Source: Sipunculus nudus (Eukaryota; Annelida; Sipuncula; Golfingiida; Sipunculidae). Taken from it: DNA of 64,000 nucleotides. The notes beneath the pieces were generated by a model that was given only the letters and a program-made list of their open reading frames with translations, ran no database searches and had not been told where the DNA came from. Location of the stretch: the NCBI GenBank assembly GCA_026874595.1, contig CM049320.1, positions 39,432,714 to 39,496,713 of the forward strand, written 5' to 3'. Shown in pieces: positions 1-64,000 of the stretch. The position numbers and the translations under genes were made by a program. Numbering within the stretch: the stretch's first letter is position 1; every line of letters begins with the position of its first letter.

Positions 1-1476
1 GTCAGGGTTATTTCTGTGACCTATGAGGATATATGGTGTGAATGGTCAGGGTTATTTCTGACCTGTGAGGATTTGTGGTGTGAATGGTTAGGGTTATCTC
101 TGACCTGTGAGGATTTGTGGTGTGAATGGTCAGGGTTATTTCTAACCTTTGAGGATTTGTGGTGTGAATGGTCAGGGTTATTTATGACCTCTGAGGATTT
201 GTGGTGTGAATGATGAGTGTTATTTCTGTGACCTATGAGGATTTGTGGTGTGAACGGTCAGGATTCTTTCTGTCCTGTGAGGATTTGTGGTGTGAATGGT
301 CAGGGTTATTTCTGTGACCTATGAGGATTTGTGGTATAAATGGTCAGGGGTATTTCTGTGACCTATGGGGATTTGTGGTGTGAATGGGCAGGGTTATTTC
401 TGTGACCTATGAGGATTAGTGGTGTGAATGGTCAGGGTTATTTCTGTGACCTATGGGGATTTGTGGTGTGAATGGGCAGGGTTATTTCTGTGACCTATGA
501 GGATTAGTGGTGTGAATGGTCAGGGTTATTTCTGTGACCTATGAGGATTTGTGGTGTGAATGGTCAGGGTTATTTCTGTGACCTATCAGGATTTGTGGTG
601 TGAATGGTCAGGGTTATTTCTGTGACCTATGAGGATTTGTGGTGTGAATGGTCAGGGTTATTTCTAACCTTTGAGTATTTGTGGTGTGAATGGTCAGGGT
701 TATTTATGACCTGTGAGGATTTGTGGTGTTAATGGTGAGTGTTATTTCTGTGACCTATGAGGATTTGTAGTGTGAATGGTCAGGATTCTTTCTGTCCTGT
801 GAGGATTTGTGGTGTGAATGGTCAGTGTTATTTCTGTGACCTATGAGAATTTGTGATGTGAATGGTCAGGGTTATTTCTGTGACCTATGAGGATTTGTGG
901 TGTGAAAGGACAGGGTTATTTCTGTGACCTATGAGGATTTGTGGTGTGAATGGTCAGGGTTATTTCTGTGACCTATGAGGATATGTGGTGTGAATGGTCA
1001 GGGTTATTTCTGACCTGTGAGGATTTGTGGTGTGAATGGTTAGGGTTATTTCTAACCTTTGAGGATTTGTAGTGTGAATGGTCATGGATATTTCTGTGAC
1101 CTATGTGGATTTGTAGTGTGAATGGTCAGGGTTATTACTTTTTGACCTATGAGGATTTGTGGTGTGAATGGGCAGGGTTATTTATGACCTATGAGGATTT
1201 GTGGTGTGAATGGTCAGGGTTATTTCTGTGACCTATGAGGATTTGTGGTGTGAATGGTCATGGATATTTCTGTGACCTATGTGGATTTGTAGTGTGAATG
1301 GTCAGGGTTATTTCTGTGACCTATGAGAATTTGTGGTGTGAATGGTCAGGGTTATTTCTGTGACCTATGAGGATCTGTGGTGTGAACAGTCATGGATATT
1401 TCTGTGACCTATGAGGATTAGTGGTGTGAATGGTCAGGGTTATTTCTGTGACCTATGAGGATTTGTGGTGTGAATG

Positions 1477-4400
1477 GTCAGGGTTATTTCTGTGACCTAT
1501 GAGGATTTGTGGTGTGAATGGTCAGGGTTATTTCTGTGACCTATGAGGATTTGTGGTGTGAATGGTCAGGGTTATTTCTAACCTTTGAGTATTTGTGGTG
1601 TGAATGATCAGGGTTATTTATGACCTGTGAGGATTTGTGGTGTTAATGGTGAGTGTTATTTCTGTGACCTATGAGGATTTGTAGTGTGAATGGTCAGGAT
1701 TCTTTCTGTCCTGTGAGGATTTGTGGTGTGAATGGTCAGTGTTATTTCTGTGACCTATGAGAATTTGTGGTGTGAATGGTCAGGGTTATTTCTGTGACCT
1801 ATGAGGATTTATGGTGTGAAAGGACAGGGTTATTTCTGTGACCTATGAGGATTTGTGGTGTGAATGGTCAGGGTTATTTCTGTGACCTATGAGGATATAT
1901 GGTGTGAATGGTCAGGGTTATTTCTGACCTGTGAGGATTTGTGGTGTGAATGGTTAGGGTTATCTCTGACCTGTGAGGATTTGTGGTGTGAATGGTCAGG
2001 GTTATTTCTAACCTTTGAGGATTTGTGGTGTGAATGGTCAGGGTTATTTATGACCTCTGAGGATTTGTGGTGTGAATGATGAGTGTTATTTCTGTGACCT
2101 ATGAGGATTTGTGGTGTGAACGGTCAGGATTCTTTCTGTCCTGTGAGGATTTGTGGTGTGAATGGTCAGGGTTATTTCTGTGACCTATGAGGATTTGTGG
2201 TATAAATGGTCAGGGGTATTTCTGTGACCTATGGGGATTTGTGGTGTGAATGGGCAGGGTTATTTCTGTGACCTATGAGGATTAGTGGTGTGAATGGTCA
2301 GGGTTATTTCTGTGACCTATGGGGATTTGTGGTGTGAATGGGCAGGGTTATTTCTGTGACCTATGAGGATTAGTGGTGTGAATGGTCAGGGTTATTTCTG
2401 TGACCTATGAGGATTTGTGGTGTGAATGGTCAGGGTTATTTCTGTGACCTATCAGGATTTGTGGTGTGAATGGTCAGGGTTATTTCTGTGACCTATGAGG
2501 ATTTGTGGTGTGAATGGTCAGGGTTATTTCTAACCTTTGAGTATTTGTGGTGTGAATGGTCAGGGTTATTTATGACCTGTGAGGATTTGTGGTGTTAATG
2601 GTGAGTGTTATTTCTGTGACCTATGAGGATTTGTAGTGTGAATGGTCTGGATTCTTTCTGTCCTGTGAGGATTTGTGGTGTGAATGGTCAGTGTTATTTC
2701 TGTGACCTATGAGAATTTGTGATGTGAATGGTCAGGGTTATTTCTGTGACCTATGAGGATTTGTGGTGTGAAAGGACAGGGTTATTTCTGTGACCTATGA
2801 GGATTTGTGGTGTGAATGGTCAGGGTTATTTCTGTGACCTATGAGGATATGTGGTGTGAATGGTCAGGGTTATTTCTGACCTGTGAGGATTTGTGGTGTG
2901 AATGGTTAGGGTTATTTCTAACCTTTGAGGATTTGTAGTGTGAATGGTCAGGGTTATTTCTGTGACCTATAAGGATTTGTAGTGTGAATGGTCAGGGTTA
3001 TTACTGTGACCTATGAGGATTTGTGGTGTGAATGGTCAGGGTTATTTCTGTGACCTATGAGGTTTTGTGGTGTGAATGGTCAGGGTTATTACTGTGACCT
3101 ATGAGGATTTGTGGTGTGAATGGTCAGGGTTATTTCTGTGACCTGTGAGGATTTGTAATGTGAATGGTCAGGGTTATTTCTGTGACCTATGAGAATTTGT
3201 GGTGTGAATGGTCAGGGTTATTACTGTGACCTATGAGGATTTGTGGTGTGAATGGTCAGGGTTATTTCTGTGACCTGTGAGGATTTGTAGTGTGAATGGT
3301 CAGGGTTATTTCTGTGACCTATGAGGATTTGTGGTGTGAATGGTCAGGGTTATTTCTGACCTGTGAGGATTTGTAGTGTGAATGGTCAGGGGTATTTCTG
3401 ACCTGTGAGGATTTATAGTGTGAATGGTCAGGGTTAATTCTGTGACCTATGAGGATTTGTGGTGTGAATGGTCAGGGTTATTTCTGTGACCTATGAGGAT
3501 TTGTGGTGTGAATGGTCAAGGTTATTTCTGTGATCTATGAGGATTTGTAGTGTGAATGGTCAGGGTTATTTCTGTGACCTATGAGGATTTGTAGTGTGAA
3601 TGGTCAGGGTTATTTCTGTGACCTATGAGGATTTGTAGTGTGAATGGTCAGGGTTATTACTTTTTGACCTATGAGGATTTGTGGTGTGAATGGTCAGGGT
3701 TATTTATGACCTATGAGGATTTGTGGTGTGAATGGTCAGGGTTATTTCTGTGACCTATGAGGATCTGTGCTGTGAACAGTCATGGATATTTCTGTGACCT
3801 ATGTGGATTTTTGGTGTGAACGGTCAGGGTTATTTCTGTGACCTATGAGGATTTGTAGTGTGAATGGTCAGGGTTATTTCTGTGACCTATGAGAATTTGT
3901 AGTGTGAATGGTCAGGGTTATTTCTGTGACCTATGAGGATTTGTGGTGTGAATGGTCAGGGTTATTTCTGTGACCTATGAGGATTTGGAATGTGAATGGT
4001 CAGGGTTATTTCTGTGACCTATGAGAATTTGTGGTGTGAATGGTCAGGGTTATTTCTGTGACCTATGAGGATTTGTGGTGTGAATGGTCAGGGTTATTTC
4101 TGTGACCTATGAGGATTTGTGGTGTGAATGGTCAGGTTTATTTCTGACCTGTGAGGATTTGCGGTGTGAATGGTCAGGGTTATTTCTGACCTGTAAGGAT
4201 TTGTGGTGTGAATGGTCAGGGTTATTTCTGTGACCTATGACGATTTGTGGTGTGAATGGTCAGGGTTATTTCTGTGATCTATGAGGATTTGTAGTGTGAA
4301 TGGTCAGGGTTATTTATGACCTATGAGGATTTGTGGTGTGAATGGTCAGGGTTATTTCTGTGACCTATGAGGATCTGTGCTGTGAACAGTAATGGATATT

Positions 4401-5088
4401 TCTGTGACCTATGTGGATTTTTGGTGTGAACGGTCGGGGTTATTTCTGTGACCTATGAAGATTTGTAGTGTGAATGGTCAGGGTTATTTCTGTGACCTAT
4501 GAGAATTTGTAGTGTGAATGGTCAGGGTTATTTCTGTGACCTATGAGGATTTGTGGTGTGAATGGTCAGGGTTATTTCTGTGACCTATGAGGATTTGTGG
4601 TGTGAATGGTCAGGGATATTTCTGTGAACTATGAGAATTTGTGGTGTGAATGGTCAGGGTTATTTCTGTGACCTATGAGGATTTGTGATGTGAATGGTCA
4701 GGGTTATTTCTGTGACCTATGAGGATTTGTGGTGTGAATGGTCAGGTTTATTTCTGACCTGTGAGGATTTGCGGTGTGAATGGTCAGGGTTATTTCTGAT
4801 CTGTAAGGATTTGTGGTGTGAATGGTCAGGGTTATTTCTGTGACCTATGAGGATTTGTGGTGTGAATGGTCATGGATATTTCTGTGACCTATGTGGATTT
4901 GTAGTGTGAATGGTCAGGGTTATTTCTGTGACCTATGAGAATTTGTGGTGTGAATGGTCAGGGTTATTTCTGTGACCTATGAGGATCTGTGGTGTGAACA
5001 GTCATGGATATTTCTGTGACCTATGAGGATTAGTGGTGTGAATGGTCAGGGTTATTTCTGTGACCTATGAGGATTTGTGGTGTGAATG
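1477..5088 (+). repeat. Satellite higher-order copy 0 (3612 bp)
   Basis: The first about 1.45 kb matches 5089-6545 at lag 3612, and the last about 1.8 kb (3265-5088) matches 7439-9262 at lag 4174. It is therefore the same higher-order unit as the next copy with about 560 bp missing in the middle, near 2935-3260. Bases 1-1476 before it are another rearranged partial: 1 to about 1070 match 1867 to about 2935 at lag 1866, and about 1190-1476 match 4802-5088. Confidence 0.85.
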
Positions 5089-8000
5089 GTCAGGGTTATT
5101 TCTGTGACCTATGAGGATTTGTGTTGTGAATGGTCAGGGTTATTTCTGTGACCTATGAGGATTTGTGGTGTGAATGGTCAGGGTTATTTCTAACCTTTGA
5201 GTATTTGTGGTGTGAATGATCAGGGTTATTTATGACCTGTGAGGATTTGTGGTGTTAATGGTGAGTGTTATTTCTGTGACCTATGAGGATTTGTAGTGTG
5301 AATGGTCAGGATTCTTTCTGTCCTGTGAGGATTTGTGGTGTGAATGGTCAGTGTTATTTCTGTGACCTATGAGAATTTGTGGTGTGAATGGTCAGGGTTA
5401 TTTCTGTGACCTATGAGGATTTATGGTGTGAAAGGACAGGGTTATTTCTGTGACCTATGAGGATTTGTGGTGTGAATGGTCAGGGTTATTTCTGTGACCT
5501 ATGAGGATATATGGTGTGAATGGTCAGGGTTATTTCTGACCTGTGAGGATTTGTGGTGTGAATGGTTAGGGTTATCTCTGACCCGTGAGGATTTGTGGTG
5601 TGAATGGTCAGGGTTATTTCTAACCTTTGAGGATTTGTGGTGTGAATGGTCAGGGTTATTTATGACCTCTGAGGATTTGTGGTGTGAATGATGAGTGTTA
5701 TTTCTGTGACCTATGAGGATTTGTGGTGTGAACGGTCAGGATTCTTTCTGTCCTGTGAGGATTTGTGGTGTGAATGGTCAGGGTTATTTCTGTGACCTAT
5801 GAGGATTTGTGGTATAAATGGTCAGGGGTATTTCTGTGACCTATGGGGATTTGTGGTGTGAATGGGCAGGGTTATTTCTGTGACCTATGAGGATTAGTGG
5901 TGTGAATGGTCAGGGTTATTTCTGTGACCTATGGGGATTTGTGGTGTGAATGGGCAGGGTTATTTCTGTGACCTATGAGGATTAGTGGTGTGAATGGTCA
6001 GGGTTATTTCTGTGACCTATGAGGATTTGTGGTGTGAATGGTCAGGGTTATTTCTGTGACCTATCAGGATTTGTGGTGTGAATGGTCAGGGTTATTTCTG
6101 TGACCTATGAGGATTTGTGGTGTGAATGGTCAGGGTTATTTCTAACCTTTGAGTATTTGTGGTGTGAATGGTCAGGGTTATTTATGACCTGTGAGGATTT
6201 GTGGTGTTAATGGTGAGTGTTATTTCTGTGACCTATGAGGATTTGTAGTGTGAATGGTCAGGATTCTTTCTGTCCTGTGAGGATTTGTGGTGTGAATGGT
6301 CAGTGTTATTTCTGTGACCTATGAGAATTTGTGATGTGAATGGTCAGGGTTATTTCTGTGACCTATGAGGATTTGTGGTGTGAAAGGACAGGGTTATTTC
6401 TGTGACCTATGAGGATTTGTGGTGTGAATGGTTAGGGTTATTTCTGTGACCTATGAGGATATGTGGTGTGAATGGTCAGGGTTATTTCTGACCTGTGAGG
6501 ATTTGTGGTGTGAATGGTTAGGGTTATTTCTAACCTTTGAGGATTTGTGGTGTGAATGGTCAGGGTTATTTATGACCTGTGAGGATTTGTGGTGTGAATG
6601 ATGGGTGTTATTTCTGTGACCTATGAGGATTTGTGGTGTGAACGGTCAAGATTCTTTCTGTCCTGTGAGGATTTGTGGTGTGAATGGTCAGGGTTATTTC
6701 TGTGACCTATGAGGATTTGTGGTGTAAATGGTCAGGGGTATTTCTGTGACCTATGAGGATTTGTGGTGTGAATGTTTAGGGTTATTTCTGTGACCTATGA
6801 GGATTTGTGGTGTGAAAGGACAGGGTTATTTCTGTGACCTATGAGGATTTTTGGTGTGAATGGTCAGGGTTATTTCTGTGACCTATGAGGATATGTGGTG
6901 TGAATGGTCAGGGTTATTTCTGTGACCTATGAGGATTTTTATGGTGTGAATGGTCAGGGTTATTTCTGTGACCTGTGAGGATTTGTGGTGTGTATGGTCA
7001 GGGTTATTTCTGTGACCTATGAGGATTAGTGGTGTGAATGGTCAGGGTTATTACTGTGACCTATGAGGATTTGTGGTGTGAATGGTCAGGGTTATTTTTG
7101 TGACCTATGAGGATTTGTGGTGTGAATGGTCAGGGTTATTTCTGACCTGTGAGGATTTGTGGTGTGAATGGTTAGGGTTATTTCTAACCTTTGAGGATTT
7201 GTGGTGTGAATGGTCAGGGTTATTTATGACCTGTGAGGATTTGTGGTGTGAATGATGAGTGTTATTTCTGTGACCTATGAGGATTTGTGGTGTGAACGGT
7301 CAGGATTCTTTCTGTCCTGTGAGGATTTGTGGTGTGAATGGTCAGGGTTATTTCTGTGACCTATGAGGATTTGTGGTGTAAATGGTCAGGGGTATTTCTG
7401 TGACCTATGAGGATTTGTGGTGTGAATGGTCAGGGTTATTTCTGTGACCTGTGAGGATTTGTAGTGTGAATGGTCAGGGTTATTTCTGTGACCTATGAGG
7501 ATTTGTGGTGTGAATGGTCAGGGTTATTTCTGACCTGTGAGGATTTGTAGTGTGAATGGTCAGGGGTATTTCTGACCTGTGAGGATTTATAGTGTGAATG
7601 GTCAGGGTTAATTCTGTGACCTATGAGGATTTGTGGTGTGAATGGTCAGGGTTATTTCTGTGACCTATGAGGATTTGTGGTGTGAATGGTCAAGGTTATT
7701 TCTGTGATCTATGAGGATTTGTAGTGTGAATGGTCAGGGTTATTTCTGTGACCTATGAGGATTTGTAGTGTGAATGGTCAGGGTTATTTCTGTGACCTAT
7801 GAGGATTTGTAGTGTGAATGGTCAGGGTTATTACTTTTTGACCTATGAGGATTTGTGGTGTGAATGGTCAGGGTTATTTATGACCTATGAGGATTTGTGG
7901 TGTGAATGGTCAGGGTTATTTCTGTGACCTATGAGGATCTGTGCTGTGAACAGTCATGGATATTTCTGTGACCTATGTGGATTTTTGGTGTGAACGGTCA

Positions 8001-9262
8001 GGGTTATTTCTGTGACCTATGAGGATTTGTAGTGTGAATGGTCAGGGTTATTTCTGTGACCTATGAGAATTTGTAGTGTGAATGGTCAGGGTTATTTCTG
8101 TGACCTATGAGGATTTGTGGTGTGAATGGTCAGGGTTATTTCTGTGACCTATGAGGATTTGGAATGTGAATGGTCAGGGTTATTTCTGTGACCTATGAGA
8201 ATTTGTGGTGTGAATGGTCAGGGTTATTTCTGTGACCTATGAGGATTTGTGGTGTGAATGGTCAGGGTTATTTCTGTGACCTATGAGGATTTGTGGTGTG
8301 AATGGTCAGGTTTATTTCTGACCTGTGAGGATTTGCGGTGTGAATGGTCAGGGTTATTTCTGACCTGTAAGGATTTGTGGTGTGAATGGTCAGGGTTATT
8401 TCTGTGACCTATGACGATTTGTGGTGTGAATGGTCAGGGTTATTTCTGTGATCTATGAGGATTTGTAGTGTGAATGGTCAGGGTTATTTATGACCTATGA
8501 GGATTTGTGGTGTGAATGGTCAGGGTTATTTCTGTGACCTATGAGGATCTGTGCTGTGAACAGTAATGGATATTTCTGTGACCTATGTGGATTTTTGGTG
8601 TGAACGGTCGGGGTTATTTCTGTGACCTATGAAGATTTGTAGTGTGAATGGTCAGGGTTATTTCTGTGACCTATGAGAATTTGTAGTGTGAATGGTCAGG
8701 GTTATTTCTGTGACCTATGAGGATTTGTGGTGTGAATGGTCAGGGTTATTTCTGTGACCTATGAGGATTTGTGGTGTGAATGGTCAGGGATATTTCTGTG
8801 AACTATGAGAATTTGTGGTGTGAATGGTCAGGGTTATTTCTGTGACCTATGAGGATTTGTGATGTGAATGGTCAGGGTTATTTCTGTGACCTATGAGGAT
8901 TTGTGGTGTGAATGGTCAGGTTTATTTCTGACCTGTGAGGATTTGCGGTGTGAATGGTCAGGGTTATTTCTGATCTGTAAGGATTTGTGGTGTGAATGGT
9001 CAGGGTTATTTCTGTGACCTATGAGGATTTGTGGTGTGAATGGTCATGGATATTTCTGTGACCTATGTGGATTTGTAGTGTGAATGGTCAGGGTTATTTC
9101 TGTGACCTATGAGAATTTGTGGTGTGAATGGTCAGGGTTATTTCTGTGACCTATGAGGATCTGTGGTGTGAACAGTCATGGATATTTCTGTGACCTATGA
9201 GGATTAGTGGTGTGAATGGTCAGGGTTATTTCTGTGACCTATGAGGATTTGTGGTGTGAATG
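5089..9262 (+). repeat. Satellite higher-order copy 1 (4174 bp)
   Basis: Longest higher-order copy, delimited by the positions where the matches at lag 4174 (to upstream) and lag 3442/7616 (to downstream) change register. It contains marker monomers such as GAGGATATATGG (about 5500), CTATCAGG (about 6062), the GTTAATTCTG variant (7601) and the GGAATGTG variant (about 8160). Confidence 0.85.
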
Positions 9263-12200
9263 GTCAGGGGTATTTCTGTGACCTATGGGGATTTGTGGTG
9301 TGAATGGGCAGGGTTATTTCTGTGACCTATGAGGATTAGTGGTGTGAATGGTCAGGGTTATTTCTGTGACCTATGGGGATTTGTGGTGTGAATGGGCAGG
9401 GTTATTTCTGTGACCTATGAGGATTAGTGGTGTGAATGGTCAGGGTTATTTCTGTGACCTATGAGGATTTGTGGTGTGAATGGTCAGGGTTATTTCTGTG
9501 ACCTATCAGGATTTGTGGTGTGAATGGTCAGGGTTATTTCTGTGACCTATGAGGATTTGTGGTGTGAATGGTCAGGGTTATTTCTAACCTTTGAGTATTT
9601 GTGGTGTGAATGGTCAGGGTTATTTATGACCTGTGAGGATTTGTGGTGTTAATGGTGAGTGTTATTTCTGTGACCTATGAGGATTTGTAGTGTGAATGGT
9701 CAGGATTCTTTCTGTCCTGTGAGGATTTGTGGTGTGAATGGTCAGTGTTATTTCTGTGACCTATGAGAATTTGTGATGTGAATGGTCAGGGTTATTTCTG
9801 TGACCTATGAGGATTTGTGGTGTGAAAGGACAGGGTTATTTCTGTGACCTATGAGGATTTGTGGTGTGAATGGTCAGGGTTATTTCTGTGACCTATGAGG
9901 ATATGTGGTGTGAATGGTCAGGGTTATTTCTGACCTGTGAGGATTTGTGGTGTGAATGGTTAGGGTTATTTCTAACCTTTGAGGATTTGTGGTGTGAATG
10001 GTCAGGGTTATTTATGACCTGTGAGGATTTGTGGTGTGAATGATGGGTGTTATTTCTGTGACCTATGAGGATTTGTGGTGTGAACGGTCAAGATTCTTTC
10101 TGTCCTGTGAGGATTTGTGGTGTGAATGGTCAGGGTTATTTCTGTGACCTATGAGGATTTGTGGTGTAAATGGTCAGGGGTATTTCTGTGACCTATGAGG
10201 ATTTGTGGTGTGAATGTTTAGGGTTATTTCTGTGACCTATGAGGATTTGTGTTGTGAAAGGACAGGGTTATTTCTGTGACCTATGAGGATTTTTGGTGTG
10301 AATGGTCAGGGTTATTTCTGTGACCTATGAGGATATGTGGTGTGAATGGTCAGGGTTATTTCTGTGACCTATGAGGATTTTTATGGTGTGAATGGTCAGG
10401 GTTATTTCTGTGACCTGTGAGGATTTGTGGTGTGTATGGTCAGGGTTATTTCTGTGACCTATGAGGATTAGTGGTGTGAATGGTCAGGGTTATTACTGTG
10501 ACCTATGAGGATTTGTGGTGTGAATGGTCAGGGTTATTTTTGTGACCTATGAGGATTTGTGGTGTGAATGGTCAGGGTTATTTCTGACCTGTGAGGATTT
10601 GTGGTGTGAATGGTTAGGGTTATTTCTAACCTTTGAGGATTTGTGGTGTGAATGGTCAGGGTTATTTATGACCTGTGAGGATTTGTGGTGTGAATGATGA
10701 GTGTTATTTCTGTGACCTATGAGGATTTGTGGTGTGAACGGTCAGGATTCTATCTGTCCTGTGAGGATTTGTGGTGTGAATGGTCAGGGTTATTTCTGTG
10801 ACCTATGAGGATTTGTGGTGTAAATGGTCAGGGGTATTTCTGTGACCTATGAGGATTTGTGGTGTGAATGGTCAGGGTTATTTCTGTGACCTGTGAGGAT
10901 TTGTAGTGTGAATGGTCAGGGTTATTTCTGTGACCTATGAGGATTTGTGGTGTGAATGGTCAGGGTTATTTCTGACCTGTGAGGATTTGTAGTGTGAATG
11001 GTCAGGGGTATTTCTGACCTGTGAGGATTTATAGTGTGAATGGTCAGGGTTAATTCTGTGACCTATGAGGATTTGTGGTGTGAATGGTCAGGGTTATTTC
11101 TGTGACCTATGAGGATTTGTGGTGTGAATGGTCAAGGTTATTTCTGTGATCTATGAGGATTTGTAGTGTGAATGGTCAGGGTTATTTCTGTGACCTATGA
11201 GGATTTGTAGTGTGAATGGTCAGGGTTATTTCTGTGACCTATGAGGATTTGTAGTGTGAATGGTCAGGGTTATTACTTTTTGACCTATGAGGATTTGTGG
11301 TGTGAATGGTCAGGGTTATTTATGACCTATGAGGATTTGTGGTGTGAATGGTCAGGGTTATTTCTGTGACCTATGAGGATCTGTGCTGTGAACAGTCATG
11401 GATATTTCTGTGACCTATGTGGATTTTTGGTGTGAACGGTCAGGGTTATTTCTGTGACCTATGAGGATTTGTAGTGTGAATGGTCAGGGTTATTTCTGTG
11501 ACCTATGAGAATTTGTAGTGTGAATGGTCAGGGTTATTTCTGTGACCTATGAGGATTTGTGGTGTGAATGGTCAGGGTTATTTCTGTGACCTATGAGGAT
11601 TTGGAATGTGAATGGTCAGGGTTATTTCTGTGACCTATGAGAATTTGTGGTGTGAATGGTCAGGGTTATTTCTGTGACCTATGAGGATTTGTGGTGTGAA
11701 TGGTCAGGGTTATTTCTGTGACCTATGAGGATTTGTGGTGTGAATGGTCAGGTTTATTTCTGACCTGTGAGGATTTGCGGTGTGAATGGTCAGGGTTATT
11801 TCTGACCTGTAAGGATTTGTGGTGTGAATGGTCAGGGTTATTTCTGTGACCTATGACGATTTGTGGTGTGAATGGTCAGGGTTATTTCTGTGATCTATGA
11901 GGATTTGTAGTGTGAATGGTCAGGGTTATTTATGACCTATGAGGATTTGTGGTGTGAATGGTCAGGGTTATTTCTGTGACCTATGAGGATCTGTGCTGTG
12001 AACAGTAATGGATATTTCTGTGACCTATGTGGATTTTTGGTGTGAACGGTCGGGGTTATTTCTGTGACCTATGAAGATTTGTAGTGTGAATGGTCAGGGT
12101 TATTTCTGTGACCTATGAGAATTTGTAGTGTGAATGGTCAGGGTTATTTCTGTGACCTATGAGGATTTGTGGTGTGAATGGTCAGGGTTATTTCTGTGAC

Positions 12201-12704
12201 CTATGAGGATTTGTGGTGTGAATGGTCAGGGATATTTCTGTGAACTATGAGAATTTGTGGTGTGAATGGTCAGGGTTATTTCTGTGACCTATGAGGATTT
12301 GTGATGTGAATGGTCAGGGTTATTTCTGTGACCTATGAGGATTTGTGGTGTGAATGGTCAGGTTTATTTCTGACCTGTGAGGATTTGCGGTGTGAATGGT
12401 CAGGGTTATTTCTGATCTGTAAGGATTTGTGGTGTGAATGGTCAGGGTTATTTCTGTGACCTATGAGGATTTGTGGTGTGAATGGTCATGGATATTTCTG
12501 TGACCTATGTGGATTTGTAGTGTGAATGGTCAGGGTTATTTCTGTGACCTATGAGAATTTGTGGTGTGAATGGTCAGGGTTATTTCTGTGACCTATGAGG
12601 ATCTGTGGTGTGAACAGTCATGGATATTTCTGTGACCTATGAGGATTAGTGGTGTGAATGGTCAGGGTTATTTCTGTGACCTATGAGGATTTGTGGTGTG
12701 AATG
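9263..12704 (+). repeat. Satellite higher-order copy 2 (3442 bp)
   Basis: Near-exact copy of 5821-9262, that is, the 4174 bp unit without its first 732 bp. Only scattered single-base differences were seen by eye, for example 6431 GTTAGG versus 9873 GTCAGG, and 7310 ATTCTTT versus 10752 ATTCTAT. The register and the low divergence point to recent unequal exchange. Confidence 0.85.
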
Positions 12705-15040
12705 GTCAGGGTTATTTCTGTGACCTATGAGGATTTGTGTTGTGAATGGTCAGGGTTATTTCTGTGACCTATGAGGATTTGTGGTGTGAATGGTCAGGGT
12801 TATTTCTAACCTTTGAGTATTTGTGGTGTGAATGATCAGGGTTATTTATGACCTGTGAGGATTTGTGGTGTTAATGGTGAGTGTTATTTCTGTGACCTAT
12901 GAGGATTTGTAGTGTGAATGGTCAGGATTCTTTCTGTCCTGTGAGGATTTGTGGTGTGAATGGTCAGTGTTATTTCTGTGACCTATGAGAATTTGTGGTG
13001 TGAATGGTCAGGGTTATTTCTGTGACCTATGAGGATTTATGGTGTGAAAGGACAGGGTTATTTCTGTGACCTATGAGGATTTGTGGTGTGAATGGTCAGG
13101 GTTATTTCTGTGACCTATGAGGATATATGGTGTGAATGGTCAGGGTTATTTCTGACCTGTGAGGATTTGTGGTGTGAATGGTTAGGGTTATCTCTGACCT
13201 GTGAGGATTTGTGGTGTGAATGGTCAGGGTTATTTCTAACCTTTGAGGATTTGTGGTGTGAATGGTCAGGGTTATTTATGACCTCTGAGGATTTGTGGTG
13301 TGAATGATGAGTGTTATTTCTGTGACCTATGAGGATTTGTGGTGTGAACGGTCAGGATTCTTTCTGTCCTGTGAGGATTTGTGGTGTGAATGGTCAGGGT
13401 TATTTCTGTGACCTATGAGGATTTGTGGTATAAATGGTCAGGGGTATTTCTGTGACCTATGGGGATTTGTGGTGTGAATGGGCAGGGTTATTTCTGTGAC
13501 CTATGAGGATTAGTGGTGTGAATGGTCAGGGTTATTTCTGTGACCTATGGGGATTTGTGGTGTGAATGGGCAGGGTTATTTCTGTGACCTATGAGGATTA
13601 GTGGTGTGAATGGTCAGGGTTATTTCTGTGACCTATGAGGATTTGTGGTGTGAATGGTCAGGGTTATTTCTGTGACCTATCAGGATTTGTGGTGTGAATG
13701 GTCAGGGTTATTTCTGTGACCTATGAGGATTTGTGGTGTGAATGGTCAGGGTTATTTCTAACCTTTGAGTATTTGTGGTGTGAATGGTCAGGGTTATTTA
13801 TGACCTGTGAGGATTTGTGGTGTTAATGGTGAGTGTTATTTCTGTGACCTATGAGGATTTGTAGTGTGAATGGTCAGGATTCTTTCTGTCCTGTGAGGAT
13901 TTGTGGTGTGAATGGTCAGTGTTATTTCTGTGACCTATGAGAATTTGTGATGTGAATGGTCAGGGTTATTTCTGTGACCTATGAGGATTTGTGGTGTGAA
14001 AGGACAGGGTTATTTCTGTGACCTATGAGGATTTGTGGTGTGAATGGTCAGGGTTATTTCTGTGACCTATGAGGATATGTGGTGTGAATGGTCAGGGTTA
14101 TTTCTGACCTGTGAGGATTTGTGGTGTGAATGGTTAGGGTTATTTCTAACCTTTGAGGATTTGTGGTGTGAATGGTCAGGGTTATTTATGACCTGTGAGG
14201 ATTTGTGGTGTGAATGATGGGTGTTATTTCTGTGACCTATGAGGATTTGTGGTGTGAACGGTCAAGATTCTTTCTGTCCTGTGAGGATTTGTGGTGTGAA
14301 TGGTCAGGGTTATTTCTGTGACCTATGAGGATTTGTGGTGTAAATGGTCAGGGGTATTTCTGTGACCTATGAGGATTTGTGGTGTGAATGTTTAGGGTTA
14401 TTTCTGTGACCTATGAGGATTTGTGGTGTGAAAGGACAGGGTTATTTCTGTGACCTATGAGGATTTTTGGTGTGAATGGTCAGGGTTATTTCTGTGACCT
14501 ATGAGGATATGTGGTGTGAATGGTCAGGGTTATTTCTGTGACCTATGAGGATTTTTATGGTGTGAATGGTCAGGGTTATTTCTGTGACCTGTGAGGATTT
14601 GTGGTGTGTATGGTCAGGGTTATTTCTGTGACCTATGAGGATTAGTGGTGTGAATGGTCAGGGTTATTACTGTGACCTATGAGGATTTGTGGTGTGAATG
14701 GTCAGGGTTATTTTTGTGACCTATGAGGATTTGTGGTGTGAATGGTCAGGGTTATTTCTGACCTGTGAGGATTTGTGGTGTGAATGGTTAGGGTTATTTC
14801 TAACCTTTGAGGATTTGTGGTGTGAATGGTCAGGGTTATTTATGACCTGTGAGGATTTGTGGTGTGAATGATGAGTGTTATTTCTGTGACCTATGAGGAT
14901 TTGTGGTGTGAACGGTCAGGATTCTTTCTGTCCTGTGAGGATTTGTGGTGTGAATGGTCAGGGTTATTTCTGTGACCTATGAGGATTTGTGGTGTAAATG
15001 GTCAGGGGTATTTCTGTGACCTATGAGGATTTGTGGTGTG
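12705..15040 (+). repeat. Satellite higher-order copy 3, partial (about 2.3 kb)
   Basis: Matches 5089 to about 7425 at lag 7616. After about 15040 the higher-order order is lost, and plainer monomers (with variants GTATGG, AATTTTCAGG, TTCTGG) run to the array edge at 15462. Confidence 0.8.
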
Positions 15041-15462
15041 TATGGTCAGGGTTATTTCTGTGACCTATGAGGATTTGTGGTGTGAATTTTCAGGGTTATT
15101 TCTGTGACCTATGAGGATTTGTGGTGTGAATGGTCAGGGTTATTTCTGTGACCTATGAGGATTTGTGGTGTGAATGGTCAGGGTTATTTCTGTGACCTAT
15201 GAGGATTTGTGGTGTGAATGGTCAGGGTTATTTCTGTGACCTATGAGGATTTCTGGTGTGAATGGTCAGGGTTATTTCTATGACCTATGAAAATTTGTGG
15301 TGTGAATGGTCAGGGTTATTTCTGACCTATGAGAATTTGTGGTGTGAATGGTCAGGGTTATTTTTGTCCTGTGAGGATTTGTGGTGAGAATGGTCAGGGT
15401 TATTTCTGTGACCTATGAGGATTCGTGGTCTGAATGGTCAGGGTTATCTCTGTGACCTATGA

Positions 15463-16240
15463 ATAGGACTCTGGATCAAAAAAGTAGAACATTAAAATTT
15501 ACAGGAATGATACAGTTACTGGTACATTTATTATTATGTCTCCCCCAAACATTAGGAGAAATGTTGCTTACAGTCCTGTCATTTGTAATATTTCTTATGA
15601 CTGCTGTGATTATTTAAGTACTATAGATTTTCCTAAAATTTGAAACAAATGGTTTTAACCAAAATCTTGGTCGTGTTTGAAAACTGGTGACCTTGATCTT
15701 GATTTTTCTCTGCAGAGGAGCATGAATAATCAAAACTCATATTTAAGGATGCGAGATTGTGATTTTTAATTCTGAACTTGCTATTTCTGTCAGGGATTGA
15801 ACCAGGGACCATCAACATTGTCTGATTGTTAGTGTGATACTTTCCTGATTTTTATATGCACATCTATGACAGGACGTATTATTGCATACCTACAGCCTGT
15901 CTGTCCATTAACTTGATGGATTTTCATGTAATTCACCATAACTACTTACCAATAGATTATCTCCCGCTGAGTTGGATTATGGGCAAAATCCACACATATT
16001 TAATAGGGTCAGAGGTCACAAGGCTACTTTGTGTTGTTTACGAGATAACTTACCAGGAATATGATACAACTCAACCGAAATATTAATCAATATAAGATCT
16101 CACCTAAGTTTGATTTCCTAAGTTTGATTTCCAGCAAAACCAATGCTTATACGAGGTCAAAAGATATGCAACGGGTGTATTATGACCATTTTTGGTGCTC
16201 TTGTTTACACATGACTAACAGAAATGATGAAGGAAGTTGC
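15463..16240. other. Unique AT-rich spacer, no gene seen
   Basis: Sequence between the two tandem arrays. Open frames of 60-84 codons on either strand show no recognisable domain, codon bias or splice context. Confidence 0.6.
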
Positions 16241-17106
16241 ACTAAACTAAGTTCTCAGGTAACTCAGGCCCTAAATAAAGTTCTTATGAACACTGGTAAA
16301 TCAGGAACTAAGTAAAGTTCTTATAAACACTGGTAACTCAGGCCCTAAATAGTTCTTATGAACACTGGTAACTCAGGCCCTAAATAGTTCTTATGAACAC
16401 AGGTAACTCAGGCCCTATATAAAGTTCTTATAAACACAGGTAACTCAGGCCCTAAATAAAGTTCTTATAAACACAGGTAACTCAGGCCCTAAATAAAGTT
16501 CTTATGAACACAGGTAACTCAGGCCCTAAATAAAGTTCTTATAAACACAGGAAACTGAGGCCCTAAATAAAGTTCTTATTAACACAGGCAACTCAGGTCC
16601 TAACTAAAGTTCTTATAAACACAGGTAACTCAGGCCCTAAATAAAGTTCTTATGAACACTGGTAACTCAGGCCCTTAATAAAGTTCTTATGAACACAGGT
16701 GACTCAGGCCCTAAATAAAGTTCTTATGAACACAGGTAACTCAGGCCCTAAATAAAGTTCTTATAAACACAGGAAACTGAGGCCCTAAATAAAGTTCTTA
16801 TTAACACAGGCAACTCAGGTCCTAACTAAAGTTCTTATAAACACAGGTAACTCAGGCCCTAAATAAAGTTCTTATGAACACTGGTAACTCAGGCCCTTAA
16901 TAAAGTTCTTATGAACACAGGTGACTCAGGCCCTAAATAAAGTTCTTATGAACACAGGTAACTCAGGCCCTTAATAAAGTTCTTATGAACACAGGTGACT
17001 CAGGCCCTAAATAAAGTTCTTATGAACACAGGTAACTCAGGCCCTTAATAAAGTTCTTATAAACTCAGGCCCTAAATAAAGATCTTATAAACAAAGGTAA
17101 TTCAGG
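16241..17106 (+). repeat. 37 bp minisatellite, about 23 units
   Basis: Tandem units of about 37 bp built from AAAGTTCTTATGAACAC, then AGGTAACTCAGG, then CCCTAAAT. Early units are shorter or degenerate. Most units carry AATAAAG at the junction and the near-palindrome GTTCTTATGAAC. A 222 bp (6-unit) block is itself repeated: the GAAACTGAGG variant occurs at about 16551 and about 16773, each followed by the TTATTAACACAGGCAACTC variant. Unrelated in sequence to the 44 bp satellite 0.8 kb away. Confidence 0.95.
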
Positions 17107-20100
17107 ATGTGACAGGTGATTTCATACCTTCTGCTGTGACATGGTCTGTCCTTCAGCACATTCAATTCAACTAGTCATGTTGTTACAGTTCAAACCAAGC
17201 ACAGAATTTTATTGGTTTCTTTTCAAATCTGGCACAGTCACTCATTTAGCGGCCTTTTGGTTCAAGATCAATTGCAGTGTTCTTTAATGTGGTTGAAGTT
17301 AGGCACAATAATTTTCATTATGCCTGGAAATATTTACATCTAACTCATGGAGTCACCTTACCTTCAAGTAATGTAGGGGGTTTCAAATAAAATGCAGGTG
17401 ACCACTTTTAATTTACATTTTTGTTCATGTTAACATTGGTCCAATTTTTTTTTCTTAATTTTTTATCTTAAGCAATTCCAAGAGTAAATTCACTGCATTC
17501 CAAAAATGTCATCTTGCATATTGTTAATGCACATTTTCTCACACTGACCAGGCGTATTTTCATTTTCCTATCTCACCAAAAAAATAAGATTCATACAGAG
17601 CTTTTTATAATTTTTATTTTCTATTTTCGAGTTAATGATAACTGCCAATTGATTTAGGTTGTTACATTGCACAATCAATTCTGTTACAATTTTTAGAGCT
17701 AATCATTTCATTCAAAATCCCTCTCTCTTTATAAACAACATTCAAAATGTTACATCAGGGAATATACATATATAAATGTCGTTCATTAGCATGTACATCT
17801 GTACCAGAAATGCACTTGATACAAGTGCAAAATCTTGTAAGAACCTGACTTTTCCCTCACAGAATACCCACAAATAAACACGATTTACAGATGACCATGT
17901 ATTCATCCACATCTGTTTGTAGGTTTGTCTGTTTGTAATCCTGGTAATTCACACCACCATTGATGGATCTCATGACAACTTGTGGGAATATTGATGTTGA
18001 GATAAACATGGAGTTATGTACAGTTTTGTTTCATGATCTACCCAGATATCCATCCTACTTTCTTAGTTTTCACATGTCTTAAACTTTACCGGACTATGCT
18101 CATATCTGGTGGATGAATCTGAGACTGATAAAGAAATTTAAACTAATATAAAATCTGATGTCTGGTGAGATATGTTCTCTCTCCATGTCTTCTTCCCACT
18201 TGCAGTAAATAAGACAAATGTAAGATCTAGGATATAAGTTTCCCTTTATTGTAAGGAAATACTTTTTTAATGTGTTTCATTGACCTAAAAAGGGTAAACC
18301 CCCACAAGTTTTGGACCTTTTTCAAAATGTTAGTACTATAGTAACAAACCCTTCCTATACGCTAATTCTGGATCTACCACCAGGATGCCCAAGTGCTCAC
18401 TGATAACGTAACATGAAATCATGTTATCAGATATCACGTGCCAATATGGCATGGATTAAACACATTTGTGAACCATTATTTGATAACATTATATTATGAA
18501 AACAATACACAGGAACCAATAATACAAAACTGGACAAGACAAAACGACAGACATAAATACTCGGACACTTGCCAAAAAAAAAAACATGGATAACAAATGG
18601 TCAATTATTTGAAAATATTCCCCATTTCAGATTTTCATCTGATCAAAGCTTACAGAAAGGGTAATGTGTAGCTCAAAATCTCACTCAGACACTCTGTTCC
18701 AAGGATCCAAGCATCCATTTGGACATGCAAAATTTCTGGTTGTTGAACAGACAGGGTTTTGTTAAAGTGACTGGCCATTGCAGACTACTTTAAAAAAGAG
18801 AGTCATATTATAAACACTGGCAAATAACCCTCAGATTTTACTCTAAGGAGAAAAGCATATATTTGACCCAATATTTAATCATATGGTGTGAAAATGACGT
18901 AAAAGAAACAAAATTTAATTTTATACAACCTTGAAAGCCCTGATCTTATCATAATAAAAAACTGATGGAGATGGTATAATCTGAAAGTCCTGGACTGTTA
19001 ACGGTTCATTTCATAAACATGACAGTATTTATGATATCACACACTTTCAAGTAATATTTCTCCTATTCACATTTTTTTAGAGGCCTTATATTTATTTTTC
19101 ATTTTCTCCATAAAAATCAAATTCGTACCATATCCCTCATGTATAAAATCAGGTGTCATGTTTGTAAACACATGCTTGTAAGAACTGTACTAAATACCAA
19201 CATAATTGGTGCTTGGAAGTCTCATTCATATGTACCTGAATAACAGCTGTCATTTTATACAGAACATACCTGCATCCTATTGTATTGGAATAGTTAAGTT
19301 ACAAAGTGTATTGAAAATTTGGGAGATTTATAGAACATATATATGATATGATATCTGTGTTGAATTTGTATTGGTGGGAGACAAGCCTATCAGGCCGAGG
19401 CCCAGAGGGGCCAATAAGAAGGCAATGCAACATTAGCTGGTTCATAATATCTTTATTAAATGGCCATGCATGTTAACAGCACAACCAACCATGTACAGTC
19501 AATCTATTTTCAAGAAGTACTCACATAAATTATGATGCTTCTGGATTTCTTTCTGGGGCATTGCAGCCATTGCGCAACCAAGTACATATGAGTGTTGGGA
19601 TGATATGAGCCCACTTTGTGAAATCAATGCAAGTCATATCACCCACAGGTTGTGGTATGAACCTTCAATGGAATGTTGTTTCATGTATGCAGGGGGTTTG
19701 GTATCTGGTTGATAATATGCCTTGCTGGTTGATAAATTCATGGTTCAAATGATATATGCCCTGATAACATGAACCCTGATCATCTGTGTGGTTTTTGTAA
19801 ACACGTATTCTATGTCATAAGAGTGTGTTCATAACATGGTCATGAATCAAGAAATAATACCTTCATAGGCAAATCTGTACACTGAAGTGTTCACACGCAC
19901 ACGTTGATTCTGAAACATGGCCTCTTAATATTAGGCACATGTTCCAAGTTGAAATTATATTAAGAATATTTTTCATCAAAATACTTTTGACCAACTGACC
20001 CAACTATGAACTCTATGCAACCTTAATCGCATATTCAATCAATGAATAATCCTGTTTCAATGTAAAGAGTCAATCGCCCGACAAGAGAAAAATTTGCATA

Positions 20101-20819
20101 ATTTGGGCAACACTCCCAACAGAACACATGTAGTCTGTACCAGTATCTGTGTCCAAATGTTTTTCTGGGATATTTTTATTGAAAGGAGACAAAGAAAAGA
20201 GACAGTATAAAAGGTTCCAGGCCAAACATTGCAGGAGCTATTCTGCCGACTGAGTGAATAATAATGGCTTGACTTGAATTTAATTCATATGAGACAAATA
20301 ATCTAAAATATGGCAAAACACTTCACAGTGATTGAGCTACATTCATTACTGGAGCACAGAGATATAGCAATTCCAACCGATGATGTCAGTCAATGCAACA
20401 TTTTACGACATCACTGTTGTCTTAAAAACAGCTCTCGCAACCGTATGCATGGAAAAGCCTTCTGTGTAAGAGTGCTTTGGGGGCTCATTAGCATTATTAG
20501 GTCAAAGGGGTGGAGAATATGAGCTGTGCTGGTTATCTGTAGATCAACTGAAATTCTTATTGTACCCAATAGCTGAACAGGTTGGACTTCTTCATGTTTT
20601 GTATTGGGTTTTGTATTTTGTGGAAATACTTAATGGACACATAAAAAACATTTAATGATGTAAAAAAAAAATATTATTTATCTGAAAACTAACATGAAAG
20701 TATTAATATTTAAAAACTCTTCATGAAAGAGTACTTACCTTCCACGATATAACCCAGACAACCCAATATGTTTAATATTTACTGCATCAGCATATATACA
20801 ATAGTTTTGATATATATTC

Positions 20820-20871
<52 letters not shown>

Positions 20872-21148
20872 ATTACAATTACTACAGGTTATTCTATCTA
20901 AACCTCATTTAACATGCTTTGCCCCCCCCCCCCAGTTTATACTGAAAGAGCTCATCTTTCCGCAATGAATTTCCACTATAATAATTTATCTGCCTATGAA
21001 CCAATCAGAAATTATGTCTTAGTCTCTGTGTTTTACTGTTGAATACTATCAAGGTGTGTTGATGACATGCAGATTTCTGTGTGAAATAAGTACAATAGAC
21101 AATTTGATAACTCTTGGGTATAAAATTAAGTGATAAGGTGAAATGAGA
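17107..21148. other. Non-coding AT-rich region, no convincing gene
   Basis: About 4 kb without an open frame that resembles a protein. A TATAAAAG at 20206-20213 lies about 100 bp upstream of a 70-codon plus-strand frame (20310-20522), but that protein has no recognisable feature, so I do not call a gene. A (TA)n run lies at 20828-20866 and a C12 run at 20922-20933. Confidence 0.6.
20828..20866. repeat. (TA)n microsatellite
   Basis: Uninterrupted TA dinucleotides for about 39 bp. Confidence 0.95.
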
Positions 21149-22290
21149 ACTAGAATACGGGTAGTCGACAAGCGACTATGTGTATCCGCCTAAATCAGAG
21201 TGGAACGGGTGAAGTGGGGCATGGATTGAGTGGCAAGGGGGAATAGAGTGAAGTGTTGCATATTAGCATGGATGTCTGCAGCCAAATTGTGTATGTAGGT
21301 TGCGCCACCTACCACAAAATCCAGAAAGCCATCCAAGTTGTATACATATGCAAAATTTAAGGCAGATAAGTAAAACCACCACATGTATATGAGTGATTTT
21401 TGCCCTTGGCAGACAAACAGATGGATGCTGTGCAAAAAAGGTTGCAGGTGGCGCCACCAGTTTTGCGTATGATAAAGAGCTATGTGAGAACTATACACAT
21501 GCAAAACTTTGGCCCAATCGGCCCAAGATATGAGCTTGGATATCTGCTGCATAAACTAGAATGTACGTGGCGCCACCTGTCATAAAATCAAGAGAGCTGT
21601 CGGGGATGTATAAACCTGCAAAATTTTAGGCAGATATGTCAAACCACTGCCGAGATATGAGTGATTTTATCCCATTACAGACAAATAGATGGGAGCTGTG
21701 CAAAAATGGCTGCAGGTGGCGCTACCAGTTTTGTGTATGATAAAGAGCTATGTGAGATCTATACACATGCAAAAGTTTGGCCCAATCCGTCAAACGGTTC
21801 CCGAGATATGAGCTTGGATGTCTGCAGCATAAACGTGAATATAGGTGGTGCCACCTGTCATAAATATACGCATGCCGAATTTCAGGTGAATTAGTCAAAC
21901 CACTGCAGAGATATGAGTGATTTTAACCCAAGGCAGACGAACAGATAGACACTGTGCAAACATGGTTGCATGTAGCGCCACCATTTTTTGTGTATGTTAT
22001 AAAGCTCTCCAAGGGCTACATTTGTGCAAAAAATTTTCCTGATCGGTCAAACGGTTCCCGAGATATGTGGGTTTATATGTGGAAACAGACGCACAAATGG
22101 ACGCAGAGCGCAGAGGAAAGGTCAGAGGTCAAAACAAAATTGGGCCGCAGCAGTTCACATGTGACCCAAACATAATCCCGGGTTTCGTAAAATTCCGCCC
22201 AGCGGTTACAGAGGAGTTCTCCGGACACCTACGCAGCGGCGGCGGCCTGAAAACATAGTATCCACAAAACTCTGTTTTGGAGGATACAAT
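21149..22290 (+). mobile_element. Modular non-autonomous element, GTATCCGCC termini (copy 1)
   Basis: Begins ACTAGAATACGGGTAG, has GTATCCGCC near 21181, and ends in GGAGGATACAAT after a GCGGCGGCGG stretch. The second copy at 30175-31090 ends in GGCGGATACAAT, the inverse of the start. Inside are about five modules of 120-150 bp, each centred on GGTGGCGCCACC or a variant (perfect at 21447-21458; variants near 21568, 21715, 21845 and 21975). Recurring phrases are GATATGAG, CATGCAAAA and AAACGGTTCCCGAGATATG. No transposase frame. The class is uncertain; a terminal-inverted-repeat DNA element is the likeliest. Confidence 0.75.
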
Positions 22291-23099
22291 AATTAACTGG
22301 TAGACAAGAGCTATTCCCAACCAACAGCCACATGTAAAGAAGACAAAAACTAAGTCAGGTTTTTTCAGGTTTTGCAAAGGATTCATTTTCGCATTCTCAC
22401 TACTATGTAGTAATGTTATTATATAAATTAATATTTACTATGCTCAAGAAATCTAACAATTTGATGAAAACCAAAGAGAACTTTGAACTAACAGTTATTT
22501 ATTTAGTGGCAAATTATATATAAAAGATCTCATATTATGTGTAACATCATTCTTTGATTGACAGGTGTTATCATTTATAATATCAGTCTTTTGCTATCTT
22601 CGCTATAGACATGGATAACATTCTCAAAAGGCACATGAAGCTATACAATAAGAATCACCTGAATAGCTATTCACCTCTGTAGGTTGGGACCTTTATACAC
22701 AATGATTCATTTTAGCAATAATTTCCCTTTCACAAATATTGTAAATTTTGAAACCTCGTGAAAAGGCCAACCCCGATAGTCTTTGTGAGAGCACTGTTGC
22801 TATAGGAACGGAGATGAACAAGGAAACTAGTTTCCCCATATACAGCGTTTAATGTCATGCATCTTCAGGTTGCTATGGAGACTATCCTCCCTCTCCTTTT
22901 AAGCCATCGTGACTTCTTCATGTGGGGCAGCTGTAGACTGGACAGTGTCCGCACATCTGAAAAAAGTGAAAAGATATTCCGTCTTGTGATCAACTCTCAA
23001 CCTGTCACACATATAACTAATAAATAATAGTGGCCATGGACCATGCAATCAGCTGAATTCAAGGAATGTTGAACAATGAGCAAAATGATTGCCAGAGTG
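22291..23099. other. Spacer with one candidate minus-strand terminal exon
   Basis: Mostly unique DNA. About 100 bp near 22670-22770 (CACCTCTGTAGGTTG... CCTTTCACAAA) recurs diverged at 36410-36510. The GC-richer stretch at 22850-22960 is described separately. Confidence 0.5.
22899..22956 (-). CDS. Candidate terminal exon (unassigned)
   Basis: On the minus strand, a good pyrimidine tract ending TTTTTTCAG meets a locally GC-rich stretch. If entered with two carried bases it reads 18 codons (CADTVQSTAAPHEEVTMA) to TAA. An ATTAAA polyadenylation-like hexamer follows about 46 bases downstream (22848-22853). Phase is compatible with a cryptic donor inside exon 7 of the oxidoreductase (CAAAG|GTATAT, exon base 28174), which would make it an alternative 3' end of that gene. 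A second frame, entered with one carried base, is also open for about 30 codons, so the reading frame is undecided. It could instead be chance or part of another gene. Confidence 0.25.
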
Positions 23100-23875
23100 C
23101 CAAAAAGTCATGAATTTTGTGAAGAGTCCTTAGAAATGTCTGGTTTATGAGAAAACTCTCGAAGACGGATTGACATGCCAAATTTCAGACCAATACCTTG
23201 AATCACTCCTAAAATATGAGCAATTTTCACCCAAAAAACATGTATGGATAGACGCCACAAGAAAACTATTGAAGATGGCACCTCCAGTCTTGAGTACAAT
23301 ATGGAGGAGTCCAAGGTCTATTGGTATGAACCAATTCAGGCCAATACAGCGAATCACTAGTGAGAAAAGTGCTTTTTTTTAATTCTACAAAACCAGGAAA
23401 AAAGGTGGCGCCACTTGTCTGGCTTATGAGAAAACTTTCCAAGATGAATGGACATGCTAGATTTCATACCAATATCTTGAACCATTCCTGAGATGAGCAA
23501 TTTTCACCAAGAGCACATGTACAGATGGATGCATCAGGAAAATGATTGCAGGTGGCTCCACCAGTCTTGTTTACGAGACGTAGGTGTAGAGGATCCATGA
23601 ATATGCACATAATAACCCAATATATTGAAGAACCACTAAGACATACAGATGGTGAATGCACAGATGGACACTATGCAAAAAGTATTGTAGGTGGTGCCAC
23701 CAGTCGCAATTATGAGATAAGAGAGATCCAAGGTCTATGGACATGCAGACTTTCAGCACAAAACATTCAGCCACTCTTGAGATACGGGCTGTTATCTCAA
23801 AGACACCCAGATTCATACTGTACAGAAAGGATTGCTCATGGTGCCACCTGTCTTTGTTAGGCATAACAACATAGG
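23100..23875 (+). mobile_element. Modular GGTGGCGCCACC element, second subfamily
   Basis: Modules of about 150-200 bp with the phrases TTATGAGAAAACTTTCCAAGA, GACATGCCAAATTTCAGACC, CAATTTTCACC and CACATGTACAGATGGA. Palindrome variants lie near 23405, 23551, 23692 and 23838. The same modules recur at about 33700-34150 inside the intron 3 element. No clear termini or coding capacity. Confidence 0.65.
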
Positions 23876-23879
23876 TGAA

Positions 23880-24275
23880 GGAACAACTATGCTGGGTTTC
23901 TTAAAGATGGGACCAAGGGTCTCAGAGGAGTTCTCTGGAAACTAAAGCAGAGTTTTTGTATCACATTTTAATTATTCTGGGGGGTACTCACAAGACCCAT
24001 AGCTTGGAGGATATGGGTAACAGAGACCTAATTTCAGAATATCAGAGACCTTATTTCAGGTTATCAAGGAGATTATCATGGACCTCCCTGTATGTCAAGT
24101 TAGAAGATTCCAGGTCTAGCGGTTATGATTTGTTCCCTGTTAACAGATGACAGCTTCTTTGAAGGTATCAAAAAAAGAGAAAAAAATTCGTAAAAATTGA
24201 AAAAGTACAGGTGGCACCACCAGTTTGCAGGAACTGATGGAACACTCCATGATCAATATTCATGCAAAACTAGAT
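23880..24275 (+). repeat. Dispersed repeat X, 5' part (split by an insertion)
   Basis: Contains GGGTAACAGAGACCTAATTTCAG, AAGGAGATTATCATGGACC and then CAGGTGGCACCACCAGTTTG. Similar copies lie at 47480-47610 and 62090-62375, with a further relative at 56225-56770. It breaks off after CATGATCAATATTCATGCAAAAC and resumes at about 26149, after a 1.9 kb element. Confidence 0.7.
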
Positions 24276-26148
24276 GTGTCGGAACGACACGAATGCCCCC
24301 GCCTGGGGCAAATTAGAACATTTGTTGAATTTTGTAAAACTTTTTAAGTTCAGGAAGTGTTTTTATGGTCCAAAGTAGGTCAACAAGGGCAAAATGCAAA
24401 CTTGATCTGTAAAGGGTCATTATCAAGCAACAAACCAAAAATCAGGCCAGTATCTGCAGGCATTGTGATAAAAAGTCCATATATGTGCATTTTTCATGAA
24501 AATTTGTGTCTTTCATGAAATTTTCTATGTTCAGGATCTGTCATATGGTAAAAAATAGGTTAACTGGGACGAAATGCGAACTCGATCTGTAAGTGGTCAT
24601 TATGCGCCCACAGACCAAACATTAGGCCAGTATCTGTAAGTATTGCATTGCGAAACTAGAATATTAGCAAAAGTTGATAATCATTTATAAAATTAAATTG
24701 GAGAGGTATATACCATGTTTCATAACAATCCACCAAATGCTTCCTGAGAAATAAGCTCCTAAGTTTTTTTTCTATACTAAGCTCTGTGACCTTGAAAAGT
24801 AGGTCAAGATCACCCATCTTTGAACTTGACCAAGATTTTGTAAATATAATGCAATAGCACTGAAGAAATGAAGTTCCTGTGTTGAATACCTTTGGAGATA
24901 TCCTGCACAAAAGGCCAAAATTGAAAAAATCCGATAAAATTTCATTAAATAATCAGAAATTGCAAGTGGCGCCACCAAAATTGTGCAGCACATACAGACC
25001 ATCAGTCCCAATGGTCATAATAAGTTTTGTGAAAATCCACACATGGAGTGTTTTTCTATAATCAGCTCTAAAATGTAGAAAAATGGGTCAAGGTCACCCA
25101 TCTTCGAACTTGACCGAGATTTTATCGATATACATCTTTCACTGATGAAATAAAATTCCAACGGTGAATCCTTTTAGAGATATCCCGCTCACAAGGTAAA
25201 AGTTAACAGACGCGGAACGGACGGACGGACGGACAGACACCGGACAGACAGATGGACAGACTGACAGCTTGGGTGACAACAATAGCCCATCAGCCTATGA
25301 GCTAAGGGCTAAAAACGGCTGTACATGTGTATTTGTCATGAAAATTTCTATTTTTCATGAATTTTTCTAAGTTTAGGAGCCGTAAAACGGTCAAAAGTAG
25401 GTCAACCGGGACAAAACGCAAACTCGATCTGTAACTGGTCATTATCTGCCCACACACCAAAAATCAGGCCAATATCTGGAGGCATTGCGAAAAAAAGTCC
25501 GTACATGTGTATTTGTCATGAAAATTTCTATTTTTCATGAAACTTTCTAAGTTTAGGAGCCGTAAAACGGTCAAAAGTAGGTCAACCGGGACGAAACGCG
25601 AACTCGATCTGTAACTGGTCATTATCTGCCCACACAAAAAATCAGGCCAATATCTGGAGGCATTGCGAAAAAAAGTCCGTACATGTGTATTTGTCATGAA
25701 AATTTCTATTTTTCATGAAATTTTCTAAGTTTAGGAGCCGTAAAACGGTCAAAAGTAGGTCAACCGGGACAAAACACGAACTCGATCTGTAACTGGTCAT
25801 TATCTGCCCACACACCAAAATTCAGGCCAATATCTGCAGGCACTGCGAAAAAAAGTCCGTACATGTGTATTTGTCATGAAAATTTCTATTTTTCATGAAA
25901 TTTTCTAAGTTTAGGAGCCGTAAAACGGTCAAAAGTAGGTCAACCGGGACGAAACGCGAACTCGATCTGTAACTGGTCATTATCTGACCACACACCAAAA
26001 ATCAGGCCAATATCTGCAGGCATTGCGAAAAAAAGTCCGTACAACTGTTTGATTTCGGAATGACGGAATGACGGAATGACAGAATGACGGAATGTCGGAC
26101 ATGGGTAAAACTATATGCCCCGGCCACTTTGTGGCGGGGGCATAAAAA
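24276..26148. mobile_element. Inserted element with TGCCCCCGCC inverted ends
   Basis: Left end carries AATGCCCCCGCC (about 24292-24303) and right end GGCGGGGGCATAAAA (about 26132-26146), which are inverted relative to each other. Copies of repeat X at 47 kb and 62 kb read straight through the equivalent point (GCATGCAAAGAATCATG), so they act as empty sites. The interior holds 179 bp tandem repeats, a secondary block at 24650-25320 with GTGGCGCCACC, AGGTCAAGGTCACCC and a GACGGACGGACG tract, and a CGGAATGA octamer repeat near 26056-26096. No coding capacity. Confidence 0.75.
25322..26042 (+). repeat. 179 bp tandem repeat, 4 units
   Basis: Four near-identical units beginning ACATGTGTATTTGTCATG at about 25323, 25502, 25680 and 25860, with TAGGAGCCGTAAAACGGTC in the middle. 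Two more diverged units sit at 24330-24650, separated from the four by about 670 bp of other repeat sequence. Open frames across this block are artefacts. Confidence 0.9.
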
Positions 26149-26345
26149 CATGGTGATCAAGGCAGTAGTTATTCAGGTACTGAAGTTTTTGTATCCAATT
26201 TTTTATTATTCTGGGGGTACTTACGAGACCCATAGCTCGGAGAAATTGGGTAGCAGAGACCTAATTTCAAGTTTCTAAGGAGATTTTTTCATGGACCTTC
26301 CTAGATGTCAAGTTAGATGACTTTCAGTCAGCTGAGCTAAAAATT
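26149..26345 (+). repeat. Dispersed repeat X, 3' part
   Basis: Resumes ACATGGTGATCAAGG and continues with TTATTATTCTGGGGGTACTTACGAG and CCTAATTTC, as in the 62.2 kb copy. Confidence 0.7.
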
Positions 26346-28127
26346 AGGAAAAGATTTTACTAGATATTTTAACTGTGGGCTTATCAATCAAGTAAATCTT
26401 AGAACTAGAGACCCTGGGGTCTCATTTTGCATTTGTTACCTCTTGGTAATATGGTTAATACAAGTTGACAAGTGGAAAATGGCATTCAATGGTGTTTACC
26501 ACTAATGAACTGGGGCTTCTTCAAGTAACCCCATTTGTCCCACTTAGCGACCTTTACCTTCATCCACGGCAAAGATGGGATCCAGGGAACAAATAATGAT
26601 ACCATGATTTTACTGGTGTACACAATAGGTTTTGGTGACAAATAATACTGAACAAATGTGACATGAAACATTATAAATCAGTTTCTGTTTGTTTACTATG
26701 AGAAGCTAGCTATCAAGTCAGTGAGCCTTTTGTAAGTTACTGACAAGTTGCAAGTCTTTTGCACTACTTAACATCTGATGATTACCATAAGGCCCAGAGG
26801 TTACAAAGGCAGCATACTGTTAACTATGTGCCATACTTTGCATAATGGTGGGGATTAAAAAAATAATTTTGTGAAAGTGAAATACAATTTCAGCAGTTTC
26901 TGAGATATCTGTTGACATAAATTTCTTTATCTATACGATCAGATAACAAAATAGAATTTAATTTACCATGAAGATAGAATTTTAAAAATTACATTCTTGA
27001 AATAGCATTTGGAAAAGACATTACATCAAGTATGTAAACATTTTGTTTTGTGGCTGACTAAATTTGAAGTTCCTTAAATACACCACTTTGAGAGCAAGTT
27101 GACATGATTAATACTTGTTTAATTCTGCTTCATTTCTGTGCTCAGAATCACCACATGGTCGCTATTTCTTTGAAGTTTCATAGAGAAACCATCCTGAAAT
27201 ATTTGACTGAATTTACACTCATATTACACTCCCTTCACTAAGGAATGGTCAACTATGATAAGAACCAAAATATAATTAACCATTCATAATTAATCTTTGA
27301 TAAAAAAGTTTATTTCTGCATTTTAATCAAAGGACCAATAACTCTGCAATGTTTCATGATGATAGCTGCATTAGATGTTGATAAATTTGGGAACAGACAG
27401 AGGATGGCAGATGGAGATGCTTCCCTACCATAGAGTGAACTAAAATAATATGCACTTTCTGGAAAATTAAGGTGTTTGAAAAAATATATAAATCTGCATT
27501 TGACCTTGAAGATAAAGGTCACCAGTTTTATGTATGAACTAGTCCAAGAAATTGGTTGAAACAAGTTTGTCGAATTTGAGGACAAAATATGCAATACTTC
27601 AAAAGTCATGGGGGGGGGGGGGGGGGAGGGGGAGAGAGACAATTTTAAAATGTTATCAATAAGCATTCCATGGAACTGGTATAATAAAACATTAATATGA
27701 GTAACTCTGAAGGATTTTTCAAAAAACAAAACAGCATTTGGAGTTTTAAATCACCAAATGGCCGAAAGGTCTGTCCAAATTTAGCATGGTTGTTATTACA
27801 AAGCGAAAACATATACTGTCAGTCTGTTAGTTAACCATGATCATCAGAGAGCTATAACAATGGCGGCAGGTACTATCAAAAGATTTTTCAAATATGCTGA
27901 ATAACATAAAGCCCCTAAGCAAGTCATATATAATAACTTGACAGCAGGTATATCAGTCAGGTTACTATCTTTTTACCAAAGGCTGGATGGTGGCCAGACT
28001 CATCCTATTTAGGCACCAGAGACCAAGTGAAGAGCCTTTCTGCCCTACTTTACCACAAGGGTGCCTTATTAATGGGTCAGTCCACTTACAGTTAAGAGGG
28101 GTGGTAGGTAGCTCTAAATTCTTCAGG
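26346..28127. other. 3' flank of the oxidoreductase gene, no gene seen
   Basis: Downstream of the stop codon on the gene's strand. Contains a G17 run at 27610-27626 and scattered AATAAA/ATTAAA complements (for example TTTATT near 27309), none of which I can assign as the true polyadenylation site. Confidence 0.5.
27610..27626. repeat. G17 homopolymer
   Basis: Seventeen consecutive G, followed by AGGGGGAGAGAGAGAC. Confidence 0.95.
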
Positions 28128-28354
28128 TCAAGCCAATAAACTGTGCAATACCTCCTGTGTTTCTACAATATACCTTTGTAGTTCTGTTTTGCTTTCCCTT
28201 GTTGTTAACGTCTCTTTGTCTTGATGGCTCTCTGGCTTTGGTAGTTCATACACAAGGTCTATTGGTTTCTTTTGACGGTGAGATTCTTCACAGGCTGTTG
28301 CAATCTGGGAACATCGAAGAGTCTCCTCTGCTGATACACTGAGCTGGACTTTAC
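28128..28354 (-). CDS. Oxidoreductase coding exon 7 and stop (227 bp)
   Basis: Enters after ATTTCCAG with [21 protein letters not shown], then [12 protein letters not shown], which is the family's usual final helix and end. It then continues with a charged tail of about 35 residues to TGA at 28130-28128. The tail is not a family feature that I recognise. A cryptic donor CAAAG|GTATAT (exon base 28174) could replace the last 15 residues if the exon at 22899-22956 is used. Confidence 0.88.
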
Positions 28355-31300
28355 CTGGAAATAGAGAGTTTTACATTTTTACTTCATCCTCCTAGGAACT
28401 AGCATGACTAACATAATAATTATAACATTTAATCACACAAATCTGGATTATTTCTGAACGAAGAATGCAAAATATGTCCCTCCATAATTCTTCTGATTCC
28501 GCCAATTTTTGATATTACCTCGGCCAAAAGGTATGCATTTATCCCCCTTTGTGTGTGTTGTTGACAACATTACTCATGCAATCATGAACTGAATCTCATG
28601 ATATTTTCAGGGCCTCTTGGGAATGGGCAAATGATGAATCGGTAAGGTTTTAGTGTGAATCAGGCACATGATCCGGATTCAGGAACGTCATCAAGGAATA
28701 TTCACAAATGTACAGGCACTTATGCATGAAAGAATTTGGGAATATGGGCTAAATAAGTGAATGCCAAGACAGTTTTGGGATCATTCCACAACAGGAACCC
28801 CAACATGATGGAGGCTTGAGTTTCTTAGAATAGTTTACTAGTCTTAGTACCCAAAATCCTCAACAGATGTTACTGTGCTAAAGTTCATTTCATCTCTATC
28901 CATGTGTAACTTAGCAGTTTGTAAATTTTTCCCCTCTCGCTATGAGCTTTAATAAATTCTTATATAAATATTATTTTAACTAATTCTTGTGGTAACACAA
29001 CCAATGGCTAAACCATCAGATCTCAAGACTGTACATATATGAATTAAAACTTTTAGTTTTTTTTGTATTATAATGATCTGTCTAAAATGAAAATCAAAAG
29101 GGAAACGATAGGTGTCCATTTTATCAAAGTAAAAATATCTGTGACAATTCAATTAATTTTGAGCTATTACAGATGTCATCCCTTTACATCCCTTAGTAAA
29201 TATAATTACCACAGAATCTATACCTGAAATTCATTATTCACCAAAAGAACATGCAAGACATTCATGTTGTAACTGCCAAAAACTTATTTTCTTTATGAAT
29301 AATCAAATTTTTTTCATGAATATTCATAATTTTCCTGATGAATATTCATAATTTGTTTGATGGATATTCATATATGTTAATTAAGAGTACACAGACCTTC
29401 CACCGCATCCAAGAAGTGGTCAAGACTGTTGATGTAGCTGTCTGCGTATCTCTGTGGGAAGGAATATTTAAGACAGTCCTTGTTGGTTCCTTTATTTGTG
29501 TAAGACACCACCCCTGTCGGTCGCTGGTCTCCACTAATTATCACCCCACTAGAGCCGAACACCTGCAAAAACATGTATCAAAATTCAAACTGAAGCCAGA
29601 AAAGTCATTCGAAAATTACGTTTAAATCCTGCTATATTTTACTATTATTTGAGAATTCGGACATGGTCTAAAAAAGTGTTATTCCACTATAAAATTTGAC
29701 AATTCATGTCCCCTTGCAAAAAAAGTTTTTTTCTGCAGATGGTTTCTCCCTAAAAACTGTCCTCTGAGTATTTTTGTATCCCATCCCAGTCATACCCTTA
29801 TATTCACACTAATTTCTAATAAAGGTTAAAATGAGATTAATGTAAAAAGACTCAGCTTTCATGCTAATATGAAAGACTCAACCTGCAAAAATTTAAATTT
29901 CAGGCCCATATAATGCTTAATATAAAATACTCTCAACCTGCAAAAAAATAAAATTTCAAAATTTAATTTCAGACCCATTTTATGCTAATGTAAAAAGACT
30001 CAACCTGCAAAAAATTTAAATTTTAGGCCAATATCATGCTAATGTAAAGACTACATCTGCAAAAAAAAAAAAAAGCTCATTTCAGGTTAATGTAAAATAC
30101 TCTAGAACATGCAAAAAAAAAAATAAATTTCCCGCCATTTTCATGATAATGTAAAAGACTCAACCTGCAAAAAAACTAGAATACGGGTAGTTGAAAAACG
30201 ACTACATGTATCCGCTGAAATCAGAAAGGGACGGGTGAAGCGATGCATGGATTGAGTGGCTAAGGGAAATAGACAGGATGTTTTTTCATATAAGCATGGA
30301 TGACGCGAAACCAGAGTTTGACAGGTGAAGTGAGACAGGGATTGAGTGGCAAGGGGAAATAGAGAGAGGTGTGTTGCATAAATGCATGGACATCTGCAGC
30401 AGAAATGTGCAAAATTTTAGGCAGATAAGTCAAACCACTGAAGAGATATGAGTGATTTTGTCCCACAGCAGACAAACAGACAGACGCTGTGCAAAAATGG
30501 TTGCAGGTGGCGCCACCAGTTTTGCATATGATAAAGAGCTATGTGAGATCTATACACATGCAAAATATTTGCCCAATCGGTCAGACGGTTCATGATAAGA
30601 GCTTGGATGTCTGCAACATAAAAGTGAATGTAGGTGGTGCCATCTGTCATAAAATCCAGGAAGCTATCCAGGATGAATACACATGCAAAATTTCAGGTGT
30701 ATAAGTCCATTCACTGCAGAGACATGAGTGATTTTATCACAAGGAAGATGAACATATGTACAGTGTGCAAAATGGTTGGAGGTGGCGCCACCATTTTTTA
30801 TGTATGTTATAAAGCTATCCAAGGGCTACAATTGTGCAAAAAATTTTTCCTGATTGGTCAAATGAGTCCAAAGATATGTGGATTAATGTGTCAAAACACA
30901 CGCACAGATGGATGCACTGGAGAGAGGAAAGGTCAGAGGTCAACTCAAAATATTTTGGCACCAGTTCACATATGACCCTATAATCGTGAAAAGTTTAGGA
31001 AAAATCTGTCCAGTGGTCTCAGAGTTCTATTCCTGAAACGAACGCAGCGGTGGCGGAACCCGGTGCAAAATTTCTTTTGGCGGATACAATTAAATTTGAG
31101 GCCAAATTTCATGCTTATGTAAAACATTCTGAACCTGCCAAAAATAAATTTCAGGTCCATTTCATGCCTTTATGACAATATTATGAAATTCTTGAATATT
31201 TAAATTTTACATCTCCCAATTGAATTTCTTGAGGTTTTAGGGACCTTATAGGGTTGTGCTGACCATTTAAATTACATATCTTACTTACCTCTAATCTTTG

Positions 31301-34300
31301 GTCATATCCATATGAGGCATTTCTACTGAGGTCGATTGTTGCTATGACACCACTTGGGAAGTTCATAATGATAGCAACAGTATCTACATCGTCCATGTCG
31401 GAAATTTCCTTCAGGTGAGCATGAGCCTGTGTGTAAACTCGTTCCGGCCATTCATCAAGAATCCAACACACCATATCTATGTCATGTACTGCACAATCAT
31501 GGAACATTCCACCTGAAAACATAAAAAACAATAAAAAGAAAGTAAATCCAGAGACTGCAAGGTTTTGCACTGGGTGGTAAAAACGAAGATTGTAATGACT
31601 AAATCAAATGAATTTTACATTAGTTTTCCATGATACTTTACCACATATAACAAGGGCACTGCAAAGCGGAGCATCCCCTCGCATGGGAGCATAATGATAT
31701 GGTTTGTATTAAGCAAGTGTTAAAATGAGGAGGGGAGGTGTCTGAGCTTGAGCTTTGACGTCAAACTCAATAAGTTGTACGTGCATTGGTGGGTTAGGCA
31801 TATGTGAAGGAGAAAGCTTAAGATCAAATGATTTGGCTTAAAATTGATCAATAAGGTATATTGAGACAGATGGGAAGACGGACAGGAAGACTTGGGTCCA
31901 TAAGCTTTTTCAAGAAGTGGGTGCTGTGGCTGTGACCTTTGACCCTGTGACCTCAAAACAGAAAGGTTTCTTCATCCATAGGTGGGTAAATCATATGTGT
32001 GAGATGAAAGATTTGTGTCAAATGGTTTAGCTTAAAAAGGGTCCACAAGCTTTTCAAGAATCAGGTGCTGTGGCCGTGACCTTTGACCCCATGACCTCAA
32101 AATCAATAGGTTTCTTCATCTAATGGTGGGTGAGCCATATGTGCAAGATGAAAGGTTTAGCTCAAACAGTTTTGCTTGAAATAGATCCACAAGCTTTTTC
32201 AAGAAGTGGGTGCTGTGGTTGTGACCTTTGACCTCAAAATCGATAGGTTTCTTCATCCATGGGTGTGTAAGCCATATGAGAGAGATAAAAGGTTTTGGGC
32301 AAACAGTTTGGCTTGAAATTGATCCACAAGGCAATTTCGGACGGACGGACAGGCGGACAGACGGACAGATGGACAGACACACAAACAGAGGCATTACTAT
32401 ATCCCTTGCAAGGGGATAATAATCATTACCTAAAATTTTAGGTATTCTAACAGAGATATTGACTGTTTACCTAAGATTGTTTGGTCTTATCATGGAGGTA
32501 GCTGCTGTTTACTTGCGATTTTCAGGTATTCTGTTAGAGATAGCTGAAGGCTACCTGGGATTTTCAGGTATTCTGTTAGAGATAGCTGATGGCTACCTGC
32601 GATTTTCAGGTATTCTGTTAGAGATAGCTGATGGCTACCTGCGATTTTCAGGTATTCTGTTAGAGATAGCTGATGGCTACCTGCGATTTTCAGGTATTCT
32701 GTTAGAGGTAGTGCATGGTTACCTGAGATTTTCAGGTATTCTGTTAGAGGTAGTGCATGGTTACCTGAGATTTTCAGGTAATCTATTAGAGGTAGTGGAT
32801 GGTTACCTGAGATTTTCAGGTATTCTATTAGAGGCAGTGGATGGTTACCTGAGATTTTCAGGTATTCTATTAGAGGTAGTGGATGGTTACCTGAGATTTT
32901 TAGGTATTCTATTAGAGGTAGTGGATGGTTACCTGAGATTTTCAGGTATTCTATTAGAGATAGCTGGTGGTTACCTGAGATTTTTAGGTATTCTAGCGGA
33001 GGTAGTGGATGATCTCGGCTGCAAGTCTTCACCATGTGTACCTTCCCGAACTCTCCATCCTGGACACGAGAACGCAAAATGCTGACGCTGGGATCAAACC
33101 TCCTGCAATATATCAAACATGTCTTCCATGTCTTCAAGAAATCAGCACACTGTGGTCGCTTTCATAATCAAGAGGTTAAGATTTTATGATTTTCACTTTT
33201 TCATAATTTTGCTTTGATGTCACTCACCATATAATAACCAATTATATTCATTATTTTATATAATTATATGAATACCCAAAGGAACACCTTAATAGTCTTA
33301 TTGCCTTCTTCATTATTGGTTGATAAAATAAAAGGTCTGATATTATTTATAAACATTCGTTTGATTTAGAGGTAACATTAAAATATGTTGTTTATAATAA
33401 TAATAATAATTTTTTTCCAAGTGTACAGGCCTCCGGCCTATAGAAACCTATAATCAAAAGAACATTAATTACTTTTTATGTGTTAGTTTGTGGTGCTTAA
33501 CCTTGGTGATGCAAATTATAAATTAAATGAAAATACAATTGGAAGTAACTAATTGTTACAAAAAAGATAATTGATTTTTCTGGGCACTGCAGGTACCATA
33601 GTATCCCCAGACAATTGATCCCCCCTCCCTTTAAGAATAGCCCCCCCCCCCCCCCCCCCCATCTTCATCAGCATATACTGACACTTAGCAAGCGATTATG
33701 GTTTCTTCCATCTATCAACTAGAGAAACAATATTTTTCACCAAATATGGAGGCCAATATGTTGAATCTCTCTTGAGAAAAGAGCATTCATTTATCTTACA
33801 GATAGTTAAGTAGGTGGCGCCACCTGTCTGGTTGACAAGAAAACTTTCCCAGATGGATGGACATGCCAAAATTTTAGACCAATACCTTGAACAAATCCGG
33901 AGATATGCGTAATTTTCACCCAAAGCACATGTACAGATGGACGCCACGCTAAAACTATTGCAGATGGCACCACCAGTCTTGAGTACAAAATTTAAGGAGT
34001 CTAAGATCTATGGATATGCACATTTTTAGGCCAACAGGGCAAATCACTCCTCATAAAAGAGTATTAATTTATTCTACAAAAATGGGAAGGTAGGTGGCGC
34101 CACCTGTATGGTTTATTAAAAAACTTTCCAAGATGGATGGACGTATGTAAGTCAAGTTTGAAACCCATATATCAATCCAAGCTGGAGTTATAAACAGGAA
34201 ATGAATTTTTGGACAGGTGGCTTCTGTGACCTTCACCTTTGCCCTTGTGACCTAAAAATGGATAGGGGTCTTCCTCTATTGGCAGGTGAACTATATCAGC

Positions 34301-37300
34301 AAGATAAAAGGTCTGAGATGAAAAGTTTGGCTGAAAATGCATCCACAATCTTTTCAAAGATGTGTGTCATGTGACCTTGACCTTTGCCCTCATTACCTCA
34401 AAATCAATAAGAATCTTGTTTTTTTTATTAGACTGGCCCAGTCCATGAAATAGTTATGACTTAACTGTTGCTTCTGACAGAGAAATCAAATGTTCCAGCG
34501 TTGAATTGCACTTAGTATCGGTACCCCCATCTTGCGACAACTCATATTACTAATTTTTCCACAATCTGACCCTCTTATTTCATGGACTGGTAATCTTGGT
34601 CGGTGAACTATATGTTCAAGATATAAGGTCTGAGACGTGAAAGTTTGGCTGAAAATGCATCCACAATCTTTTCAAAGATGTGTGTCTTAAGAACTTCACC
34701 TTTGACCTCATGACCCTAGAACCTATAGGGTTCTTACTTTAGTGGTGGGCCATACATAAGCCATGTTTGAAATCCATATGGCTTTGAACACTGGAGATAT
34801 CATAAGAGGTGTGTGATTTTCACCAAATATAGAAATATTAAAGGTCACAGCCACTCTCATGGTAAAGGTCATGACCCAAATTTAAATAGACCTCATCCCA
34901 TAACCCATCTCTCTACATGTTCATATTAAGAAAGAAATCAGTCCATTAGTTAGTTTTTGACTTATAATGCTCACAGTATTGTCAAGTGGCAATTATGGGG
35001 GTATTAAAAGGCGTAAAAACAAGAAAAGGGTTGTAGGTGGCGTCACCAGTTTCTAACATATCCCAAGGCTATCCAAGATCTTCAGTCATCTTGATTTTTG
35101 AGCCAGTCCATGCAAGCTTTCTTAAGATATTTAAGAATTTGTTTATTTTCAGCAAAAATGGACCTATTCAAGGTCAAGGTCACTCTCCTAGCAAAGGTCA
35201 TAACCCCATTTTAAATAGGCTTTGTCCTCTTACCTATATCTATACAAATGTAAAGTTTGAAAAAGATCAGTGAAATATTTTTTGAGTTATCCCGCTCACA
35301 AGATTTTTCTGTGGTGGCGGGACCTTCGTTAAACCATAGTATCCCGACTTTGTCTGGGGATACAATAAATAATAAGATAAAATAAGTAACAGTTTGTATA
35401 TATGTGTGTAAGACTTACATATACAAGCATTTGAAACAGCACTCTAACGTATAATGGATAGCAACTCTAAACAATCGCACATGTATAGGACATATTTACA
35501 AATTCATGCTGAATCACAAGGCAGTATATGTGCTGCCATCTACTGTCAGATAGGTGTATCAACTACACTTATCTCTGGCCATTTATTAAGTAAACAAGAA
35601 AACTGAAGTCCGGGTTATTGCTTAAAAGCCACACATAGGTAGCAGAATTGTTAAGGATATCTACTACAGTATAAATTTGGAAAAAAACTTTAAAAAAGTA
35701 AATGTTAATATATATTACCAGAGGTATATTTTAAACTAATTCTTGTTCAATATGGAATTCTTTTTTTTATATTTATGTGTGCAAACATTAAACAATCAAC
35801 GCTAAATAATTTCATCCTATATGTATTCAGTATGACAAAGCTGAAGAAGGATGTCCATTTCATTTCCAACTAAACATTCGCCTAATAATTTTAAATTATA
35901 AATATTAACTGCTGTTGTTATCTATTGTATCAGTCTTTGACATGCAAAACTGAAGGAAGGGAAGATACAGTGGTTGCCTATTAATTTTTAGGACATTTAA
36001 TTCCTGATATTTGCAATAGGGGAATTATCACAATAAAATAAAACCTTTGAAAAAAAAATATATAAGGCAAGTTGAAAGAAGAACATTGTTATTTGATATA
36101 ATAAAACTTTTACATTCACAGATTGCTATTTAAATTATTTCAGATCTTTCAAATTATATACCATTAATGAACAATATTGTTCGATGTAATTTTGGTCCCT
36201 GTCGAATTATTAAGATTTTGCACACATTTTATTTCAGATGAATAATTCATATAATATTGAATAATATTTGATAACTTTGTGAAGATTATTTTTAATATGG
36301 TATGATCGAGAAAATGGAACCTTCACAAAACATTGAAATTGGGGAAGTTCACAAAATTTTACCCCACAAAAATGAAGCCATCCACAGTATCAACATGGAT
36401 GATCACCTCTGTAGGTTGAGTGTTTTATTCATGACAATTTTATTTATGCAATAATTTTCCTTTCACAAACATCACAAATTTGAAAACCTCTTGAACAATA
36501 AGCCAATCATGGTAACCACCGTAATTCAAATTCATATCTTCCGCCTGTTAATGGCATCCTAAAATTTGTTGATTATACCTTTGTGTATAATTCATAAAGT
36601 TTTTTTTTTTAAATGTGATGGTGTATTTAGATGTAAATGTTTGTGATAATGCTACTGTACTCAGATCTCTTGAATTTTGATTCAGCTGCAATATTAAAAC
36701 ATCTTAATTTTTATCTGTGTACACTTAAAAAATTTGTTACACTTGTAATATTAGGCCAAAAAGAAGGTATGGTTCTCTGGCACATTATTTCAGAAATGAG
36801 TGCAGGTGGGCAGGTTTTTTTTTATTAACTTTATGTATGTTTCAATAAAAATTTATATGATCAGGAAAAGCATGATTTTAACATAATTTTTTTTTCTTAA
36901 AAGGTAAAAGCACTACATAACAAAGGAAAAACTTATCTAAATTGTATTTTTATCTTCTTTAAAGATGAAAATCAAAATCAAAATTTTAGATTGGGGGGGG
37001 GGGGGGGGGAGGGGTGTGTTAAATTTGAAGTGGGCGATGCCTGAGAACCATACCTATTATTTCTTTTTTGCATTTTAAAAAGGAACAGAGAGGTTGTATG
37101 TAACTGATGGCTATTTCATTTAATTTTTCCACTGTCTTTTTTCACTCTCTGAACTTTCAATATAACATCAATGACAACTTTGAAATGTGTTTTTCCCTTT
37201 GTAATGCCTTTATTACATATACACCAGAGGGTTCTGAAGTCGTAGTGACAAAAAAGAAAACTTTCAAGAAATGTATACAAATTAAGAGCACCTAAATAAA

Positions 37301-40300
37301 TGTTCTGATCTTCAGGGAAACTTTTTTCAAGTCCAGTGAAAGAAAAATTAATATATACAACTAAAAGTGCTTTGATAAATGCTCTGATAGTCAGGAAAAT
37401 CATGAGTTGAAAGTACATTCTTACCCTGCATTCTTAACTGCTGGTTTGTTTAGCTAGTTTGTTGTCACTTTAACACCAGGGGCTATTACTATCTGAAGGC
37501 CAAAAATCAGACTGATATGGGTGGAGTGTCACAGGTTTTAAAACTTGGAGCTGGATGCACAATATGACATCACACTCTCATTGGTCTCATTACAATTCTT
37601 GGCCCTGTGCCAGGCCTGGTGGTGAAACCCAGAGGATCTTGCTATAAAAGCAGCAGTTTAAGGGAAGGAGTTCTGCAGCTTGTAACTGCTGCATGAGGAG
37701 TGTAAAGAGTTGTGAGCAGCCCTGGTAACTACCTGTTGAAGGAACACAGCAGTGGCTTCCCAGCTGCTTCAGCCTCCTCATAACACAGCCTGGTGCTCTG
37801 GATATCCTCTGCAATTGGCTTCTCACAGAAAACAGCCTTACCTATGAAAAGAACAGACAGCAGAAACATGAGAATAAATAGAGAAGGTTGAAACTGGTAT
37901 TTCCTTTAAACTCTTTCAGTAAGGTTTCCCATTTATGGATGGTAAGTAGTAAATGTACAGGATATAGATATAATGTATAATTACTAAAACAAATACCCCC
38001 CCCTTACTAGGACGAGTTTTTGCAGTGTTTTCACAAAATTTTTAGGGCTAAGCCCCACTTCCATGTGATGTGGACCTTTGTAGGGTATACGCCCTCAGTG
38101 AAATTGGAATCCACCCCTCCCTCCCCTTCCCATAATCCTGGATCTGCCCCTATCTGTAGAAATGAAGTCTGTCTGACTGATAACATAATAAAATCAGTTG
38201 ATTGTTGGTTTGTTTTATATATGTTAACCAGGCTAATATGAAATTATTATCGATACTTGATGATGGATTATTTGATAGTTATCGTTACTTGGATCATGCA
38301 TGAAAATGATTACCTTTTCCAACAGGATTTACTCATCTTTTTTATAGTGCTGAAGGTTTTGTCCTGTGGAAACATTTTGTCAAACATTTGGTGTAGCCAT
38401 ATTTAGTTTCAATCAGAAATTTGACACACTACCAGGAAGTCATTTAGAATACTGTAGATCCCCATTTTATGGCCGTGCACCTATTTATAGCCACACCCTT
38501 GGTATGCAAGGCCCCTTCAAGGAGATACTATTATTGAACTAGATACTATGTGAACATCTATGGGCTGGCAATAATCCACTTTAGAAAACCATGATTTTTG
38601 CTAGAATTGACTAAAATCCACTTTTAAAATCAATTTGGAAAAAAAAAAGAATTTTGTCACCTATCTGATAATATAAACTATGAAAACAGTATTTCAGAAC
38701 ATTTCATCCTTTGTTATCCAATGCAATTATTAGTCTAGATTAGAAGTAAACACAATAATTTGTTCTTCTAAATCTGTAAACACCTATTTCAGATCAACAG
38801 CTTCATCCCATTGCAAACCTTTGGAGAAATGGACTGGTTCTCTTACTATAACAATATTCTTGATTTAAGTGGTTTGGACACATGTACATGGCACTCCACT
38901 GTAATGAATAATATCAACTATCAATTAGAAGGATTTTGTTATTACAATGTAATCATTGATAAATTTGATTTCAGATTAATAATATATGAGCCAAAAAGTT
39001 ACAATACTAGTATGCCTGTATACCCTTTATTTCTGTCAGCTGTTCCCTTTATTTGTCTAACAATATCCGATTCCAATGATGCAAGCCTGTGCCATGCAAT
39101 GTCTGAATTAAGATTAAGCCTTAGCTTTAGCTTTTTCTATGCTTTTTAATAAATTATATTTTAGCATGTTAATTTTATGCAACATTATGTTCACTACTGA
39201 TGTGTTGCCATGCCATATTTCATGATAATTCAGCAGATTGATAATGTAATAACATATTTATGAATGATATACTTGAAAATGTCCAGGTTGTCCTGGACCT
39301 TTTTTGTGACCAAATAAGCCAACCCGTCAACTGAAAAAGTGTTATACTGTGTGGTGAAATATAAGAGTATTAAATTCTATTGTAGTGCAGTGTGCTTTTG
39401 AGTCTTGTAATACTATCAACACAAGTTGGCCAATCCCTTAAACACAAATTTATTCATTTAAAATAATCAAATATCAAAAGATATTCAATTTGAGCATAGT
39501 ATGCAATCCATGTAAAGGTCAGTGGGAATGTGAAACTTGATGAAAAATTATTTCACATTGTGATAATACAACATTTGTATTTGATGATTTAATTTGATAA
39601 AATAAAAAAAAATGACTGCTCAACATTAAAACATTTTTATTACTTTTCTTTACTGGTTTAAATCAGGACTTTTAATCATACCAGCCCTGAAACACATGGA
39701 TTCTAAAATGAAAAATTCTGAAAGTGAAACCATGATAACAGGATAGTACCTGTGGACCTAATCAAAGCAGCACTGCTAATTCCCTGGTTTTTTTTTCATA
39801 AAAGTCAATTTGTCTTTCTTTCAATACTTACCCAAACTATGCCTGTTGGCAATCCATCAAGACACTCCATGTACTCGTATTAAATAGTAATTTGTATTAG
39901 GCTTGGACCTCTCCCACTACTAACCTATTTCAACAGAACAGCCTTTCTACTTAAGCTACTCCCTGGAGTGTCTCCAGGCTGCAGCACTATCACCCTTGAT
40001 CCCTCTTCTAGGTACACTTGTGTTCGATCAGTGTTTAAGAAAATGAAACCAAACACTGCCATAAGTGGGTGGTAGGCAACATATTCACTGGCTGGTGCAC
40101 AATCAGTGTTTTTAAGAAATAGAACACAACTAGCTGTTGACCCTATGCAATAGGTTCATGGATGAACATACTGTGATCTCATAGTGGGTAGTTGGAGCAA
40201 AAACAAAGTGGATGCAGACTATGACCATTAAATTTTATACCTGCCAAGGAAAAATTAGGGACTGACCACCAGTAATGAAGCAATGTTTACCTACACTGAA

Positions 40301-40648
40301 TGTTATAATAAGTGAATGTTATGAGTAAGTGAATGTTATATGAAGTTTTTTAAATGATTTCACTGTTTTTATGAGGTATAGTATATCTCAGGGGGTGGGC
40401 AGGGGCGTCAATATAGGGGGATATGGGGGGTATATATACCCCCCACTTTTTGGCAAGGGGGGATGGTCAATGTTATCATCCCCCCCACTTTTAAGAGAAT
40501 AATATTATAATATTGCAAATGAAATATATTAATAAATAAAATTAAAGACTTTGGATCCATTTACTAAAAACTGTTATATCTAAACCTTGCTAAGAATTCA
40601 CAAAATAACTTATTTCTAAAACATTATTATTATTTGAAACATGATTAA

Positions 40649-40694
<46 letters not shown>

Positions 40695-40713
40695 TAATAT
40701 GTCACTCAGAGAC

Positions 40714-40764
<51 letters not shown>

Positions 40765-43638
40765 TGTGTGTGTGTGCGTGTATATAAATATGTACAAAGT
40801 CATCCCCCCCCCCACCCTGAAAATTGATGCCACTGGGGGTGGGTAACGTTTCAATACAAAGGGGTCTGATAAATATGTTTACCATGTTTGAGTGAATTCC
40901 TAACATTCTCTTCATGTGTGTAGGTTGGAGTACATACAACCACAGCGCGCAAACTGTCAAGACAAGCACATGAACATAATAACAGCTCAAACAACGCTGA
41001 AAGAAAACAGGCAAGTCAGCCCACAGTCAAACCAGTAAGATAATCCAACATTACACTCACCAGCTATTACTGATTGTCAAATTTACAGTTGATTGTTCGG
41101 TGTCAGGTCCAGTGAGCAACTGGTTTGAAATTTGGAATTTCCAAAAGATGTATAAAATTTTAAGAAGAAAAGGAATTATTCTCTCTCTCAAGACTTTGGG
41201 CCTTTTATGCTTAAAGGCAGAATTACCATTTAACCATTCAATTGGCTAAGGCGGAATTTAAAGTGATGATCTGGGAACTTTATGAAAATAAATTAAGGGA
41301 AAGTAGGTTCCTAGAAAGGTCAAAGAATAATTCCTGGATAGTGTGTCATCAGTTCATCAGTGGAAAAATAAGAATTTGTGAAAAAACCCAAATGTTTATA
41401 AATCATATGTTTATATATATATTATATATATGTAATGTGAAAGACTGAAGAGGTCTTTTAATAAAAAAGAAGCAATTGAATCATTCTGAATAAAAACTAC
41501 ATTATGGTGATTCAAGTTATCCCCAAAACACAATTGAACTAGACATTTCTTGGCACCGCTGGTGCCATAGAATCGCCAGACAAATGAGGTTTTGTGGTAT
41601 TTTGTTGATATAATGTGATGTATTTTAGCAATGAATGTGAGAAACATTTGTACAAAATATAGGAATATTTTGGATTGGGAAGGACAATTGATCAAAGGGT
41701 TTTTGACTTATAATGCTCACAGTGCTGTCAAGTGGCCCTTTTTAAGATATTCATGATTTTATGTTTTTCACCAAATATGGGAATATTCAAGGTCAAGGTC
41801 ACTCTCATAGTCATGGTCATGACCCCAAATCAATAAACTGCATTCCAAAATATCCAACATTTGAAAAAAAAATTAAATTTAAAAAACAATAATTTAAATT
41901 AAATTTAATTTTAAAATTAAATTTAAAATTAAATATACCTCATTCCATAAACCATATCTATATACATGCATAACATGAAAGAAATCTGTCCATTACTGTT
42001 TGACTTATAATGCTCACAGTATATACTGTCAAGTGGCAATGATGGGGTATTCAAAGGCGCAAAAAACAAGAAAAGGACAACAGGTGGCGCCACCTATCTT
42101 CTGCAAAAGACAAAACTATCCAAGATGTTCCGTCAACTTGATTTTTGGACCAATCCATGCATCCCTTTTTAAGATATTCATGATTTTATGTGATTTTCAC
42201 CATATATGGTAATATTCAAGGTCAAAGCCACTCTCAAAGGAAAGGTCATGACCCCAATTTTAATATACATCATCCTATAACCTATACCTATGTACATGCA
42301 TAATATTAAAGAAATCTGTCGATCAGTTTTTGACTTGTGATGCTAAAAGTACTGTCAAGTGGCAATGATGGGGGTATTAAACGGCACAAAAGCAAGAAAA
42401 GGATACTAGGTGGCACCACCAGTTTCCGGTACATGACATCACTATCCAAGATCTTTGTCCAACTTGATTTTTGGATAAATCCATGAAAGATTTCTTGAGA
42501 TATTTAAGAATTTGTGTGATTTTCCCCAAAAATGGATCTATTCAAGGTCAAGGTCACTCTACTAGTTGAGGTCATGACCCCATTTTAAATAGGCTTCGTC
42601 CTCTCACCTATAAATATAAATGTGTCAAGTTTGAAAAAGATCCTTGAAATATTTTTTGAGTTATTGTGTCCAAAAGAAATCTCTGCGGCGGCGGCGGCGC
42701 AACCGTGCCTAAACCATAGTTTCTCCAGACTATGTCTGGCGATACAATGATCCTTTGGCATTTCCCTATCCCTCCCAAAAATAATTCTGTTCAAGGTTTT
42801 TGTGTGTAAAGTTGCTATGAGTCAAGGGGAAAATATAATACTGGTACATCACCACCTGGTTGAGATGAAAAAAGTCGGTAAGATTATCAGAACAACTGAG
42901 CTATGATATGTTTATGCATCATCGAGTTTCATGAGGGAAAAAGTATGAATAAAATAAAGTAAATAGTTCCCCTGCAATAGAGCACGGCCAGTGTGCAGCA
43001 CTATAAATACATAAGCAGGATACTGCCACCATACTGTACGAATCTTTTCAAAAGTGTGTCAGTAATCTGACCATGAGTCTTGTTGTTTTATAAATTTTGG
43101 TATCTGTATGGTAAAACAGTTACTTTTAATATAGACACAAATTTGAAAATTAACATACATAAAAAAATCTCAACCACAGCAATATTTCAGTGCCAGCAAA
43201 ACTACAATTTTGTCTGTACTAAAAATTACACATAATAACTAAATAACAATTGACTATCCAAATAATGAGCTGAAACAAAGGTATGACCAATATTTTTCAA
43301 TTTTAGTATCTCTCACAAAAAAATCAGTTTTTTTTTATGTTGAATGGACAATTTTTTAATTGTATCTCATCTTTGAACAGAAGTACTTCTATTTCCTGTG
43401 TATGACACACAGAATATTATACTTACTTGTTATCATTGTAGACAATATCAGCATCGCTGGGACTCACGACGATGGTCTCTGTGAGGTGGTAGAGGTCCAC
43501 CAGTTGCTGTGCCTTCTGCGTGTCCATCTCCACAATATACTTGAGATGCACACGGTAATTCCGGATCATATTACTGAAGTGAACATGGCCTGCCCGGCCA
43601 AGGCCAAAGAGGGCCACGCTAATTCTCTGGTTGGCCAT
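28128..43638 (-). CDS. Gfo/Idh/MocA oxidoreductase, YrbE / inositol dehydrogenase-like (7 coding exons)
   Basis: Joining seven minus-strand exons (43638-43427, 40953-40883, 37841-37733, 33102-32975, 31512-31289, 29562-29397, 28354-28128) gives 1137 bp, 378 residues plus TGA. Every junction is GT-AG and in phase. Residues 12-17 (GLGRAG) are the Rossmann NAD(P)-binding loop. C78-TPT, E101-KP and [15 protein letters not shown] (173-187) are family signatures, with D179 and H183 matching the D-x3-H catalytic pair of inositol dehydrogenases. Family members oxidise polyols or sugars with NAD(P); the substrate here is unknown. No signal peptide or membrane segment, so probably cytosolic. The last about 35 residues (after ELPKP, about 344) look gene-specific. 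Exon 4's 3' end and donor are amplified into a minisatellite. The start is the first ATG of exon 1, just before a conserved beta strand, with a 3' splice site only 12 bases upstream, so a non-coding first exon is expected. Confidence 0.93.
28515..28830 (+). repeat. CCTCGGCC-type interspersed repeat, partial
   Basis: Starts ATTACCTCGGCCAAAAGG and GTGTGTGTTGTTGACAACA, a start I associate with a common interspersed repeat of marine invertebrates. The end is unclear. Lies in intron 6. Confidence 0.4.
29397..29562 (-). CDS. Oxidoreductase coding exon 6 (166 bp)
   Basis: Between TTTTTGCAG and GTCTGT. Reads [19 protein letters not shown] and ends [17 protein letters not shown], the typical Y-x2-E/S...F-x2-A/S helix near the C-terminal end of the family. 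The open frames on the opposite strand are shadows. Confidence 0.93.
29830..31172 (+). repeat. About 60 bp tandem repeat in intron 5, interrupted
   Basis: Degenerate units with AAAGACTCAACCTGCAAAAA, AAATTTCAGGCCCAT and TCATGCTAATGT. About six units run from 29830 to 30174, and about two more from 31091 to 31172. The 30175-31090 element lies between them, so it inserted into the array. Confidence 0.8.
30175..31090 (+). mobile_element. Modular element, GTATCCGCC/GGCGGATAC termini (copy 2)
   Basis: Second copy of the 21149-22290 element. Starts CTAGAATACGGGTAG, has TGTATCCGC at about 30208 and ends GGCGGATACAAT. Perfect GGTGGCGCCACC at 30506-30517 and 30781-30792. It is somewhat shorter than copy 1, one module fewer. 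Inserted in intron 5. Confidence 0.78.
31289..31512 (-). CDS. Oxidoreductase coding exon 5 (224 bp)
   Basis: Between TGTTTTCAG and GTAAGT. Starts [19 protein letters not shown], with D179 and H183, and continues with the C-terminal sheet domain ([18 protein letters not shown]) to YGYDQRLE. Leaves in phase 0. Confidence 0.95.
31651..32421 (+). mobile_element. TGACCTTTGACC modular element in intron 4
   Basis: Begins AGGGCACTGCAAAGCGGAGC with ATCCCCTCGCATGGG and ends CCCTTGCAAGGGGATAATAA after a GGACGGACGGACAGGCGG tract. Inside are three to four repeats of about 145 bp, each with AAGCTTTTTCAAGAAGTGG, GTGACCTTTGACC and TCAAAATCAATAGGTTTCTT. No coding capacity. Abuts the exon 4 minisatellite at 32427. 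Confidence 0.65.
32427..32974 (-). repeat. 42 bp minisatellite made from exon 4 end plus its splice donor
   Basis: 548 bp, about 13 units of exactly 42 bp. On the gene's strand each unit runs from GTAACCATCC through AATAGAATACCTGAAAATC to TCAG. In exon 4's frame a unit reads [14 protein letters not shown], against the exon's own [14 protein letters not shown], so the array derives from the last 14 codons of exon 4 plus the start of intron 4. Units nearest the exon are most alike. Distal units read [14 protein letters not shown]. The frame is open through 11 units and stops at a TGA at about 32489. Confidence 0.95.
32513..32934 (-). promoter_or_regulatory. Eleven duplicated in-phase 5' splice sites
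   Basis: The last exonic bases would be at 32933, 32891, 32849, 32807, 32765, 32723, 32681, 32639, 32597, 32555 and 32513, exactly 42 bp apart from the canonical 32975. The first seven or so are TCAG|GTAACC or very close to it. The next three are CAG|GTAGCC types. The last is CGCAA|GTAAAC, a weak donor. All are phase 1, as needed for exon 5. A further CTTAG|GTAAAC at 32471 lies beyond the in-frame stop. Use of any of these sites is inferred, not shown. Confidence 0.7.
32975..33102 (-). CDS. Oxidoreductase coding exon 4 (128 bp), shortest form
   Basis: Enters after ATATTGCAG and reads [19 protein letters not shown] and then [12 protein letters not shown], ending TCAG|GTAACC in phase 1. This donor gives the family-normal junction S-G-G-M-F-H-D with exon 5. 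The frame stays open for a further 11 x 42 bp into the adjoining minisatellite, each unit offering another in-phase GT, so longer exon 4 forms are possible. Confidence 0.92.
33582..35366. mobile_element. Composite element with GTATCCCCAGACA inverted ends, intron 3
   Basis: Left end is CCATAGTATCCCCAGACAA (about 33597-33615). Right end is TTTGTCTGGGGATACAATA (about 35349-35367), its inverse. Contains palindromes at 33813-33824 and 34093-34104 and a variant at 35037, CAAGGTCAAGGTCACTCT modules, a C20 run at 33641-33660 and a nested small element at 34438-34590. Related to the element at 41540-42749 (shared TTTTTGACTTATAATGCTCACAG and matching ends). Confidence 0.75.
34438..34590. mobile_element. 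Small inverted-repeat element, CCAGTCCATGAAATA (copy 1)
   Basis: Starts CCAGTCCATGAAATA and ends TATTTCATGGACTGG, a 15 bp perfect terminal inverted repeat over 153 bp. A second copy lies at 47121-47272. It is nested within the larger intron 3 element, so it inserted later. Confidence 0.8.
35367..36750. other. Intron 3 sequence, nothing recognised
   Basis: AT-rich unique DNA. About 100 bp at 36410-36510 resembles 22670-22770. Confidence 0.5.
36751..37070. mobile_element. Small inverted-repeat element, GGTATGGTTCTC (copy 1)
   Basis: Left end TTAGGCCAAAAAGAAGGTAT then GGTTCTCTGGC. Right end GCCTGAGAACCATACCTA. The interior shares GGAAAAGCATGA and AAAAGCACTACATAACAAAG with 49300-49582, where the element lies in the opposite orientation. 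About 320 bp, includes a G17 run (36993-37009), non-coding. Confidence 0.8.
37733..37841 (-). CDS. Oxidoreductase coding exon 3 (109 bp)
   Basis: Between TTTTCATAG and GTAGTT. Reads [16 protein letters not shown] and on to LLCSFN. E-K-P (residues 101-103) is the family hallmark; the lysine lies by the nicotinamide and substrate. Confidence 0.93.
37985..38155. mobile_element. CCTGGATCTGCCCC-ended short element, tentative
   Basis: C-rich start near 37998 and end CATAATCCTGGATCTGCCCC, resembling the GGATCCGCGCC end of the element at 62593-62796 and the GCGGATCCAGG start at 63868. Confidence 0.35.
38156..40394. other. Intron 2 sequence, nothing recognised
   Basis: A 112-codon plus-strand frame at 38811-39149 has no recognisable motif, AT-driven composition and no splice context. 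Confidence 0.5.
40395..40840. mobile_element. GGCGTCAAT inverted-end element with (TA)n core
   Basis: Left AGGGGCGTCAATATAGGGGG and right AAAATTGATGCCACTGGGGG are inverted at GGCGTCAAT/ATTGATGCC. Two (TA)n runs (40650-40691 and 40725-40761) lie inside. Non-coding, intron 2, ending about 40 bp from exon 2's donor. Confidence 0.6.
40883..40953 (-). CDS. Oxidoreductase coding exon 2 (71 bp)
   Basis: Short exon between CTTGACAG and GTAAAC that reads [17 protein letters not shown], the TPT-x2-H motif of the cofactor-binding domain. It lies in a different frame from the longest open frame here, so it is easy to miss. Two carried bases enter and one leaves, matching both neighbours. Confidence 0.92.
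41540..42749. mobile_element. Composite element with GCCAGACA inverted ends, intron 1
   Basis: Left GCCATAGAATCGCCAGACAA, right TATGTCTGGCGATACAATG preceded by GCGGCGGCGGCGG. Modules carry a perfect GGTGGCGCCACC at 42083-42094, the variant GGTGGCACCACC near 42411, and CAAGGTCAAGGTCACTCT. Same family as 33582-35366. Confidence 0.75.
43427..43638 (-). CDS. Oxidoreductase coding exon 1 (residues 1-70)
   Basis: Starts [17 protein letters not shown], the dinucleotide-binding beta-alpha-beta start, with acidic E37/D39 after the second strand. Ends AACAA|GTAAGT, two bases into a codon. The exon begins at about 43650, where TTTTTGCAG provides an acceptor just upstream of the ATG. Confidence 0.93.
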
Positions 43639-46600
43639 ATCTCAATCTATCTGCAAAAACAATAATAAAAATACACATTATGGAGGTCCTACTAATGTAC
43701 AAGTTGAAACGAGATAATAAGAGCCGTCTTAATGCCTAGAGCAGGTAGATGTAAAAATTGGACAAACTTAAGTCAACTCAATTGTCTGATCAGGTTGCCT
43801 TCATCACAGGCTGCCCTGCACCTATACTGAGTGGGTTTATATTTGTGGGGTTAAATTTTCTATTTTATACTGATAGTGTTCCGTGAGGTATCAACTTCTC
43901 TTTCCAAATCCAATACATATTCGTACACAGAGGACATGAACTTTTTAACATACAATCAAAATCTGGACAATTTGAAGAGGAAAGATTCAAGGAAGCACGG
44001 AACAAGTGAAAATTCTTGTTCACAATAAGTCTTTAGATAATTAAAAGAGCTCAGCTGACATCATTTCTATTTTCATTCTATGATTTTTAAAATTTGGCTT
44101 ACATGAAAGATCTGTTATTAATAATGAAATCTTTTTTTTTATATAAGTCAATTTTTTTACCAGCTTTGGATTAGAACATTTTGGATGTAGAGCTGCAGAC
44201 AATGCCACATGAAAAAGTTTTTTTTTATCAGATTCACTACTGATAGTTTAATGTTATAAATAGAAGGACATATATCATACATATATGTGACATATTTTCC
44301 TTCCAATTTCCACTTTCATGAACAAAGGCTTCCAACATGAAAAACATTTCTGCATTAGAAAATACAGAGTTGGTTATCTTTGAAAGGCAGGCTTATGCTA
44401 AGATTCCCTATGTACTGAATGGGTGTTGAGATATTTCATATGTACTGGCATGACAACATGCCTTATTTTCTATTTGATACGATGCAGAACCATAAAATAT
44501 CAATACATCTAAGGATTCATTTTGCTGGATACACATTCTATTAAATTCTACATGTTGGATCCAGCAAAGGACCAGCATGCAAATGGAATCTCCCTTTACT
44601 TACTGTGGTTGCCATTTTGTTTGCTAGGGTTTAATTTTGTGATATTTGTGAATGGTAAAAAATCGCAAATATGAAAACCTTGGGAATAAGTAGTCCCATC
44701 AACTTAGATGAACAAAGGTGGATGATGTATCTGCATAAACATTTAAGGTATAAAACCTTTGAAAACATTGTTCATTAATCAGCATTCAGTAACCTATTAT
44801 ATGAATCTTAGCATGATATCTGAACCAGCCCATGCAAATACACATTATCTACTGTAAAACATGCTGTAATCACTGTTATATGTCAACTATGACACAGGTC
44901 TTAATATATTGACTGTAACAGATATGAGTGAGATATTGCACCTGGGGTTTATTCTTATTTTATAATAAACACAAATATTGCAGCTGTTCTAAGATTTTAA
45001 ACAGGTTCTTTTGCAATCTCAAAAGTGAAACCCTTGCAAAATATATCGAGCCAACCATTGCATTTTGTCAATATAAATTTTTATCAGCATTCCTGATTTG
45101 CATTATGTGCATACAGAATCTAAGCCCATAAGAATGGAATCCTCAGTAGCTGTTTTTAGTGACTGACACAATGTGAGTCCATCTAGATGAACTGTAGCTG
45201 TAACTGCCCCTGCAGTTAACTGTTACAGGTACTTCATGCTTTCCTGACTGCAACAGAACCTTAAACCTGTTGCGTTGCTGTTGATGGCTAACAGACGCTT
45301 AACTTTAAACCAAGTCTCAATTTTTAATGTTCATTGCAGCTAAAGAAGACAACCATGTTATGCTGACGCCAAAACAAATCAAATATATATGTACACGTGA
45401 TGTCAACAGCTCAGCAGAGTGTCAGATCAATTCTTATTCTAAAGAAGAAATGAAATTGTCTAAATTTGGAGATTTCTCAAACTTCACTCAAAAAGCAAGG
45501 CTTTTTTTCAGAACCAATTGTGCTATAACAGTCATAACAGTCAGTGGAGGTTTATTGTACCCTCTGTTGATAAACATTTCATGAGAGGTCAGTAAATGGT
45601 ACACATGTATGACCTATGGATCTGGGTGATAGCATTAGCTCAGCAAACCAAGTCAGCTGAATCATTATGGTAAGAGTAAATAAGGCTCACACCTTTAGGG
45701 ATGGGTGACCTCAACTTCACTCAGTATGCAATACTGTGTACCATGACATCAGCCAAGGCCATTTAACCCTCTGTGGACCATCATCCAGTGATAGGTCTAC
45801 AACATGCTCGGGAAATCAGACAAAATACCTTGACCTTTGAACCTTGGAGTAGCCTTGTATTTACATGTGTATACAACTCTTTCTATCAAGAATGTTTCGA
45901 TTAATCAAGATCTCTGAGAAACTTATGAACAACACTCCATTAACATGAATTCCAAGGATAATGGCTAACTGGTCCTTTATCACGCTATCTAAGTAATATC
46001 TAGGTCGGTAATATCACCTGGGAATACTGTTGTCCTGAAGGAGTGCCCTTATGAATGATGGAGCAGTTGTTGTACCTTAACATGCAATTAATCAAGTCAG
46101 ATATTATATTTACAGCCTTATTTGAACAAGGCAGACAGCGATTCGTGTTGACCGTGAATACAGCACATATTCTGGCTATTAGTGTTAGGAGTTGCTTCCT
46201 TGTGATCATAATGACTCATTGATAGCATTACAGAAACAAATGATCGATTATTTGACTTTTTTTAGAAGTGTTGGGAATCATTTATAATTTCATGATCAAT
46301 CATCAGTAAAAATTGGTTGACCTTAACCACTCTAAGAGTATGAAATTTCTGATAAAATATAGACCTTTCCATATTCTCAACTGATATATATATATATATA
46401 TATCATAATACACCATAATATTGGCTAATAAATCTAATAACTCTATAGCTTGCATGTGTATATATAGTAAACTTAGGTGTGAATCTATAAGTAAACAGAC
46501 TGCTCTAAAGTTTGTTCGCATAATGTTTTTAAAAGCGTACATTTCGTCATGATAAAGCCTAACCTTTGTGAAAAACTATGTAATCAATTATGACAATGCA

Positions 46601-47067
46601 AAATCAATCAGTGGATTGTTGCTTCAGCCAACATATCATCAATTATAATTGATCATTGTCCAAAATACTACTGGTTATACATCAGTTTTACATATTCCTG
46701 TTGGCTATACATCAGGTTTACATATTCAGGGTTCCTGCACCTCTTGACAAAGAAAATTTAAGACTTTTTATGACCAGCTGACAGTTAATTTAACACCCGT
46801 TTTTACATAAAATTCTTTAATGGTTCTACTGTGCTTTAAACCTAATGAAGATCTACAAAGATTTTTTTACATGTAACCACCGCAACTTCTCCAAAACTGT
46901 CTCAAGCTTACGTTTGATCATCAGACTTTTAGTGCACATTCATTATATAAGGATGGTTAAATTCAAATTTAAGACCTTTTAAAGGCCTATGTCAGGATTC
47001 CTGGCATTTTTAAGACTTTTTTAAGCATAAATTAGACTTTTTAAGGCCCAGCGGGTACCGTGAAATA

Positions 47068-47070
<3 letters not shown>

Positions 47071-47095
<25 letters not shown>
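47071..47095. repeat. G25 homopolymer
   Basis: Twenty-five consecutive G on the plus strand, 25 bp before the small element at 47121. Confidence 0.95.
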
Positions 47096-47098
<3 letters not shown>

Positions 47099-47120
47099 TT
47101 ACTTCTTAGCCTAGACTTGA

Positions 47121-47272
47121 CCAGTCCATGAAATAGTTATGACTTAATTGTTGCTTCTGACAGAGAAATCAAAAGTTCCATCGTTGTATCACACTTAGTA
47201 TCAGTACCGCCATCTTGCAGGAACTCGAATAACTTGTTTTCCCCTATCTGACCGTCTTATTTTATGGACTGG
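47121..47272. mobile_element. Small inverted-repeat element, CCAGTCCATGAAATA (copy 2)
   Basis: 152 bp, starts CCAGTCCATGAAATAG and ends TATTTTATGGACTGG. Interior matches copy 1 (TATGACTTAATTGTTGCTTC, CACTTAGTATCAGTACC). Confidence 0.8.
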
Positions 47273-47479
47273 TAATCTTGGCCGGTTCCCGGACGGTCAG
47301 TGCCATACATCACAGCCTCGCTGAACTAAGGTCTTTTCCAGTGACGTCAGCAGTGGTCTTTCTCAGAATCTTTTTCAAAACCAACATGGTTCATTCAGTC
47401 ATCACCTATTCCGGACTTCCAACTGGCTTCTTATATACCCATTTAATTTATCTTAATATTTTTAAACCGTCTTTAGGCG

Positions 47480-47610
47480 CATCTTTGATGGTCTCAAAAA
47501 TCGAGAAAAAAATGTGTAAAAATTCGAAAAAATCCAGGCGGCACCACCAGTCTACAGGAACTGTTAAAACACTCCATGATCAATATGCATGCAAAGAATC
47601 ATGATGATCA
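47480..47610 (+). repeat. Dispersed repeat X, fragment
   Basis: AAATCCAGGCGGCACCACCAG, then AACACTCCATGATCAATATG and AAAGAATCATGATGATC. Serves as an uninterrupted reference for the copy split at 24276-26148. Confidence 0.7.
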
Positions 47611-48159
47611 ATGAATTTATATATAATATATAGTTTTCCTGATACTTATAGTTATTCTGGGCCAACATACTTAGATCTGTGCATGTGTGAACAGATAATC
47701 AGGGATAAGCATATATTTAATTTTGAAAATATGAGACAGATAAAAAGAATCGTACCAAATAAATTTTTTGGGGACAAAAGTAAAAATACACTTTCAGTAG
47801 AAATGGCTTATAAAAATTCATGGTGTGGTTCTCTTTTTGTCTGGCCATTTTACTCTGATGTTAAGACATGTAAGCAAATACTTCTTTATTAAAGCTATGT
47901 TTGTTGACCTTATCTTTTAACCAGAGGCCAACATAGTCTGATTATAGTCATACGTGCTCTGTCCTAGTGAAACGCGTACTGGATTGTTTACAATCAGTAA
48001 ATATCAGGCGAATATTAGTGTTTATTTGCCCACGTGTGCTGGTCTCGTTGTCCCGCGCATCTATCCACGTGTGAGTGAGCTGTGCCGTGAGGTCGAACGT
48101 CAGGTGGTGTTTTCTAGCATTTATTTCGAAAAAAAAACCGGAAAATATCTTGTACTTAC

Positions 48160-48290
48160 GTGAAAGTGTAGTAGTTTCAACAGACGCTAAAAAAACTCAC
48201 TCGGTTGGTTTCCCTCTCGTCAAGGTCCGGGTGTTTGCCTGCATCACCGGTTGGAACAGGTTTGGGGTCAAGGACGGATTGATCGCGGAC
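48160..48290 (-). other. Candidate non-coding first exon of the oxidoreductase
   Basis: On the minus strand this stretch is unusually CpG-rich for the window and ends CTTTCAC|GTAAGTACAAG, an excellent 5' splice site (last exonic base 48160). It could splice to the acceptor at 43651. The 5' boundary is a guess. A rival donor is TAC|GTGAGTAT near 52073. Confidence 0.35.
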
Positions 48291-48792
48291 TTGTATATTT
48301 ATATGCGGTGTTGCAAGTAGATCTAAACTCTGAGAGGATTTGAAGCCGTTTAGCACAAATAAACTGAGTAAAATATTTCACCTTTGTTGACGTATATAAA
48401 TTCCTGTTTTAACCTGCCCTGTTGAGGAATTTCGGCCAGAGCGTATGAATATGCCCAAAATATAGGCGTAGCCCCGTCTAACCAATCAGAGGGAATATAA
48501 ATATAAATACGAGCACGTGTTTTTTCACATGTTTTAGACATACATAACTGAATGTCTTTAGTTGCCAGGACATAAATAATTGATGTCTTTACTTGGATGG
48601 ACAAATGCGCACTTTGGTAAATATACAGTTTGGTCAATTATTGAACTAGGTATTTATAGGATGATTTTTAAGGTATTTTTTTTTACGCCTGACCAAAATC
48701 AAAGGACAATTAAATATTTGGTATATACTGAAAACGTCAGTGAATCATGTTTATGTGTATTTCGAGCTAGCACAAACAGTCAACAAGCAAAC

Positions 48793-48795
<3 letters not shown>

Positions 48796-48851
<56 letters not shown>
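48796..48851. repeat. (TA)n microsatellite
   Basis: About 56 bp of pure TA. The Tyr-Ile open frames crossing it are artefacts. Confidence 0.95.
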
Positions 48852-48853
<2 letters not shown>

Positions 48854-49299
48854 CATTTTCAATTATATATGTATTTTCAGGCGTTATTATTTCAATTTTT
48901 TCGACAAAAAAAATGTTCCCAGCAAAACCATCCCGACCTATATGTATGAATGTTTTTAAAATGGCTTGATGTCTAGCATAGTGTAGACTATCTAATTCTA
49001 AACCTCATGTTTAATATTCATCATAATGAAGTTACTTTTTGTGTGATTTTGTTCTTAGCTGTTAGTCATCAATACACAACTCGTAGGTCTATTTTTATCA
49101 TAAACTGTTCCAGATGCTAAAACTCAAGGCAGTAAAACTTTTAAATTTTGGTACTATCATCAAGGTTGTTGCTGATTTTCGGGTTGATGTGATGGTTCTT
49201 AACTGTTGTGATAATACCAGGCGCAGCCGCCGTCTTGTAAACTGTGATCTTAGTATGGTCCACTATGGAAATAATTCTTTTATTTGGAATACTTTTAAG

Positions 49300-49582
49300 G
49301 CAAAAAAAAAAAAAGGTATGGTTCTCAGGCACCGCCCGCATCAATTTTAACCCCCGCATCAAAAATTGTTATTTTAATTCTCTATAGAAACTTTCCGATT
49401 TTGAGCTGCTTTGTTATGTAGTGCTTTTACTTGTTTAGCAAAATAAATCTGTTATTGTCATGCTTTTCCCTTATCATTTGACATTTTATCGAAACATGCC
49501 AAAAAAATTAAAATAAAAAGCACCCGCATTTATTTCTGAAAAAAAGTGTTTGAGAACCATACTTTTTTTTATTTTGGCCTAA
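49300..49582. mobile_element. Small inverted-repeat element, GGTATGGTTCTC (copy 2, reversed)
   Basis: Left AAAAGGTATGGTTCTCAGGC, right GAGAACCATACTTTTTTTT then TTTTGGCCTAA. Its reverse complement matches the interior of 36751-37070. Confidence 0.8.
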
Positions 49583-49677
49583 GTGCTCCATTTTAATTTT
49601 TTGTTTACCATAGGTACACTTAATGCTGCATGGTGCTCAACTGATGTACTGTGATATATTTTAATTCCTCGTGTACT

Positions 49678-49679
<2 letters not shown>

Positions 49680-49708
<29 letters not shown>
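49680..49708. repeat. (TA)n microsatellite
   Basis: About 29 bp of TA, with TGTACTGTGATATA on both sides. Confidence 0.9.
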
Positions 49709-49869
49709 TGAATATGTACTGTGATATGCGGTATATATAGTATATATGTACCTTAAATAATCTATTTGAATTAAATAAATAAATTTATTTATTAATTTAT
49801 TCAAATACAGTTTATATTGATATGATTTACCCAATATTTCAAAATTACTCATGGTATTGACATACAAAT

Positions 49870-50880
49870 TGTTAACATTATTCATGCGTGTTATCAACGC
49901 ATTTTCGTACTTTTCGTACTAGGGCCTCGACGGAAGTGGACCTCCTGGTTATAAACATTTCGGATGCACTACACCATTAAGGCATAAACATTAAAATCCT
50001 AAAGGCATTATTGTATGCTATTCTTACCTTGTCATAAGTACTGCGCTTAAAGCGATATATACCAAAGGCTAGAAAAATACAATGTATATAGTTCAATAAT
50101 ACATTCGAAATAAAAACACTCATATTTTCTTAACAGTGAGAAAATTTACTTACATGTATTAATGTGTTGGCTTTACTATATAAAGATCGTATTTGTTTAG
50201 GCATGTCACTGTCATCGGACAAGTCGTAAGATATAAAATGACCCAGGTAGGTGATTTGTTTGACAAATCATAGTTTTCCTTGACCTAACTTGATGCACGG
50301 AGTGCCACCTCCCCATTTGTTTTTGTGTGAACGATGATGCATATATATACTTTTTTAGATTGGTTAAAGGCAATACTATGCAATGTGCCATATTAATAAC
50401 AGCGGCCACCAAAGCCTGTAATCCCTTCACAGAGGGCGAAAACAGGACGACATCATCCGCGTATATTAGGTCATTATATTTTGTATTACTTATATAAAAA
50501 CATCGTGTTGCCTTATTATAAAGGTCAACGCTCAAGTCAATGCATATAAATATTGTAAATAAATATTGTATAATAAAGGCGAAAGTATTCCTCCTTGCCT
50601 GACTCCGTTAGTTGCCTTGAACATTTCAAAATCTGTAAAGTTCCACCTGACACGCATATCTTGATTAATATACCAATAATATAGCAAATTAATAAAAAAA
50701 TAGGAATGTTTCATCCTATATGAGCTTGTTAAACAGAGTGGTATTTATAAGGGCACACACAAACATATTAGAACCCAAATAAGTATAATTTAAATATTCT
50801 TTAAGAGTGTATTAAGAGTGTATATACAGAATTCAATTCCAAGTGCTTCCTTAAATCCAGTAATATGTGGACTTACTTTC
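49870..50880 (-). pseudogene. Decayed non-LTR retrotransposon, RT domain to C terminus
   Basis: Read on the minus strand. A LLDLRKHLE segment (about 50850) is followed by NGVRQGGILSPLLYNIYLQ (about 50600) and then YNDLIYADDVVLFSPSVKGL (about 50450), the catalytic YADD box of reverse transcriptase. Next come TYLGHFISYDLSDDSDMPKQ with IRSLYSKAN (about 50200), YDKVRIAYNNAFRIL (about 50010) and SASEMFITRRSTSVEAL (about 49940). These are the ordered blocks of a LINE ORF2 of jockey/CR1 type. It is broken by several stops and frameshifts, has no endonuclease part and is certainly inactive. It explains the two open frames at 50212-50535 and 50532-50714. Confidence 0.88.
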
Positions 50881-51321
50881 GGGAATTCAGCTGTTTTACG
50901 TCCCCGTGTGTCTGTTTAACATATCAAGACTGCCCAACCAGACAAGAAGAAGAATAATGAAAGAAGAAACACAGAAGAAATACCGTGTGAAAGCCTGTGA
51001 ATCTAAATCTGTGACATTAAATGGTGTTGCTATACCAGGCGTTCTCGCTATTTTTTGTGCCCTTGATCGCGCCAGATGCTGGTTTATTTCCAAGATTCTT
51101 AATTTGTAACATAAACGTTAAAAACGGAACCCATGTTTATATGCCTTACTGACGTAATGTGTATTCTTAATAATTAGACTATGAGTGACTATATAAGTTT
51201 CAGATTTCGCCAATTATTATGGATAGTCATGCAAGGGTCTTTTGAAATTTTGATCAAGTGGAGATACAGATTAGATAAAAAAAACCCTAATTTTATTTTA
51301 AATCATGTCTCCGAACAAACC

Positions 51322-51382
<61 letters not shown>
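51322..51382. repeat. (TA)n microsatellite
   Basis: About 60 bp of TA with one AA interruption. A further 20 bp run lies at 51532-51551. Confidence 0.95.
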
Positions 51383-51385
<3 letters not shown>

Positions 51386-51997
51386 ACATTAAACCTTAAG
51401 CCTTATAAACCAATCAAATTTATCTTGTAGAAAGAGCGACCTATTTCTGCCAAAAACCTTACATGTATATATGATCCTAAAAGTTATCCCTAATATTTTC
51501 CGTGCGAGCTTCTTTTACGTTCAAGCAATACAATATATATATATATATATAAAGTATTTTTTACGAAAATAGTCAGTTTCACATTAACATGTGTTCTCAT
51601 GCTAACGCAATCGTAAGATGCATGTGATCTGTTACCGGACGGTTGATGTAACAGTTATTTATGCAATTTTGCGTTGACGCGCTCAGCAATGGTCAGACGG
51701 GAATGTATGGGGATGAGAATTATGCCTTTATACATTTTGAAATGAGTGTAGATCTTTGTGACCGTTATTATTTGAACTTTTTCTTCGAGGCAGATATTAC
51801 AGCTTCCTCTGGGGAGCTTTCTCGGGGTGTGCTATTAAATGAGGAGATCACATCTGACAATTGCGATGGCATAAAAAAACACGAGTTAATGTATATAACT
51901 GCATGACCACTTTCGCAATAAACATATGCATGTACCTGCCTTTAGCATACCGCTAATAGAGCATTATTGGATTCGTTCTGCAAGCATAAAAAAATGG

Positions 51998-52000
<3 letters not shown>

Positions 52001-52056
<56 letters not shown>
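52001..52056. repeat. (TA)n microsatellite
   Basis: About 56 bp of pure TA. Confidence 0.95.
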
Positions 52057-52058
<2 letters not shown>

Positions 52059-52603
52059 AATGTTATACTCACGTACACCAAAGGCACCCAGCTATTTCCA
52101 GCTTGTACTGTAAACAGGCAATCGCCGTAGCTATGATGTCTATAAATTATAATTGTATACCGTATATTATATATGGTTGAACGAAAAAAGCTCGACCCGT
52201 GAAGTCTATGTCACCACGCTGAAACTGTGAGGCCAGAGCAAAGAAAAAAATAAAATAAATTTTCCAACGGTCTCCAGGACCAAAAACTGGAGAGAGTAGG
52301 CCACTTTGTTTAATTTAACTTTTCCCAACGTGTAAGTAAATATACATGAAAACATATGCGAAAAGTCTATGAATGGCGCATATAGATGAATGCATGAATA
52401 AAATTAAGTTCAACCCATGTTAATAATGCTTTTTGATTGAAATGTTTGCGTTATAAATAAAAGTTTCTTTAAGGCCCGTCACCAGTCCGTCATGCCAGGG
52501 GGTGCACTAGCTGTTTTGGTGGTGGCACAGTTGTATTGTTATAAATGAGTTTTCCCCTCCTGTCCCCTATGAATTAATTTTCATGCCACACCCACACAAT
52601 ACT

Positions 52604-52605
<2 letters not shown>

Positions 52606-52657
<52 letters not shown>

Positions 52658-52658
52658 C
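52606..52658. repeat. (TA)n microsatellite
   Basis: About 50 bp of TA with one TG interruption. Confidence 0.95.
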
Positions 52659-53691
52659 ACTTTAGTATGCGTATAGGTTAAAAAAAAATTACTCAGTTTC
52701 GTGGTACATGTTTATACAGATAAATTATTTTGAATCAGTAAATGCTGTGTACACTTTATTGGAATCAGCAGATTTTGTGTACATGTGTAAAGAAAGAAAC
52801 CGTATATCAAATTGCTCATGGTCATGACTATATGTCACTAAATGTCTGTAAGGGGCAAGGATTCTTGTCAATGTAGAAAAGATGCATATGGGAATTGTTT
52901 TAGTCCAGTTGTTTCCCAGAACTGTTACACTGTAAACATTAAATTTTTGATACAATGGGAAATAATGGGACAGAATGAGAAATAAATGACATGATGAGAA
53001 ATAAAATGGTCAATTGAACGAAAGATTATAGAAAGGTCGATATATATTCGATACAACATAGCACTAATATCTCAAAGGTCCATGTGGATATCTGGATTGA
53101 AACATGATATATATGCCTTTGCCACTGTACATTATTCTCCAAGAAGAATCATATGAGATTCCATCCAATGAATTTGCAAAAGGTTATATTACCTGAAGGA
53201 TATCCTGCTATGTGACCAAAAATTTAAAAGTGACTTCAACAATTTCCCCGTTTCCCTCTCAGAATCTTGCATCAATTTCCAGAATGAATGCAGCTGTCAA
53301 GAATCTTACAGCATAACAAGGCATCTGAATTCTCTGGAAGTCAGATCTTCCAACTGAGTAGTCTGAATAACAACACCCTTTTTGTTGCCTTATTGAAGGA
53401 AACATAACATCAAGGTCATGTGCATAATTTTTTGCAGCAGCATGTTAACACATGATATCGCAGTCATACATTGTCCTTACCAGTTGTACAAAGTGGCTGG
53501 CTTGTCCCCAGTCCTGGGGTGTGTCCAGCACAGTGGGGTGCTGCCTGGCAGCACACGCCTGTTAAAGCCCTGATATAAGCCAGGTCATCGGGTATTCTGG
53601 TGTAAGCCTGATCTTATTTTGGTTTTTGTACACATCATAAGCTTACTAGTAATCTTCATTTGGATATAAAGGGAGGGGCATCGCTGATATT

Positions 53692-53717
53692 GGGGGGGGG
53701 GGGGGGGGGGGGGGGGG
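53692..53717. repeat. G26 homopolymer
   Basis: Twenty-six consecutive G, the longest G run in the window. A (GA)n tract follows at 53832-53868. Confidence 0.95.
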
Positions 53718-53829
53718 CTGGCTACGGGCCCGGTTTCTTTGACAGTTGTCAGGTATGGGCATGCAGCATTCCGCAATATATATGATGAGGAATTTATATG
53801 TAACTCATTAGAAAAGGCTGCATGATAAA

Positions 53830-53831
<2 letters not shown>

Positions 53832-53868
<37 letters not shown>
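53832..53868. repeat. (GA)n microsatellite
   Basis: About 37 bp of GA. Confidence 0.95.
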
Positions 53869-53871
<3 letters not shown>

Positions 53872-54080
53872 AAATAAGTGACGTTACCGTTGAACGATTA
53901 TTTTTGTTGTGTGGCCAGAATACGACACCGGTTTCAACAGGTCTGTACCACCCATTGACCAAACTGAGGCGGAATTGATATAAAATATAACTCTTTAATA
54001 CTTGTATCTATATACACTGACTTTAAGCGACACAGTTTTTGTTATGCAGGGATGGACAGAGGATTTTAGAAGGTGGAAAG

Positions 54081-54114
54081 AGTGTGTGTGTGTGTGTGTG
54101 TGGGGGGGGGGGGG
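54081..54114. repeat. (GT)n followed by G13
   Basis: AGTGTGTGTG...TGTGTG running into thirteen G. Confidence 0.95.
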
Positions 54115-55379
54115 TTAATATCACGCTGGTCTACGGTATTAGGCGTACGAGTATTTCCCTGTTTCTCATACATCGCCCTATCAGTATCATATATCCGCCC
54201 CTGCTACTACATAAGGAATTAAAAAAGATCAAAGGATAAATATGCTGCGCTATTTTGTAACTAATTTTCTTATATTCGTCCAAAAAATGTACAGATATTA
54301 ATGGAATTGTTTGCTTGCATAATAAGATAATTCATCTCTTCATGTGCTAAAAAATCCCGATTATATGACAGAGTTCTGACATTTAATGGCAGTTAAATTG
54401 TGAAATATAAGATCAAATATACAGGAATTAAAGAAATTTTGAAAAATATTTCACTTAACAGTTAGCATTTATAAAGCATGCTTTATTTTTTACGGTGTAT
54501 GCTGATTTTATTTTTTTTATCTTCAATCTTCATTAATCTTCTGGAACATTAAGGATGCCAGGGAGAATTTTCCAGACATTAAAGCAAAATAAAGACACAG
54601 AGAATAATGTAGTATAAACGCATTTAATTTTCAGAAGAATCTGCAATTTGCAAATTTTAAATTTCAGATTAAGGAAGACAGGCGGATTGAACTGTATTAG
54701 AGAAAACTTTGATATAACTGTGTATCTTAAGAATTTGCAAGATTTTATTTGAAATGTTCGATGAATGGGCTTCATATGTATCCGTATTTCCTGAATCGAC
54801 AAGATATCTTATTCAAATTTTTTGGAATAATCAATATATAAAGATCAATAACAGACAGATCAAACATTATGAAAATAGCAGATTATGTTATATAAAGGAA
54901 CTGGTAGATAATAATGGAAAGTGAAAGACGTGGGAAAAATCCGTTAGAAGAAAACGGTACATGTTTTGGATAGCATTAAACGAGGCCATTCCAAAAACCT
55001 GGGGAAACAGGTTTATAGGGTACTAGACAATGTGGCCCCTTTAAAGTAGCTAGAGGAAGGTTAAAATGCCGCGTAGTGAGTCCCCAGACCCGTAAGGTAG
55101 GGAACACTACAGACCCGCAAGGTAATGACGTCTGGTGCTCGGCAAGGAACCAACTATTTAAGTCTTTTTGGTAATGGGCCAAGGTTAAGGTCAGCAATGG
55201 CGAGGTGGAGAGCGGCGTGATGTTTGCGACAGGCCTGTGATGCTGCCGGAAATTCAGTTGTGTGCAAGTGGAAGGGCCAAATTGGTGTGCATTCTGTAAG
55301 TTAGGGCGTGTCAGGGCCCGTTTCTGTGGGTTTTCTGGGACAAAGAAACACTGGCAGACAGGACAATTTTAGTAGTACA

Positions 55380-56110
55380 TAGATAAACAAGTACATGATC
55401 AAGGAAATAAACTTAAATGTTGACAGTGTTGTAACTGTGAATGGTTCAGAGGCCTTGGATACATTAAATGCTACTATATTTAAAACTCTTGTAGGGAAAA
55501 TATGGGAAATTCCTACAGCTCAGAAAGTATGGGATAACAGAAACCGAGAAAATAGTATCGAGGTGAAATAGGAACATGCTTATAGTGGGATATACAAAAG
55601 TACCTAAGACATGCATCTTCGAGAGTTTCGATACAAAATGCTATATAAATAACTACATTCCTCTCATGAGCTCAAAGATAAGTTGTAAAGTGGAATGTAA
55701 AGGAAACACCTCGATGTTCATTTTGTTTTGAACAAAGAGAAAAGATACTGTATATATTTTTGGACCGTATGGTTGCTAATAATTTGTATATGAAAATAAC
55801 ACCCTGGTTACAAAATTTTAATGTGAATTTACCACCAATATTACAATCTTTAATCATGAATGGTATCATACAAGTTGGTGACGACAACATGTTAATTAAC
55901 AATTTTTTTTCTGCTGTACTAATAAGTCAAATACGAGAGGGCTATCATTCTGATGTTTTCTGTATTTAAAAGCAAATTTTATGAATATTGAAAGTTTGGG
56001 AAAAAGCACATAGCTAATAAAAAGGAACTTTCAAAATGGGGTATATTAAAACATATGAGTAAAAATTCATATTTGCAATTGTATATGAGTACAGGCATAC
56101 TGTGTTAATG
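55380..56110 (+). pseudogene. Decayed non-LTR retrotransposon, C-terminal part
   Basis: Plus-strand frames, with stops and shifts, give VWDNRNRENSIEVK, then HLREFRYKMLYK, then ETPRCSFCFEQREKILYIF, then NNLYMKITPWLQNFNVNLPP, and finally ANKKELSKWGILK. The order of an (L/F)REF(R/Q)YKxLxR segment, a C-x2-C cluster and a W-containing tail is what follows the reverse transcriptase in many L1/Tx1-like LINEs. The expected distal H and C of the zinc-like cluster are degraded (YIFLDR). No RT catalytic block is present. Different orientation and family from the 50 kb remnant. Confidence 0.6.
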
Positions 56111-56357
56111 GCCAGGTCATGAGAAACAGAACATATATCATTAAGTACCTTCAGCTATGTATAAGTATTTGTAATTGATTGTTTGTTTGACATTAAAATA
56201 TGCTATGGAATTTTTAAGGTTATAAAAATGTCTGGCGCGATTAAAGAATAAGTGACCAATGGGTCATGATGCTCAGCTGAATTTTACATGTATATTGTGA
56301 CCTGTCTGACTTTCTTGGTGCTTAAAATTAGGGTTCTGGTCAAAGCTAAGAAAATAT

Positions 56358-56372
56358 AGGTCACGGTGACCT
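56358..56372. promoter_or_regulatory. Perfect estrogen-response-element-like palindrome (IR3)
   Basis: AGGTCACGGTGACCT, two AGGTCA half-sites inverted with 3 bp spacing. Sequence match only; no nearby gene is known to use it. Confidence 0.4.
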
Positions 56373-56706
56373 AATTTTAGGATTCAAAGGAGACTCGCCA
56401 ACGACCTCACTGGATGTTATATTAGAAGGTTCTTGGTCCAACAGTAAAGTCTGGTGCCATGCCTCACTGTCTAGGTGCTCATAATCATAATTTTGGTCAG
56501 CTGCTTGCCATGACCTATTTTTAGGTTTCAAAGGAGATTTGGCCAGAACCTCGATCCCCGAATCTTGTGTCATAAGATTCTAGGCCTAAAAGTTACAGTT
56601 CCCTGGGTATTATATGAAAGATTCTAGGGTTTATAGATTCAGTTTGTGCACATCTGACTTCCCGGGTGCTCAAATCCTGTTTTTTTTCTTATGGCTAACA
56701 GGATAG

Positions 56707-56721
56707 AGGTCACAGTGACCT
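56707..56721. promoter_or_regulatory. Second perfect ERE-like palindrome (IR3)
   Basis: AGGTCACAGTGACCT, identical to the consensus vertebrate vitellogenin element. Lies in the next unit of the same repeat, 349 bp from the first. Confidence 0.4.
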
Positions 56722-56849
56722 AATTTCAGGTTTCTGAGGACCTCCCTGAAGGCCAATGGATACAAGTTGTGCCCCGTCTACGACTCACAACAGGTTTTAT
56801 TGATACACAGCTCCTGTACATTATTTTATAGTTTTATATCTCACAGATG

Positions 56850-56900
56850 TCAATTGACGGAAAGCGGATTGTAGGTGGCGCCACCGTCCTCTATACAAAG
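56850..56900. repeat. Isolated GGTGGCGCCACC module
   Basis: Perfect palindrome at 56874-56885 within GGATTGTAGGTGGCGCCACC. Only a short stretch of the surrounding module is recognisable. Confidence 0.6.
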
Positions 56901-57164
56901 ACATGCCAACGCAAACCTTCGGCTACAGTGATTTTCCGAACAAATTATCCGTCTTTTGCTGAGTCATCTGATGCATTGTTGGACGTTCATTCAGAATGGA
57001 CCAGTTATAGTTAAGAATTAACTATCGCATCACTATCGTTTACAAAAAGACTTTCTCCTCAACTTAACTGCACACTTATCATAGTAGGCCTATCAATTAG
57101 GGGCTACGTGTATGAAGAACTGTGGGATACATTTACATATTTATTTTCCATATACAGTGTTTAT

Positions 57165-57167
<3 letters not shown>

Positions 57168-57210
<43 letters not shown>
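57168..57210. repeat. (TA)n microsatellite
   Basis: About 42 bp of pure TA. Confidence 0.95.
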
Positions 57211-57212
<2 letters not shown>

Positions 57213-57581
57213 TGTCGTGCCCCAAGGAGTCCCGCATATTGATTTACTATAAATTCAGACTATGTCAAAGACAGTAAAACTGCAAATATTTTACAAATGG
57301 ATTTTTTCATACAATTTAGTATGCATATATAGTTAAATGGATAATAATTATATTATATTATGATATTTTGAATATTCTATATTCTGTCCTGTTTTATTTA
57401 ATTCTATCTTTTCTATTCTATTCTATTCAATATATTCTTACAAAACTGTTATGTTATAATGTTCTATTTTATTCAAACAAAGCAGACCTAAAAACAGTTA
57501 CTCTATATAGCATTTGTCATTTAAATTAAGTTAACCCCCTCTGTGTTACATCATTCGAAATGTTTGAAAAAATGGAAATAT

Positions 57582-57655
57582 TGTGTGTGTGTGTATATAT
57601 ATATATACATATATACACACATACTTATATATATATATATATATACACATATACA
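57582..57655. repeat. Compound (GT)/(TA)/(AC) microsatellite
   Basis: GT run passing into TA, then ACACAC and TA again. The Tyr-Ile frames on both strands here are artefacts. Confidence 0.9.
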
Positions 57656-57821
57656 TGGCCATTGACACACGCACAGTGTCATTATAGATTTGCTCTATAC
57701 TCTTTCTGTATACATCCTCTTGAAACGTGCAGTAGTGCATATCACCAGGGATGTCACCAGTCCATTTGAACACCTGCCAGCGATGATGATGAGTTAACGA
57801 TATGTAACGTAACACTTCAGC

Positions 57822-57894
57822 GCCCGGCTAGCTCAGTCGGTAGAGCATGAGACTCTTAATCTCAGGGTCGTGGGTTCGAGCCCCACGTTGGGCG
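57822..57894 (+). tRNA. tRNA-Lys (anticodon CTT)
   Basis: 73 nt, intron-less. Acceptor GCCCGGC pairs with GTTGGGC (two G-U pairs), discriminator G. D stem GCTC/GAGC. Anticodon stem TGAGA/TCTCA with loop CTCTTAA gives CTT, decoding AAG. T stem GTGGG/CCCAC with loop TTCGAGC. Internal promoters are intact: A box TAGCTCAGTCGG and B box GGTTCGAGCCC. A T6 Pol III terminator follows. A functional single gene by sequence. Confidence 0.96.
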
Positions 57895-57901
57895 GTATAC
57901 G

Positions 57902-57907
57902 TTTTTT
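57902..57907 (+). terminator. Pol III T6 terminator of tRNA-Lys
   Basis: TTTTTT begins 8 bases after the tRNA 3' end, the usual spacing for Pol III termination. Confidence 0.85.
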
Positions 57908-59609
57908 CTCATCATAATTTCTGTGACGTCACATAGCTTCCTTATCTTCACGTAAACGGTACGCGGTTATTATATAACAGATTACTGCTTAAATATATAT
58001 AAATATATGTCTGTTTCCGAACTATGTGTGATGTCAGAATGCCTTTATGTCAGTTGGAAATAGGGAAGGTTCATACAAGTTGCAACACAGCCTGAATGGG
58101 AAAACTTGAAATTGACAAAATGATTGGTATGCGAAGTAAGGATAGACGATTGCGGACTTAGGATACGGACTGTATACGCACTCATGTAAAAGGCTCCGTC
58201 TACAACACTCAACAGGTCAAAATCCGGCTGTAAGCATGGGTATATAGAAATATATGTTTACCTGAAAAGTCGGACAACAAATATAGTAGTACACTGATTA
58301 TGCAGGAACGCCAATTAATGGTTAATTTATATTACAGGACTGGTGTACATATGTTCAGCTGATATTTTTTTATATACAAGTGCAGCTCCAGCGTGATAAT
58401 GATATTGCCATGTGTGTAGGTGAGGGTATAGATCTGTTGATTACATTCGGAACACCTCGGCCGAATCCGTTGGCTGTAAATATAAGATTTGTAAATAGGC
58501 TTATGTACACGGACTTGACCTGGCAGCCTTGAGTCACTGGTCACAAGATTTTTTTGTTACTATATTTGTCATTACATGTCTGTACACTACATCAATAGCT
58601 GTAAAACCTACCCATGATAAAATACTGATGCAGGACATGAAAAACCTCTTCACCCTATAAATATTCCGTTAGTTTAATATATTTTTAAATAATTCCATAA
58701 CCATATAAGTTTTGTACATGTGCCACATACAGATGTATGAGATAATATATATATATAGGCCCTATATGCCACTTTTCAACTCGCATATAAAACTGGCCTT
58801 GACATATCTGAAGCTCGTAAATGTAGGCCTACCTTGGACATCAGGCCACCTATTTTTTATTATTTAACTATTTTATGTCTTATTTAATCGAACTGAAGGT
58901 TTCATCAAACTTTGTTTTCAAAAGATACAGGTTGCTAAAATACCTTCATTTTGCACATAAACAATTTTCAAATGGCATGGCAATTAATTCTCTTAAATCT
59001 ATCATTATACTCCAATGTTATTAGTTTACCCGAGGGACCATTAGGCCCAACTTTTTTTTATGTCTACTGCTATGAATTATCTTTCCAAACTATTCTTTTT
59101 CATTAACATCAAATGTAAGAATAAATATTTGAACATTTAACAACTTGTAATAAAATTTGTTTTCAGTGGCATGGTTTTTAAATCCTCTAATATTACCAGC
59201 TATAGACAAGCACCCCTGTTATAAAAGAAATACATGTCAATATCCTGAAGGGTTTTAATGAAGAGATATTGTGAACCATGACATGCATACCAATCAACTA
59301 GTTTCAGAACATTATAAATTACAGAATTTCATGTCAAAACGTGTTTTAATATCCACATTACCTCTAATCCTTCCAATCATGACACTGTTTTAATTATCAC
59401 ATGTAATGAGTGGCTCTTTGCATTTACCCCGTTATTAATTCATCAGAGTTATAAATAATAGAAAGGATCCCCTTAGCTTTAAGAACTCTTCTGATAATGA
59501 CTAGACCAAATCTTATACCAAATACAAGACACATTGGGCTACAAAAGAGCTTACACAAGGCCTGTGGTTCATTTTCTATTCTGGTTTTAAATAACAATGT
59601 TTTTTTTAC
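57908..59609. other. AT-rich intergenic DNA, no gene seen
   Basis: No open frame with protein-like features. Short (TA)n near 58744. Confidence 0.5.
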
Positions 59610-60600
59610 AGTTCGATGTGGTGGCACCACATAAACCTCTGCAGTTTCAAATATGAGGCATGTGACCATCACTTGCACAAAACTTGGTGATTCTGGCTCC
59701 TGCCATTTCTGAGACTGTAATGTTAGTACTTACTTTGCCAAATGCCTATAGGTTCAAATTTCTGTAACCAAGCAAAAATTCAATGAACCTGAACTATCTG
59801 AACAAACTTGAGACAGCTCATCTCTGGGATTATTTATGTGAAATATTGAACAATTTGGCTGAATGGTTTCGGAGAAGAAGAATTTCAAATGTTTTCTAGC
59901 TTTCCCCCCGGAAATGTATTTCGATGCAGCTGGCGCCACAAAAAGCTCAATCCAACAAGATTTAAGATGTGACTCACTTTTGCATAAAATTTTGTGATGC
60001 TAGCTCCTGGTTATCATAGGTAAATGTACTGGTGACAGATAACTCCCGTACAAAAAAAAGGTAGATGCAGGTGGTACCTCAGTTTCATATATGACTCATG
60101 TGACCAACATTTACATTCAATTTGGTAATGATAGCTCCTGCCGTTTCCAAGATTGTAATTTTAGTATGGTTATTTGCAAAATGACTAAGTTCAGTTTCCT
60201 GTAAATTGTCTAAAAATCACCAAACTTGAACCATTCGAATAGACCTGAGGGAGATTGTCCCTGGTGTTATTTCTGTAAAATATTGAACACGTTGGCTGGA
60301 CAGTTTCAGAAAAGAAAATTTTTAATTTTTTATTTTAGCTTTTCCCCTATAAAATCTAAGTCAATGCAGATAGCGAGAAAAAGGGTCAATTCGATTAAGT
60401 TTGATATGAGGCTGATTCTTCTACAAAATTTGGTGCTGCTAGCTCCAACGGTTTTTAAGATAGCATGGGTTAGGGTACAGTGAACGGCTGACGGCGGACG
60501 ACGCGCATCGGATAAGCCCACAGGCTCGCTAAAAAGCGGACGGACGGACCATGGGTATACCGTAATACGTCCGGTCACAGACGGGCCTATAAAAATACAC
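59610..60600 (+). mobile_element. Degenerate modular element with GCGGACGGACGG end
   Basis: Three modules, each with a degraded palindrome (GGTGGCACCACA at about 59620, TGGCGCCACA near 59932, GGTGGTACC near 60071) and the phrases TGTGACCA, TAGCTCCTG and TAAGTTTGATATGA. Ends in GACGGCGGACGACGCGCATC and AAAAGCGGACGGACGGACC. Termini not resolved. Confidence 0.55.
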
Positions 60601-62089
60601 TTTCTTCACTCTAATGGTAGGTAGTGCTGCTTGCAAATAACGTATATTTAATATGACTTACATCTGAGTGGGCCAATCAAAAAGATATGGTATATTTCTG
60701 AGGCAATTTTTCAGAAATCAGTGGGACGGGTGAATTTTTATTTTATCTTTCTATTACATGTATATGTTTTCCATGAATAGTTCAAAGGTACAGGTCAAAA
60801 CAAGAGAAATTTAATTGTATTATTTTCTCAAAAGAAATGTACAAGCTCAAAATCGGTAAACTTGTACTGAAAATCAATTAAAAAAAAATAATGATGTGGG
60901 TTAGTGTTGGGCGGGGGAAAGGCAAAATAAATTTTTATTTTATTTTTTTTTAGTTTAACTTAATTTTTTGCTTGACAGCTAGGATCTGCTGTGATTGACA
61001 CATCGTAAGACTAACAAAGCTGCGTCAATAACGCTTTTTGCCAGTTGAACTGCATTTGAACTTTGAGCTTAATATCACATAGGTTAACGTAACACCATGC
61101 ATGCAGAAAATGGACGATGCAGGCCTGTCGATGTGATCGCTAAATAAATTGCAGGGTACCCGTCTAGTAACATTTGTCTCTCCACTTTACCATGCATACA
61201 TAAAACAAATGTGCAAAGGGCATGGACTGGTTGGACATTGATCTTTGGTATCAGACTGAAGGTTAACTCGACGAAAAATATTTTTATCAACATACAGGCG
61301 CCATGTACTGTAGGCCTATAATTGTATGGGTGTACATGAAGGGGGCAATGGGTAAATACTAAATAGAACACTTATTACACGTGCAGCTCTTACCAAGTTC
61401 GTAAACGTTATAACTACATATGACTCGCTTGTTACAATGATAGCCATTTTTGCATTTGCATTTGATTGATAGAAAATAGGCATTGTCCCTTAATAGAAAT
61501 GTCCGCCAAGAACACTAAACCAAACCGTATGTGGTGTTGTAGAAGTTATGCCAGAGGCTGAACGAAAAGCAGAAAAAAAAATGTGAACCGGTGGTCATTG
61601 AAATATATACAAGAAATATACGCACCTACCCTTATTATAAACGTTTCGTCACAAAAAGATTTGCGGGTACACGAGGGTTTCGGAAATCGGAACAGAGGCT
61701 GCTGAAATGTACACGTTTAGACTGGGGGAAGATCGTCCAAATTCTCATGCGCGCATGGACTTGAGTTTTCTTTGTTCAGCGCACGCTCGTAGTACAAGGC
61801 TTTTTATTAATTGAGATAACATGCTTATGTGCTCCACATATCTGCATTATATAGGTGAAGGGCAGAGACCAATTTGTCACGGTGAGATTTATGGTATATA
61901 TACGGTCGAACAGATATTTTTAATAGATCTATGATATATATGACCCAGTTTGTTGTGGGTATAGTGAAATGTAAATGAATAAATTTTCCTGTCGACAAAT
62001 GCATGGCCATTTGAAACCGGGAAGTAAAACAGCAATGTAACCATTAAATGGGCGACCCCATCTTTGAAGATCTAAAAAAGTATAAATAT
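60601..62089. other. Intergenic DNA, no gene seen
   Basis: Short open frames only (for example 61084-61371 minus), without recognisable motifs. Confidence 0.5.
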
Positions 62090-62375
62090 AAAGAAAATGC
62101 GTTAATAATCCAGGTGGTGCCACCAGTCTGCAGGAACTAATGAAACAATCCATGATGAATGTGCATCCAAAGAATCATGGTGATGAATTCATTAGTTCTT
62201 CAGAAAATGGAGATTTGTAACAAATTTTTAATTATACTGAGGGGTACTTTCAAGTCTTATAGCTCAATGGATATGGGTAACAGAGACCTAATTTCAGGTT
62301 TTCCAAGGAGATTTTTCATGGAACTCCCTGGATGTCAAGTTAGAAGTCTAATGGTCTAATTGGTACGATTTGTGC
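62090..62375 (+). repeat. Dispersed repeat X, most complete copy
   Basis: CAGGTGGTGCCACCAGTCTG, then CCAAAGAATCATGGTGATG, TTATACTGAGGGGTACTTTC, GGGTAACAGAGACCTAATTT and CATGGAACTCCCTGGATGTC. Uninterrupted where the 24 kb copy is split. Confidence 0.75.
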
Positions 62376-62402
62376 CCTGTTAAGAGACTACAACATCTTT
62401 AA

Positions 62403-62404
<2 letters not shown>

Positions 62405-62448
<44 letters not shown>
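62405..62448. repeat. (GA)n microsatellite
   Basis: About 44 bp of GA. Confidence 0.95.
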
Positions 62449-62450
<2 letters not shown>

Positions 62451-62592
62451 TGAAAGGCGTCGGATTAGGACACGTTCTGCTAATTTGTGGGGAAAATTTT
62501 AAAATATGTAATATAAATGGAGCACTTTCTTTAGTTATATAAGGAATTTCAACTCACGAATGCATTGAAATATCATAATCTTCAAAAGGACC

Positions 62593-62796
62593 AGGCGCGG
62601 GTCGGGGGGGGGGGGGGGTCTGGACCCCCCCCCCCTGCTCTTAACCAACGACCTTTTTTTTGACAAATCTTATGCACGACGGGTTTTCTTTGGGGATCAG
62701 ACCCCCCATGCTCTTAACCAACGACCTTTTTAAAACAATTTTTATGCGTAACACCCGTTGACCCCTCCTTGCAAAAAATCCTGGATCCGCGCCCGA
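62593..62796. mobile_element. Small element with GGCGCGG/CCGCGCC ends
   Basis: Left AGGCGCGGGTCGGGG, right TGGATCCGCGCCCGAG are inverted. Inside are G14 and C12 runs and an internal direct repeat of TGCTCTTAACCAACGACCTT. Non-coding; the minus-strand frame crossing it is an artefact. Confidence 0.65.
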
Positions 62797-63690
62797 GTAA
62801 TGAAACCACCTAAATTGTCCTTGAATGTGTCCCTGTATTTTCATAATAGCCATTAAAAATACACAATTTTTACACTTTACTGAACACATGAACTGTACTT
62901 CGGAATTCCTATTGTGAATAACAACTGATCATTCTGTAAAGAAATCAATAGCAACCATTCACCAGGTCTAAACAGAAATTTACTAATAAAATTCATACTT
63001 TTACATTGATTTAGCCTTAATTGAATAAAGCATTTTTGTCACAGTTTTTCGACAATTTACCATGAAACCATTTCTATTCACCATCGTTTCCAAAAATTTT
63101 ATTTACCAATCTAAAAATTCCTTGCGGAATGCAGCTGCATACCCCCCCTTACGGCCCCGAGGTTGGAGAACACTGTGCGAAATACAAATATATTTTGGAA
63201 ATTTTCGTCATTCAGCGTGTAAATTGGTAATGTTCTAATATTAATTGAAAGGGGGGGGGGGGGGGGGCGCTCCCATACTCCTGTCAAATGGGGAACGCTG
63301 TTGGGCTTTGGGAGTAGTGTCACCGCTTTGTTGTAAACCCAGACTAGATACGACCACTATTGTAAAAAATATATTTTATCAGGGGCTGATCACGAATAAT
63401 GGAGAGGTAGGTACACGATTTTAAACCCTTGAAAAAGGCTGCGGCAGCTAAAACAAAGTTCACAACCTCTGGATCAGCTACTGTGTATACACTCATATAT
63501 ATGTGTGCGTGAAGAATTGGATAGCAGGGAAAATACGCACCAGTGCTAATTTTAGTACCATTTTCTGGAATGAAAGGTCCTAATCAGCTGACATCGGCTG
63601 CTGTGGCAACTTGCAAACGTATCGTCCTGGCCAGATTACATTCAACAAGGTTGAGAATTCACGGGAACCTTTATTATATAAGGGGGTGGG

Positions 63691-63731
<41 letters not shown>

Positions 63732-63867
63732 CGGGTGTAAGTGTCTGGGTATGATTGTTACTTGTCAGGTACTGCCATCTCGAGGAAAAAAATAAACAAG
63801 TTTTATAACGAATGGCATGAGCCTGCACATAATTTCGTCTACCGCACTGAATTACGTGGTAGTTGTC
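62797..63867. other. Intergenic DNA with simple repeats, no gene seen
   Basis: G17 run at 63251-63267, and GAGAGA passing into GACA repeats at 63690-63731. No supported gene. Confidence 0.5.
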
Positions 63868-64000
63868 AGAAGCGGATCCAGGGGAGGGGTTCAGGACCCC
63901 CCCCCCTTTTTCATCCACTGGAAGCTTTTTTTAAGGGGTTCAGACAAAATTTTGCGGCCTAGTCCCCTTTTTTAAGACCTGGTGATCTTTTTTTGGTTCT
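63868..64000. mobile_element. GCGGATCCAGG-type element, cut by the window end
   Basis: Starts AAGCGGATCCAGGGGAGGGG followed by CAGGACCCCCCCCC. Same style as the element at 62593-62796. Confidence 0.45.

Follow-up and report, generated by a model that had tools for sequence, protein, structure and literature searches.

A gene for an inositol 2-dehydrogenase-like oxidoreductase of Sipunculus nudus carries, where its fourth exon passes into intron, a tandem array that repeats an exon end together with its splice donor. This raises the question of whether such an array sets the length of the protein or is a neutral minisatellite spliced mainly from its first donor. We addressed this question in a 64,000-nucleotide stretch of contig CM049320.1 (assembly GCA_026874595.1, positions 39,432,714 to 39,496,713), here called the window; all positions given below are those of the window. 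In the gene model, 6/6 introns are GT-AG and the exons join into a single open frame of 378 aa. The protein matches PF01408, PF02894 and PF22725 above the Pfam cut-off, covering the Rossmann and C-terminal domains, and its top solved structure by sequence is 4hkt, an inositol 2-dehydrogenase (E 8.5e-60). The top protein match, P0001 of the brachiopod Lingula anatina, spans 89% of the query with 57% identity; because no match is closer than this, the protein set seems to contain no close relative of the source animal. Homologue counts below refer to the best 120 of 7181 matches, which makes them close homologues by choice.

Anatomy of the array and its founder

The array starts at the exon-intron border and includes the donor itself (Table 1). 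TRF called a core array of period 42 at 32495-32994 (11.9 copies, 93% matches) and, more widely, the same array at 32426-33007 (13.9 copies, 89%). The founder shares 30-39 of 42 bases with units 1-11, which share 34-42 of 42 among themselves. In-register matches to the array consensus number 34-42 of 42 in the founder and units 1-11 and 29 and 27 in the two edge units, the second of which lies inside the shuffled range (maxima of 23-27 in 20 shuffled windows); the rest of the window reaches at most 25 of 42. We rejected the idea that the array is a member of a dispersed element, as its top match elsewhere within the window is 25/42, like that of shuffled windows.

Table 1. Positions of the host gene, the array, its donors and the predicted hairpin in the window
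Feature	Position	Strand	Remarks
Inositol 2-dehydrogenase-like (Gfo/Idh/MocA) gene	28128..43638	-	7 exons, 378 aa, stop codon included
Exons 1-3 of this gene	43638-43427, 40953-40883, 37841-37733	-	Gene model
Exon 4	32975..33102	-	128 bp; ends with first base of Gly codon; gene model
Intron 4	31513..32974	-	1462 bp, GTAACC...TTTCAG; array at its 5' end; gene model
Exons 5-7 of this gene	31512-31289, 29562-29397, 28354-28128	-	Gene model
Founder unit	32970..33011	-	Last 37 bp of exon 4 + GTAAC of intron 4
Units 1-11	32508..32969	-	42 bp each; no stop in exon frame; each with in-phase GT donor
Two degenerate edge units	32424..32507	-	First has in-frame TGA and TAA, closing the open frame
Donor 1, presumed authentic	32973..32974	-	CAG/GTAACC; its 378-aa protein fits 119/120 homologues without insertion here
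Donors 2-6	GT starts 32932, 32890, 32848, 32806, 32764	-	Phase 1, frame-compatible with exon 5
Donors 7-12	GT starts 32722, 32680, 32638, 32596, 32554, 32512	-	Phase 1, frame-compatible with exon 5
Predicted hairpin TACCTGA-AAATC-TCAGGTA over donors, per unit	32510..32990	-	Pattern hits and folding; 6-7 bp stem

A preliminary description of this locus had proposed that an exon end had been amplified in tandem with its donor, and this is borne out: the end of exon 4 is the founder, followed by 11 further units. It had also held that the last 14 codons of exon 4, plus the first bases of intron 4, were repeated as exact 42 bp units. Instead, the exonic part is 37 bp (12 codons plus one base), to which five intron bases are added, and units 8 and 9 are the sole identical pair among units 1-11. 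The array is also longer than the 11 units described, with two more degenerate units reaching to about 32424. The proposed 42-bp donor steps in one phase stand, but the positions given for them (32975 to 32513) do not: the GTs begin at 32974 ... 32512, and 32975 is the last exon base. That the frame is open over 11 units and that 12 donors fit exon 5 was confirmed.

Since the unit length of 42 bp is divisible by three and the frame of the founder is open, the donors of the good copies share one phase, and later donors fit exon 5 automatically unless a stop arises. Use of the 12 donors would accordingly give full-length proteins of 378, 392 ... 532 aa. Two further array donors, at 32470 and 32429, would shorten the protein to 334 aa, owing to the stops in unit 12, the first of the degenerate edge units. 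The motif CAG/GT is kept in the founder and units 1-10; unit 11, which bears donor 12, has CAA/GT (CAA/GTAAAC). Predicted pairing with the U1 5' end was -8.0 kcal/mol for donors 1-7, -7.7 for donors 8-11 and -3.0 for donor 12, and -5.3 to -12.3 kcal/mol for the other five donors of the host gene. Thus 12 donors look functional and lie in a compatible phase, 11 of them with predicted pairing of -7.7 or better.

On the evidence of the aligned sequences, the end of exon 4 is the founder of the array and the array peptide is its drifted copy, because 120/120 homologues (best 120 of 7181) align through the exon 4/5 junction, with residues on both sides of it. The segment at the exon end closes in YLKISG exactly in 64 of these 120 best matches and in [S/A][G/N] in all 120; S173 is present in 119, and G175, D179, H183, D184 and D186 are identical in 120. 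The longer forms would insert 14n residues between G174 and G175, so that D179, five residues past G174, and H183, nine past it, would follow the insert. In Bacillus subtilis IolG the catalytic triad is given as Lys97/Asp172/His176 in the available text of PMC9603128. The spacing of D179 and H183 equals that of Asp172 and His176, and K102, D179 and H183 of the 378-aa form, each identical in 120/120 homologues (best 120 of 7181), are by motif and spacing the presumed catalytic Lys, Asp and His. Because the inserts fall immediately ahead of the residues presumed to be the catalytic Asp and His, and 119/120 homologues (best 120 of 7181) have no insertion at the G174/G175 junction, we infer that the longer forms would be poor enzymes and probably inactive. 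The one homologue of these 120 with an insertion at the same junction is P0085, a Timema douglasi gene model with seven residues, QGKTDIS, between ISG and GIYHD; two further Timema proteins, P0014 and P0051, are without it, and the insertion may stem from faulty annotation or from a splice site that has shifted.

The window holds other tandem repeats. Its left quarter (1-15462) is taken up by a 15.5-kb satellite in which a 44-bp unit recurs about 355 times. A second minisatellite, at 16256-17069, has 22 copies of a 37-bp unit that also contains CAGGTAAC; 37 is no multiple of three, and we set it aside as a second case of donor repetition, as no adjoining exon was recognised by eye. Downstream of the array, intron 4 contains 3.1 tandem copies of a 144-bp unit (31897-32330) and, at 32338-32378, an array of CGGACAGA, so that this intron holds several arrays in a row.

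Apparently neutral divergence of the repeat units

Units 1-11 carry 13 distinct derived alleles at 12 columns, of which nine are nonsynonymous, four synonymous and none a stop. Random changes to the unit consensus would be expected in shares of 0.64-0.68 nonsynonymous, 0.27-0.34 synonymous and 0.02-0.05 stop, and pooling the 55 pairs that units 1-11 form gives a pN/pS of 1.21, in a small sample of mutually dependent units. With a transition weight of 2, the probability of meeting no stop is 0.62 for 13 changes, 0.48 for 20 and 0.33 for 30. We therefore found no sign of selection on the array peptide in pN/pS or in the stop counts, and the differences between units look neutral; because the sample is small and its units are not independent, the array units may be under weak amino-acid constraint. 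The open frame across the array is weak evidence for a function, as openness is expected about half the time. From a 5.8-billion set of predicted proteins that seemingly lacks a close relative, 7996 candidates were scored against the array peptide, and none reached E<=0.001.

Two of the six frames of the array are free of stops, the exon frame and one antisense frame. The latter forms an open frame of 220 codons on the + strand (32423-33085) that spans the array and is probably a by-product of the 42-bp unit. The preliminary description had gone on to propose a frame-safe protein length switch set by repeat number. The pN/pS of 1.21, an open frame within reach of chance and a stop-free antisense frame do not support this proposal, and it is further opposed by the site of the inserts and by their absence from 119/120 homologues (best 120 of 7181). 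As it stands, the protein length switch is unproven and unlikely.

A predicted hairpin over most donors

Most units contain the hairpin sequence of Table 1 or a close variant of it, with the donor inside a predicted stem of 6 or 7 bp. Among seven donors that were folded, the predicted hairpin energy was -8.5 kcal/mol at donors 2 and 4 and -7.2 and -8.1 at two later donors. Donors 1 and 3 are preceded by TACCTA, which gives a weaker predicted fold (-4.9 and -3.1 kcal/mol), and the hairpin is lost ahead of donor 12 (-1.2 kcal/mol). In 150-nt sliding windows, the predicted probability that the nine donor bases are unpaired was 0.0052 for donor 1, 0.0032 for donor 3, 0.107 for donor 12 and at most 0.0014 for each of donors 2 and 4-11, absolute values that shift strongly with context and temperature and are not to be trusted as such. 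The other five donors of the host gene ranged from 0.0058 to 0.119 on the same measure and 38 intronic GTA sites had a median of 0.025, so that donor 1 itself is predicted to be less exposed than the median intronic GTA site. When the flanks were shuffled in a 120-nt context (500 shuffles), 1% of the shuffles matched donor 2 in closure and 7% matched donor 1. A search for known RNA families returned three matches, all to miRNA families on the + strand (E 0.038-0.21), which scored 20.8-23.3 bits against gathering thresholds of 49-84 and were treated as chance.

The predicted advantage of donor 1 over the other donors depends on how the RNA is framed. In eight windowed settings its exposure lies 9- to 41-fold above the median of donors 2-11 and, when full partition functions are computed for 16 fixed contexts, 1.6- to 641-fold above it; in the 120-nt context of the shuffles donors 1 and 2 are nearly equal (4.5e-5 and 2.5e-5), and in 300-nt windows donor 3 is above donor 1 (0.0014 and 0.0012). 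Over the 16 fixed contexts, donor 1 ranked first among donors 1-11 in three, second in eight and fourth to sixth in five; donor 3 ranked first in 11, second in four and fourth in one, and surpassed donor 1 in exposure in 13. Donor 12 had the top exposure of all twelve donors in 16/16, yet its predicted U1 pairing is weak. When exposure was multiplied by U1 pairing, donor 1 took 38-47% and donor 3 14-44% of predicted use across the eight settings, with donor 3 first or second in 8/8 and ahead of donor 1 in 2/8. We therefore rejected the hairpin as a sufficient reason for the use of donor 1. As modelled, folding lowers most of the extra donors but does not account for why donor 1 would be preferred to donor 3; such a preference is instead suggested by the conserved protein without insert and by the parallel with IFI6 discussed below. 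The +84-nt form that would result from donor 3 (406 aa) is consistently predicted to be the likeliest leak.

We also compared the derived alleles with unseen changes for their effect on masking, a test conceived only once the hairpin was known and applied to alleles that are spread by copying and so are not independent. On the founder background, masking is stronger for the 17 derived alleles than for unseen changes (Mann-Whitney p 0.0083 and 0.0095 for two window sizes; with matching by base change, p 0.012 and 0.0066). On the array consensus background the difference was not significant (p 0.078 and 0.27; matched, 0.081 and 0.099). The silent change from CTA to CTG occurs in 10/11 units, the unit of donor 3 having kept CTA; a C to T change at unit position 10 (counted from 1), present in 5/11 units, is among the most exposing changes. 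One could read these data as a donor ladder that masks itself, in which accumulated changes, namely the silent CTA to CTG plus donor-adjacent changes in some units, would have folded the extra donors into hairpins, kept most of them out of use and left a reserve of in-frame isoforms with a leak at donor 3 (+28 residues). We regard this reading as improbable. A literature search found no paper joining three or more of the subjects tandem donor, 5' splice site, hairpin and tandem duplication.

Precedents, origin and probable use of the donors

Arrays of this kind are already known from human IFI6, and the present case is a further example, in an unrelated gene. The IFI6 (6-16, G1P3) array lies at an exon-intron border and, with its 12-bp unit, likewise steps in frame. 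The two cases differ in that the unit here is 42 bp long, its founder can be shown to be a conserved exon end and most donors lie in a predicted hairpin. In the available text of PMC4526556, which cites Turri, Cuin and Porter 1995 (Nucleic Acids Res 23:1854), the IFI6 minisatellite is described as serving as multiple splice donors, with two downstream repeat units used as extra donors and a 130-aa form that predominates. The likeness is one of anatomy, in minisatellite units that carry donors. In the available text of PMC11830802, VNTR6-1 in intron 6 of TERT (38-bp unit) is likewise an intronic minisatellite linked to splicing differences, but its effect is ascribed there to G-quadruplexes, some 3.5 kb upstream of exon 7, and the terms 'splice donor' and 'donor site' are absent from that text.

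Other precedents concern the birth of introns. The 24-nt repeats of Schizosaccharomyces SPOG_01682 and SOCG_00815 are, like the array, multiple non-identical tandem copies, there of an exon segment with AGGT, and are described as forming a new intron (available text of PMC3629103 and PMC4974935), whereas the repeats here lengthen the 5' end of an intron with its own acceptor. ATP2A1 and the potato RdRp gene also show tandem duplications bearing splice signals, that of potato likewise crossing an intron-exon border; according to the available text of PMC4974935 these duplications gave a new intron, whereas here many copies give many alternative donors. These precedents, together with the CAG/GT of the founder and units 1-10 (CAA/GT in unit 11), would favour an intron gain in progress, or stepwise splicing in which the AG of a unit acts as acceptor and parts of the array are removed as small introns. 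We consider this very unlikely: no pyrimidine tract was seen by eye before the AGs of the units, unlike at the exon 5 acceptor, and the array sits within an intron that has its own. In the terms of the Rogers model of intron gain by tandem duplication, the AGGT of the founder (CAG/GTAAC) straddles the exon-intron border rather than lying inside the exon. Nor is intron 4, in the gene model, bounded by a duplicated donor and a duplicated acceptor: its acceptor is its own, rich in pyrimidines and placed at 31513, which makes the intron 1462 bp long from donor 1.

It is probable, though far from certain, that the array is a neutral minisatellite seeded by the exon end, with donor 1 dominant and a minor in-frame leakage from donors further down. 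In this account, a tandem duplication over the exon 4/intron 4 border would have copied the 37 bp of exon end with the 5 bp of intron, an event that would be nearly harmless because the first copy stays a complete exon end with its donor and the second falls into the intron. Unequal exchange or slippage would then have led to growth to 12 good copies and two degenerate ones; with the working exon and donor retained in the first copy, the extra copies would be tolerated in the intron and drift neutrally as protein-coding sequence. Splicing would proceed mainly from donor 1, giving the 378-aa enzyme; downstream donors would give minor in-frame longer mRNAs (+14n residues), chiefly from donor 3, while the predicted hairpin would cut the use of most others. 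What speaks against a dominant donor 1 is that the predicted U1 pairing is the same for donors 1-7 and that folding, as modelled, fails to single it out.

The alternatives differ mainly in how much use they grant the downstream donors. If several were used to a meaningful extent, repeat number would set a graded series of functional isoforms in steps of 14 residues. This agrees with the frame compatibility of 12/12 donors, with the similar predicted U1 pairing of 11 of them, with a frame open through 11 units and with the greater predicted exposure of donor 3 relative to donor 1 in most contexts; the lack of detectable amino-acid constraint, an openness expected about half the time, inserts placed directly ahead of an invariant segment and the failure to find the array peptide in any scored protein, in a set seemingly without a close relative, make it unlikely. 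An ordinary intronic minisatellite whose downstream donors are ignored, donor 1 alone ever being used, would fit the predicted masking of most of these donors, the neutral drift of the units and the 119/120 homologues (best 120 of 7181) without insert. Complete silence would nevertheless be surprising, because donors 2-7 pair with U1 as donor 1 does and donor 3 is usually the more exposed, and the downstream repeats of IFI6 are used (available text of PMC4526556); we think it a doubtful reading, if a less remote one than graded isoforms. That the copy number is misassembled or the gene not expressed might be suspected from a single assembly with long tandem arrays elsewhere in the window, but an array of ~580 bp, with units that are mostly distinguishable, in an intact 7-exon gene with its splice sites makes such an artefact highly improbable.

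These results indicate that a tandem duplication over an exon border can be harmless, as the first copy keeps the exon and the rest becomes intron. If donors past the first are used, a single exon would have a natural row of competing donors that are almost alike and differ mainly in position and hairpin strength, a ready test of how position and RNA structure govern 5' splice-site choice.
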